Positions 1 through 64,000 of a stretch of DNA of 64,000 bases are shown one piece after another (positions within the stretch are counted from its first letter, which is position 1; every line of letters begins with the position of its first letter). The position numbers and the translations under genes were made by a program. This DNA is from Cloeon dipterum (taxonomy: Eukaryota; Arthropoda; Insecta; Ephemeroptera; Baetidae). The notes under the pieces were generated by a model that saw only the letters and a program-made list of their open reading frames with translations, made no database searches and was not told where the DNA came from. The stretch covers positions 5,580,001 through 5,644,000 of the forward strand of contig NC_088786.1 of assembly GCF_949628265.1 (NCBI RefSeq), written 5' to 3'.

Positions 1-2941
1 GTTGGCCTTGTGTATTTACTTATTTCTTAGAATATGCAAATGTGGTGAGCAGAAAACATCAAAATATTGAATTGGAGGATTATCTTAAATGAATTCTCCT
101 TAAACGAATATTAAAAGCGTAACAATTTTTTTATATTAATTTGCAATTTAAATTTTAAATTTATTAGGACACTTCTTATACTAACAAGAGAAACTGATCA
201 TAAATATTTGAACCGCAGAAACCATCTAAAGGGGATGTTTTGAAAAGGGATTTCTTGTGGGATTAAATACTTTAATACCAATAAAGAAGCAGAATGATGC
301 AAATAATCATGCTGATCAGAACAACTCTCTTAATTCTAACCAAAAATTATATATATAGTGCTGCAAAGATGAGCTTTTCCCAACTATCTTTTAATTTTCT
401 CAGGTGGAAAATAAGATAAGGAATCAGGCATTAAGATTGCCCTGCTATTCAAGTTTTAGAAAGAAAATAATTTTATTTGTAATAACTGAAGAATTACAAA
501 ATAAATATGCTAGTAAGATCAGAGTAGGGCGTTTCCCTAGATTTTATTTCAAGTTTAAATAGTGCCATAAGCGCAAACACCTAATTTCCCAGTGCATGGT
601 GCAGCTTCCAGTTAAGCGCCTGAAAATTTAATAGCTCGTCTTTCGACGTATAGTTTGAAGTTTGAAGGCATGGCCCGTCTCCGGCTTGACAAATTGCAGA
701 AGTGCGCCTAATAAAGAAGTCAATTTTGGACCCCGGGAGCCCCAGCGCAGCTCGCCCTTTTCCCTCAGTGCCACATGAAAGATGAACTAATCGAATAGCC
801 TGCTGCCGCCGTTTTCATCGCTCTCTTGAGGTTAGCTCGGGCATTTAGCACAAGATTTATCCCGAGAGAGACAGAAATTTTCTAAATTTAAAACCAGAAT
901 TTGAGGGGGTGGCTCTTTAGGGTCGCTCCGAGGGCGGGTGGTGACGAGAGGACACATCCTGCTGCTCATAAAAACGGCAGATGCGTTCTGTTGCGAATAT
1001 TGCACGTGACAAGCGTCGCTTACCCTCCGCCGAGGGATGAAAAATGTGGTGGTGATGTGGCGGCTCTTGTTTTGACTGCTTGCGTTAAATATTTTTTGAT
1101 TCGTTACTTTTTCCTCCATAACAGCTGAACTCATGATACATTTCTGCAGTAGCAGAGAATTTTATAAAAGTAAATTTATTTTGTGGTAAATTGTAGCTTA
1201 ATTAACCCTGTAAACATTATTGATTGTACAATTTTTGTACGTTTTTCTTGTATATTCTTTAAATTAGGCCCAATTTTGCATTATTTACCTGAATGGCTTG
1301 ACTTGTAACAACCCAGCAAATAAATATACGGCAAAAATAATAATAGAAGCGATCAATAAATCTTTTTTTATATATACGAAAAATCTTGACAAACAACAAT
1401 TATTTTTTTATTCTTTTGCTTATCCTGAAGTTCTAGATTTTACAAACAAGAAATAAAAATTGAGCAGGACCAGAGTTAAGGTAGGACTAAACGATTTTAA
1501 GCTCACATTCCACTATTTGCGCCAGAGGGATCACGCACATGTGCAGATAACCTAAAAATTCTTTTGGGGGCGCTCAAGGCATCTGCTTTCTGACCTCGCC
1601 GACCGAATTTACCACAGAACTTCCTCTAGCTCTTAAATAATACCTTGTGCTTGAAATTAAGGATCTACAGCGACGCCAGGAATTCTGCACCTCCTCTCGC
1701 ACTTCCTACTTTATTAATGACACTCGTGCGCGCACTGCACATCTTTTCGCTAAAAATACCAGCTTGTTTCCAATTAGGCGCTGCAACTGGAACAGACTCT
1801 GCACTCAACTCTTGAGAAATCAGGACACAAGATGCTTGCTTTCACAACTGCATCAGTGCAAACTTTAGTATAAACAGTAATCTGAATAGCTTACTGGATT
1901 TTGAATTATTTATGGATCAGGGACTGTTCAGAATGAAAATTGCTAAGTAAGAAAAGAAAAATGTTGCTTAGGAATTTTGGCTAAGAAATGTTTAAAAAAA
2001 AATCGTTGACCTCTAAAATCATTAGAAGAGACGAAAAAAATCTATTTTTTGGGTAAAACACTGTAAATGGACAACGAACAAGCTCGATTTTTAGGATCAA
2101 ATTTTTGTCTTCTTAATGGTTAGACAAAAGCTGAGTATTTTCCTTATTGACAGAGTGCTCTTAAATAATCCAAAACTATTTTATCCTTAAGTTTTAGGCA
2201 GGAAAGGAATTAAGAAGGCACAATTGCGTGTTTTGGACACAAAGCATTCATCAGACATCGTAAATATGGCTAGATAAAACATGTTTTCAAAACCCAAAAT
2301 ATCCGTACAAAATTATTGATTCATCTCGGCACTGTCAACAACATGCATACTACGCAAATTTGATTCACAAAATACGAAGAGGCCCTTCATTAGCATTTAA
2401 TAAGACGCGTGCTAGCGAAATTTCAATGAGCCAACGAAAACAAATGTACGCACAGTATTGTTTTCGCGCGGCGACGATTGAAGATGCAGAAGATGACAAG
2501 GGGGAGAGAAAGGTGTTCTTCGCGTCCGTTGCGAGTCACTGTGATTTATCGCTTTTGCGCCTGCTTCGGTGGAGCACACCCTCGAGAGAGAAAAATGAAA
2601 GAGTACACACGGCACTTGTCCCTCCAATTGATATTCCGGCTCTTCGCTGGGCCGGCGAGAGCTGATTCCTAATGTAGTCGGAAGTGTTATTATCTCGGCA
2701 CAGCCATCCGGTCATAAATATGTTTGATCGTGTGCGCTGCATAATTAATCGTCATGCTCACTTGCAGCTTGTACCGGCCACAAAGTATCGTTCTCTTTGA
2801 GCGTTTTACGGAGGTGCGATGACCAGAGGGCTTAAAATTCCATATTTTACCAATATTATCTAAAATTTGTATTCAGGCTGAGTTTTATTCTAACATTTGC
2901 AACGCTTTGAGGCTAGCGATAGCGACGGATATTAATAAATC
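1..2941. other. Intergenic, no gene recognised
   Basis: AT-rich sequence with short open frames on both strands that overlap each other, lack splice context and resemble no family I know. GC-richer islets lie at about 600-1080 and 2400-2720. I see no tRNA-like box A/box B pair. The stretch ends at the target duplication of the MITE beginning at 2950. Confidence 0.6.
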
Positions 2942-2949
2942 TACGCATA

Positions 2950-3313
2950 CACTGGGAGCCGGATTCACGCGACGCGCAGATATGGCGTCTGGTAGAGTAC
3001 GGCGGGAAAGTAACAAATAATGAAATTAGCTTGGAAAATTTATCATGAAAATACCTTCAGCGCAATGAATGTACTTGTTGTCATTTCTTTAGTACCAACT
3101 GATTACCCCGGTAATTGGCGAATCAACCATTTGATGTCACATCAGGCTAACGGAAACGTAACAAAACACGCGGGAATAAAATTAATGGCATCTTTTTTTA
3201 TGCTACTGATTGACCGCTGCATGGACCGTCTCCTGATTGGCCTCCATCATTTCGACGCCATATTGACTTCTGACCGGCGGGAACCAACACAGATGGCAAC
3301 CTGGCCCCCAGTG
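2950..3313. mobile_element. hAT-type MITE, 364 bp, with 8-bp target duplication
   Basis: The element starts CACTGGGAGCCGGATT and ends with the inverse of CACTGGGGGCCAGGTT, giving 16-bp terminal inverted repeats with three mismatches. It is flanked by an exact 8-bp direct repeat, TACGCATA, at 2942-2949 and 3314-3321. An 8-bp duplication and terminal repeats starting CA and ending TG are typical of the hAT superfamily. There is no transposase frame, so the copy is non-autonomous. The interior contains short open frames that I treat as chance. Confidence 0.82.
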
Positions 3314-3321
3314 TACGCATA

Positions 3322-6300
3322 GACAAAGCTCAACCCTTCAAACATTATACACACTTTGTTTGCAGCCCAATTTGTGTTAAAAAAAATTAATGAACTTAAA
3401 CATTAACTGCGGAAATGTGTAAAATAGAAATTATAAGCTGGATGCTTCGCTGTAAAAATTGCCAGCCGATTTTGTCACCGCGAGTCTCTCTCGAAGGTGT
3501 GTGTGTGCAGTGGTGCTCACAGGTGCTCGTCGTTTATTACGCATTCAGCACTTCAACTCATCGGCTACTCGCGGCGAGTGTGAGTGCGGATGAGATCTCT
3601 CATTCTCGCTTATGTATATTCCTGCGACGAAAATACGCATGCTACAAGCGAGAAATGCAAATCATGGGCGGGATCGGCTGCTGAAAACAAATATTCCGCG
3701 TGTTCCGGTCAGCGCAGGGTTGTTTGTTTATCGCAGGTCAAGCCACTTCACCGGTGCTGCAGCTTCTGCGCGTTCCACGCGCAAATATGGAAGCAGGCAG
3801 GGTTATTGGCAGTAGCTGTCCGACTATAATCGGCTTTGTTTGTCTTGGCAAGTGGCTAATTTAGTGCTGACACTAATTTGCTTCTACTCGCGGCTCCGCG
3901 GTCCGTGAGATATTTCATCCAAAAAGGGTCTCCGACCAGCTCGATTATTTCGCGGTCATTGGTCCGGATACTCGTGTCTATTCCCTCTATATCCCGCGAT
4001 TGCCTCTATAAGATATGTATTTATCGGCTTGACGAAACAGGTTCCAAAGACGCGGTGTATCATTTCCTTTTCTATTTCGCCGTCCGCGCGGCGGCCTCAG
4101 AGAAATAAATATTTCAATTTCTCAACCTGCTCTCAAACGCTTATAGAGCAGAGGAGTACATAAAATATGACGGCGTTGAGTACTTGGGCGCGTTTATAGG
4201 GCTCCATAAATATCAAATATGTAAATTCGTTTATTGGTCTGGTAATGAGGCAATGGCGTATTATTTTGTATATATTCCGCGGCATGCGTGACAGAAAGCA
4301 CGAACAACTCTGTGGGTCTATTTACGGCTTGTATATACAATGTTATAATGTTCAAGAGTTGTTCGTTCAAGTTGGTCCATAAAATAAGCATAAAATTCAT
4401 GTTGTGTGTCAAAGCAAATAGTTTCTTTTAATATACTATTTGTTTTATGTGATAACCACATCAGTTTTGCAATCGACATATAGTTGTCCTAATTTAGAGT
4501 GAAATTTTAGCGGAGCTAGAATTAAAAGTTAAAAATTTATTTGCTCTCAATAGGAAGAAGAATTAAATAACCAGATTAGCTATAAAAATATGCACGTTTA
4601 AAGCTTTCAAATTTCTTTATGCCTGTAAATATTTCAGATTAATGTAAAACAAATATTTTGAATTCAGGATAACTTTGTTCAGCATTTCTAGTTCCTCGTG
4701 CTCAAGAAATGTTTTAAATAATACTTATGCAGCCAAGTCACAATTTCTTTAAACGTTCTTACTTTTACAAGTCTCAAGTTGGAGAGCATCAGTTGAACGT
4801 TTTAAGTTCATAAATCCTAAGCAACGAAAAAGGGATTTGCGTTGGATGAGCAAACATTTCCTCGGAGAATATGGTCATTAAGGTGCTGGAGTGCTGTACC
4901 AGCGCGGACAATAAATGACATAATATTCTATTGTGCGATGAAAGGGCCTCCCACCTGGAAACCTCCGCTTTTACGCCTTCGAATAAAAGCCGTTTAAAAT
5001 TATTGCTTATTCAGGGAAAGAATAAATTTGAAACAGTGAGTCACTGCTGCTGCTGCCAACTCTTTAGCATTGATTTAATGGATATTGTCTCCTTCCGTAA
5101 TCTCTCATAGGGAACAGGACAAATTTACGATGTTTATGGGCAGCGGAGGAAAGCCGTGAGAAAAAAAATCACGCTGCTGGGGGCACTCCTTGATCTGTTT
5201 TCGTTGCTGCGCGCGCGGCAGACGCTCGGAATCCGAAATCGAGAGCACTCACGTGTGGGAGTATTATTCAATACTTTCTCGGGCGTTGAATCGTATAAAC
5301 ACTCTACACGGGTCCAAGGACAATTGGACGCGCATCGGCGACTAATTGTCATTGGCGAGCAGAGACAAAGACAGGATGTCGGCTGGAATCAGTATTCGCG
5401 GCGTCGCACCTGCGTGGACCCAACGAAAATCAAATGAAGACGAGGACCCTCTCACCGCCGTGGCCGGACACTTGTTGACGGCTACGTGGCGCATCTCGGT
5501 TGTCTCCACCCTTCTCTGCTTCCCACTTCCCACCCAATTCGGACCTCTGTTTACAACGTTTTAATTTTAGCTTGGCAACGATCGGTCATTCATTTAATAG
5601 GCTTCATCAAAAGTGATGGAGAGAAATGCAAGGAATAAATTATTTTACGTTTGGGACATTTGAACGCTTATGTTTAATTTTTTCTTCAAGCAAAATAATT
5701 TTTGTTCATTCCGCACATTAAAAAAATTGTTTTGAAAATCAAGAACAAAATTTATGGCTGATGAAATCCGATCTTTTGAGATCAGTCGAAGTAAATAAAC
5801 GCGTGTCATCCGCAGGCCGTTCAGGATCTTTTTTCACGTCGAAAGGCACGTGCCAGGTAATAAGGTAGACCTCATAATGTTGAGCGAACAAAGCTGCTTA
5901 TGGCTGTCGATAGCTAGCACGGGTTACTGCGAGTGAGGAGTATTGTGACTGTTTACCTTTCAAAGATCAGAGCGTTGCGAGAATAGGTGCTAAAAAAGGC
6001 CTTTTGTATTTTCCCGTCTGTTAACCTTTGAAATCTCTGAAGTGCATTTTATTCTGTATAAGACGCAAACAAGCATGCAGCGACACATCGACATTCCACA
6101 AGCAGCGAAAGTGATTACGTCATGAGAGTGCAGCTCACAGAACGCCGGTCAGCATTAAAAGGACATGGACGATGAAAAATGATATTGCTCGTGAAATTGA
6201 AAAGAAGGCTGACTCGTTTTTAGAATAAAATTAGTGCAGCTCGTCCAGGACTCGTGGCGGCGAGACAAGATTTTTGAGAAAAATGCCGAGCAGTCAAAAA

Positions 6301-9300
6301 TTGTTGCCATGGTAGCTCATAAAAATCCAAACAGAAACAAAGCAATATTTTCATTTCACGGTGTCAAGGAATACAGATTTCTTCTGAAGCTCAAAGTTTT
6401 CCAAATTGAATCTTCTGCGAATCGACTGTAATCAATTTTTACGCGCAACGTAAGGTTCGCAGCGGGACGCGGGACTGTTTGTGTGGCATCTTCGATGATG
6501 AATATGCTGTTTATTTTAATACCCGCGGCCGATTATGTCACGATGCGGCGGCCGACGTGCGGAGGATCTCGCGCATATTCGCGAAAACTGGAAAGACGAC
6601 TCGCCGCTCGGCAGAGAGTGTTGTTTTTCTTCCAGCGAATTTGTTAATGCGCTGATTTATTCCACGCGAGATTTACTCTCACGAGCGTCTCCTTATTCAC
6701 GCTGGCTCGCACTTCTTCATATATTAATGTTGGTACAAATTATCCGCTCATTTGATTCACAGCTCTTCCGCTTCTCTGAGCACAACCTGTTCCCCTGCTT
6801 TTCTCCGCATTTCGGCACGGCCGCAGACAAATTGCGAAAGCCGTGAGCGCACGTGCGGAGGCCAAAATTCACCCAGACTAAATTTTTTTTATTACCATGT
6901 ATATAATTTCACTTTCTGAAACAATGCCCCACAAGCAGTGTTTATCGTATTTAATTTCATTCGTTTAGTAATAAAATGCGTTAAGTAAAAAAGTACTGTG
7001 TATTCCAGTTTTGTGAAAATTTATTAACAAATTTTATCTCTGAACTCATTTTGTTTAAATGTCATGAATATCATGATTTTTATTCCAATTTTAATTAAGG
7101 AGATGTAATATATAATACGAAATACAAAAAATCGTTCTAATTTTACTTAAAATCAAACTGCTCCAAAGCCAATTCAGTCCTGTAGCAATTCATAGAAACT
7201 CATTTAGATCTAAGCACGATAGCCTCTAATACCGGCGACTCAAAAAGCTTTGGCTGACAGCTTAGCTTATGGCAAATAATAAATATGTTCCTGAAGATAA
7301 TTTCCCATGAAGATCACGTAGGCCGGCGGCGGGCAGGAAAGGCCAATAGATCCATTTCCTCCGTCCTGTTCGGCCAAAGGCCCATCATTGTAAAATTTTA
7401 TCGCGACGCCTTGAGAAGGCCGCAGCGGCGAAATTCGGCCGATTTATCTGGTTCGCATTAATTGGGTGCGATTGTCATACCACCTAGGCGGCGGCGCTCG
7501 TTAATTATTCCATGCACCGATTCGATTAATTATTGCCGAGGAAAACGTCGAACGCAGCAGCCCGAAGAAAGGGAAACGAGTATTTCTGGTGGCCCGGCGC
7601 GATAATTAATCCTGATCCGCGCGTTTGGCTGGGGCACAGCTGGATTTCGCGAAAGAAGGCAAAGACAAGTGGCCGCCAATAAATTAATGCCTCTTGTTTC
7701 ACTTGTTTCGCTAGCATTTGTCTAGGATGTGCGCTGATAATAAATTAGCCGCGCGCCAACTCACTCGCCGACAGATTTTATCTCGGCTGCTTTCGCGCGA
7801 GGAAAGACACGCGCACGTCTTTTCAAATAGGACTGTGTGTTTTATACGAGAGAGCGCTTTAAATGCTGTCGCTTCAATATGAAAACGCGGAAACGTGCGT
7901 TCGAAACTCGTAAAAAGCAAGTTTTGTCGCCATTTCTGGGTTTCTTCAGATTTCGACGCGAGCATTAAATTTTGAGCACTTTTTTGGACCGTCCACCATA
8001 CAGACGCGTTTTACGACGCATAATTTTTGCACTCGGCAGCAGTCTCTTTTGAAAAACTTGCCAAGCTCCTTGGTCCGATCAAATCGGCGCGGCAGATGTG
8101 AAATGTTTTGGTTTTGTGCTTATTACATAGCTGCAGGGAAGTTTATAAAGTCTCGCGCACCGTGTACACTGGCCGCCCAACTTGTTTGTTTTTTCAGCCG
8201 CCGAAAATGGACCCGTGTCCACTGCTGAAACTGGGCTGCAGACCCAGATTCAGCCCCAGAAAGCTCTCCAGATCCGTGCTGATCGAGAAACTAACCAGCG
8301 AAAAAATAAGTTATTTTGGAGGATTTATTCTCAAATTGTGTTTCATGCCGGAATTTCATTACTTCATTACGTTTCGTAAATAAAAATTTATCCACTGTCT
8401 CTGAAAGGTACACTAATGTCGATGTTTTTCTAGACTTTGCCACATTCCATTTCTACATTTGGTCACACCTGTTGTAATCCCACAAATACATTCAACGAAA
8501 TTACGACAGAAATCTTCAGCACAATCTTAAAAACGCTTATTTTGTAAGCGTTGAGCTGTGAAAACTTCCGACCCAGCGTCATCGATTTATAATTGAACTT
8601 CCTGGTGCGAAAACGCTTTTTCTGCGTTCTGTGGCAGATGTCCTCATTTTCAGCCGTAAAGCCAAGATAAAAGCGCAAAAGGAGTCAGCGCAGTCTCTCT
8701 CGTTGATTTCTTGCGATTGTTTTGGTGCTGCAAGCGCGAGAAATAGCACCACACACGCCGCGCGTAAGCAGTAAATCGGCGCGCGTGTAATTGAAACGTA
8801 ATTGCGTCGGCTGCTCTTTTCGCTGGTGCCAGTCTCGAGAATCGAGAACACACATCGCTCGCGTGTTATTTTCGTTTGAACCCTTGAAGGGCGTTTCCTG
8901 ATTCTTCGGGTTGCTCCGTTCGTGTCTGACTTTGCGAACGGACGAGTGAAAAAGCTTTAATACTATCTGCAGTAATGAGTAAAAAAGCGAGAGTATATCT
9001 TAAACGGTCGCATGCCTCAGGTTTCGGCTAAAGTAATGATTACAACACATTTAAACTGGAATTAACTGCGGGGAAACCTGTATGTATTACCAATAATGAA
9101 TGTAATTATCGTAATTTGCAAGGTAAATAATCATTACAAAGTTTTTTATAATAATTAAATGAAGAGAGTTGTTTTTAATGAATTCTATAATTGTTTTGCA
9201 GCATGCTGCCTGGGTATAAGAGTTGTTCAGTTGTATTAAAGCTTGCTCAGCGCATAGCGCATTTAGTGTCAACCTGAAGATAAATAATTCCAATTCAACA

Positions 9301-12300
9301 AGTATTTAAAACAAATTATCTCACTAAACATTTTGCAGAGTTTAAAACTGTCTTAGTCGAATTTAGAGACAGAGATTTAAATATGTGTGTTCATTTTATG
9401 AGTGAAAAGAAATAAATCAGATCTGTGTTGTATTTATACCTTCCTGTCCCCTCTGAGTGTTGAGGTTCGCTTAATAATTAAAAGGATTGAAACAAATTAC
9501 GAAAATTACTTTATTAGGCTCATTCCGTTACTCCCTTTCCCACGCAAAAGTTTAATGCCTTTCCCATTTCCGGTCTATCATCTTGTTGACATTTACTGAA
9601 GAAAAAAGCTGTTATTTTAAGGCTGTCACTGGCTTTCCAACAACTGCATGGAATTTAAAATTAAATTGCATGACAGCCTCCATGAAATGAAGGGTTGCTT
9701 GAAGGAAAACCCCTTTCTGAAAATGGCAAAATGTAATCTAGCAATAAAATAGGAATCAAACAAGTCCTAGCCGTATTTACGACGTGGGAGCAATAAATAA
9801 GAACATAGAACCGTCGTAAAAGTCTAGTTTCGAAAATTTCCAGTCATTTAAATCGCCGGTGTTCGCGACTTTACGGTCGCGGAGCACTTACAGAGCGCGG
9901 CCGAGCACTTATTTTCTTGTGAATGGACGCGCGCGGGCTTGATTCATATTCATGAGGCGCACGCAGAAAGAAAAGGTGGGTATATCGCGAGAGACGGTCG
10001 AAAATAGCGGCGACAACAGCGTCGGCCAAGCACAGATAATGAAACACGGATGCTGCTGTCCGGTCCCATACACATCGTGTGTGTTTGTATGTGTGTACGT
10101 GTCACTCTAATTCGTTTGCGCGCGCGCTTCAAAAGAAAACTACTTTCCACTTGGCCGCCAGCATTGTTAATGAACGCCTTGCCGCCAATTATTTTTGGCT
10201 CGACCACGCGAATTATTGTTATTAATGAGCGGGCCGCAAGGAAGAAAAATCGCGCAGGCCGCACAAGGGGCCGCCCAATTCATCAAAACTCGGCTGACCC
10301 TCTGAACCAAAATAATATCTTAATGGGTCTCATGTTTTTCTGCCTCTTTTTTCTATCCTCCGTCATGCGAACCCTTCATTTTGTCCAGAAAATTTGATGG
10401 TTCTTTTCGTCAGCATTTTTTGTGAACAGAAATTCCAGCAGCTCAATTTTTTGTCTGTAAATCATCCAAGCCCATGATATTCAGAATTTCCCATGGATCA
10501 ACATAAATACTTTATACCTTTTTAATGAACTTGAATAAAGACTTTTACGGGCCTTTGAAAGCTCAAACGCAAATTAGTAACTGGCGAGAGCAGGAATTCG
10601 CACGGGCCAAATTTTTATTGGGTAATCCAGGTTTGCGTATGAGGTCGTAAAGCGGTGCGTTTGCCATAAACTGCGAGCGAGAGGCGCTTAACCTGCGAGG
10701 TGATGTCCAAAAAGGCGCAGGGTTCGGTGGACGAAGGCGTCATGATTATGCCGCGCGCGGGGTCCTCGCCCGAATCACGATTGAAATGTGCGTATGTTGG
10801 CGCACAAAGTAATTATTTGCATGACTCGAGAGGAGGATATCGCCGCCTTATAAGGCGCATGTCTGATGCGGTTGTGCGTGAAATATCTAAACCAACCGCG
10901 ACAGGGGACCCTCGATTACGTCAAAGGCAGACAGAAACGCGAAACGCGCCGCTTGATTACTGATTTATCGCGCTCGCTGCCATAGTATGAGTGTGCGTGT
11001 ATACTCGGTGCGATCCTTGTTTGCTGTTATGTCACCAAGCAGTAATAATTGTAATTTATGAACTTTGGAGGTTACAGTTAGGAGCACTATACTTGGAATA
11101 GTTTTGTGCTTTGGTTTCATGTTCAAATTTAGTTACATAAAAAGATACATCCTTTTATCTCGATATGCAATCACGGTTGCAAAAAACCGCATTAAAAATG
11201 CATTGCAGTGGTAAAAAGCGTTTTTTTATTCAGTTTTAACCATTTTCTTGCAGGCAATGTTTGCACCTCAGTTTTCAATAGTATTCTAATTATTAGCTCA
11301 TGATCTCGACTTGAAAAATTGTCAGAGAGAAATTTTTGGAGAAATAGAGACAGCAAATAACAATTTAAAAGAAAAAAATGTTGACCGACTGCAAATTTGA
11401 GATTTTCACAGGGGTAAATATGGAGTAAATTAATTTCTTGCACAAGAAATTGGTAAAATTTGTGGGCGGTAAAATCCGTTAAAAACCAGTGGTGATAAAA
11501 ACCGGGTGGCAAGCAAATGCAACCCTGGATTCAATCGTTATAAACTATAGTATATTATGATACTCAACTTTTACATTAGAACAGAAGGGCTTCCTGATAA
11601 TTTAAATCAAGCCAATTTTTTATAATAAAAAATCATTTATGAATTTCAGGGGACAATTTAAGTTGATCTGTCTAGGGAAATTCTTGGAATTCCCTTTCAA
11701 TAAAAACTTAAAATACTGAAATCCTTATGAAGAAGCCACTCAAGGTGCGTTCCATATGAAATAAATTCCAGAAATAACATTATTACACAATGAAAAAAAA
11801 CCAATTTAAAATTAAAGCCGAAATTATAGTTGGGTAATAAATTGATGCACTTGGCAACGAGGAAATTCCATGTCCGGATTTTATTTCAACATTGCATTCT
11901 GGAAGTTAAGTAGAAGGTTAAAGTGATGTTTAAATTCCCTACAAAATCGGCTTCAAAGTCAAGCGTCGAGCACTCTAACCCGTTTTTCAAACCCTGATTT
12001 ATCTCACCAGAAGGCAATTTACTTCATAATTGAATTCACTAATCGCTTGTAAGATCGCAACGAATGGAATCGATGATAAGCGGAAAAACATCTATAGAGA
12101 GAAATTAGGTCAAAAATCTTAAATTTAAGTCTCTCTCTCCTTATTTGTTAATTATGCATTTAATTTAGGGGAAAACTTGCTGAAGCCAATAATGCATTTA
12201 ATGTTGTGAATTGTTGTGCTGTATAAATATTATTTTTTTAAAAAAAAAATACAATTTCCACATTATGTTGCAAGAGGGTATATTTTCTATTCTGTTGCTG

Positions 12301-15252
12301 CTATTTTTATAGCGGTTTAATCAATTTATTTTCCAACTAAAGGATTTTTAATTTATGTTATTTAATCTTTGAAGTCAGAAATACATTATCGTACCTGCCT
12401 GAGCTCGATTAAGATATACCAGACCGATAAGTGGTTCGTCTCTTGTCACTCCGTTCAAATTATATACATGACAAATGGTTCAAAAGCACGCTCAATAGTG
12501 CGACAGTTTTTCAAAGCCCTGCTGCCAACTCGTTTGCACCCCTTTCCAGTGGCACGGGCTTATTATAAACTCCACCTGAGGAGAAAAAATAGACATTCGA
12601 ATGCGAGTGCCAATAATAACCCGATCTGTCACTCATCTCTTTCCTTCTCCAAATGACATTTCCACGCAGAGAGCGGAAGCGTACGTAATACTCTCGTCTT
12701 TCAAATCACAGTGCTCGTTTTAATTATAGAAAAGCTTCAGATTTCCACTTGCATGATCAAATTTTAACCCTGTCAAATATGTGTGCCGCTCCATTTATTA
12801 CAAATTTAACAACCACGCGCCGAGATGTGATTTACAGCGCGGATTGTTTATTTTACTCGGCGGTCGTTGAAAAAAGAGGAAGTAGAGTTGCCTCTAATTG
12901 AATTTATTATGTGCGCGCGCGAGTGTGGACGCCGCGTGCTAAATAGATAAATATTTATAGCAAAGGACGCGCATGCCGGCAAATGTCCCATTGTCTGAAG
13001 CCTTCCACTTTATAAACACACACGGCGTCGCTTCGGGTGGCGTCTCATTTTTAATTAATGGCCCCTCTTCTCACATACAACTATTAAGCAGAGGATGAAC
13101 GAAACGTGTTCAATGTCCAATTTTAAACTAAACAAAAATTAAAAATTAACGAAATCAGCAGGGGAAATATAGCAGATTTAGAAAAAGACTGTGCCAGTAT
13201 TCAGAAAAATATATGTGATTGTGGAAAAATAGATTCGCAAAATTAATTTATGCTGGAAATATTGTACGCCGTTGGCGTTAAATAAATATTCTATAATATT
13301 AATTTACACTAGATAATTGCAAATAAGATAGTTTGTATTTTATGTTTATTGTTTTACTATTGCCGTAGATATAGTGAATTGCATCAAACAAATACTTTAC
13401 AAATTGCACCACACAAGTAACTGCTTGCACAGGGTGAGGATTTAGATGATTGCAGTCTTTAAAAATCGTTTGCAGGTAATTTCAGGGGTTTTTAACATGA
13501 TGGTTTTTAATATGAAGTGATTTGCTAGTGCTATATCTAGAGACACATTTCTCATGTCTCTTAGAAACGTCTTTAAACGTTCACAGGCAAATAAATTAAT
13601 CACCTTTCTTTTATTTATTTTCAGCTTCAGTATATATAACTTTGAGTATTTAACCCATAATGCTGTTCCCTTTTTGGCCCCAAAATATACTAATAATTTT
13701 TTTAACTAATTTAATTTTCCTCTTCGTTTGGTCTGTTGGCATTAATCATTCATATTTTTCATTCATACTAATATGGGTCATAATATAACCGATATAACCT
13801 ATTAACTTAGGGGTGCAGTAGACAGCTTAAATAAAATATTTTTCGTACGTAAGAGCAGTATATACGAGAACCATCTTATTTCCTAAATTATCAAAAATGC
13901 TCTCATCATTTAATTTTTATTTTAATCTGTTTTTTCATGTATGTGCATGATTTGTTAATTGATTAAATATTGTACTTATTTTTAAATTTTTTTAAGATAA
14001 ACATACTTGGCCAGTCTGCCCCACAAGATCAACTGTGTCAAATATTCCTCCGCACGTGCACAAGAGAGCGCTTTTAAGTTTCTCTCTTTTAGCTGCAAAT
14101 TAACAGCCTGATCCAAATATTTTTCTAATCCTCCAATCAGCTGGCTCGATTTTGAGAGCGTCTTCAACTTCAAAGTCTCGAATGAAGGCGAAGTACATGG
14201 AAAAGTTTGTTTCACTCTTTCCTTCGCGGTGGCGGGAAGAGAGTTACTTGGGTAGCGACAGATACACTTGTTGTGATAAGGGAAATGAATGAACGGCAGC
14301 CTCTTTTCGGGAACGCGTGCCAAGATCTCAGCAACATCCGGGCGCCGCGCGTTTCGTTTCTCTCGTCGTGGATCAACCGAGGAGGCACACTCGACGAAAA
14401 GGAGGAGAATATCACCTTGACATCCGGCGAGGCGGCTGCTGGAAAAAAGTGTCAACCGCCTGCTTCCAGATTATGCGCCAAAAATATTATGTAAGATGTG
14501 TCGCTTTTGAGGCTGAAAACCACCGCACCAGCCGCATTTCCACACTCGCCGCCCGACGGGGAAACATTCATATTTTGTCCCTTCCAGTCGTGTTTTGATG
14601 ACATCGCGATCGCTCCACGAAACGCAAGAACCTCTCGTAAATTTAGACTCAAGGCTCGGGTATACGCCAAGGAATGAAATTACGAGAGGGTTGAAAACTT
14701 GATAAAATGGTTTTTCCCTTTATTTATGGGTGGCTAAGCGCTTTCAAGAGCATCAAAAGTTGAGAAAAAAATGTTAGAAGTAAGAAAAATACAGTTCATA
14801 TATAATTTTAAATTAATTCAGTGGATTGTATTGGATTTTCGTTCTTTATTAGGTAAATGGCACAAATCGATTTGTCTGTCAATGAATTTGGGAATTCATG
14901 TCTTCACTCGCTGAGGAGGGATATATAAATATGCCTAACAAAATAAGAGGCTGAAGTCACGCGAACTTCTGTATAATCTCTTTAAATTTTGCAATTATTG
15001 TCATTTTAACAGGGGAGTCAATATTAATTCTGGGTATACTCGATGAAAATTAAAAATAATTTCAAATGTTTTTATCCCAAAAGGAACTGCCTGCGTGACT
15101 TTATAAAAATCAATAGGGAAAACATACCTCCAAGCATTGGACAGAGTAAGAAATATTGATTATCTCCCACCACACCATTCGTTTAACTAAGTAAGTGCCT
15201 CGTAGCAAACTTGCAGACGATTTTGTCTTTTAAAAATTGTCTTGCAAGTGCA
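3322..15252. other. Gene desert with GC-rich islets
   Basis: No multi-exon gene could be assembled in these 12 kb. GC-richer blocks of a few hundred bases recur at about 3440-4110, 5140-5560, 6440-6850, 7310-7980, 8640-8960, 9840-10300, 10600-10980, 12790-13080 and 14180-14660, separated by very AT-rich DNA. Several blocks hold clustered TAATTA or ATTAAT cores, for example 7440-7560 and 10160-10230, which can bind homeodomain proteins. The longest frame (13982-14455, minus, 157 codons) matches nothing I recognise and overlaps competing frames, so I do not call it a gene. The region could hold distal enhancers or untranslated exons. Confidence 0.5.
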
Positions 15253-16898
15253 ATGAAGCCGGTTTTTGAAACGAACCAATGTGCTTGGCTGCAAAAGATC
15301 AATGCAGCTACAGGTTCGCTGCATGGTTTGAAAAAACGTTAGCGATAATTTGAATAATTTTAATACAGGTGTTTTCATCTCGAAGGAAAAATACACACAC
15401 GCTGAGGGAATTTCGAAATTACTGTGGGAAGTGATTGTAATAATTTTCATCGTAGGCATTCCAGTTTCAAATATTCCATACTGGAGATACACGTTTATTG
15501 GAAAGTCATCAAGTACCGCGCTGATCGTGTGTAATTTGTCCATGATTCTGCATTATACCGTGATCGTTTGTAGAAGCATCGATATGGTAAGCCACAAAAC
15601 AAAGCTGAGAAGATTTCTGAAGACAGTGGACCGTATTCTCGAAAGCAACGAGTACAGGTATTATTAAAAATTCAGATATTTAGCATGTAATTTTATTATC
15701 GCATTATAAATTATAGCGCTGACCAAAATAACATCAAAAAAGAAACGCGGAAAATACTAGGAATGATTTTTATGTGTCAAATATTTATCTTGCTAGGATC
15801 TCAAACAATTTACTTTCTGGCTATGCCTTCATTTGACACTGATTATCAGACCTTTGATTCGGTAGAGTACGAAATCTTTGGAGGCTACTTGGAATATGTG
15901 GATTACACGAATATATGGATTCAAATTCTCACAGTAGCTAATTTCCTAATGAACGTATTCATGTGGATCAAAATATACGCCATGGACTGCTTAATTTACT
16001 TCTTCATCGTGCTGATAGCAAAGGAAATTAATTTGCTGCGAAAAAGCTTTTCCTTCCGCCAGTTTAGTTCGCCGTCTTGCAAGAGCTTTGCAAAATGGAC
16101 GCGGCAATTTGAAAGCATTAAAAGGTTTATTCTCTCAGCAAAGAGCGCTTACTTTGAGTTATGGTCCTTTCGTTTGCAGTTTTCTGGTCGATTTTAATGA
16201 TTTGTTCTCTAATCAAATCATGCTGGCAATTTTTGACCAAATCCTCGCACTTTGTTTCACTGGCTACATCTCAGCAAAGGTGTAAACAGCTTACAGGTTA
16301 AATTAATATCTTATTTCATACGTTCTTTGTGTAGTACTTCACTCGATCTGTTGTGCTGGCAATGGCTACTGTCTTTTTAAATGGGTTTACGCAGAATTTG
16401 ATCTACTGCGTTCTCGGTCAGTCCATAGTAAACGAGGTAAAAGCATGATTTTGGGTTTCTTAATTTTAATTTGCCATGCTCAAATGTTTTATTATTTCAG
16501 TGGTTTAAACTGAAACTTTTTTCAAACCATTTAGAACCTTTGTTCTAATTCGTTCATTTTCACACTAATTAAAAAACAAGAAATGAAAATCCTCAAAACC
16601 GAGGAGCAAAAAGCTCACAATTATTGTTTTGTAGGATATTACCTGATTTTCGCACAGCAAAAAGTGTTATGATATTCATTAATAACTTATTTCTGACAAG
16701 GCCGAGGAGCTGATGAGCCAGTTGTCATCTGGAAATTGGTCGAGACAGAATATGTTTCCGGTGTGCCATGTTTTGCTCTCCACCGTGAAGAGGAATTTTA
16801 CTCTCTGCATTGGAAATTTTTTCACTCTGAACATGGAGTTCTTCGCGTCGGTAGTTGGAATTGTGTTCACTTATTTCATGATTTTGCGCCAGTTTTGA
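15253..16898 (+). CDS. Gustatory receptor, unit 1 of tandem array (intact, 385 aa)
   Basis: Six coding exons: 15253-15313, 15369-15657, 15717-16124, 16180-16279, 16335-16436 and 16701-16898, all with GT-AG introns of phases 1,2,2,0,0. The product is a predicted seven-helix membrane protein of 385 residues, a usual length for insect gustatory receptors. It ends TYFMILRQF, matching the TYhhhhhQF signature in the last helix of that family, which forms ligand-gated cation channels in taste neurons. The start is the ATG that opens a 61-nt first exon, the same length as in the paralogues. Exons 1-5 are clearly diverged from units 2-4, while exon 6 is almost identical to theirs. A polyadenylation signal AATAAA lies at 16922. 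The ligand cannot be inferred. Confidence 0.85.
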
Positions 16899-17345
16899 AC
16901 GTAATGTTATGCACTTCACGAAATAAATTGATTTTCTGAGAAATAATACATTTATTTCACAAAGATCTCGCTGTAATAATATTATATTATATGACCTATA
17001 TTCAGGGTCAATTGCAATAGCCTTTTTTAAGTATTATTTTCCCCTTTTAAATTGATTTTGAATAGTTTTCATATATGTTTCTATTATTATCACTCAGTTA
17101 AATAGCATCATTGAACAAACTCAATAGCGACACAAGACAAATATTTGCGTATAGTAAGTCTTCTCGAATGGTTGGATAGAATATAAAGGTATTAATAAAT
17201 TTTCAAAACAAATTCATTATATTATCTAAATGCATTAGAACGGAGAAAAAATATTGATTCTTTTCCACTATTCAATTTGTTCGAGTACCTTATGGCAGAC
17301 AGTTCTGACATTTCTCATCATTGGAAAATTTGTTGCCAAAGTGGA
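16899..17345. other. Spacer of the Gr tandem repeat (units 1/2)
   Basis: Contains the AATAAA signal of unit 1 (16922-16927). The following ~440 bp of AT-rich sequence recurs, with substitutions, between units 2 and 3 and partly between units 3 and 4, so the duplication unit includes the upstream and downstream flanks. No independent gene is seen. Confidence 0.7.
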
Positions 17346-18936
17346 ATGATGTTGTTTTTCAAAACAAAACAATTTACTTGGCTGCAAAAGATACATGCAG
17401 TTACAGGTTCGTAATACGGCCGCCGAATTAAATTAAAGCATAACAATTTTTCGGATTTAATAGGATTTTTCATACCTTGTAAAGGAACAGATGATAAGGC
17501 AGGGAGCTTGAATTCGGTGTGGGAGGTGTTTGTGATATGTTGCATTATCGCAACTCCGCTGTTAAATATAGAAAAATGGAAGAACCTTTTTGATACATCG
17601 ACTAAAGCGATTATTATGATCATTGCATCCGCGATTCTGCATCAAGTTCTGGTTATATTTCGTAGCATCAATATTATAACTAGCAAAAGGAAGTTGAGAA
17701 AATTACTCTCGAAATTGAATAGTAATCTAGACAGCTCCGAAAACAGGTATAAAACTAAAATTGATAAAAGTTCAAAAATGATATAATTTAATTTAATTCC
17801 AGCATAGACCAAGATAAAGTTAAGAGGGACGCATCCAAAATATTAGGAAAAATAGGAGCTGGCCAAATGATAATTCTTCTAAGCTCTCAAATGTTTATTT
17901 TTCTTGCTTTCCCTCAGTTTGAAAATGATACAAAATCCATAAAAAACGAATTCAATTTAACAACTGAGGAAATCTCAACCTCGTCTTATCTATGGGATAT
18001 ATTTATTTTGACATTTTCCTCCCTGGTAAATTTTATCATGGTAATCAAAATATTTGCCATAGACAGCTTCATTTATTTTCTCATTGTGTTGATTGTTAAA
18101 GAAATTCATTTGTTGCGCAAAAACTTTTCCTTCGGCAAGTTCATTTCTCCGTCATGCGAGAGCTTTTCCCAATGGGCACGGCAATTCGAAAGCATTAATA
18201 GGTTTCTTTCGATGAAAGATAGCGTTATACGAGTAATATGAACCAAGCACCTTTGCAGTTTTCTGGCCGATTTCAACGATTTGTTCTCCATGCAAATTTT
18301 ATTTGCATTGTTCGACCAAGTTCTCGCACTTTGTTTCACAGGATACATCGCCGCAAAGGTAAACAGTCAATATACGGAACAAAGTCAATCCGTTTCTCAT
18401 TTCGCAATACAGCTATTTTCTAGAACTGTTCTCCTAGCAATGGCAGGCGTCTTTTTAAATGGGCTTGCGCAGAATTTAATCTACTGCGTACTCGGTCAAT
18501 CAATAGCAAATGAGGTGAGTACGATAAATTTTTTTTAAACTCAAAATTTGGCAGAAAGATATAATCCTCGAAATCTTGCAAAGGAAAATTATGATTATTG
18601 TCCTTATTTACACAACAGTATATCACGAAACAAGCAAAATAATTACTAATTTGTAATTTTCAATTATTAAATATCTTACCGTTCGTAGCGATTTTTTAGC
18701 ATCTCTGTAAAAAATTTATTTGTAATATTTTTGACAAGGCGGACGAGCTGATGAGCCAGTTGTCATCTGGAACGTGGTCGAGACAGAATATGTTTCCGGT
18801 GTGCCATGTTTTGCTCTCCACCGTGAAGAGGAATTTCACTCTCTGCATTGGAAATTTTTTCACTCTGAACATGGAGTTCTTCGCGTCGGTAGTTGGAATT
18901 GTGTTCACTTATTTTATGATTTTGCGCCAGTTTTGA
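17346..18936 (+). CDS. Gustatory receptor, unit 2 of tandem array (intact, 380 aa)
   Basis: Exons 17346-17406, 17464-17746, 17803-18201, 18259-18358, 18413-18514 and 18739-18936 join in frame to 380 residues. Introns 1-4 are only about 54-57 nt long, and phases match unit 1. Two consecutive ATG codons open the frame; I chose the first because it gives the shared 61-nt exon 1. The protein keeps the family's last-exon block and ends TYFMILRQF. Predicted role: taste-type receptor channel in the dendrite of a chemosensory neuron, with the N terminus inside. It is closest to units 3 and 4. AATAAA lies at 18960. No lesion is seen. Confidence 0.87.
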
Positions 18937-19374
18937 ACGTAATGTTATGTACCTCACGAAATAAATTGATTTTCTGATAAATAATACATTTATTTCACAA
19001 AGATCACGCTGTAATAATAATAATATGACCTATATTCAAGGGCCTTTTTAAGTATTTAATTTCCCCTTTTATTTTGATTTTTAATAGTTTTTCATATTTG
19101 TTACTATTATTATCATTTAGTTAAATAGCTTTATTGGACAAACTAAACAGCAACACCAGGCAAATATTTGCGTATAGGTATAGTAATTCTTCTCGAATGG
19201 TTGGATAGAATATAAAGGTATTAATAAATTTTCAAAACAAATTCATTCTATTATCTAAATGCATTATAAGCGAGAAAAACTATTGATTCTCTTCCACTAT
19301 TCAATTTGTTCAAGTACCTTATGGCAGGCAGTTCTGACAATACTCATCATTGAAAAATTTGTTGCCATTGGAGA
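18937..19374. other. Spacer of the Gr tandem repeat (units 2/3)
   Basis: Repeat-unit flank, similar along most of its length to the spacer at 16899-17345, including the AATAAA signal at 18960-18965. Nothing else is recognised. Confidence 0.7.
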
Positions 19375-20966
19375 ATGATGTTGATTTTCAAAACCAAACA
19401 ATTTACTTGGTTGCAAAAGATAAATGCAGCTACAGGTTCGTAATAGGGGCACTAATTTGAATTATAACAAAACAATTATTCGTATTTAATAGGATTTTTC
19501 ATAACTTGTAAGGGAACAGATGTAAAGGCAGGGAGCTTGAATTCGGCGTGGGAGGTGTTAGTGATATGTTGCATGATCACAACTCCGCTGTTAAATATAA
19601 AAAATGGATTAACGTTCTTGATAAATCGAATACAGCGATTCATTTAATAAGTGCATCCGTGCATGTGCATAATTTTGTGATTATATTTCGTAGCATTAAT
19701 ATGATAACTAACAAAAGAAAACTAAGAAAATTTCTCTTAAAAGTGAATAGCATTCTTGAAAGCTCCGAAAACAGGTATGAAACTAAATTGAGTGAAGTTC
19801 ATAAATTATTTGATTTCACGTAATTCCAGCATTGACCAAGATAGAGTTAAGAGGGACGCATCCAAAATATTAGGAAAAATAGGAGTTGGCCAAGTGATAA
19901 TTATTTTAAGCTGTCAAACGTTTGTTTTTCTTGCTCTTTCTCATTTTGAAAATGATAAAAAATTTATGAAAAACGAATTCATTTTAGCCACCATGGAAAT
20001 CACAGACTCATCTAATCTTTGGGGCCAGATTTATTTAGCATTTTCTTCCCTGGTGAATATCCTCATGGGAATCAAAATATTTGCCATAGACAGCTTTATT
20101 TATTTTCTCATTGTGTTGATTGTCAAAGAAATTTATTTGCTGCGCAAACACTTTTCCTTCCGCAATTTCATCTCACCGTCATGCGAGAGCTTTTCCCAAT
20201 GGACACGGCAATTCGAAAGCATTAATAGGTTTCTTTGGACAAAAGGGAACGTAATACGAGTAATTTGAACCAGCATCTTTGCAGTTTCCTGGCCGATTTC
20301 AACGATTTATTCTCCATGCAAATTTTATTGGCAATGTTCGACCACATTCTCGCGCTTTGTTTCACAGGATACCTCATCGCAAAGGTAAACAGTCCATATA
20401 GGAACCGTCAGATCGTTTCTCATTTCGCAACATATTATAGTTTTTTTCGAAAACTGTTCTCCTAATTATGGCAAGCGTCTTTTTTAATGGGCTTACGCAG
20501 AATTTAATCTATTGTATACTCGGCCAATCAATTGCAAACGAGGTGAGTATGGTTATTTTTTTATTTAAATTCGAACTTTGGCATATTCATATCTGTTTCA
20601 AACCATTTATCCTGGATATCTTGCAAAGGCAAATTATAATTATTGACCTTATTTACACAAAAGTTGATCACAAAGCAAGCAAAAATTACTAATTTATAAT
20701 TTTCTAAATTCCCTACCGTTTGAAGTGAATTTTTGGGATCTCTGTAAAAATTATATTTTTTCTACAAGGCGGACGAGCTGATGAGCCAGTTGTCATCTGG
20801 AACGTGGTCGAGACAGAATATGTTTCCGGTGTGTCATGTTTTGCTCTCCACCGTAAAGAGGAATTTCACTCTCTGCATTGGAAATTTTTTCACTCTGAAC
20901 ATGGAGTTCTTCGCGTCGGTAGTTGGAATTGTGTTCACTTATTTCATGATTTTGCGCCAATTTTGA
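19375..20966 (+). pseudogene. Gustatory receptor, unit 3, frameshifted in exon 2
   Basis: The six-exon layout is preserved: 19375-19435, 19493-19774, 19830-20228, 20285-20384, 20441-20542 and 20769-20966. All splice sites are present and exons 3-6 are open. Exon 2 is 282 nt, while the closest paralogues have 283 and 289, which differ from each other by whole codons. After an A-run at about 19600-19605 one base is missing compared with unit 4, so the first third of exon 2 is in one frame and the rest in another. The shifted frame reaches a stop shortly after the lesion. This is the only disabling change I found, so the copy is either a very young pseudogene or a sequencing error in a homopolymer. 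The last exon encodes the usual TYFMILRQF end. Confidence 0.75.
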
Positions 20967-21517
20967 TCCAACGATATTCTGTATCGAAAGTAGTGAACCA
21001 ATAACCAGAAACAGCCGATGGAAAGAATTAAATAATGCTTTTTTTCATAAAATGTGAAACCCTAAAATTATGCATGAAATTAGTTTTTTCAGTATCCGTG
21101 CAGATTAAATTAAAATTGACATGACTTCTTTCTCGTCCACAAAGTCACGAAATTTTCTTCCGGTTTTTGTTGCCTATAATGGTTAGTATATACCTCAGGG
21201 ACAGTAGCAATAGTTTTTTTTTTTTAATATTTAATATCCCCTTTTTAATTGATTTTTACTATTTTTTCATATATATTATTATCATTCAGTTAAATAGCAA
21301 CACGGACAAATATGTGTAGGCTTATAGTAAGTTTTCTCAAATGCTTGATGCAATGGAAAGTATATTAATCAATTTTCTAAACAACTTCATTTTATTCTAA
21401 AAGCATTAGGACGGAGTAAAAATATTGATTCTCTTCCACCATCCAATTTGTTCGAGTATCTTATGACAGACAGTTTTGACATTATTTCATCATTTAAAAA
21501 TTTGTTACCAAAGTGGA
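20967..21517. other. Spacer of the Gr tandem repeat (units 3/4), partly replaced
   Basis: The first ~220 bp after the unit 3 stop does not match the corresponding flanks of units 1, 2 and 4; similarity resumes near 21220. This insertion or replacement explains why this repeat period is about 100 bp longer than the others. The AATAAA present after units 1 and 2 is missing at the equivalent place. Confidence 0.6.
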
Positions 21518-23083
21518 ATGATGTTGATTTTCAAAACCAAACAATTCAAATGGCTGCAAAAGATAAATGCAGCTACAGGTTCGTAATAGCGCCGCCGATT
21601 TGAGTTAAAAAATAACAATAATTTTTCGTATTTAATAGGATTTTTCATACCTTGTAAGGAAGCAGATGATGCAAAGGCAGGGATATGCTTGAACTCGGCT
21701 TGGGAGGTGTTAGTGATATGTTGCATTATCGCAACTCCACTGTTAAATATAAAAAACTGGAAGAGTGTTTTTGATAATTCACCTACTATGATTATTATAA
21801 TCAGTACATCCATGATTCTGCACCATGTTTTGGTTATATTTCGTAGCATCGATATGATAACTAACAAAAGGAAATTAAGAAAATTACTCTCGAAATTGAA
21901 TAGCATACTTGAAAGCTCCGAAAACAGGTATAAAACTAAAATTGATAAAAGTTCAAAAATGATATAATTTAATTTAATTCCAGCATTGACCAAGATAAAG
22001 TTAAGAGGGACGCATCCAAAATATTAGGAAAAATAGGAGCTGGCCAAGTGATAATTATTTTGAGCTGTCAAACTTTATTCTTACTTGCTTTGCCATATTT
22101 TGAAAAAGATGCAAAATCCTCAAAAAACGAATTCATTTCAGCCACCAAGAAAATTTCAAACCCATCTAATCTTTGGGGTCAATTTTTTTTAACATTTTCC
22201 TCCCTGGTAAATTCTATCATGGTAATCAAAATATTTGCCATAGACAGCTTCATTTATTTCCTCATCGTGTTGATTGTCAAAGAAATTCATTTGCTGCGCA
22301 AAAGCTTTTCTTACCGAAAGTTAATTTCACCGTCATGCAAGAGCTTTTCCCTATGGGCACTGCAATTCGAAAGCATTAATAGGTTTCTTTCGACGAAAGG
22401 TAGCGTAATACGAGTAATTTGAACCAAGCATCTTTGCAGTTTCCTGGCCGATTTCAACGATTTGTTCTCCATGCAAATCTTATTGGCAATGTTCGACCAA
22501 GTTCTCGCGCTTTGTTTCACAGGATACATCACTGCAAAGGTAAACAGTCAATTTATAGGAACAAAGACAATCCGTTTCTCATTTTGCATTATAGTATTTT
22601 ACTAGAACTGTTCTCCTAATAATGGCAAGTGTCTTTTTTAATGGGCTTGCGCAGAATTTAATCTACTGCGTACTCGGTCAATCAATAGCAAACGAGGTGA
22701 GTATGGTAATTTTTTAAACTCAAACATTCAAATTTGTTTCAAAGCATTCATCCTGGAAATCTTGCAAAGGCAAATTATAATTATTTACCTTATTTGCACA
22801 ACAATATATGTACAAAATTACTAATTTATAATTTTCTAAATTCCTTACCGCTTAAAGTAATTTATTGCAATATTTTTTTGACAAGGCCGACGAGCTGATG
22901 AGCCAGTTGTCATCTGGAACGTGGTCGAGACAGAATATGTTTCCGGTGTGCCATGTTTTGCTCTCCACCGTGAAGAGGAATTTTACTCTCTGCATTGGAA
23001 ATTTTTTCACGCTGAACATGGAGTTCTTCGCAACAGTAATTGGAATTGTGTTCACTTATTTCATGATTTTGCGTCAGTTCTGA
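21518..23083 (+). CDS. Gustatory receptor, unit 4 of tandem array (intact, 382 aa)
   Basis: Exons 21518-21578, 21639-21927, 21984-22382, 22440-22539, 22595-22696 and 22886-23083 join in frame to 382 residues, with the shared phases 1,2,2,0,0. Exon 2 is 289 nt against 283 in unit 2, a two-codon difference near its start. The product is a seven-helix gustatory receptor ending TYFMILRQF. It is the closest match to units 2 and 3 and served as reference for the unit 3 frameshift. Its 3' flank is cut short: about 75 bp after the stop the sequence passes directly into unit 5 coding sequence. A possible AATAAA lies at 23129. Confidence 0.87.
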
Positions 23084-23174
23084 ACGTTATGTAATGTACC
23101 TCACGTAATATATATCGATTTTCTGATAAATAAAACATTCATTTCACAAAGATCACGCTGTAATTATATGGTCC

Positions 23175-24542
23175 ATGATACCCTTCCTGGAGGACGTTGC
23201 CCGGCGAATAAGCGTCAGGGCGGTAGGACCCACCGTGTTCACTATGCTGCTTTACGCAACGGCTCTCACCAGATATACCCACGCTATCGTTGCGAGGAAA
23301 AAGTTTTGTTCGCTGTTCGCTCAAGTTAACTCGATCATCAACTGCAAGCCCTTTGAGTGCGCAGCTAAATATTAAGTTTATCTTTTTTTTCAAATACTTG
23401 TGCAATGATTAAAACCAGTCACGATTGAAAGCAAAGTTTACTAAAAGAGCCATGCATGTACAAGAAATAAGTGACTTTTTTCACCGCGCTCTCTAAAGAA
23501 GTGAAAAATGAAGTTTTTTCCACGAAACACGACTGAAACACGATTTTACTTTTTTATACAGGAGCCATCAAAAGGAGAATCTGGATAGCACGTGCAAGAG
23601 GGTGCGAAACATGCTTTTTGCACAATTGCCTTTGTTCGTGTTGGCCAACTCTGCGATTTCATATTTCGGATACAAAATCACAACTAACCGAGAGGGGTCT
23701 AACGTGTTTAACCAAATGGAACTCGAGCTGCTAGGACGGGCTGGACAACCTGAATTGTGGACACCGAGAGAAACGCTGTCCGTTTTCCTCAACGTGATTT
23801 TAAGCTACATGGTACCACTCAAGTTAATCACCTTGGACGCTCTGCTGCATTTGTTCTACGTATTTATTTGCGACCAAGTAGATTTTCTAGAAGACCAGTT
23901 CGACCTCATCACAAAAACTGGAAGCGCTGAAGCACAAGCGACTTTGCAAGAGTGGCTTTCGCTCTTTTCAAAAGTGAAACGGTCTCCATAGCCTTTTCTT
24001 TCAATAAAACAAAAATAATATTAATAACGCTTTCAGCCTGATGATTGATGTAAATGACGCATTTGCCTTTCAAACCGTATCTTTGTAACTATCAAATATG
24101 GCCATCATATGCTTTGCAGCTTATACCTCGGCAAAGGTGAATTCGAATATCAGATTTTTTAAATTTTTAATCAATATATGTTTACAGATCTTCTCGCTTT
24201 TCTTTTTTGTGACCATGATTGTCTTGACGCTGTTCTCTGTTTTGCAAACTCTTCTTTTCTGCACCAGTGGTCAAAAATTATTGAATTCAGTACGTATTTG
24301 ATGGCTATATAGATAGAGAGTCTGTATTTTGTTTTAAAATTTAGGCCGACAAGCTTTCAAGCCGACTGGCGAATATCTCGTTGGCGGACCAGCCGCTCGT
24401 TTCAGTGCATCACATTTTACTGGTAGAAACACAGCGGTCTTTTGCTGTTCGAGGAGGACCATTTTTTACGCTCAGCTTGGAATTCTTCGCGACTATCATT
24501 GGTGCTGTTTTCACTTACTTCATGGTTCTCATACAAATATAG
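23175..24542 (+). pseudogene. Gustatory receptor, unit 5, 5'-truncated with nonsense codon
   Basis: Receptor remains in the same exon scheme: part of exon 2 (23175-23356), exon 3 (23562-23981), exon 4 (24037-24136, exactly 100 nt as in the paralogues), exon 5 (24188-24289, 102 nt) and exon 6 (24345-24542, 198 nt). Exon 1 and roughly the first third of exon 2, which would encode the first membrane helix, are absent. The sequence upstream is the 3' flank of unit 4. Exon 4 has an in-frame TAA at 24086-24088. The exon 2 donor would be a weak gtgcgc at 23357. The C terminus ends TYFMVLIQI, so the final F of the motif is lost. The protein is divergent from both subfamilies. AATAAA at 24702. Confidence 0.78.
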
Positions 24543-24958
24543 ATCACCGCGGTATCGATGCAGATTTTACTACAAAACTACGCCTCTTCATGAGATTAAT
24601 TTTTCTCCTCTAGCATTAAAAGTGGACAGATTGGAAAAACTTTATGAATTAACGTTTTTGTTACTACCGAGAAACGTAAAGATGAAAAATGAAAAGGATT
24701 GAATAAAATTACGGGAATATATTTTTCTTAATTTGTTTGTACAGCAATACCGAAAAACGAACGCTTTTAAGATCCAATAAAACCATTTTGAATTCGATTC
24801 AATAAGTGTAAATAAATTACTTTTTGAATTAAGTAAATTGCACCTGGCTATTACCATATTGATTTTAAATTTCATTCCATTATTTTATTTGTTACTTCAC
24901 ATTTTTTCGCATTTGCTACTCTTTCGCTACCCGTGCGAGTTAGATCAACATCAGCACA
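24543..24958. other. Gr spacer between units 5 and 6
   Basis: AT-rich flank with a polyadenylation-type AATAAA at 24702-24707. It has no resemblance to the spacers of units 1-4 and no gene. Confidence 0.6.
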
Positions 24959-26455
24959 ATGATTTCTGTATATGACAACTTGAAATTCAAAGTTTTTCTG
25001 TTAATTAGTGCAGTGTTTGGTATGATAATGAGATCTTTCTAAAATTTTAAGAATTTTCAATTCATAGAAGTTATACAGGTGTGTGGATTCCAAGAAACTC
25101 AAAACAGTTGAAATACTTCAGCATCAAACGCATTTGGGAAGCATTTCTCTTAATCATTCTAGTTTTGGATATGTGGCTGATGTTGCCTTTTTACGAAGAC
25201 ATGATACAGAAGCTTAGCAGAGCAGGCGAGCTCATGTCAAATGTTGTCTTTCTAATCGGTCAGATTTTGCGAAGGACTCAAATCTCATTGAGGAAAAAGC
25301 AACTCGTTCTGATTTTTTCCAAAGCAGACAAACTATTAAACATACAGAAAATGAGGTGAACAAATATTTTCACTTAAGAAATGTCGTGTTCAAATGATAT
25401 AATTATTTCAGATTGCAGCAAAAGAAAATATTGATCGGCGCGTGCAATCTTTTGGGGATGACATGCATCGCTCAATTCATGGAGTACTTTGTCCTCGTGG
25501 CAATAATGTTGATGCAATTTATAAATGTTGTTTTACCCGAAATGATGCTGTCAGAAAAAAATAATGGCACAAATTCATCGAGTCCTCATCAACAGAATAG
25601 AGTGAATTTAGACAAATACATGCATCCTGAAAGTTTAACGATAAGAGAAGCTATCGCTGCACAACTCAACTTACGAATTATGATATTTCTTTGGACATCG
25701 ATAATATTTTTGGACAACATACTGTACTTCATTTGCTACCTTCTTTTCGTGGAAATCAAAGCACTGAAGGATGAGCTAGCACGCATTAAAATCGACACAA
25801 GATCCACGGTAACGATTGGAACACATATTGAGGCAACGGGCGATTTAATGCACTGGATCCAGTTTTTTAAAGATGTCAAGATGTATAATATATAGTACTT
25901 GGCGAACGATGAATTTTTTCTCACCATATATTTTTCAGCTTTGCTGCTTTGGTGAATGACTATTTCTCGTTCCAATTTACAATTACCATTGCCCTGGACT
26001 TGCTTAATCTCTGTTTCGCTGCATTTACAGCCGCCGTAGTATGTATCCCGACATACATAACATGTGTAGAATTCCATTTACGTGAATTGGCATTTCAATT
26101 TTTAGATTCGTTACATACCACTGATGACCGCAATGTTATGCACTTCACTAATAAATCTGCAGCGAGTTGTGATGCTCTGCTTCTACGGTCAGAGAGTGCA
26201 AACAGAAGTAAAATTAATCCCGTCTATTTTTTAGCATTAAAACTTTTGAAAATTCAGTCAAAACAACTGAGCAACCTGTTATCGACCAAAACCTGGAGCA
26301 ACCCGGTGCTCGTGTCGACTTTTCACTTGATGGCCGATGACGCGCAGAACAATTTCCTCCTCCGAGGTGGTCCGTTCTTTACCCTCAACATGGAGTTCCT
26401 CGCTTCTGTAGTCGGAATCGTGGTCACCTATTTTATTGTCCTACTGCAATTATAA
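24959..26455 (+). CDS. Gustatory receptor, unit 6 (intact, 402 aa)
   Basis: Exons 24959-25019, 25079-25355, 25412-25882, 25939-26038, 26106-26207 and 26258-26455 join to 402 residues. Exons 1, 4, 5 and 6 have exactly the same lengths (61, 100, 102, 198 nt) and phases as units 1-4. Exon 3 is longer (471 nt) because of a larger loop with NGTNSS-type glycosylation sites. The exon 3 donor is shifted by a base change but still in phase (AAGAT before gtataa). The protein ends TYFIVLLQL, a conservative version of the TYhhhhhQF signature. It forms a subfamily with unit 7; the two share the last exon closely. AATAAA at 26494. Predicted taste or contact chemoreceptor; ligand unknown. Confidence 0.86.
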
Positions 26456-26844
26456 TTATGCAAAGGTCTAGTTTGACTGCACTGCAAGGAAAAAATAAAT
26501 AATTTGATTCCTTTGCAAGAGTGATTACACTATAAAGAAAAAATACTCAGCGCACCAAAGGATTTCATTCAAATATATGTGTTGCGTTTTAAACTTCTCG
26601 AGAAAAGCATGCGAAAAAAGCCTAACCAAATAACATATTTTTAAATTAAATTTTTTGCATTTAAAATATTTACAATAAAGCAAACTTTAGCAAATGGCAC
26701 GAAAATTCGGCGTTTCTTTGCTTCGTATTTAATCAACGTAAATTGATGTCTCATAATAATCGTAAAAGTTTTTCAATTTAGTTCCACTCAGCTTGTGCGC
26801 TTGTATGCAGATCAATTGCAGTACGCGTGAGCTATCAAGACACA
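26456..26844. other. Gr spacer between units 6 and 7
   Basis: AT-rich DNA containing the unit 6 polyadenylation signal at 26494-26499. No other feature is recognised. Confidence 0.6.
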
Positions 26845-28323
26845 ATGGTTTCCATCCACGAAAACGTAAAATTCAACGTCCTTTTGAAATTAAATGCTGT
26901 ATTTGGTATGAGAAAGGAAATTTTCAAAAATGACTAATAATGCGTGAAATTTTATTTTTAGGCTTGTGGATTCCTAATAACCTAAAAGAACTCAAATCAA
27001 TCAGCTTTCAGCGAATTTGGGAATTAATTTTCCCAATTATTCTTCTCGTGAATTTATGGTTAACAGTGCCATTTTACAAAGACATGCTAAAGGAATTCAG
27101 CAGAACTGGCGAGCTTATGATTAATTCCGTGGTTCAAATCAGCCAAATTCTACTAAGGTGTCACTACTTGTTGAAAAAAAGGCAAATCGTACTCGTTTTA
27201 GCGAAAGTAGACAAGCTAATGAAGGAACAGGCAACAAGGTTTTTTACTTTCAACGAAAAAGCCAAAATTGATATCTCAAAATTTCAGGGACAGGCAGAAG
27301 GAAATTATGAATAGCGTGAGCAACCGCATGGCAAAGACTTGCATTGTGCAATTACTTCAAAACATTTTTACCCTAGCAGTCGTGTCATATACTTTTCAGG
27401 AAGCAATACATTCTTATGACCATCAAAATGCTGGAAATGGGACCAGCACCGCGTCTTATATACCCGATTATGCTAAGAAATTTGGCCACCCTGAAAATTT
27501 TACGATTAGAGAATCAATTGGCTTAATTTCTAATTCCTCGGTGAACTTAACTCTGACAGTTGCAGCAGTTTTCATGGATAACATTATATATTTCTTCTGC
27601 TACTTTTTGTCCCTGCAAATAAGTGCTCTAAAGGAAGAATTAGCAAACATAAAAATCGATAAAAGCTCAACCAAAACTGTTGGACCACAAATCGAGGCAA
27701 CGGGTGATCTGCTGCACTGGATTAGGTTTTTTGCAGAAGTCAAGAGGTTAGGACACAAAATAAAACAAACCAACAGTAATTTTTGTATAGCCTGAAACTT
27801 TCAGCTTGGCAACAGCTGTGAATGACTTTTTCTTGTTCCACTTCACGGTGACAGTTGCCCTGGACGTGTTGGCCCTCTGTTTCTCAGCGTTCACTGCTGC
27901 TGCGGTAATAAATTGTATTTTATTCTAATTGTCGTCTCTAAAATCACGATAACTTAATGCCACGTAAAAGGCTCACTTCGCACCGATGATGATTGCAATG
28001 ATATGCTATTCGGTGAAAAGCTGGCAAAGAATTGCGATGCTCTGCTATTATGGTCAAAGAGTGCAAAATGGAGTAATGCTTTATTAATTAGTTATTAACT
28101 ATTTCATCACTTCTTCAATCAGTCCAACCAACTAAGGAACCAGTTGCTATCAACAAAAACGTGGAGCAACCCGGTACTCGTGTCGACTTTTCACTTGATG
28201 GCCGATGACGCGCAAAGAAATTTCCTCCTCCGAGGCGGCCCTTTTTTCACCCTCAACATGGAGTTTTTTGCTTCTGTAATCGGGATTGTTGTCACCTATT
28301 TCATTGTTCTTTTACAATTGTAA
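26845..28323 (+). CDS. Gustatory receptor, unit 7 (intact, 399 aa)
   Basis: Exons 26845-26905, 26962-27238, 27288-27746, 27805-27904, 27971-28072 and 28123-28323 join in frame to 399 residues. Exon 2 has the same length as in unit 6 (277 nt), exon 5 again 102 nt, and exon 6 one extra codon. The seven-helix protein ends TYFIVLLQL. A long loop in exon 3 carries several N-x-S/T sites, as in unit 6. The stop codon is followed after five bases by a MITE (28328-28770), so the 3' untranslated region and poly(A) site of this gene probably come from transposon sequence. It is the last member of the cluster on this side. Confidence 0.86.
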
Positions 28324-28327
28324 TAAG

Positions 28328-28770
28328 TTAAAGAGGAATGATACTGGAAAAGCCTGGAAAATGCTTGTTGCCAATGCATAAACTCATCCCTTAGGATTCA
28401 GTTAAAGCCTAAATTGACCTAAGGTGCGCTGTAATTTTTTGAGAAAATTGGCTGGAAAGTTACCGTTCTTTTCAAATGGTAATGACTGTCTCCTTACTTG
28501 AAATCCGATTTAATTTCAAAACCAAGAGTTTCCCCAATAAGTGGCATACACAATTGGATAGATATCAACGAGTGGAACCAAAATATGCCATATAAATATG
28601 TTCGAGCACTGTAAATTTTGGAGAAAATTGGCAAAATTTGAATTTTTATTGTAGGAAGGTCATTTTTTTATTATTGCAAATTGTTGAACAAATTGTTTAT
28701 CGGTCAATTGTTTAAGGCATCCAACAATTTAAATAATTTTCAATTGTTGCCCAGTATCATTCCACTTTAA
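28328..28770 (+). mobile_element. MITE family A, copy 1 (443 bp)
   Basis: Bounded by TTAA at both ends, with ~20-bp terminal inverted repeats containing GGAATGATACTGG (28335-28347) and its complement (28751-28763). The whole length is repeated in inverse orientation at 35974-36415 and, more diverged, at 40126-40416. There is no coding capacity. TTAA ends suggest a piggyBac-like target, but the tips are not typical piggyBac ends, so the superfamily is left open. It sits directly behind the unit 7 receptor stop codon. Confidence 0.75.
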
Positions 28771-31700
28771 TTGCTTTTGATATTTGGTGGTTTAGGATAA
28801 TCTATTTGAAAGACATCACATTTCGCTAAGCTGCTAATTAGAATCAGATTAGTAGTAATATGTGATAGAATAATGATTTTTAAATTAAGTATTGCTTCAA
28901 TAAATCACGTCAGTAAAGATCCGGTTAAACTATCTTAAGAATTATACCTGTACTAAATTTGTCAGCAAATATTACAAAATTATCGCTATTAAAAAATGTA
29001 GCTCTTTGTTTAGTAAAACGAGCTTTGAATGATTTGTTTTCTGCTCGAGAGAGTTGTCTCTCCAATCATACACACACACAAACAAATAAATAATTTCGCA
29101 GCTTTGGCGTGAGTAATAACAAGGTCGCACCGACAAAATTGACATATTGAGTATTGCAAACATATAAAATATTTGTACCGCATGAGCCGCGTCGGCCTTG
29201 AAAGGAACAACAGCGATAATTTCACCAAACACGCAGACAAGTCAATAAGTCGTGGTCAGAAATATTTAATGCGCCGAGGGGAGTCGCCGCAGCCCCATGT
29301 AAATTAATTGCAAACAGCAGACCAGCCATCGATCTGGCGTGTACGTACATTATTTTCCCTTGCATTACTTATTCATTGGAGTCGTCCGCAGATGGATCGA
29401 ATTGCACACTGACGAAAGCAGTCGGATCGGATTAAAATATCGGCGCTCACGTTTCGTCTGCGGACACAGGGAAAAATCTGTCTATCCAGTAGTTTGCTGG
29501 TGAACAAATAGAGCCCAGTCATATCTGCGGAGCCGGGATTATTATTTATGCCCGAGAGGTGGAATTATTAGCGAATGATCCCCTCGGCCGAGAAACACAC
29601 TCGAAATTCCCTCCGCCTCGCCTGAGTTATTTACGCTGCCGTCGTTTTTTCTCTCATCTGTGTGCGCGGCATTCCTGTGAATTCCTCTCGCGGCGACAGC
29701 AGCTCGCTTTTTTGGATTCGCCGTAAATATCGTCACCAGACGACCTTACCGACAGGACGATTTCGATTTCGTCGCGCAAATTAAGAGAAAAAAGAGGGAA
29801 GAGCTAGCGTGTTTTCACAAATGGGCAGTTTAAACAGGACCGATCTTTATTTGAGCACCGGATTAGGCCTCCGGTGCCCCTGCCTTCTGACACCCGAGTG
29901 CTATAATTTTGGGGAAAGATCGAGACGCCCACTCGAGAAAACAAGTTTGTTTTCGTGAAACGCTCTTCAGAGGATAAGAGGCCTGTGGTGGGTCAATGTG
30001 CTTTATTTCCTCGCTTCGTAGCCGGGAAAATTCAATTTACATATTTTTTATAATTCATTAGAGAAGTTAGCGAAACAAGAATTTTGACAGCGAAGGAAAT
30101 TTATGGTGCAAAGATGGCAGAATACGATAAAAGTAATTCTTGAGCCTCTTCTACCCGAAGAATTAAAGTTGTTTCCAACACATCTTCTACAATAAAGGGC
30201 ATCAACGTGGTGTAGGATGCTTGCCTGCAATCGAAAATTTTCAATTTTATTGTTTTATACTACTAATATTTCTAGTCAAGAAGAAGTTACCAGTAGAGTT
30301 TTTCTTGGGTAAGACTACCTCTGTTAAAAACTCTCGGATTTATTCTTTCAAAGGAGATAATTCGAGAAGAAAGATTGTCCCCATGGAGGGTGTGTTCAAT
30401 TAAGTAGACTATATGGATTGAAATAATATTATAATGGACATAAAAAGCAATGAACAAATTATATTAAAAAATCGAAAGGTATTATATTTTACCTTTAACA
30501 TTAATAAGGATTTATAAAGCAACATTATTTTTAGGAGGTCAATGCCGCAGTCAATGGTTGTCATCGGTCTTGCTCTGCGTGCTTCATTATACTTATAGGA
30601 AAAACTCAGGGGTTTAGATCAATTTTTGTTCTCTCTGAAAGCTCACACAGAAATAACGACAGGTTCGCGGAAACAAATTTACTCTTTTGATGCTTACTGA
30701 ATAACTACAAGTGAACATGCTTATTTACAGCCCAAAGATACGAATTTCTTAGAAAATTCACAAACTGATGGAATTGTTCGCAAGTCAGCAGTAAGTATAT
30801 CTGAATATATTCCTCTCAATGCAATCCGCATCTTTTGCACCTATGTTGTAAGAAATCACAGACGTCAATAGCACAGGATACAAATCCTTAGAATTCAATA
30901 CAATGTGAGTGTCTGTTTTGAAAAATTGCAATTGTAAGATGACATATTGCGCTCCTTTCTAAATCTTAGTTTTCCATTGACTTTTTCAACCTAGCGCGAG
31001 TAACAAAGGCAGATAAAGGTCGTAATTTTCGCCATCTAAATGCTGATTAGAGGTAAATCGATGCGCAATATTGAATAAAATAGCTGTATCAGCCAACTAA
31101 ACAAATTAAAAAAAGGAGCTTATGAAGCTTTTGAAAGTGCACAAAATTTTGCTCCTGTGAATTTCTTGAACTCTTTTAGGTCGATAAAATGTTGTCTGTC
31201 AGATTTTGATTTTTTTTTTTGCACTGCATCAGTGAAACCAATGATAATTTTTGAAGATAAAATAAAATGTGATTTTAGCTTTGTCTTTCTCACATATGTA
31301 CAATGCGCCAATTTAACTATCGCATGGAGCGATCGCTGAAAACCAGATTGTGTTTTTCAAAGATAACCCTAATAAATAATTATAATAATTACAATTATCT
31401 GCAGGCGCTGACAGTGAGAATATATAAGGATAATTTTGATGAAAATATGTAACCTGTTGTATCAACGTCTGTGATAGGCAATTGGATCATCTCAATCAAA
31501 CATCGGAAAATTCCGACTACAATAGGTTTAGATATACTGCCTGTTGAATTGCGAAAAATTCCATAGTTTGAGAATAAGCTAAGATGCTTTCTCTGAGCCT
31601 TGGCAAAGTCATTTAATCTAATCAAAGTATTTTAAGCATGCAAATAGAGTTGAGAATTTGCTCTCGCGGATTTGTAATTATATCTGGGTTAATAGAAAGA

Positions 31701-34700
31701 AGTCAAAATTGTTCAAAAACCCGTGTGAATCTATACTATAGTTGCCTGATATGAAGCAGAACAGGACCGTTGACAGCCACTGAAGACGGCATTGCACTTC
31801 CCGCAAATGTTCCCTTTCTGGTCAGTGTGCTGGTTGACGTTGAGTTTGCCAGCTCTTATCTTGAACAATGGATTCACCTCGTCGACAAATCAAAATGCGG
31901 CACATCAGCCCAGCATTTCCACGTCAACCGTGGTAGCACTATCACTCTACTTATAAAATGCTGGTAGCAAAATATACCAGCCGTCGCTCTAAGATTTCGT
32001 GCTTTTGATTTCTTTTTGACATTTTCTTTTGAGGGGAGATAAAAGCTGAAAATTGCAGTTGGACAAGCACTAGTTGATAAACGTTAGAATTTTCTGGCAG
32101 TTTTGTGTTAACCACAACGACCATTTAAAATCTTGCATAAGAAGCGCAATATTGATTTAAATTTGCAGTTATTACTAAAAATAATTAGTCAGATGATAGT
32201 AGGTTACGGTAACTGTAATAAAGATTACAAACCAATGACCTCTTTTTTAAATTATTTCATGTCTTTAGGTATCAATGATATGAAATGTTAATTCAGACCA
32301 TTCATGATCATGAAGCTATGCATGGGAATTTCTATCGTATACAGTAAACATAAAAATATTAAAAATTCTCAGACGTTGAAAGATTAAGTTTGCCTTTGCA
32401 GAGTGCGAAAAATTTGATACTTGGCTGAAGCAAATATTCTATTTTGTCTTCGGGCTTTGTTATACAAATCCAGCTGCGTTAAACATACGCCAAAAAGTCG
32501 TGTTGAAGTGGCACTATGCTCGGTGCAAACGAGCAGAACGTTATTTTTCAAGTGATCCATTACATTTGGGCGACTTTGTCGCGTCTGTTACGGCAATTAC
32601 GTGTACTGACAACCCCGACAGACGAGAACCTCCCTTGGAAGCGTGCCAGTCGCGACTTTTTGAGCATTTTTTCACCCCGTGCGAGCACGATAAAAAATGC
32701 GCCGCGCTCGATGCGAACCAGTCTCAATGTCAGAAAAATCAAAACACGTCAATGGATTCTATTTTCGGCGTCGGGAGGGCTAGCCGCCTCTCTTCATTCA
32801 TGGCAGGACAATTAAAAGACATGAAGCGTAACGCGTTTTTTAAACGTGCGTGACGACCAGCGTGCATGATGAGCAAAAACTTTTGGCAGATGTGTCTCCA
32901 TCAAACAACAGCAGACGAATCGAACCGCAGAACAAAAAATCTGCGCAGTGATTGTTCTGTTTAAACATTTAAGACGAACAAAACTCCAAAATCCAATTTC
33001 AGCTAGGGCTATAAATCGTTGAGAGAGAAAATTTGTGATGGTGGAGGGGTGATTGATTGATCTTTTTGGTATAAGTTGATTAAATCAACCGAAAAAGTAT
33101 TGTTCATTACGCACTCGTTCAAATTGTAATGAATCAACAAACAAATTTTGGGGAAAATATTTTTTGAACTGTCTCTCTAAACCTTATCTTCAAAAAAAAA
33201 ATCTTGAATAAAAATTAATGTTTCACAGTCTCCGCTTTAATAAATGCACGTACAAAATCGTCATCTAAATTCCCATCCCTATATCTTAAATCTAGTCTTT
33301 TCAGGTAAAATAAAAGTGAATTTGAATGTCATCATTTTTTTCTATGCGGCTCACTACGGCGAAAGATTACCTTGCAATTAATCGTTTTTGCAATATTTTG
33401 TTAGTGATGTCTGCCTTTTCTTGTTGAATTTTCTTTTAACTGTGTAATTTTAATTAACATGCATAACAATAAACAAGTATGTATTTATGTAAAAGTCTCA
33501 CTCTGCATCTAGAAACAAAATAACAATCACCCCCGGTTTTGAGACAGCCTCTCAGAGGCAAGTGGGTCGGCGATTTGAGCGACGGTGGCAGGTGAAAAAA
33601 TTAGGAGAACAGCCCAGGTGTTCATAAATCTAGGCGCGCGTGTGAGCCGCGGCTTTGTACAAATGTGTGTAATACGCCGGTGGCGATCATGCATACGCTC
33701 GTTTTTCTGCCTAATAGTTTCGGCCGCGTGTGCGTACGTTAGCATAATACACTCTGCGCGGCCTGCTTGCTGAGAATAGACTTCTCGTCTTCGGCACTCG
33801 TTTTTTACTCACCATTTGCGCTACTTGAAGCGAACGCTTGTGTTTCTCGAGGATTTTTCTTGCACGCCGTCCGAGCTGACGGAGCAGAGCGAGCGAGCGA
33901 GCGAGGCGCATATTTTTAACCCACACTCCTCTGCTTCTCTCGAGACGGCCTTGCGGATTTGCGAATACAAAAAGCTCATGATCTGCGTGCACTGCTCGAA
34001 TATATTTTATTGTTCGCACAGCCAGCTGACGGCCCATTCCGCTCACGCAATCTCAAATGCATACTTCCTTGTTTTGCATTTCTCATTAAAATGCACTGTC
34101 AAATTTAACCCGTCTCAAAGATAAAAAAATCTTTCCTCTTTACTAATAAACATAAAGAAATTGTTTTATACTTATTAAAGAAACGTGAAAATCAAAACAA
34201 AATTTTGTTACTCTAATAAAGGGATGAAAGGTATAAACGCACGTTTGAAAGAGTCAAATAAGGATAAAAACACTGCTGATTTGATTGAATCTTCAGATTC
34301 TGTCTTGATTTAGTAAATGGAACAAATCTTCTCGCCCATTTTTTACACAAGTTTTAAATTCTTAAGTGTTCATAAATTAAATGATTTAAAAACTGATTTC
34401 AACCGATTAGGAACAATGTATACCTAAAATATTCGATAACTAGAACATGCATGAAATGTTGCGGAACTTAAATACTGTCCATTTCATTCTAATTAGGTTT
34501 GTCTGCGTTTTGAGTTGCGGCGGCGTGGAGTCGGCGAGTTCCTGTGCGCGATACGTGATCCAAACGCGGCGGCTCCTTTGATTGTCATCCTTTCTGTAAA
34601 AATGAAAAAAGCGCGTCCCTTGCCTTGGCTCCAGACGGCGCGTTTTCCTATTCTCTCCCGCACTTTTGCTCACAAAAAACCGTCGAAAGATAGAGTTTCA

Positions 34701-35973
34701 GGAAAAAAGGAGAGCATCCGAATGAGAGCAGTGCGCGGCAAGATGGATTGTGTTTTCGCAACCTTTGGGGTTGTGCGCGAGCGGCAATTCCGATTTGTCT
34801 CTGGAGGACGCTTCCTTTAATGACTACACGGCGTTGAAAATAGTGTTCTTGCAGGCCTAATGTGTGCGACGAAAAACAAAATGCGACGCGCGTGCCTCAA
34901 TAGCTCGGCATCAAATTCACTGCGCTTGATTTTTTTAATTCTTTCAAGGTTATTATTCGTAATGGGGTACTGTTTGATTTTTTCCTGCTTTCCAGCTTAA
35001 TTAATTCATATTTTCTTTTAATGTTAAGCAGAGATGTAATCTACCACCCAACATACCTAATGCTTTTTTGATTTGAAAGGCAAGACATAATTATTTCAGA
35101 TATTGATTATTTTGCTTCAGTTTCCTCTCTTCTCAAAGACACAAGACATTCAAATCATTATCTTTTCGCATTTTTCATGTATTATTTTAGCGAAACAATT
35201 TTAAGCTCATTATATGTTTAAGTATATCAGTTTATTCTTCCATGGTAAATAAATGCAATTCAAAAAAATGAAATAACATAATGCAAAAAATGCAATCGGA
35301 GTCCCTCTCACCAGTCAGTTCTTTCTGGCTGATATTTAGCTCAAACTGTTTAGATATTTCACAGCAAATAGCCATTTAAAAACACGATTTAGTCAAAAAT
35401 GCAAGTTAAGGCAACCAAATTAATTTTGTTACAAGACGTGTCAAGCAGTACAATTTCCAAATATACACAAAAACAGAAATAAACCCTGGTGCGGATGACA
35501 GAAATTGGATCAAATAGTGTGAAAACGCGAGAGCGTCTGCCGCACATTAGTCTGCGACGCTCTGCTGGGCTTGGTCCGCATGAAGGAGCCGCGTTTGTTG
35601 TGCACATTTATAAAAAGAGTAGCCGAGGGTGGTTTATAACACTTGATGAATGAAGTCTTGTTTAGCATAAAACCTGACGCTAAACAGATTTTGGGCGGCG
35701 ATATGAAGAGGAGAACGTGTGCATGATATTATATTTCCGAGGCAGCGAGAGCAAGCAGGCGCAGATTTACTCTATCGCGCCGTGTCCGCTTTTTGTTCCC
35801 AGCACATAGTAAACTGTGCTGAGCCTATGTGGAAACTACGCCTTTCATAGATGAATTCGGCTAAATTTAACCCTTGGCCTTGGTTCTAATGATGGGTGTC
35901 TGGCGTGGGTGGCGTCACTTTGAGTACACAGATTTGTGATTTTAATTATGACACTTCATCAATTTTCCAACTA
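28771..35973. other. Gene-poor interval
   Basis: Seven kb without a convincing gene. GC-richer islets at about 29270-29800, 32500-32860, 33520-34080, 34500-34880 and 35500-35780 alternate with AT-rich DNA. A short (GAGC)n run lies near 33885-33910. An open frame on the plus strand runs from an acceptor-like site at about 32401 to a TGA near 32853 (about 150 codons, seven or more cysteines). I do not recognise it and cannot connect it to other exons. A weak Gr-like fragment is noted separately near 31800. Confidence 0.45.
31790..31930 (+). pseudogene. Possible decayed gustatory-receptor exon 2 fragment
   Basis: The plus-strand frame encodes QWIHLVDKS near 31868-31894, which resembles KWINVLDKS at the same place in exon 2 of Gr unit 3. 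The nucleotide match around aatggatt...aaatc is visible by eye. No matching exon 1, 3, 4, 5 or 6 was found nearby, so if real it is a relic. The similarity is short and could be chance. Confidence 0.2.
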
Positions 35974-36415
35974 TTAAAGTAAAATGATACTGGGCAACAA
36001 TTGAAAATTATTTAAATTGTTGGATGCCTTAAACAATTGACCGATAAACAATTTGTTCAACAATTTGCAATAGTAAAAAAGAACCTTCCTAGAGTAAAAA
36101 TTCAAATTTTGCCAATTTTCTCCAAAATTTACAGTGCTTGAACATATTTTCTTGGCATATTCCGATTCCTCTCGTCGAGATCTGTACAACGGTGTATGCC
36201 ACTTGTTTGGGAAACTCTTGGTTTTGAAGTTAAATAGGATTTCAAGTAAGGAGACAGCAATTACCATTTAAAAAGCAGGGTAACTTTCCAGCCAATTTTC
36301 TCAAAAAATTACAGCGCTCCTTAAGTCAATTTAGGCTTTAACTGAATCCTAAGGGATGATTTTATGCATTGGCAACAACCATTTTCCAGGCTTTTCCAGT
36401 ATCATTCCTCATTTG
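35974..36415 (-). mobile_element. MITE family A, copy 2 (about 442 bp)
   Basis: Inverse-orientation copy of the element at 28328-28770, with similarity from end to end. The left end begins TTAAAG and the inner termini read ATGATACTGG and its complement; the right end differs by a small insertion and no longer shows TTAA. Contains an internal inverted motif around CAATTG. Non-coding. Confidence 0.75.
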
Positions 36416-39400
36416 ATTTTGTTAATAAAATATGACCGAAATTTTAGCTTTTGCCTTTTCTTTTGGATTCTTTCAAAAGATTCTAGTTATTTTTTCAGTT
36501 TCAATTTAAATTCAAATTGGAATAAATCTAACAGCTTCATTAACAGAATGTTTAAAATTTCACTTCATCAACCTTTAGTGCTTCGGAGCGCGGAAACGCA
36601 CTTCCTGAAACTAATATTCAAAACAAACATTTCCCCGAGCTACAGGCAAGCGTCCCTGTTGCACCCTGAAAGCAAAGAAATTAAATACGCGCGCCCGAAT
36701 AGCAAACACAGCCAGTTTGGATATTATTTTTCTACTTCTTCTATATAGTCGTGCCGCGCGAACAAATCTCCGTCAGAGGGCAACAAAAGGAAACACAAAG
36801 GGCGCCTCTCTCGTAATATCAGGTTGCACAATGGCCGCGTGATTGCCTCAATGGAACCTTCAATTGCCTGCGATCAGATGTCGCATGGAGCAAAAAGGAT
36901 TCACACCTCTCTCTCCCTCACACACAGAAAAGAAAATATTGTCGGCGAAGTAAAATTGCGAGATTGAGTTGCGCTGCCAAAATAATGCGAGAGGTCCATT
37001 CATGAGCATTATTTTTCTTGAGCGAGCGCACGTGTGCAGCAAGTCCATATTTCCTTTCTGAGCGGTGCGAGAGAATAAGAAGAATTATGAAAGGAAAGGA
37101 AGACACGTATTTACGATGAATGTGATGGACACTAGAGGAGTGCAAAAAAAATCGAAGTTGGAGATCCATTGTTCATTCTGTATTGTCATTTCGTTGTATT
37201 TTTGTATTTGATCTAAATATAAATCCGATTTTAAATCGAAACTAATAAAAATTTTTGGACCTCATTAATGGTGAGGTCGAAAATTTCCATTTTCCTTTAC
37301 ATGTTTCTGAGATCAGAGCCACCCTATTTCATAAAGTATGCCTTGTTCCATTCCCAACAACCAAAAGAAATGCACATATGAGGATTTTAAGTACAAATTT
37401 TATGTGTACACGTGAAATAAAACAACCAACTTCAAGTGTTAGCCTTTTCTCAAGTCCTATTCTTAATATTCTAATCAAAATTAAATTATTTATCCAAGTA
37501 AGAGCTACTAAGAAGTTGTTTTTTTGGGCCAAACCCATAAAAATTGGATCAAAAAGACCAATAAAAATGGCTAAAACTTCTACTCGGATTTGCAACATTC
37601 AAGTAAAATGTTTGGAGCTAAAAAATATGAGAATATTTTAAAAACGTTTAGAGCTCACTATAAAATTTATACGCAAATAATTGAATGGAGTCCTTTTAAT
37701 GTGTGAATGAAGATAGGTTAATTTTCTGACACAAAATCCAACGTTATAATCTGGAAAAATTTTTACTTTGAACACAAGTCAGGGAGAAATCTTAGTTTTT
37801 TTCCTTTAGTACCATATAACTGATCGCTGGTGAATTTGTTTTAAGAAGACCGGATGCGAGCTTGTAGCTATCAAGCTTAATTCCACTGCTGACGGCTAGG
37901 CAGGATTAGATTTAATAATTACTACACTGAGCACAAATTTAATGCAGCAAAATCTAAATTTAGCGCAAGTAAATCCGTTTGATTAAAGTATAAAATTATT
38001 TTCGTTTTGTATTTATCTTGATGATTTTTTTTTAAATCTTGATTAGTTTTTATTGTAAGATTTAACAACTCTAAGTTGACAGAGAAGCACTATGATCTTT
38101 GAAAATCTTTTCCAGTTCTGGATGCATATGGATTGGAAACAGGAACAGACCATCTTCTCTACTTTTTTACGCTCTGCATCTGCATGCGGCGCGACAGAAG
38201 AAGCGAGGATTTGAGTGACGCGTTTTCTTTTTGTAACGCATGTTTCCGCTAAAACACTTTGAAAATCGCTTCCGCAGGCCATTAATAAACGTCTCGTGGG
38301 CCAGCAGGGGCCGCGAAGCGCAAGTTAATGCTCGATTTTTCACCACTCGGCGGATCGACAGGCAAACATCACCAAAGTAGACATCCGCCCCGAGAACAAA
38401 GAGCCAACCAACCACCACTCGCGCTCTCAATGGCGCTTTCTTCGAAGAGCCAGAATTATTGTTGTCTGTCTTTTCGCTCGCGCCCGCGGTTTATTTCGAG
38501 CTCGTAATTTTTTTCTGCAGCGCTCGCTTACGTCCACTTCGTTTAATCAGCAGGTAATTAAATTAGTTTTGGTCCGGATATTTTTGTTTCGGCGACGGAA
38601 GCGGTGCGGGCACGTCTCATTAGTCTGCGTCCAGAACGCGTTCACCGCCAAGCCTAAGTGCTCTAATTTCCGCCAATCGGGCCTACGCGCCATGCCCCAT
38701 ATCAATCAAATGCGCCGAGTGAAAGAAAAAATATCGTCTCTCGCCTACTCGCTCGCATTCCTACCCTCAACCAGAAGAGATGCCAAAAATCAGCAGTTTT
38801 ATTTTGGGCGAATTTGTCATCGATAGCATTAAATTGATAGTCATTATGAGTTTAATTTTTACAGATAAGTAGATTTAAAATACCACACGATTTTAGGAGC
38901 GATCAAATGTTTGTTTGCCTATAGTGCCAATGAGTATTTTATCTAATATTTGTTACATGCTTTAAAGTTTTTGGGTTAATTTCTTCAATTTTTACCATAT
39001 TGGATTTTTCTTATTTGCTCAATTGGATTCTAAAAAAATAAAAATAAACGATGCAAAATTAATCTGCTATGGAACAACGAATATGAAAAATATTAAATTG
39101 AATAGTTACTTCTCGAATATGAAACTCTACTTGACAGGGAGGTTTCAACACCTTAGAGGACAATTTTTGAGTGCGAGCTCATCCATCTGTTTATTTGGCG
39201 TAATCAATTACGAGGGAGCAAGTGAAATATGACGCTGCGCCGTTGAAAACCGCGAGCGGAGTTTTTAATGTGCCGAAGTGGGTGCTTTTGCTTTTTTACG
39301 CGCGGTGGCGGCGACTCTTTTATTTAATCCTCACGCTGCGTAGACACTAGAGCGGTTTTTTTACCCGCTGCTCGTAAGTCCGTTCGCACTCGATGAACTG

Positions 39401-40125
39401 TGTTGAGCAGTGCGTCATGAACGAACGAGACGAAACGAGGGGAAAGAGAGACACTTTTCTCGCACCAAATCGAGTGTAAATAACACGTTTACAAACGCGA
39501 GAGTGAGATGGAGCCGACTTCTCCAAATTTTCTCTTGACGCGCGATGCATGTTTAGTATTCAGAATATCGGGTGTGTCGGTGATGCAGGCCAAAAATGCT
39601 CAAAGATAGTTCGATATGAACGTGATGAAATGCTATGCGAGTTCACCGTTTGCACCGTGCTTACTTAGTAGTTCATGAGCGTAACCGAGCGTAACTTTGT
39701 ATCTAGATTGAGCGACGGAATAACGAGCGACATGGGCTAGTTTTGTAGTTTGTACTCGACCTCGTTAACGCCCAGATTCATTCAACATAATTATATATAT
39801 GCAGCTTCGTTCTCTTGCCTGCGCGAAACCCTCAAAGTGGATTTTGGGCACAACGTTGAAAGTTCATTCCTATAATTAGTTTTCATTTTTAAATTTACTT
39901 CTGATAAAGGAAATGGCAAGTCAGTCTATTTTAGTTTAAACATCAAACCGTTGTGTATTGTGCAGTAACAAAATATACAGCGTTTTGAAAAAATGGGTCT
40001 TTTTTGTCACGTTTTTGCATAAATAAATGTGGATTGTATATCATACATTAAACTCTAACAAAATTAAAAATTAGATTATATATCGTTTGTTTCAATTGGT
40101 TAATGGCTTAAATAATACTGTTATG
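36416..40125. other. Gene-poor interval
   Basis: No gene recognised. GC-richer islets at about 36580-37080, 38150-38820 and 39170-39850 lie between AT-rich stretches; several short frames overlap on both strands and none has splice partners. The 38150-38820 block contains TTAAT and TAATTA cores that might be regulatory. Confidence 0.5.
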
Positions 40126-40416
40126 ATTCTTAGTGGATCGGCACAGGGCGAAAATTGCAAATTATTCGAATTTGAGGATGCAATATCAAGCAGTTATGAT
40201 CGATAAATATTCTGTACAATTTGCAATAGTAAAAATAGGAGCTTGCAGCCACAGTAAAAATTCAAAATTTTCAGGATTTCAAATATGGAGTCAGTTGAAA
40301 GGCAGCAACTTTCCTAAAAAAATTACGGTGCTACTTCAATTTTGGCTTCAACTGATTCCTAAAGGGCGAGTTCATACATTGGCAACAAGGATTCTTCCAG
40401 TATTAATCCTCTTTAA
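40126..40416 (-). mobile_element. MITE family A, copy 3 (diverged, internally deleted)
   Basis: Matches the element of 28328-28770 in inverse orientation, best over 40205-40416, where phrases such as caatttgcaatagtaaaaa and the CCAGTATTAATCCTCTTTAA-type end can be aligned. About 150 bp of the middle is missing, and substitutions are more frequent than between copies 1 and 2, so it is an older insertion. The left boundary is approximate. Confidence 0.55.
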
Positions 40417-40871
40417 GTCATCTTAATACACATTATTCGATGACTTTGAATCAGTTTATATAGTAACGAAAAAACATTCGAGCAAAGTAATTCACTCCAT
40501 TTAAATCCGTTCATAGTCAATAACAATTGTTTCATGATTTGATTGAATCATTTCATAGGCCTTTACATGTCAAAAAACTCGGCCAGTCTTTAGTCTTTAG
40601 AGTTGGTCGACTCCTCCAAATACGGGCGTTTTTTCGAGTAAGACCCGAACAGTAGGCTACCTGCGACGCAAGTTCGAAGAGCGGATTGCATACATTCATT
40701 TCCAGCGTGGTTCCGCGCATGTGCGTCAGCACCATCCCGTCAACAAGGAAAACAAAAACAGAAATCTTGCCAGGGGAAGGAGGAAAACCAATTTAAAATC
40801 GTTCGTCGCTCTGTCGTCGCGAAATAAACTCTGGATAGTCTATCAAAGGTTAGGCCATGTCGAGATGCTAA
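40417..40871. other. Probable promoter region of the death-SEFIR gene
   Basis: 455 bp between a MITE and the first coding exon. GC rises after 40560. I see no TATA box at a fixed distance and no kappaB-type site that I would defend. The transcription start is unknown. Confidence 0.35.
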
Positions 40872-43080
40872 ATGATGCTAGCAACTGAGCGTGTGATTCA
40901 CGAGCCCAGCAGCATGTCAGCTGAGAAACTTAGGTGAGGAAAATGTGCCTAAACCAAAGAAATTGTTAAATTCATAAATATTATGGAATAATCAGGCGGC
41001 AACGTTTGGAAGGGGTGAAGCGGAGCCTGATCGAGGCTGGGGCACCACCCGACCTGGATGTGGTGCTGAAGCCGCTGTTGCGGAAGGCGCGTCAGGTCCA
41101 CGCTGCCTACATCTGCGACAACAGGTACGGCGTGTGCGAGGTGTGGTACAAACTGATGCTGATGCTGGGTGCCACCGAGAGCAATGTGACCAACATCAAG
41201 GCTGACTGGCAGGCGTTCGCCAACCTCCTCGGCTACGACAGGGACACCATCAGGGTAAACAATCCTAAATTGATAAATTTGATGCAGGCTTGATTTAAAT
41301 ATTTCCTCATGCAGTCCATCCAGAACGTATTCAAGGGCGTCGAAGACCCGGTCACCATCACACTCATCGCGTTCATGCAGAAAAGTGATGCCTCGCTAGA
41401 CAAAATCATCGAGGCACTGCAGGCCATGAAGAGGGAGGACATCCTCGAGCAAATCAGTGGTCCATTATCAGGTTTGCAACCCCACAAAAAATATACCTTA
41501 GGTTTTTGTTAATTGGTGTTTATGATTTCAGATCTGTGCGAGAAGGTTATTCAAGAAAATACGGACCAAACCATGGTCTCCAGTGACAGTGGCTTTTCTG
41601 AAGGTATGCTTTCCTGAATAGATTTGCTTATTTTTTTTTAAACCAGAAACATCAAGCAAACAAATGTTTTATTTGCTTGATAAACACCTCCCTTATTTCA
41701 TAATTGAGCACCTGAAAATCAGACCTTGAAGATTGATATTTTTAGTAACCAAATTTCCATTGAATTTAATCAGCAGAGAACTCGGTGGTGATAAAGCCTC
41801 GCTTCGTGCTGCCTGTGCCGTGTCTGCTGCGCAGCAAGGAGGAACTCAACTTCAGCCTGATCTACTCGACGTTCAAGAGTCAGCAGCAGGTGTTATCAAC
41901 GTGCGCCAAACAGGTGGAGGCGGACAGAGACGTGCGCGAGCACAGCGTGATGGTGGCCGCAGCCGACGAGGGCTACGGGAACGACGCCGCGCCGCCTCCG
42001 CTTCCTCAGGGCGGTGAACAGTTGGGGGCTGGCCAGAGAAGCGCCAACTTTGACACCACCGTTCTGCTGACCTTTGTCGAGGACGGTCGGGAAGCGGCCT
42101 ATGAGGTCGCGCGGGCTCTGCGCGCCACCACCAACAGCCAGGGACAGCATGTTGGCGTCGTCATTCTGGAGGAGAATGAGAGCATCGTCAACGTGGACCA
42201 GGACGCCTTTGTCAGGGGAGTCTTTGAACAGGTGAATATTATCATCATTACCACCCGACCAAAATTGTCTATTACGAAATTTTATTTTGCTTATTCCTAC
42301 CGACAATCAATTTCTCGCTTCTGGTCTTTAAAATGTTTTTATTTTTATATTTGAAGCTATTAGAAAAGCCAGGGCTCATTTAATTTTGCAATGCTCCAAA
42401 GTGCGGAGAGAAAAAAGCCTAAAATGGACACCAATTTTGGGATTTTACGCATTTTTAATGTTGTGTTATTAACAAAATGGTCATGTTGGATGGCAATTTA
42501 GTCTGAGATTATGAAATAATTAATTATATTGTGAAACCAATGGCAATATTTTTTAATATAATTTAAATTTTGACCAACCAACATTAAATATTTACGATCT
42601 AATTATCAAATCCATGTATTAAGGAACAAATTGCGCAATGTCGCAGAAAACCCACCGTTAATCTGTTATTTTATTTTATTTTTTCTGAAATATGTGTTGA
42701 TTAATAGCCAATTTTTCAATTCATTCGACTTGACTCGTTAAAATTATGGCAATCCACCAAAACGAAATGTTCATTATTGCTTCCAGGTGGATTATGTTGT
42801 TCCGATTCTGAGTGCAGATTACGCTGCGACTGTGAAGCCAAACAGTCTGTTAGATGTTTCCGGCAGCCTGGACGCGCAGTACGCTAGATATATCTACAAG
42901 CTGATTCAGAATTACTACGTTGAAATGGGCTGCATGAACAAGAAGATCAGGTCGATCGTGCCGACGGGTACGGACAACTCTACCATCACGTACCTGACCA
43001 GTGATCCCGTTTTCAAGGCTCGGAAACTAATGCGTGACTGCGAGAAATTCGCCGATCTGATCTGCCGCAGGAAAAGCTAG
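40872..43080 (+). CDS. ACT1/CIKS-like adaptor with death domain and SEFIR domain
   Basis: Six exons: 40872-40933, 40996-41254, 41315-41471, 41532-41603, 41774-42231 and 42787-43080, joining to 433 residues (419 if the third in-frame ATG at 40914 is used; a TAA precedes 40872). Residues ~85-157 look like a death domain: DWQAFANLLG, spaced hydrophobics, a helix with P, then KREDILEQI, close in pattern to MyD88-type death domains. Residues ~278-425 look like a SEFIR domain: VLLTFVEDG strand (box 1), VVILEE strand, VDYVVPILSADY (box 2) and YIYKLIQNYYVEMGCMNKK, the part most like vertebrate ACT1/TRAF3IP2. SEFIR domains bind IL-17 receptor tails. The ~110-residue linker contains a serine/acidic patch and a proline run. 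Vertebrate ACT1 has no death domain, so the pairing suggests a bridge between IL-17-like and Toll/MyD88-like signalling. That function is inference. Confidence 0.8.
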
Positions 43081-44033
43081 TGTTGCATTTCTTTCACAAT
43101 GAGTGCTAATCATTTTACAACATGATGTTGTTGATTGAAATCCTTTAGTGTTTTAATTGTGATCAGGCCTGGACTGCCTGTGAAGGGTGCAATAATGCCA
43201 TGAATTAGACTTAAATCTGGACTTAAACAAGTTGATTAAATAGTGTGCCAGCCAATAGGCGTTGCTCGATTGCAGTTAGGCCATGACTGTGAAGTGAAAC
43301 AAAGTGATTGCTTAAAGATTCTCACTGTGGTGTTTTTGACATACAAAAACATGACACAAATTTTACAAATTGAAAATATTTAGCAAGAAAATATTTACAT
43401 TACAAGTAGAGATACTGTTAAAAAATGCTTGAAAATATTGCAACGTGTACAGTAACGCAGATTTTCAAATCTCTAAAGGAAGTTATTGTTATTAGAATGT
43501 ATTTTTAACAAAATGTGTAAAGATCTATTTAAAATTGTCAAAATTGTTTATCTTAAAAAATGTAAGACAGAAATATATTGGATAAAAATTACAGCTTTTG
43601 TCTAGAAGTGATTATTTGTGAAATTTATTATTTATTATTATGAAGCGAATAACATAGAAAAATAACAACAGGTTAATAGGATTACGGATCAATAAACAGA
43701 TTATGAAAGGTAGCAAAAATTTTGATTCAAGCACTGTTAGACACAATACCACCTCTCATCTTTAGGAATCGCCAAAATAAAATAAAAACATAAAACAAGA
43801 TGGCGACAGCCCTGCTAACAAAATAAAAATATTTCAGTTCCTATACCTGGTCCGCTAAGCATTGATTTTTTTAAATAATTTGAAAATTGTATCTTCTCCA
43901 TATCAAGAGAGCTCAAGAACGAGAGTAATGAGATTCGCGGGCTTTGCGATTGTGCTGCACTCTGTGTTTCGGGGTGAGAGAAACACATACGAATCATCGA
44001 TCATCCATAAAAGAAAACAAAACAAGCACGGCC
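43081..44033. other. 3' flank of the death-SEFIR gene and intergenic DNA
   Basis: AT-rich sequence; possible polyadenylation signal AATAAA at 43691-43696, which would give a ~0.6-kb 3' untranslated region. Nothing else is recognised before the hairpin element. Confidence 0.5.
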
Positions 44034-44041
44034 AGCACGCT

Positions 44042-44345
44042 CAGCCCCTGCTCACTCATATGGCGCGAAAATGCGCCAGCTAAGAAGTTCTGCAGCCACA
44101 CACAGGTGGCAGGTCGATAGCTTTTTAAGCCAATCAGAGGCCGTCTCGGAGTTTGTTGCCGGTTACGCCCACGGGAAGAGGGAGGCGTAGAGGGGCGTAT
44201 GTGCGGAGTTTTTCGTGGGCGTAACAGGCAACTAACTCCGAGACGGCCTCTGATTGGCTTAAAAAGCTATCGACCTGCCACCTGTGTGTGGCTGCAGAAC
44301 TTCTTAGCTGGCTCATTTTCGCGCCATATGAGTGAGCAGGGGCTG
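44042..44345. mobile_element. Hairpin hAT-type MITE, 304 bp, exact 8-bp target duplication
   Basis: Two 132-bp arms, 44042-44173 and 44214-44345, are inverted copies with only three mismatches, around a 40-bp spacer. The element begins CAGCCCCTGCTCACTC and ends with its complement. It is bracketed by the exact direct repeat AGCACGCT at 44034-44041 and 44346-44353. The 8-bp duplication and CA..TG tips point to the hAT superfamily. The near-identical arms mean a recent insertion or ongoing arm homogenisation. It lies about 140 bp before the NOP16 start codon and each arm carries a CCAAT box (44130-44134 and, inverted, 44253-44257). Confidence 0.9.
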
Positions 44346-44488
44346 AGCACGCTTCAGCAAGGAGAAGGAAGCAAGCCGCGATCTGTGTCTGTGGGCATAC
44401 AATACACTAAATCGCACGTGGAATTTAAATATTTGAAGACTTTTTACTTATTTTAACGGTCTAAAGACTTAAGATTTAAGTTTTCAAA

Positions 44489-45347
44489 ATGCCAAAAGTT
44501 AGGAAAGTAGCTAGGAGAAAGAAGTTCAGACATACCGTCAACAGGAAAAAGCTTAACAGAAAGAAGAAGAGGCTGCCCAACATTCCCTGGTAAATCATCA
44601 ACTGTTTATGTACTTTTTCTTTCCTAAACATGCAAAACTTAACTTACATTACGTTAACAGCGAGGCTATCAAAGAGGCATGGGACAGCACCAGGTCTGTC
44701 AACGTCAACTTGCGCCAAATGGGCCTGTCCAGTGATCCTAATGTGGCCTTAGGACTCCCCAATTCTAAGGTAGTACCTTATCTTTCAATTAATAGGACTT
44801 TTGCTATTTTAGTTTGTATTTTTGCCTACTAAAAAATGAATATCATAATTATGAGTGTTCGATCTACCAATTAAAGTAACCAATTTTAATTTCTTTTCCC
44901 AGAAAAAGCTCGCAGAAGCTAGACAGTTCAACTTGGAAGAAAAGGTGCCCAAAAAGAAGAAATCAGCTCCAGTTGAAGATCCATTTCCGAAATTGGCAAT
45001 CGCTGAGCGGTTGGAAAGAGAGTCCAAGGAGAGGAAGAGGAAGACCCTGAGGCTGTCCACAATGCAGGTCGACAAATGTGCCTACTACATTGAGAAGTAT
45101 GGCAACGACTACAAGGTACGAACTGAGCTCATCAGCTTTTAGACCTGTGTGTAAATTAAAACCACCTTTATTTTAGGCGATGACACGAGACAAAATGAAT
45201 TATGACCAGAACACGTGGAAGCAGCTGAGGGCGCAAATCAAGAAATTCATGGAGTGCAAAGAACAGTGGGACGAGTATTGGAAGTCGAGGGACATGGAGG
45301 CGCCTGAAAGGACTGTCGTTAAAGAGGCAATGGAGGATTCTGATTAA
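44489..45347 (+). CDS. NOP16: Nucleolar protein 16 (60S ribosome biogenesis)
   Basis: Four exons, 44489-44589, 44661-44769, 44903-45115 and 45177-45347, join in frame to 197 residues, slightly longer than the ~180 residues of vertebrate NOP16. The N terminus MPKVRKVARRKKFRHTVNRK and the following basic RKKKRLPNIPW segment match the family's conserved start, which acts as a nuclear/nucleolar signal. Exon 2 carries the conserved AWDSTRSVNVNLRQMGLSSD block. The C-terminal exon holds the conserved YDQNTWKQL..KI..F region. In yeast and vertebrates NOP16 is a constituent of pre-60S particles. The ATG follows directly on an A-rich leader. The 3' end faces the 3' end of the ARL gene, 520 bp away. Confidence 0.93.
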
Positions 45348-45866
45348 TTTTATATATGTTTACCTTAAATATACGAACAATTAACTCAGATTTTTTATCA
45401 TTATTTTGATTTCTTAATTTTCTCACCTAATTTAAATTTAATAATGCATGCTTCCAAGTCAGCGTGTGTTGTTTTGTCGCCAGTTAATTCAATGAACTGA
45501 TATAGAAATTATGGCCAAAACGGAATTTTGTCATTACTTTGCTTCTTTATTCAGATTTAAAAACAAGCTCCAGGGAGCGTTTACATAACGTTTTATCAAC
45601 AGTTCACTTTATTTAAGCTTTGAACGGCATATTGCAGATTTTCATAACTTCTTAAAGAAATTCAAGCCTTGAAATCGTCACAGAGAGAAATGATTGCGTA
45701 TAGTACAAAAGTCTTAAACTAAAGTCATTTCAAAATTAAAATGATATTAAAATTACAGAACTTTACACTTAGAGTAACATCTATTTTGATCAAAATGGAA
45801 ATGCATCACGGAAACAAGTAGACGCGATATAAAGAGAGATGCTCCGTTTCCCGACAGATTCGTTCG
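45348..45866. other. Convergent 3' intergenic region NOP16 / ARL
   Basis: AT-rich space between two converging genes. The complement of AATAAA at 45546-45551 is a likely poly(A) signal for the minus-strand ARL gene, about 315 nt beyond its stop. The two transcripts may overlap. Confidence 0.55.
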
Positions 45867-48147
45867 TTAGCGTGTGGCAAGACGGAAAACTTCAGACTTG
45901 GCGTGCGCGATTGATGGGTGCACTGAGGTAGCTTCGGGGCAGCACTGCGTCCCGAAAACTCTGACTTGGTGCTTGCTCGGAGGTATACTCTGCAAGTCCA
46001 ACGCCACCTCCACCTGCTCGGGGGTCAGAGCGTCTGCCTTGTCCTAAAACCAAAATTCATTTTAGCATTTTTAGTTCTTTGTTTTTCATGAAAAACTTTC
46101 ATTTGAGAAATAAATTTCTTCAATATTTCCTGTTGGAATTTTTGTGCAATGTTTTGACCAATAGATTTTCAATAGCGCGCTGCGCCAGCCGCCAGTGACA
46201 AAGGGTATTTAAAATTGCATTAGAAAAAATGTCTTCCGGCCTTCAGGAGCTATCAAATTTTAGGTTTCAAAAATTGTCAGTTGCGCCAGCCGCCGGTAAA
46301 AATGGCCAGCTGCCGCCAAGCAAAAAATTCGGCTTAGCCGGTCCCGCCAGCCGCCGCCTTAAATCTCGCGGCTGAGACCTCTAATTTGAAACAATGTTTT
46401 TGGCAAGAATTACAAGGTCATTAATATTTTATAATCATTTTAAGAAAAAGAAAGAAATACACGCAGGTTAATATTAAATTTTGATTTTTTGTGAAGGGAG
46501 GGCGAGTGACTGGCAAAGTGTCAACGCTACTTGACATTGTATCCTCTTTTAGATTTTACTCGGCAATGATTGAAGCCAGAAAATTTTGACGATCGCTGAT
46601 TCAGAATTATCTGCAGCTAATATCGAGGCTGTGGATTTTTTTTTGGGATGTTAAGTACTGTTACAGGGCTGAAACAGCCGCTGTACAAGGTATTTAATTT
46701 TCCTTGTAGAAATTTTGTTGGTAATTTTTCCGCGCAGCGTAGAGCCATTCAGTCTATTTAAATTTAGTTAATAATATTTGATCTGCGAAACATTAGACTT
46801 TTGTTGATTGCTGTCTTCGATCATTGATAAAAAAATGTAACAAAACAAAAGTTAAATACCATCTTTCGAAACACATTCTGAGAAATAATTTTTACTAATA
46901 TAATTAATATTTAGTTACAAGCTTAAGAATTTACAGGAATCAGCCAAAATTAACGAAAAATCTAATTCAACGGCGTGAAAACAATTTTCTATTTATCATT
47001 TTATGCTCCTTTCACTCCACAAGCTTAAGTAAATCAAATCTCATAAATATTATGACTTATTTCTTTAAATATTAATTATACAGTAAATGAAACCTAAAAA
47101 ATGAAATACTTAACCAAGATGTTAGGGCCAGGTATAGAAAATAACAATTAAAAAATATAATGCGGCGTAAAAGAGACAAATTTGTCCAGAATTGATTATT
47201 GTTAGTCTCTCATTCTCCATTAATTTTTTAGATTTATTCCATTACTGGTCATATAATCTTGAAAAAATACATATCTCATTCTCCTACAAGAATCTGCAAA
47301 ATCATTCTATCAGCCTACCAGGCTAATATTTTATAAATTCCGTTGCGTGTAAAACTGGAATCTGAAATATATAATGAATAATCATTCTATATACCTGTTT
47401 ATTTGCAAAAATTAGGACTGGTGCGTGGCTCAGTCTCTCATCTCCAAGAAGTCTTTTCAATTCGATCGCCGCCTTGGCCGTCGGTTGTGTGGAATCGACA
47501 ACAAAAATCAGCACGTCCGTGTCTTGGAGGTAGTTATCCCAGTACTGCCGCACTTTTGCTCCACCACCAACTGAACAAAAACATTCATTTTACAATTAGT
47601 GGAGGTGCAAAGTAGCCAAAGCTTGATTGTCTTACGCTCGTAAATTTTTAAACTGACTCCGTTGTTGATGAGATTGACGGCGTTGAAACCTTCTGTTGGT
47701 GTCACATTGGCGATTGCAGACTTTGTGCTTTGCGGAGCTGTGAACTGGGCCAGAATGGAACTTTTGCCGCAGCTCTCGAGGCCCAGGACTAAAATTTTCT
47801 TTTCAGACTCTGGCCCTTCATCTTCGATCTGAAATTACCGAATACCTATTAATTATTTGGTGAAAGTTGATGACTATGATAACATTCAATTGATAAAACT
47901 GACTGCCGAGATGGGAGGAATATTATATTACTCGCGATAATTTACAAGCACAAGAGATACCGTGAATTGTTTGGCATGTTTTCTCTCAAAATATATGCAC
48001 ACGCACCCGTGAAACGTCTTCAAAGCCTTCATCGATATTGGCGCCGTTTTGCCGCTTCTTCAGATAAAATGCGACAAAAGCAGACGCCTGCAAAACAGCT
48101 CCAGAGAGGAAGAGTAAAAATTTCTTATCGGTCCATATGCCTGCCAT
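45867..48147 (-). CDS. ARL9/ARL10-like small GTPase with N-terminal membrane anchor
   Basis: Four exons on the minus strand, 48147-48007, 47828-47636, 47570-47395 and 46043-45867, join in frame to 228 residues. Residues 10-29 (FLLFLSGAVLQASAFVAFYL) are a hydrophobic signal anchor, as in ARL10. The GTPase core has the P-loop GLESCGKS at 63-70, a switch I TPTEGFNAV, ELGGG where classical Arf proteins have DVGG, IFVVDST, and NKQD at 168-171, split exactly by the last intron. The C-terminal VFGT..A.SEV block resembles ARL9. These proteins are Arf-like GTPases of poorly known function. The altered DxGG motif is typical of the ARL9/10 branch and suggests unusual GTP hydrolysis. A large hAT element sits 55 bp upstream of the ATG. 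Confidence 0.88.
46160..46385. repeat. Intronic repeat with three GCC-rich motifs
   Basis: Inside the 1.35-kb last intron of the ARL gene. The motif CGCCAGCCGCC occurs three times in the same orientation (near 46184, 46286 and 46345) in otherwise AT-rich DNA, and the right edge reads GGCTGAGACCTCTAA, similar to the tips of some hAT elements. No matching left terminus or target duplication was found, so it is a transposon fragment at best. Confidence 0.35.
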
Positions 48148-48201
48148 GTTTACTAGCGAGCTTGACTTTTGCGAAGAAAGAGGCCGCTGAATCCAGCAAA
48201 G

Positions 48202-49554
48202 TAGGGTTGGGAATATCAAAGTTGATATATCAAAAAATATCGATATTTCAAATATCATATCAAATATCAAGCCTGATATTTGATATATCATATCAGGCTG
48301 ATATTGATATCTAAGTCGGATATCAAGGTTGATATCAGTTGACATTTTTGACCGACAGATGGCATTTTTCATGCCGGTTTTCGCATAAAAGTTTAGGATC
48401 AAACTGTACTTTCCGTCCCCAAACATGGGCGTAACCGATATTGAAGTTTTCGCAATGCACAAAGGCGCGAAAAATGTCTCAGCTGATCGATCACAGATGA
48501 TCTATCAGCTGTGGTCAGCTTATAGTAGCTTTTGTGTTGAATGAAAATTAAATTAAATTGTTTGTAAACAATGGTCAGCAACGTCAGGTAGGTCAGGTTA
48601 AACCCTGACAACAATAAAGTCCACACACGCCAGCTGATCGGTCACAGATGACCTCTGTCAGCTGGCAGTACCACATTTACTTGCTGAATTAAAATGATAT
48701 GTAATAAATTGTTTGTAAACAATAAATGTTGATTTGAATGGTGAATAATTAAGAACTTATATTGTAACTAATCCAATCAAAATGTGTACAAATAACGCGA
48801 ATAATATTGCAAACATTGCTCTGCTGTTGGCATAGCCCCCAATAAATTACAAATTGAAATACTTAATACAAAACAGCTGCTACGGTTTAAGGTAATTTCA
48901 TTCTGATTTCTCTTATGTGTATCTATTAAACTCAATTATTTAATACCAGATGAAGGTTGAAGAGCACATATGATGTGGAGAAAAACACCCCAATATTTTA
49001 ATTTGAAGATAAATTGACGCTCTCACATTATCAGCTGATATTGTAAACATCAAACTTAAAAATTAATTTTAAATTGGCACAATTAAATTATAATATTTTA
49101 TTAATTACCTAATGATAGCTATTAATTAATTAATAAGACACCCATGTTGCGGGAAGGGGGGAAGGGAAAGCAGCCAGATGCAAATTTTGCCGCCATATGG
49201 TGGGAGCCGACACACCCCTTATCAAACATCAGTTTTAAAGGCGCGCAATATTTAAATTATTTGAATACTCATTCCATATGACTGCGGAAAACCGCCATTT
49301 TTCAAATGTTTTCTTATTTAACCGATATTTATGAAAAAATCGGTGAGAAATGCTTAAAAAATCGTTTTTTAAGCCTTAAAAATAGCCATAACCGGTTTCG
49401 GTTCGTCCGGCAGCCATTTTTTGATCTGGAAATATCATCGTTGATATATCAAATTCTGATATTTTTTCGCTGATATATCAGTGATATTGATATTTCAAAT
49501 ATCATATCAAATATCGATAATCGATATTGTTTTTTTCACAAAGTCCCAACCCTA
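48202..49554. mobile_element. hAT-type non-autonomous element, 1353 bp, with 8-bp target duplication
   Basis: Starts TAGGGTTGGGA and ends with its exact complement (11-bp terminal repeats). It is flanked by the exact direct repeat CAGCAAAG at 48194-48201 and 49555-49562. TAGGG.TGGG tips and 8-bp duplications are typical of hAT transposons. Both ends carry dense GATAT/ATATC arrays (48220-48330 and 49425-49530), which may be subterminal transposase-binding sites. The middle has an imperfect direct duplication: 48478-48570 and 48632-48727 share CAGCTGATCG and TTGTTTGTAAACAAT phrases. No transposase frame. It fills most of the 1.8 kb between LACTB and the ARL gene and must lie in the ARL promoter or 5' leader. 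Confidence 0.88.
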
Positions 49555-49562
49555 CAGCAAAG

Positions 49563-49990
49563 AATGAATTGCTTAATCAGCGCTTGCGCCACCACATACC
49601 ATGAATCAAAGTTACCGCGAGGGGAAAAGTAATTTTTGGTTTGGCTCCTCTTTCTTTATTTTGATATACATAATTTAATGGCCTAAAACGTTAAAAAAAT
49701 AGAAGCGTGAGATAATTTCAATGGCAGCTATTTATTCAAATTTAAATTTCAAATAACAATGCCAACAAGAAAATGAGCAAAAGAGATTTTTCTCTATAAT
49801 ACATTCAAACTCTTTAATTAATTTTCGATCTTTAAATTTGTCTCTAATTATAGCATAATTCATAAACGAACCTCATTTAATATTTTTATTTTTGGCCCAC
49901 AATGATAAATACACTCCAGACAAAATATTTTTCCTTATTAATTCACACAATCCACCCATCTTGCTGGACAAAAACGAAGATGAGACACAA
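49563..49990. other. 3' flank of LACTB
   Basis: AT-rich; the complement of AATAAA at 49885-49890 is a likely poly(A) signal for LACTB, 100 nt beyond its stop. No other feature. Confidence 0.55.
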
Positions 49991-51722
49991 TCACAAATAA
50001 TGCTCTTCGATTATTCGAGCGATATCGTCAGCAACCCCGGCCAGGCCGACATTCTGCATGTTCATCAAGATGGCCACGCAGATTCCTCTGGGCGGGGTAC
50101 TTCTGGAGCAGTCTTTGATATCCCTGTCCACGGGCTTGATCAGCAAAACGCTACTGGCCCCAACAGCGGCACCAGTGTGGAAGGCAGAGAAGGGCTGCAC
50201 GTCGCCGCCTCCAGTTGTCCCATACTCGGCCACAAAAGGCACCACCTGCCAGCCCAGTCCGTAACCATTTTCTCGGTACCTAACAAGAGTAAGTAAGCAA
50301 GCACAATTAAATTCAATCCATGGTTAAATTAAAATTGTTGTTGGTGGTTTCACCTTTGGCTCTTGTTCTTTTGCTTGGTCACTGGCACGACGGTCCACAT
50401 TTCACGGACCGTTTCAGGGTTGAGAAAGCCTGGCGGCAGACCAGGAACGCTAATTTTTTGATCTGTAGCGGACGTTTCAGTCATGCTTGGCTGCCACTGA
50501 TAGGAATAGAGCATTGCGTTGCCGAATTTGAGCAGGTCCCCTACTGTTGAGACGAAACCACCTCCAGCCCACTTGTACGAGTTGTCTGAGTAAGGGACAT
50601 TTGCAAGGCGGCCGTTTTTCTTGGTCAGGTAATAGCTGCCAAGTGAGATTAATTGATGAATAGTTCTACATCCACTTTGAACCTACTTTGCCCTGTTGTA
50701 AATAATTGGTTCTGGCTCGTCCAGCCTGGTTTTGTGCAAGCCTAATTGGCTGAAGAACTTCTTGGCGTGTTTCGTGAACTCTTCCTTGCTGGCGCCTTCC
50801 ACCACCGCACTAACCAGAGTCCAACCGTGAGTCGTGTAAAGGTATTCAGTTCCGGGCTTGGAAAGAAGTTCGTCCCCATCGAACAGTTTTAGAGCCTTCT
50901 CAACAGACTCAAACCTCTCCTTGTTGTACACCTCCTTCTCTCTGGTGCTCTTTTCCTTCTTGGACTCCGGCTCGGACAGCTCATTTTCCGACTGTTCCCC
51001 TTTTTTCACGTAATGCCTGATGCCTCCAATGTGACTAAGTATCATTCTTGTTGTAATGTCCACCTTGGGAAATCATTTTTTAATTCTGATCTTTTTAAAT
51101 CAAGAATTAAGCACCTTTTCGCCGTTGAAGGATTTTTTTGGGAAACTAGGCACGTACTCTTGGACCGGTTTGTCGATATCCAGTTTACCGTCCTGCCACA
51201 GTTTCGCCACCATGGCCATTGTCATGCTTTTGCTAATGCTGGCGATTCTCATCACGGTTTCTTCGTGGCACAATGTTCGCGTCTCAACATTCGCCAATCC
51301 AATTCCTACGTACAAAAGAGCATTAATTAAGGGTTTTACACGTAACATTTACAATTTCACATCAGAAAAAAAAAATTAAAATACATACCTAACCATTGAC
51401 GCAACAGATTTTCAGAGTTAATTTTGAATCATCTTTTTCCAAACATACCTTCTTTCCAAACGACTTTCCCGTCGACGCTGACTCCAATGACAACCCCAGG
51501 AGCGCCGACCTCGCATTTAATCTTCAAAAGAGCATCCCTGGCCTTTTCCTTGGCCAACTCCAATTTTCGACTGGCATTTTTTGACGGCGTTTTTTCGTAC
51601 GGCGAGGCGCAATCGGCAAAGACAGGCCGGAAATCGTTCCCTTTGGTGGGCTCACTGTAAAAGTTGGCAAGGACAGCGGCCGAACCGGCGGCCACCGTGA
51701 CTAGCAATCTCGTGTGGTTCAT
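49991..51722 (-). CDS. LACTB: Serine beta-lactamase-like protein LACTB, mitochondrial
   Basis: Five exons on the minus strand, 51722-51449, 51305-51115, 51063-50687, 50635-50354 and 50279-49991, join in frame to 470 residues (vertebrate LACTB ~550). The N terminus has a hydrophobic stretch consistent with mitochondrial import. Family landmarks in order: KCEVGAPGVVIGVSVDGK, the catalytic SISK (114-117, the SxxK of class C beta-lactamase/PBP folds), ILSHIGGIRHY, a charged K/E insert, YLYTTHGWTLVSAVVEGAS, DNSYKWAGGGF, HTG (about 409-411, equivalent to the KTG box) and PPRGICVAILMNMQNVGL. In mammals LACTB is an intermembrane-space filament-forming protease-like protein influencing lipid metabolism. 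All catalytic motifs are intact. The N-terminal region is shorter than in vertebrates. Confidence 0.95.
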
Positions 51723-52370
51723 CTCTCGACTGGGGATATCTCAAATTTCCATTTCTCCATAAAAGTCACAAGATGACGGTGTGAAACCGTGAGTGTGAAA
51801 GCTGCTGGTTAAGAAGAACGCGACAACGCGAACGCGTCTTGTCTGTAAACAAATATCAGCTGACTTCGTATGTTCTTATTCTATTTTATGCCAAAGTAGT
51901 TCTTCTTTTTGCCACCGCAAGTAGTGACGAACTTTAAAGCACTGCCGCGCTGCTATAAGAATTTTTTCGCAATATGAAGAAAATTATAAATTTTATTTAA
52001 TTGAGCTTGAGCATCGCATAATTTGTACATTATTAACGTATTAATTTTCTGGCATTTTAATTTTCTATTTTATTCTTCAAATAATACAAAACTTAAAGCA
52101 TTAGTTAAAATTATAATTTTTCTAGGCTGATCGAAGTTTATTCAAAATTAAATTGCAATCATTGCAAGTTAGATGGAATTGGAATTGATTATCAATAATC
52201 CAGCATTAAAAACATACATTTTGTATTTTTTTAATTTTTCACTAATTTTCTGTTCTGTAGAAAAAATTTAAATTAATAAAAAATATTCAAAACAATTAAA
52301 AAAAGTTGGAAATTTAACGCCAAATAACACTCAGTCACAAGAAGTAGTCCTTAATTATTTTCAAGAGGAT
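51723..52370. other. LACTB upstream region
   Basis: 5' flank of LACTB; GC-moderate for ~130 bp, then very AT-rich up to the palindromic element. No gene seen. Confidence 0.5.
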
Positions 52371-54060
52371 CATAGTGTGTTTTCGGGAGACTTTTAAGGG
52401 TAATTGTCAATTTTACCGACTTTATTTCTCCATCCTGAATTTTACATATGTTGTTAGGGGTGTTTCATAGTGTGTAACCTGAAATTTTGAGCAAAAAATT
52501 CGGGGGCTTTTTTGGGAAATCACGATTTTCGAAAACGGAAAATTTCACAGAGTAAATCCGAAATATCAAGGTATCTTCGGTCCAGATTGGAATTTCGATG
52601 TGGTTTTTTCACCTCCACACGTAACTTTTTGAGTAGAACAAATTTGCCATTGGTCAAAAATTTGTAAGTCAAAGGTCAAGGTCACAAATTTGCGTGCAAA
52701 ATGTTCAATTAAAAATATCGCAAAATACGCCCCCTCGGATTTTTTTCATGAAAACGTAAAAAATGTAGCCCTGAATTTGTAGAATCGAATAGTGAAGAGA
52801 AATCGATGGAGACTCTGATAGATCGCGAGATATTTTGAATTTAAGGATTCGTGTGTCGCGCGTCCGGCACGACGACAATATCATCCGGCGATTTTACTTT
52901 CGTAATTTACGTCGAAATTTTATATGTAACCCACATGTTATGCATATGATTACCTAGAAAAATAAGCGAGCTTTCCAGTGGTGTGCTTACATTTTGTTTT
53001 GGTTTCAAACGTCTCAAGAAATAGCGGCGCGCGAAAAGAAAATACAGATTTTTCAAATATTGATTTTTTTACAAATCTCAAATCTCGGGTTCTAACCATC
53101 AGAATTGCAAAAACTACCCACCGTTGGACTCGTCTCGACCTTCCCTGACCAGCTGAAAGGTTTAGGGGTGTTTACCCTCCACCCCTAACTGTAAGATGCT
53201 ACATTTTTTGGTTTTTTTCTTGGGGGTTGAAGTTCAGCAACTTAGGGGTGGAGGGTAAACACCCCTAAACCTTTCAGCTGGTCAGGGAAGGTCGAGACGA
53301 GTCCAACGGTGGGTAGTTTTTGCAATTCTGATGGTTAGAACCCGAGATTTGAGATTTGTAAAAATGTCAATATTTGAAAAATCTATATTTTCTTTTCGCG
53401 CGCCGCTATTTCTTGAGAAGTTTGAAACCAAAACAAAATGTAAGCACACCACTGGAAAGCTCGTTTATTTTTCTAGGTAATCATATGCATAACATGTGGG
53501 TTACATATCAACTTTCGACGTAAATTACGAAAGTAAAATCGCCGGATGATATTGTCGTCGTGCCGGACGCGTGACACGAATCCTTAAATTCAAAATATCT
53601 CACGATCTATCAGAGTCTCCATCGATTTCTCTTCACCATTCGATTCTAAAAATTCAGGGCTACATTTTTTACGTTTTCATGAAAAAATCTTAGGGGGCGT
53701 ATTTTGCGATATTTTTAATTGAACATTTTGCACGCGAATTTGTGACCTTGACCTTTGACCTACAAATTTTTGAACAGTGGCAAATTTGTTCTACTGAAAA
53801 AGATACGTGTGGAGGTGAAAAAACCACATCGAAATTCCAATCTGAATCGAAGATACCTTGATATTTCGGATTTACTATGTGAAATTTTCCGTTTTCGAAA
53901 ATCGTGATTTCCCAAAAAAAGCCCCCGAATTTTTTGCTCAAAATTTCAGGTTACACCACACTATGAAACACCCCTAACAACATATGTAAAATTCAGGATG
54001 GAGAAATAAAGTCGGTAAAATTGACAATTACCCTTAAAAGTCTCCTGAACACACACCATA
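52371..54060. mobile_element. Giant foldback element: 1.69-kb palindrome
   Basis: Left arm 52371-53188 and right arm 53242-54060 are inverted copies of ~819 bp each, differing by scattered substitutions (a few per cent by eye) and little net length change, around a 53-bp spacer (53189-53241). The outer tips read CATAGTGTG and its near complement; the same phrase recurs inside at about 52466 and 53955. No target duplication could be assigned with confidence and there is no transposase frame, so the class is open (foldback or very long TIR element). It lies between LACTB and the last exon of the Rh gene, about 190 bp from the latter's stop. Overlapping short frames inside are shadows of the repeat. 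Confidence 0.85.
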
Positions 54061-54118
54061 ATGAAACAAACTCGTCGTTTTCTCTGTTTTGGTATGTACA
54101 GGAAGAGATTCAACCATT

Positions 54119-54124
54119 TTTATT
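54119..54124 (-). promoter_or_regulatory. Poly(A) signal for Rh isoform with distal last exon
   Basis: AATAAA on the minus strand, about 125 nt beyond the stop of terminal exon 8b and just outside the palindromic element. Confidence 0.5.
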
Positions 54125-54247
54125 TCGAGCGGCCAACAGAAACACACACACACACTCAGAAAATTTATATATATCGACGCTGGTCCGTCTGTCTTGGGGG
54201 TGCGGAATGTACATTGGGGGTGGGTTCGAGATCGAAGGGTGCAGTTG

Positions 54248-54432
54248 TCAGCACTTGGAGTCACGCGATTCCTTGCGCGTGAACGCCGGGTTCAAGTGCG
54301 CTTCGGCCGCGGCGCCAGCGGCGCCGCTAACGCCCGAATCGGGCTCGTCGATGGGCACTTCCCAGAAGTGGGCGTCGTCGAAGAATCGGTCGTTCGGCAC
54401 CTGGCCCATCCACTCGGCGCTCAAGAGGAATC
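54248..54432 (-). CDS. Rh ammonium transporter, alternative terminal exon 8b
   Basis: Begins after an acceptor ending caaag and takes the same phase (one base carried from exon 7) as exon 8a. It encodes 60 further residues after the junction residue: a hydrophobic start, then RFFDDAHFWEVP, an alanine-rich stretch and a basic/serine end (KESRDSKC) before TGA. Joining exon 7 to this exon gives a 437-residue protein. Because 8a also has its own stop, the two exons must be mutually exclusive ends of the transcript. It has its own poly(A) signal at 54119. Confidence 0.75.
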
Positions 54433-54648
54433 CTTTGAAAGCGAGGAGGGAAGAGAGAAAAATTCAAAATCATAAAATGGAAGAAATTATCAAAAATAAG
54501 GAGGTATATAAAATTAAAATAAATTAATAAGCGAGGAAAGTGGAACAGGAAATGAGGCTTTTGAGGAGATTGAGACTATAATGTCTCGACTTGTGCGTTT
54601 CAGCTAAGATAAATATATTCTCTAGAGAAAAAGGAAAAACATATATTT

Positions 54649-54654
54649 TTTATT
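54649..54654 (-). promoter_or_regulatory. Poly(A) signal for Rh isoform with proximal last exon
   Basis: AATAAA on the minus strand about 200 nt beyond the stop of terminal exon 8a, located between 8a and 8b, as expected for alternative last exons. Confidence 0.5.
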
Positions 54655-54851
54655 ATTTACTTCGCAATTAATGAGGCAATTATCTAGAGATCGCTGTATG
54701 TAACTTAAAAAAATGAATATAGCTCACCATATTTTTTAATAATTTAAAATAAAATATTATCTAAACCGCATTTTTCTTGCTTCAGAAAATTAGCAGAGAT
54801 ATCGACCGAAAAAAACATTGATTTTTAAGATGGAAAAGTAGAATAATAAAA

Positions 54852-57800
54852 TCAGGTCGTATCGAGATGTGCGGGTTCGACTTTAGCAGATTTGGTCAGG
54901 GTAAAAACGGGGAGGAAGGGGGCCCCCGAGGGTCGAGGGGTGTCCCCGAAGGTGAGGGTGGCGGAGGTGGGGGCGGAGACGAGGGGCAGCTCCCAGAAGG
55001 GCTCGTCATCGAAGTAGACAGGTGGATTTCCGACCAACACCATCAACATGCCTATTAAACACCACAGAATGGCGCACAAAATTCAAATTAAACATTAATC
55101 ATTTTTACAATTATCAAGTACCGTAACTAATGAAATTATTGAAATTATCTGTGGAAAGAAAACCTAAATTTTCAATACTGAATCTTGTAAAGTTATAAAT
55201 ATTTGAAGCTTATAAATTAAAAGAAAACAATAATAATTAAATAAATAAAAATTATAAGAAATTTTGAAAAAAGTCGGCAAAATAGCCAAAATAAATTATT
55301 TATTTTTGTCATTAAAATATGATTTTTTAATTAAATGAGGTAAAATTTAGCGTTTTTGCTCTGACTAAACCTTTCTGATAATTTAATCAAAAACCTTTCT
55401 AATAAAATGCATTTAAAAAATAGAAATGCAGCGTAATACTGTTTTTTACAGACCAATTTGTGATGTTTTCAATTCAAACAATAAAGAAAAATAAAACTCG
55501 TAGACCTAGCTTACTGTATTATCAATTCTAAGCAATTTTTAACCAAAATATATCGAAAATAAATACCTGTGAGGAGTCCTCCAATGACAGCGACGACAAA
55601 TGTCACGAGCAGCGCGATGAGCTGGAAGCCGGCCTGTCGGAGGGCGCTTCTGTTGTCGCCGGGCTCGAGGAACATGAGCACCTCGTTGACGTCAGTCAGG
55701 GCGCTGGTGTTGTTCATCGGCGCCCTGGCCGGAAACTGCAGGAACAGGCTCTCGCCGTACTCCTTCTCGGAGGCCAGCGCTGCCATCAGCGCGCCCACGA
55801 AGCCCGCCAGCACCCCCGGCATTCCGTGCAAATTGTGCACGCCGCACGTGTCGTGCAGCTTCAGCGCTCGGTGCAAGGCTGGCTGCAAAATAAATATAAA
55901 CTCATAAAATTTCTTTTAAACACAAGTAGAATCAGAAATAAATTTCATAAATTTTAACCCTGAAAATTGGAGGGAATTATTATTTTAGCCTTTTTATTAA
56001 TGGAGCTTTACACTGATAAATTGCAGGTCCAACTCAGCAGAAATCATGTATTAGTTTTGGGTTTACAACGTATACACAAAGTTATTTTATTTTTTAATAA
56101 GAAAAAAATTATGAAAATAATTCTATTAAGAAATTTTCACCTTTTTTAGTATCTCTAAAGGGGTATGTGAAATTTTAGAAATTCCACGTTTTTTTTATCT
56201 GTTTTCTATACCTGAATGTATTTGTATCCGATGACTGAAAGAGTTCCCGCCGCAATTCCGACCGCCACCGCGCCGTACGGGTAGAGCATCATGTCCGCCG
56301 CGGTGCCCACGGCCACGCCGCCCGCCAACGTCGAATTTTGAATGTGCACCTGCAATAGAAAATTTATAAGTACATTTCTGTGATTTCATTTTAGCTATAA
56401 ATTGGTATTATTTTAGGTACTTTAGGAGAAATGAATATTAATCTAATTTTTAATCCCGCGGCTATTCTAAAAGACGGGGGAGAGAGCAATTTGAAAATTA
56501 AATATTTTATGTTAAAAGCAATTAACAGAAATAAATTCACGTCTATGTGTTCAACCTAAATAAAAAATTATAATTAAGTTTAACTAAAAAAATAAATTGA
56601 GATTATTTTTAGAGGTTAAAATTGCTTACAAAAAATGTGAAATACTTTAGGACCGGATAAGATCAGCAAAACTCTCAAGAAAAAATTTAATCTTGCATTT
56701 CAGTTTTCTGATAAGAAGAATAATTATATAAGCCTGAGACCATGTTGAATTTGTTGTCGTTGGCGACGAGTGAGGAGACGGCGAACGCGGTGACGCAGCA
56801 CGCGGACAGCGAGAAGTACGTGTTGATGACGGCGCGGTACTGGTTGTCGCCCGTAACCAGGGCGGCGTTGAACGACGGCCAGAACACCCACAGAAACAGT
56901 GTACCTGAAATACAAATTCAATCTAGAGTTTATGATGGAGGCGAAAATTAAAAAAAAAAACAAATGGGGATTTCATTATTTGGGAAATTGATTGACTTCA
57001 TGTTTTATTGTTAGAAATAACAATTCTAACAATTTTGAGGACATTTTGAAATTCATGCAGAGCTTTTTCCAAAATTTCAGATTTTTTATAATTATTCCTG
57101 CTCTCAGCTGATTAAAAAAAATCCAAACTTCCTCTTTCAAGCCCTATATTTTAATGGTGAAAAAAATATCTACGGGTCAGCAACCTTCTTCTGAGAGACC
57201 GTTATTATAGAATTAGATTGGTTGGAGGAAATTTGGTTACCTACTGAGGACCTGAGGAGACAATTTATTTGAACTACGCAGGAACTAAATGGTTTATTTA
57301 CATTTTATTTAAATGAGTATGACCTTGCGAAACTGGTTTTGTCTCCACAGATATTTTAGGGAGGGTCCTTTTAAAAACAAAAACACTCTTAAAAGCAAAC
57401 CAGTTCTAAAAGTACAATTTTCTGATCCGCTCTCTATGATTTGTTTCCTCTAAAAGATAGTTAAAAGAGCCAACCTGTTTCCAATCTGTAAAATCACTTT
57501 CTAAAAATATAAATAGCCAAGCTGAATACTGTAACAAATTTAAATAAAGTTAAAAATCATCCAATTTGTAATTTTCTGAAAACCATTTGCTTATAAATCG
57601 CTAAAAATAAAAAAAACGCTATGATTTTCCTCCTAAAACTCGTCAAGGAGAATCGTTTGAGACCAAGAGGGCCTGGTTCAGGGCTCAAAATAGAATTTGG
57701 AAATGTCTTAAATCAAGTTTTCTGCACTTAAAAATTAGTAACTTGGGCTCCTAAAAATCCGAAAGAGCTTCATTTATTTAGAAACGCATAAAATAGGCCC

Positions 57801-60800
57801 CCATGCAGCCGTCCTAGCCAACCCTCTCCACCTCCAGCTGCCGCCCCCAGGCGCGTACACCACAAAACACCTTTAGATTTTTTTTTTAATTTCCCTTTGT
57901 GTCTGCAAAATAGTCCCCTACTCAAATTTCTCAGATTTTTTGAAAAAGTCCCAAATGTTAAGACCACAAATGAACAATCTCTGCAGTATTAGACATGTCA
58001 AATTCATTTTAAGATTTTTTTAAATTTTAATTAAAATTATTTGGTGCTTTTTTAAAACAAGGTTCTAAATAAGAGTAATGATAATTATTACCTATCATTG
58101 CGAAGAGGTCCGAGTGGTACTCTGCGGCCTCGTTGCTGAAATCAGGGTTGTCCTTCCTGCGGAGTGCCAGGCTGACTGCCAGTCCAAAGTAGGCACCGAA
58201 CACGTGCACGTACATGGAGCCGCCAGCGTCCACGGCCTTGGCATGGAACGGACAAACAAAATAAATAAATAAATTTGCGGAACTGAGCAATTTTTGGTCA
58301 CCTTGAGGACGTTCATGCCGAACCACTCGTTGGTGGCGAACAAGGCGATTTCGATAAGAGACATTACGATCAACTGCAGCGGCGTCGTCTTGCCGATTAC
58401 GGCGCCGAGCGAGATGATCACGGCCACGGTCGCAAAGTCCGCACCCAGCATGCTGAAAGTATTGAACAATAATTTGTTTAAGAGATTAGTTTTTTTCTAT
58501 GTAAAATTTATTTTTGGGTTTTAATGTAAAAAAAAGGGAATGATTCTTCAAAACCCCATAAAATCCTTATTTCAACAAAGAGTTTTCTAAAAACATTTTA
58601 TACACCGTTGGATATGGCCAAGCACATTAAATTTCGGAGGAAAACATTGAAATTTGAAGATTTACTGCAGAAAATGCCCTTTGATTTTTTTTAAAATAAA
58701 TTTCAATTTGTTTATGATGATTTTTAAAGCAAAAAATAAATGTAAAAATCTGTCTTGTTGCTTTCATACGCAGTGCACATGTCATGAATAATAAGATCTC
58801 TGGTTTAAAATGTATCCAGATCAAGCCAAGCAATATGATGAAAAATGCAAACGTTCATGTCACCTCGGTATTTGTTCCGAGAATTGCGATCATTTCATTG
58901 ATGCACGTAGTGCCCAAAGGAAAACGAACTTAACACGTGTCCGAGATCGCGCTGTTTGATTCACCTTCTCCTGGCACGCAAAAACAATTATTTTTGTCGG
59001 GTCTACGGGTTGTAAGCCACGCATGTGCAAAGAGAAATTTTCAAGAATTTATTTTAATTGTGAGAGCCGTTATGTACATATAGTCGACTGAAACGAAAAT
59101 TGCGCATCAGGCAGGCTGCTTGATTTGCAAATAAGAAGCACGAACTCATTGTTTTTTATTTAAAAATAATAACGGTTTCGTGAATGAATTTAATTTCAAA
59201 CTGTTTTGTGGGTTGGTCAAGGGCATAAAAAGCACAGCATTTTTCAAAAGAGCCCGATTTTTAAATTGTAAAAACTCCACTCCAGACGTTTTTAGCCTGA
59301 TTGTTTATGCTCTCTATAAATTGGCTATGTCAAAACTCAACGATTTGGCGGCCTTTCAATTCTACAATTTATTTCCGCAAGAAAAAAGATTTAGGCGATT
59401 GTAATTTGCTTCATAATTAACCATTCGTGCAGCTGTTTCCTTTTCTTCTCCAAATCGCTGCAACTAATTGACCAATTTAATTCTAGGTCTTGCGATTTTA
59501 CCTTGTGATGCCGACGTTGATGCGTCCGTTGTCCATCTCGAAGAAGCCGCGCGCCAGGATGGCCCACTGCAGGCTCAGCGCCGACACCAGGAAGTTGAAG
59601 CCGACCGCACTGTAGCCGTACTTCTTCAGAAAGGTCATCAAAAAGCCCACGCCCACGAACACCATTACGTGCACGTCCTGGAACACTGCACAGAACATTT
59701 CTTGTTTAAAAAATATAATCAGAAAATTATTTACTCAGAAGAAAGGTTTTTTTTGTTACGCCGAAACTAAATCGTGTAGAAATTAGGCTGCAATAAAATA
59801 GTCAGTTTCATTTTAATTTTTAATTTAATATATATACTCTGCAATGGGTAAAATTTGAATCAGGATTGAGGAAAATTTCAAATTTCGTCAAATTTCTCAA
59901 AATATGTATTAAATTATATTTTGCTTGATTTCGATTCCTCTAAAACGGTGTGCGAATTTATAAGCTAAACTACTCTCTGGCTAAATAATTAAGGCATTTT
60001 AATAAAGAGATATTACAAATTTTGGAGCTGATTTTCTCAGGAAATTAAATCGGTGCTTTGGGAGTAATAAAACTCTTTTTTAAACAATAAAATGTGAAAA
60101 TCTGTCGATAAAAATGACTCAACACAGCAATAAAACAATTCTCTGTCACTGCTTTGATAGTAAATTTGAATAAGAGTAGGGAAAGTATATCTGGTGCGTT
60201 GTCAAACAAATTTTATTCTCTGCTTTACAATTGCAAAGCAGTTTATTTTGATTTGAAATTATTTTCCAGCCACGGCATACATATTTTCCGCTCAGCTGCT
60301 CAACCTCGCTGCGTATTTGATGCAAACGTATCACGACCGGAAACTGAATCACAACGCGGCACCGACTAAAAATATATATTCCACTGCGCGTGTACTATTT
60401 TACTTATTCTAGGTTGAAAAATCTAACTTAAATTAATAGAAAATAGAGCATAGATTTTTTTACCAATTCAATTACATATAATTGAAATAAAAATTAAGTA
60501 TATAGTTTTTATTAGATATAATTTGGATTTTCTATAAAAAAGAAAGAACTGCTCCGTTAATCTTAAAATTTGGGGCATAGGTTTTTACGGATTCGTGCTT
60601 TTTTTAATTTTCTGTCGTAGTTTGCTGTGTATAAAATATTGTATGAGAATTTTTAAATTCGTGTGATTTACAAATTAAATTTATTCTTATTTTATTTCAT
60701 TTATTTCGTTGTATAATTTTAAATTCTCCAGTACGAAAAAGTGACATCTAAATATTGAGAGAGATAATAAGTGAGCGTTTAAGTGAATACATGTTTTGGA

Positions 60801-63800
60801 AAAAATGGGGATTTTTTTAGATTTAAAGATGCTTGTTTATTCTTGATGACAGTTCTATGCTTGTAGGAAACAAACCACACCGACTAATATTCTGAAATGC
60901 ACTTTTTTAAGAAACTAATTGTAAGATATAATGGAGACATTGAGTAACAACCTGACCTCAAGATTATTTCAATCGCAATACTCAACAATGTCAACTATTA
61001 AAATAAATAATTTGTTTCCTCGAGGGAAATAATTGCTCTCACAACTTCTTGCAATACACGATAGACAGCTAGGGAAATTATTATCAACACGTATATACGA
61101 CGTTATTTTTTGCTAGGCCTGATTTTCCCCATTCTCACATGATGCGGAACTCGTTATGCTGGCTTGTAATTTACTTTATTGTATCTTAATGCAGGCCAGA
61201 CGATTTCATAACCATCTCAGCGCGGCCTGCGTTTTTTGCGTTTACCTCTCTCAACTCGGAACACGCACACGCACGCGATCCTTTAAGCAAAATTATCGTC
61301 TTTGTAGCGATTGGAGCGTCGTCGCTTTTTATATTTACTTCCTGCCTGCAGCCTTCTGGGTGCCGCTTTATCAATTTCTTTTTCCCGCGAGCAGGCTTTT
61401 TCATAGTATGCGCACACGTGTATCGGCACGGCATCAAAATTCTAGAGCCAAAAGTAAACAAACACTCGACTATACGTATATGTAAACAATTATTTCGAAG
61501 AGTAGAGAAAGCAGGTTTGGCATCCATGTTAGTGAGGAGAAATAACAACAAATCTGAAAATAACACAGATAATTTTTGAACATAATTATTTAATTAATTA
61601 TTACCACCAGCACGTTGGCTCGCATTGTTAAGGCATTCTAAGGAGTGTCAAAGCAATGGGTGGTATTTGAGCAGTTCGGAGATCTAATACTGGCTGCCCA
61701 ATGTCAGAGATGGCAAAAAGTGGTTAGTTTGGTGACTCGAATTGCTCAAATTGCTCAACGGGCTGGGAGGCGCACCGGCGCCGACTCGCTACTTGCTGGT
61801 TTGCACCTTTCCAGCATGCGTGATTTGGCTTCACGGGAGGAATGTTTAGCGTTTCAAAAAAAATCCTCGGTGCGGAGGCAAGTGGCCCTTGAGTGGGCTG
61901 GGTCCCTGTGCGGCCTCCTGCGCCCATTCAATCCGTTCGCGATGTTATTCGCACTCGGAATTCAGCATTCGTGCTAGTGCAGTGCGCGCCCTTCCCGGTC
62001 CTCGGACAGGGATAAAAAAGAGCAAAAAATTATAAAAAATAAAAAAACAGTGTCAGTAAATCAAGTAATTAGGATGTCTCCTGACCACCCTGATGGCCTC
62101 CAAAGGGTCATATTGTAAACATTCTTAAATCTCTTGACTTGGCCGTTCCAACAGTATGCAGATTTTGCTGGTAGAACCATTACAGAGGCTTTCAGGCGTC
62201 GTTAAAGTGGCCACACAAGGGGATTGAATAATTTTATCGTTCGAGGACCACCCTGACGCCAGGGTTAGATTTTTTACTTGGTCTTTCTGACCTTAGGGGT
62301 GACCCTGAGATTGTTCCGAGGGTAGAAATCGTGCCAATCGTGCATTTTATATTTTCTCACTTTCTACCCGAACTCAAAAACGTCTTTTTTAACCTTTCTG
62401 TAGCTCGCCTGAAAATTTCTAGCCATTTTACATATCCTTATAAGGTAGCATTTTATCCCGGACTAAGTAAAAAATTAAAGTGACCGGTTTTGAGATATAT
62501 TTGAAATTTAATAATAAACTCAAAAACTGCTTAAATTTAGATTTTTAGCAATTATAAAAGTTTTTGGCCATCTAAATAGGCATCTTTTGGCACAAAGTTT
62601 GATTTTCTGGCTTCATTAGAGCTCGAGTTAATCTCAAATTTATAAATTCCAACAGACTGATTTTCCGGGAAAACGTTAAACTTTTGATTATTTTGACACA
62701 ACTATCCCATCCAAACAACATAGAAATTAATAAAAAAGGTACACTTTAAAAATAAATCAAATTAAATCTTTAGACCGCCAGTTCATTGTTCTCTCTTGCT
62801 CTATTTTTTGTCACTCCCGACTGCGTGTGTGTAACTGCAATATGAATGGACTGACCAACCATCTAGAAATCGCTTGCTTGAGCGTTCTAAAAATAAATTT
62901 GCTGCTTCGTATAAGAGCAGGAGCACCGTTGGTTGATCGGACACGACTCTAAGTCGAGAGTCTCAGTTTGCGCGACGCATATTAAAAACCACCTATTCGG
63001 AAATTCGACACGACCGTGCGTGCGATTTGAGATTAAAATATTCAGCCGCCAATGCCAAGGCGATGAACACGTACCAAATTCAAATTTGGAGCGTTCCAAG
63101 GCGATACATTTTTTGCGAGACGAAATTTGCATAAATTGAAAGTGCCGAGAAATTTTTCAGCGCTTAGGTGGGAGATGCTCTTGAGGTGAAACTGTTGAAT
63201 CACGTGGCTGATTAATGATTTGTGTTTTGTTTACTGTAAATAGACAAATCTATTTCCTTATTATTAAGAAGCAGAGTATAATGGACACTGCTTTTTATAA
63301 TGTTTATTTTAGTAAGAGTATAGCCCATTGATACATTTTCTAAATGATGAAAAATGAGTGCGAATTGCGCAAGAGTGGTTTAGTGTGTAATTAAAAAAAT
63401 AATTATATAGCAAAAAATGGTTTCTTCTTTCCTCGGCAATGAGAGTATTTGATATTTTTCAACAGATTTTACATTGCAAGTAAAATACTGCTGGTTCCAA
63501 GACCTGAAAGGAGTTGAATGGCTTACAAATTTTATTCTTCATCAGACAAGAGACAACATCATGCGAAATTTTCAACATCATGTTAAAATTATTGGCAACC
63601 TTTTTTTTAAAAAAAATTAATTTGGGCGGCCTTATCTATCACTTTCATAATTTGAAAATTCCAATTTTCCCTAAGCGAATTATCAAAAACAGAGAAGAAT
63701 CATAAGAGGATTTTAAAGCAATCCCCAGTATTGTCGCATATTTGGATTTTTTTATTTTACTATTTAACACCAAATTTTGCCAATTTAGACGGTATTATTT

Positions 63801-63853
63801 AAATATAATTTTTAACACTCACCGTCTACAGATTTATAAAGCACGGGGTCCAT
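54852..63853 (-). CDS. Rhesus-type ammonium transporter (proximal isoform, 442 aa)
   Basis: Minus-strand exons 63853-63823, 59685-59502, 58452-58302, 58236-58092, 56904-56741, 56349-56212, 55882-55567 and 55051-54852 join in frame to 442 residues. Rh proteins are trimeric channels for ammonia/ammonium (and perhaps CO2) in the plasma membrane. Landmarks: [54 protein letters not shown] with pore histidine H133, LFAMIGTLFLWMFWPSFN-like block, [20 protein letters not shown] and [11 protein letters not shown] with the second pore histidine H290. The tail has [11 protein letters not shown], matching the vertebrate RhBG/RhCG tail pattern. The ATG at 63853 has an in-frame TAA 15 nt upstream and no acceptor between, so translation seems to start after the usual first helix (M0). 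The 4.1-kb first intron is by far the largest. Confidence 0.87.
56905..58091. other. Rh intron 4, nothing recognised
   Basis: 1.2-kb intron of AT-rich DNA with no exon-like frame in phase and no repeat termini that I could identify. Confidence 0.5.
59686..63822. other. Rh intron 1 (4.1 kb)
   Basis: Long first intron, AT-rich for most of its length, with a GC-rich block at 61600-62000 listed separately and GC-moderate stretches at 61140-61490 and 62830-63150. No missing Rh exon (a hydrophobic first helix in suitable phase) was found in it. Confidence 0.5.
61610..62052 (+). repeat. Possible tRNA-derived SINE
   Basis: The head reads TGGCTCGCATTGTTAAGGC (61616), close to a pol III box A with the GTTAAGGCATTC run found in tRNA-derived SINEs, followed ~55 bp later by AGTTCGGAGATC, a weak box B. 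A GC-rich body follows, then an A-rich tail at 62010-62050. No target duplication could be fixed. The 110-codon frame inside (61645-61977) is probably not a protein. Confidence 0.35.
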
Positions 63854-64000
63854 GGCATTTTTTAATTAAATAATTGTATTTTTCCCAGTTGATATATCCG
63901 CAGGTTTCGCACCTGGCAACGTACACTGCCTGCTTTGCTGGCAAGAGAAAATTTCTGACCGTAATTGCGGCGATCAAGAAGGGAAATAAGTGTCTCTCGT
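63854..64000. other. Rh gene 5' leader / upstream
   Basis: Contains the in-frame TAA that limits the Rh reading frame and then 110 bp of GC-moderate DNA to the window edge. It may be 5' untranslated region or promoter. Additional upstream exons cannot be excluded. Confidence 0.4.

Follow-up and report, generated by a model that had tools for sequence, protein, structure and literature searches.

We analyzed a window of 64,000 nucleotides from the insect Cloeon dipterum (contig NC_088786.1, positions 5,580,001 to 5,644,000 of the forward strand) and found in it a gene of six exons on the plus strand, at 40872-43080. It encodes 432 amino acids (aa) in a single frame, from the ATG at 40872 to a stop codon ending at 43080. 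We call it the adaptor gene. Its exons and the domains of its product are as follows, with positions counted from the first letter of the window.

40872..40933, + strand, exon 1 (aa 1-20), with the ATG at 40872 and the donor GTGAGG
40996..41254, + strand, exon 2 (aa 21-107), N-terminal part of the death domain; exon matched by tblastn
41315..41471, + strand, exon 3 (aa 108-159), C-terminal part of the death domain; PF00531 match in the genome scan
41532..41603, + strand, exon 4 (aa 160-183), linker, with a DSGFS motif at aa 178
41777..42231, + strand, exon 5 (aa 184-335), linker and first half of the probable SEFIR domain
42787..43080, + strand, exon 6 (aa 336-432 and stop), second half of the probable SEFIR domain, with the ACT1-like segment
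41189..41458 (41189-41254 and 41315-41458, with an intron between), + strand, death domain (aa 86-155), PF00531
42040..43077 (42040-42231 and 42787-43077, with an intron between), + strand, probable SEFIR domain (aa 272-432), supported by semi-global alignment with ACT1

GT-AG boundaries are present at all five introns, which measure 62, 60, 60, 173 and 555 bases, and the GC content at codon positions 1, 2 and 3 is 0.57, 0.38 and 0.73, against 0.27-0.32 in the introns. The adaptor gene is real and intact, and the gene model is well beyond chance. An earlier note on this DNA had described one clean six-exon frame, which the length of the frame, the GT-AG introns and the third-position GC bore out. 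The alternative of two unrelated genes was rejected, as one frame appears to span all six GT-AG exons with no sign of a split. We searched the genome (190.1 Mb in 10 contigs) by tblastn at E<=10, and because all six matches were the adaptor gene's own exons, no second copy was detected.

The death domain was recognized by Pfam at aa 86-155 (PF00531, 42.6 bits against a cut-off of 22.6, E 6.7e-11). In the scan of the genome, exon 3 reached 21.8 bits alone and 33.5 bits together with its neighbours. A search of the PDB returned the MyD88 entries 3mop and 6i3n as the nearest chains, with E of about 1e-3 for the whole protein and 2.4e-4 for the domain alone; p75NTR came next after human MyD88. We also compared the domain with nine death domains in a shuffle test, in which human MyD88 came out closest (z 16.8), followed by p75NTR (12.7). 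Among the death domains of the genome itself, whose gene names except Pelle are a reading of the frames and not database matches, and several of which were joined by hand, the closest were the IMD-like (8.8), THOC1-like (6.6), ankyrin-like (4.0) and UNC5-like (3.8) domains. The same test placed it not close to the genome's MyD88 (1.2), an unnamed death domain (0.7) or Pelle (-0.5). Judged by sequence, the death domain is certain, and its earlier description as MyD88/IRAK-like agrees with the Pfam score and with MyD88 as its nearest relative in the PDB.

The C-terminal half gave mixed signals. At E<=10, Pfam reported no PF08357 (SEFIR) match in the full-length adaptor, in its last 161 aa or in either exon piece, and it found no TIR match in the adaptor. 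The absent report is not equivalent to a zero score, because the filters of HMMER drop most weak matches. As yardsticks, human ACT1 scored 135 bits with the SEFIR profile and the genome's own IL-17 receptor 47.7 bits; when the genome was scanned with PF08357, nothing was found at the default cut-off, and at E<=10 only one half of the receptor was recovered. The Pfam check proposed for the two domains was thus positive for PF00531 and without a report for PF08357.

We then turned the HMMER filters off and searched 556 genome frames and 5000 shuffles with ACT1. The top entry was the adaptor's own exon 6 (E 0.68), and the full-length adaptor came fifth (E 4.1), below that exon, one shuffle and two unrelated frames, apparently copies of a single repeat. 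With a three-sequence SEFIR profile, two shuffles outranked the adaptor, which had E 2.4. In the opposite direction, ACT1 came out ahead of all 553 frames and 5000 shuffles, though with an E of 0.99. A profile of the adaptor and ACT1 retrieved from the PDB no IL-17 receptor and no SEFIR beyond ACT1, and the two PDB matches of the C-terminal half alone were both at chance level. Single-sequence hhalign gave ACT1 as the best of six (P 0.024), with a probability of only 2%.

PDB entry 9ot1 includes the SEFIR domain of human ACT1. Aligned with it, the final 161 aa of the adaptor reached z 5.6 in local alignment (0/5000 shuffles as good, P about 4e-4) and z 6.3 in semi-global alignment (0/5000). 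For comparison, ACT1 and the genome's receptor, both SEFIR domains accepted by Pfam, gave a semi-global z of 4.5 (2/3000 shuffles). The tail was less close to that receptor (semi-global z 2.7, 47/3000; local z 1.6, 259/3000), and it reached z 4.5 (6/2000) against a bacterial SEFIR part, where neither half alone attains z 2. Over the whole domain, all five TIRs compared (three Toll TIRs, the genome's MyD88 and human MyD88) stayed at z 1.5 or below. The adaptor-ACT1 alignment is colinear across the entire domain, with 19% identity between the C-terminal half and the ACT1 SEFIR in MAFFT.

When the tail was split at the intron, exon 6 gave z 6.5 against ACT1 (1/5000), and the exon-5 part, which holds the proposed box 1, gave z -0.8; against the genome's IL-17 receptor the exon-5 part reached only z 2.1. 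The ACT1 signal therefore lies in exon 6 and not in exon 5, so that of the SEFIR features named in the earlier note, box 2 and the ACT1-type segment stand and box 1 does not: box 1 is placed by topology only and has no support of its own. Folded alone, exon 6 gave a model with a pLDDT of 41, in which a strand is followed by a short helix, a second helix, a strand and a helix. The model fits the second half of a SEFIR domain, but it is too weak to count.

Taking the alignments together, we consider the C-terminal half to be a probable SEFIR domain. The main alternative is that this half is unrelated or lineage-specific and that its likeness to ACT1 is a chance match in exon 6, as the silence of Pfam, the lack of signal in the exon-5 half and HMMER E-values of about 1 or worse would suggest. 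We regard this as unlikely, since the shuffle P (0/5000 in both local and semi-global alignment) stays small when nine targets are allowed for, the colinearity extends over the entire domain, and this genome encodes both an IL-17 ligand and a SEFIR receptor; the strand-helix-strand-helix order of the low-confidence exon 6 model also fits, weakly.

TIR and SEFIR are related folds according to passages of Flynn et al. 2020 (PMC7190641), and MyD88 shares with the adaptor the layout of a death domain followed by an alpha/beta tail. A second alternative is that the adaptor is MyD88 itself, or a paralogue of it whose TIR has diverged strongly, and acts in the Toll pathway. MyD88 supplies the death domains nearest to that of the adaptor in the PDB, and exon 6 alone scored about equally with the genome's MyD88 TIR (z 1.8), one Toll TIR (1.9) and the receptor SEFIR (1.9). 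Against this, the tail as a whole gave z 1.3 with the genome's MyD88 TIR, -0.9 with the human MyD88 TIR and 1.5 or less with the three Toll TIRs. We searched the genome with human MyD88 and obtained seven matches, five of them at TIR genes that we read as Toll-type with leucine-rich repeats. A MyD88 gene lies at C1:4914459-4915170 (-), where a death-domain match and a TIR match adjoin, each of them weak (E 0.75 and 0.21). After splicing by hand, this gene gave TIR_2 at 33.8 bits, and its TIR matched the human MyD88 TIR with z 29.3; Pfam did not report a match for its death domain. At a further weak TIR match, at C3:23.9 Mb, no gene was seen.

With a MyD88 of death domain and TIR on C1, the adaptor gene is an additional death-domain adaptor. 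We rejected its identity with MyD88, on the grounds that the genome has a distinct MyD88 gene and that the tail, taken as a whole, does not resemble a TIR, and we hold the wider MyD88 or paralogue explanation to be quite improbable. The assignment to SEFIR rather than TIR made in the earlier note is probably right; the scores with the five TIRs were low, and Pfam reported no TIR match.

The adaptor also differs from the receptors of the pathway. To IL-17 receptors it is related only weakly in its tail, and unlike them it has a death domain and lacks a membrane segment: the highest 19-residue Kyte-Doolittle mean in the adaptor is 1.02. Pfam found no kinase domain in it, and Pelle is a separate gene.

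The earlier note had suggested a search of the same genome for IL-17 ligands and SEFIR receptors, and both were found. Scanning with PF06083 gave four matches, of which the best, at C5:16592120-16592332 (-), scored 27.4 bits as an open frame against a cut-off of 24 and the other three fell under the cut-off. The SEFIR receptor lies at C1:25.457-25.460 Mb (-) and, after correct splicing, reached the 47.7 bits given above with E 2.6e-12. It has a mildly hydrophobic start and a hydrophobic segment (Kyte-Doolittle 3.27), and its ectodomain has no Pfam match. Searching the genome with its membrane and cytoplasmic part yielded no second clear SEFIR receptor, with one further match at E 1.43. A Pelle/IRAK gene is present at C4:20.695 Mb (-), with Death at 37 bits and kinase at 62.3 bits for a hand-joined fragment.

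Two MATH matches point to TRAF genes, and the gene at C3:7938261 (+), at 93.2 bits, appears TRAF6-like by our reading; its zf-TRAF exon scored 24.9 bits, just under the cut-off of 27. The query with human MALT1 had a sole match, at C2:10473294-10473488 (-) with E 2.9e-4, which marks a MALT1-type paracaspase. The gene (C2:10465000-10474900, -) has a caspase exon at 35.7 bits and, upstream, two exons with Ig domains, and no Pfam match was found for its presumed death-domain N-terminus. All of these partner counts are lower bounds, because the genome scan reads exon by exon.

In a genome scan for the caspase family (PF00656), 66 matches were obtained at E<=1, many of them short or with stops, and the MALT1-type locus on C2 was within this list. 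Ten of 20 PF00656 loci retrieved were inspected; they carried caspase-like frames and no paracaspase. Several of the 66 matches lie near the C4 end (C4:34600000-36050000), and the matches as a whole look like an expanded, perhaps partly decayed, caspase-like family.

The joining of a death domain to SEFIR, which the earlier note had pointed out, is not unusual. According to passages of Flynn et al. 2020 (PMC7190641), most lineages have ACT1 orthologues with a death domain, which was lost in amniotes, and the DD-SEFIR arrangement is likened to the DD-TIR of MyD88. In excerpts of PMC6321704, a placozoan death-SEFIR protein is described and likened to CIKS/CIKSL and MyD88. Like these non-amniote DD-SEFIR proteins (ACT1, ACTL-1 and CIKS/CIKSL), the adaptor is a soluble protein that combines a death domain with a probable SEFIR-type tail behind it, and as in their systems an IL-17 ligand, a SEFIR receptor, IRAK/Pelle and MALT1 occur in the same genome. 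The adaptor differs in its origin from an insect and in a probable SEFIR too diverged for Pfam; it was compared with them by description. With vertebrate ACT1 (TRAF3IP2; 9ot1), its C-terminal half can be aligned end to end at the z of 6.3 given above. In contrast to amniote ACT1, which lacks a death domain by the same passages of PMC7190641, the adaptor has one. With MyD88 it shares the nearest death domain among PDB sequences and a layout of a death domain with a TIR/SEFIR-like tail, whereas its tail as a whole is not TIR-like and the genome's MyD88 is a separate gene.

We propose that the adaptor gene encodes the orthologue of ACT1 (TRAF3IP2/CIKS) in its ancestral form with a death domain, and that this protein acts in solution in the cytoplasm, as an adaptor in a pathway like that of C. 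elegans; we assign this reading a probability of roughly 0.75. The parts found in the genome are those of the IL-17-ACTL-1-IRAK-MALT-1 pathway of the nematode. The likely order of events would be as follows. On binding of IL-17, the receptor SEFIR would recruit the adaptor by SEFIR-SEFIR contact, and the clustered death domains of the adaptor may in turn gather MALT1 and, by death-domain contact, Pelle/IRAK, so that a complex similar to the Myddosome would form.

TRAF6 would be reached through Pelle and not by direct binding of the adaptor. The TRAF6-binding motif has the pattern P-x-E-x-x-(aromatic/acidic), and no match to it was found in the 432 aa, which sets the adaptor apart from vertebrate ACT1 and weakly favours the route to TRAF6 via Pelle. 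A loose TRAF2/3-type pattern has one match, SKEE at aa 203. This assembly of receptor, adaptor, Pelle and MALT1 is modelled on the proposal for ACTL-1 in C. elegans. That the adaptor is instead a decoy or negative regulator, which would bind the SEFIR receptor and cap the Pelle/MALT1 complex, is very improbable: the absent TRAF6-type motif and the divergence of its death domain from the genome's Pelle and MyD88 would suit such a role, but ACTL-1 is a positive component in passages of PMC7190641, and no decoy feature, such as loss of the death domain, was seen.

Part of this scheme is already known. According to the passages of Flynn et al. 2020 (PMC7190641), C. elegans ACTL-1 co-precipitates in a complex with IRAK (PIK-1) and MALT-1, and an ACTL-1-type complex is speculated to be the original mode of IL-17 receptor signalling in non-amniotes. 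For the claim that the adaptor may link an IL-17-like receptor to Pelle, the link itself is plausible with the partner genes in the genome, but the fusion and the IRAK route are not new. What is new is an insect member alongside the other pathway parts. In the open-licence literature, insect ACT1 is undescribed in the consulted portions of PMC7190641, PMC6321704, PMC11797021, PMC5457136, PMC8353272, PMC4517768, PMC5978004 and PMC4172062; automatic CIKS-like annotations of insect genes may exist.

The adaptor draws interest from two surveys that found little or no IL-17 in the insects they covered: the relevant parts of one report the family missing from the three insects sampled (PMC4517768), and those of the other say that there was no earlier description of IL-17 for Insecta and report a weak domain of this type in Drosophila sequences and none in Apis (PMC8353272). 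It is also of interest as a candidate upstream partner for an arthropod paracaspase. For a nematode, the question of the upstream partner was settled with ACTL-1 (Flynn 2020, in the passages of PMC7190641), and with genes for the ligand, SEFIR receptor, adaptor, Pelle, a TRAF6-like protein and a MALT1-type paracaspase in one genome, the same question becomes testable in an insect. Moreover, death-domain complexes led by a SEFIR protein and by a TIR protein (MyD88) can be compared in one animal. More tentatively, this insect might have a working IL-17 pathway in which the adaptor nucleates a complex of receptor, Pelle and MALT1 parallel to the Toll Myddosome, and the absence of IL-17 from insects might then reflect loss in some later lineages and not across the insects.

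The neighbourhood of the adaptor gene in the window contains several other features. Downstream, a Nop16-like ribosome biogenesis gene lies at 44480-45350 (+), with 21.7 bits against a cut-off of 25. Between the two genes is an inverted repeat (44034-44353), whose two arms of 140 bases each are 96% complementary and enclose a spacer of 40 bases; it looks like a fold-back or MITE-type element. At 15300-27800 (+) several open frames resemble one another and follow in a row, with the look of a chemoreceptor gene array; of the two that were scanned, one matched 7tm_7 weakly (17.4 bits against a cut-off of 26.6) and the other had no match. On the minus strand, a beta-lactamase-like gene (perhaps LACTB) at 50353-51072 (-) has an exon at 50686-51072 with 33 bits, and an ammonium transporter of the Rh/Amt type at 55514-58496 (-) has an exon at 55514-55915 with 42.8 bits.
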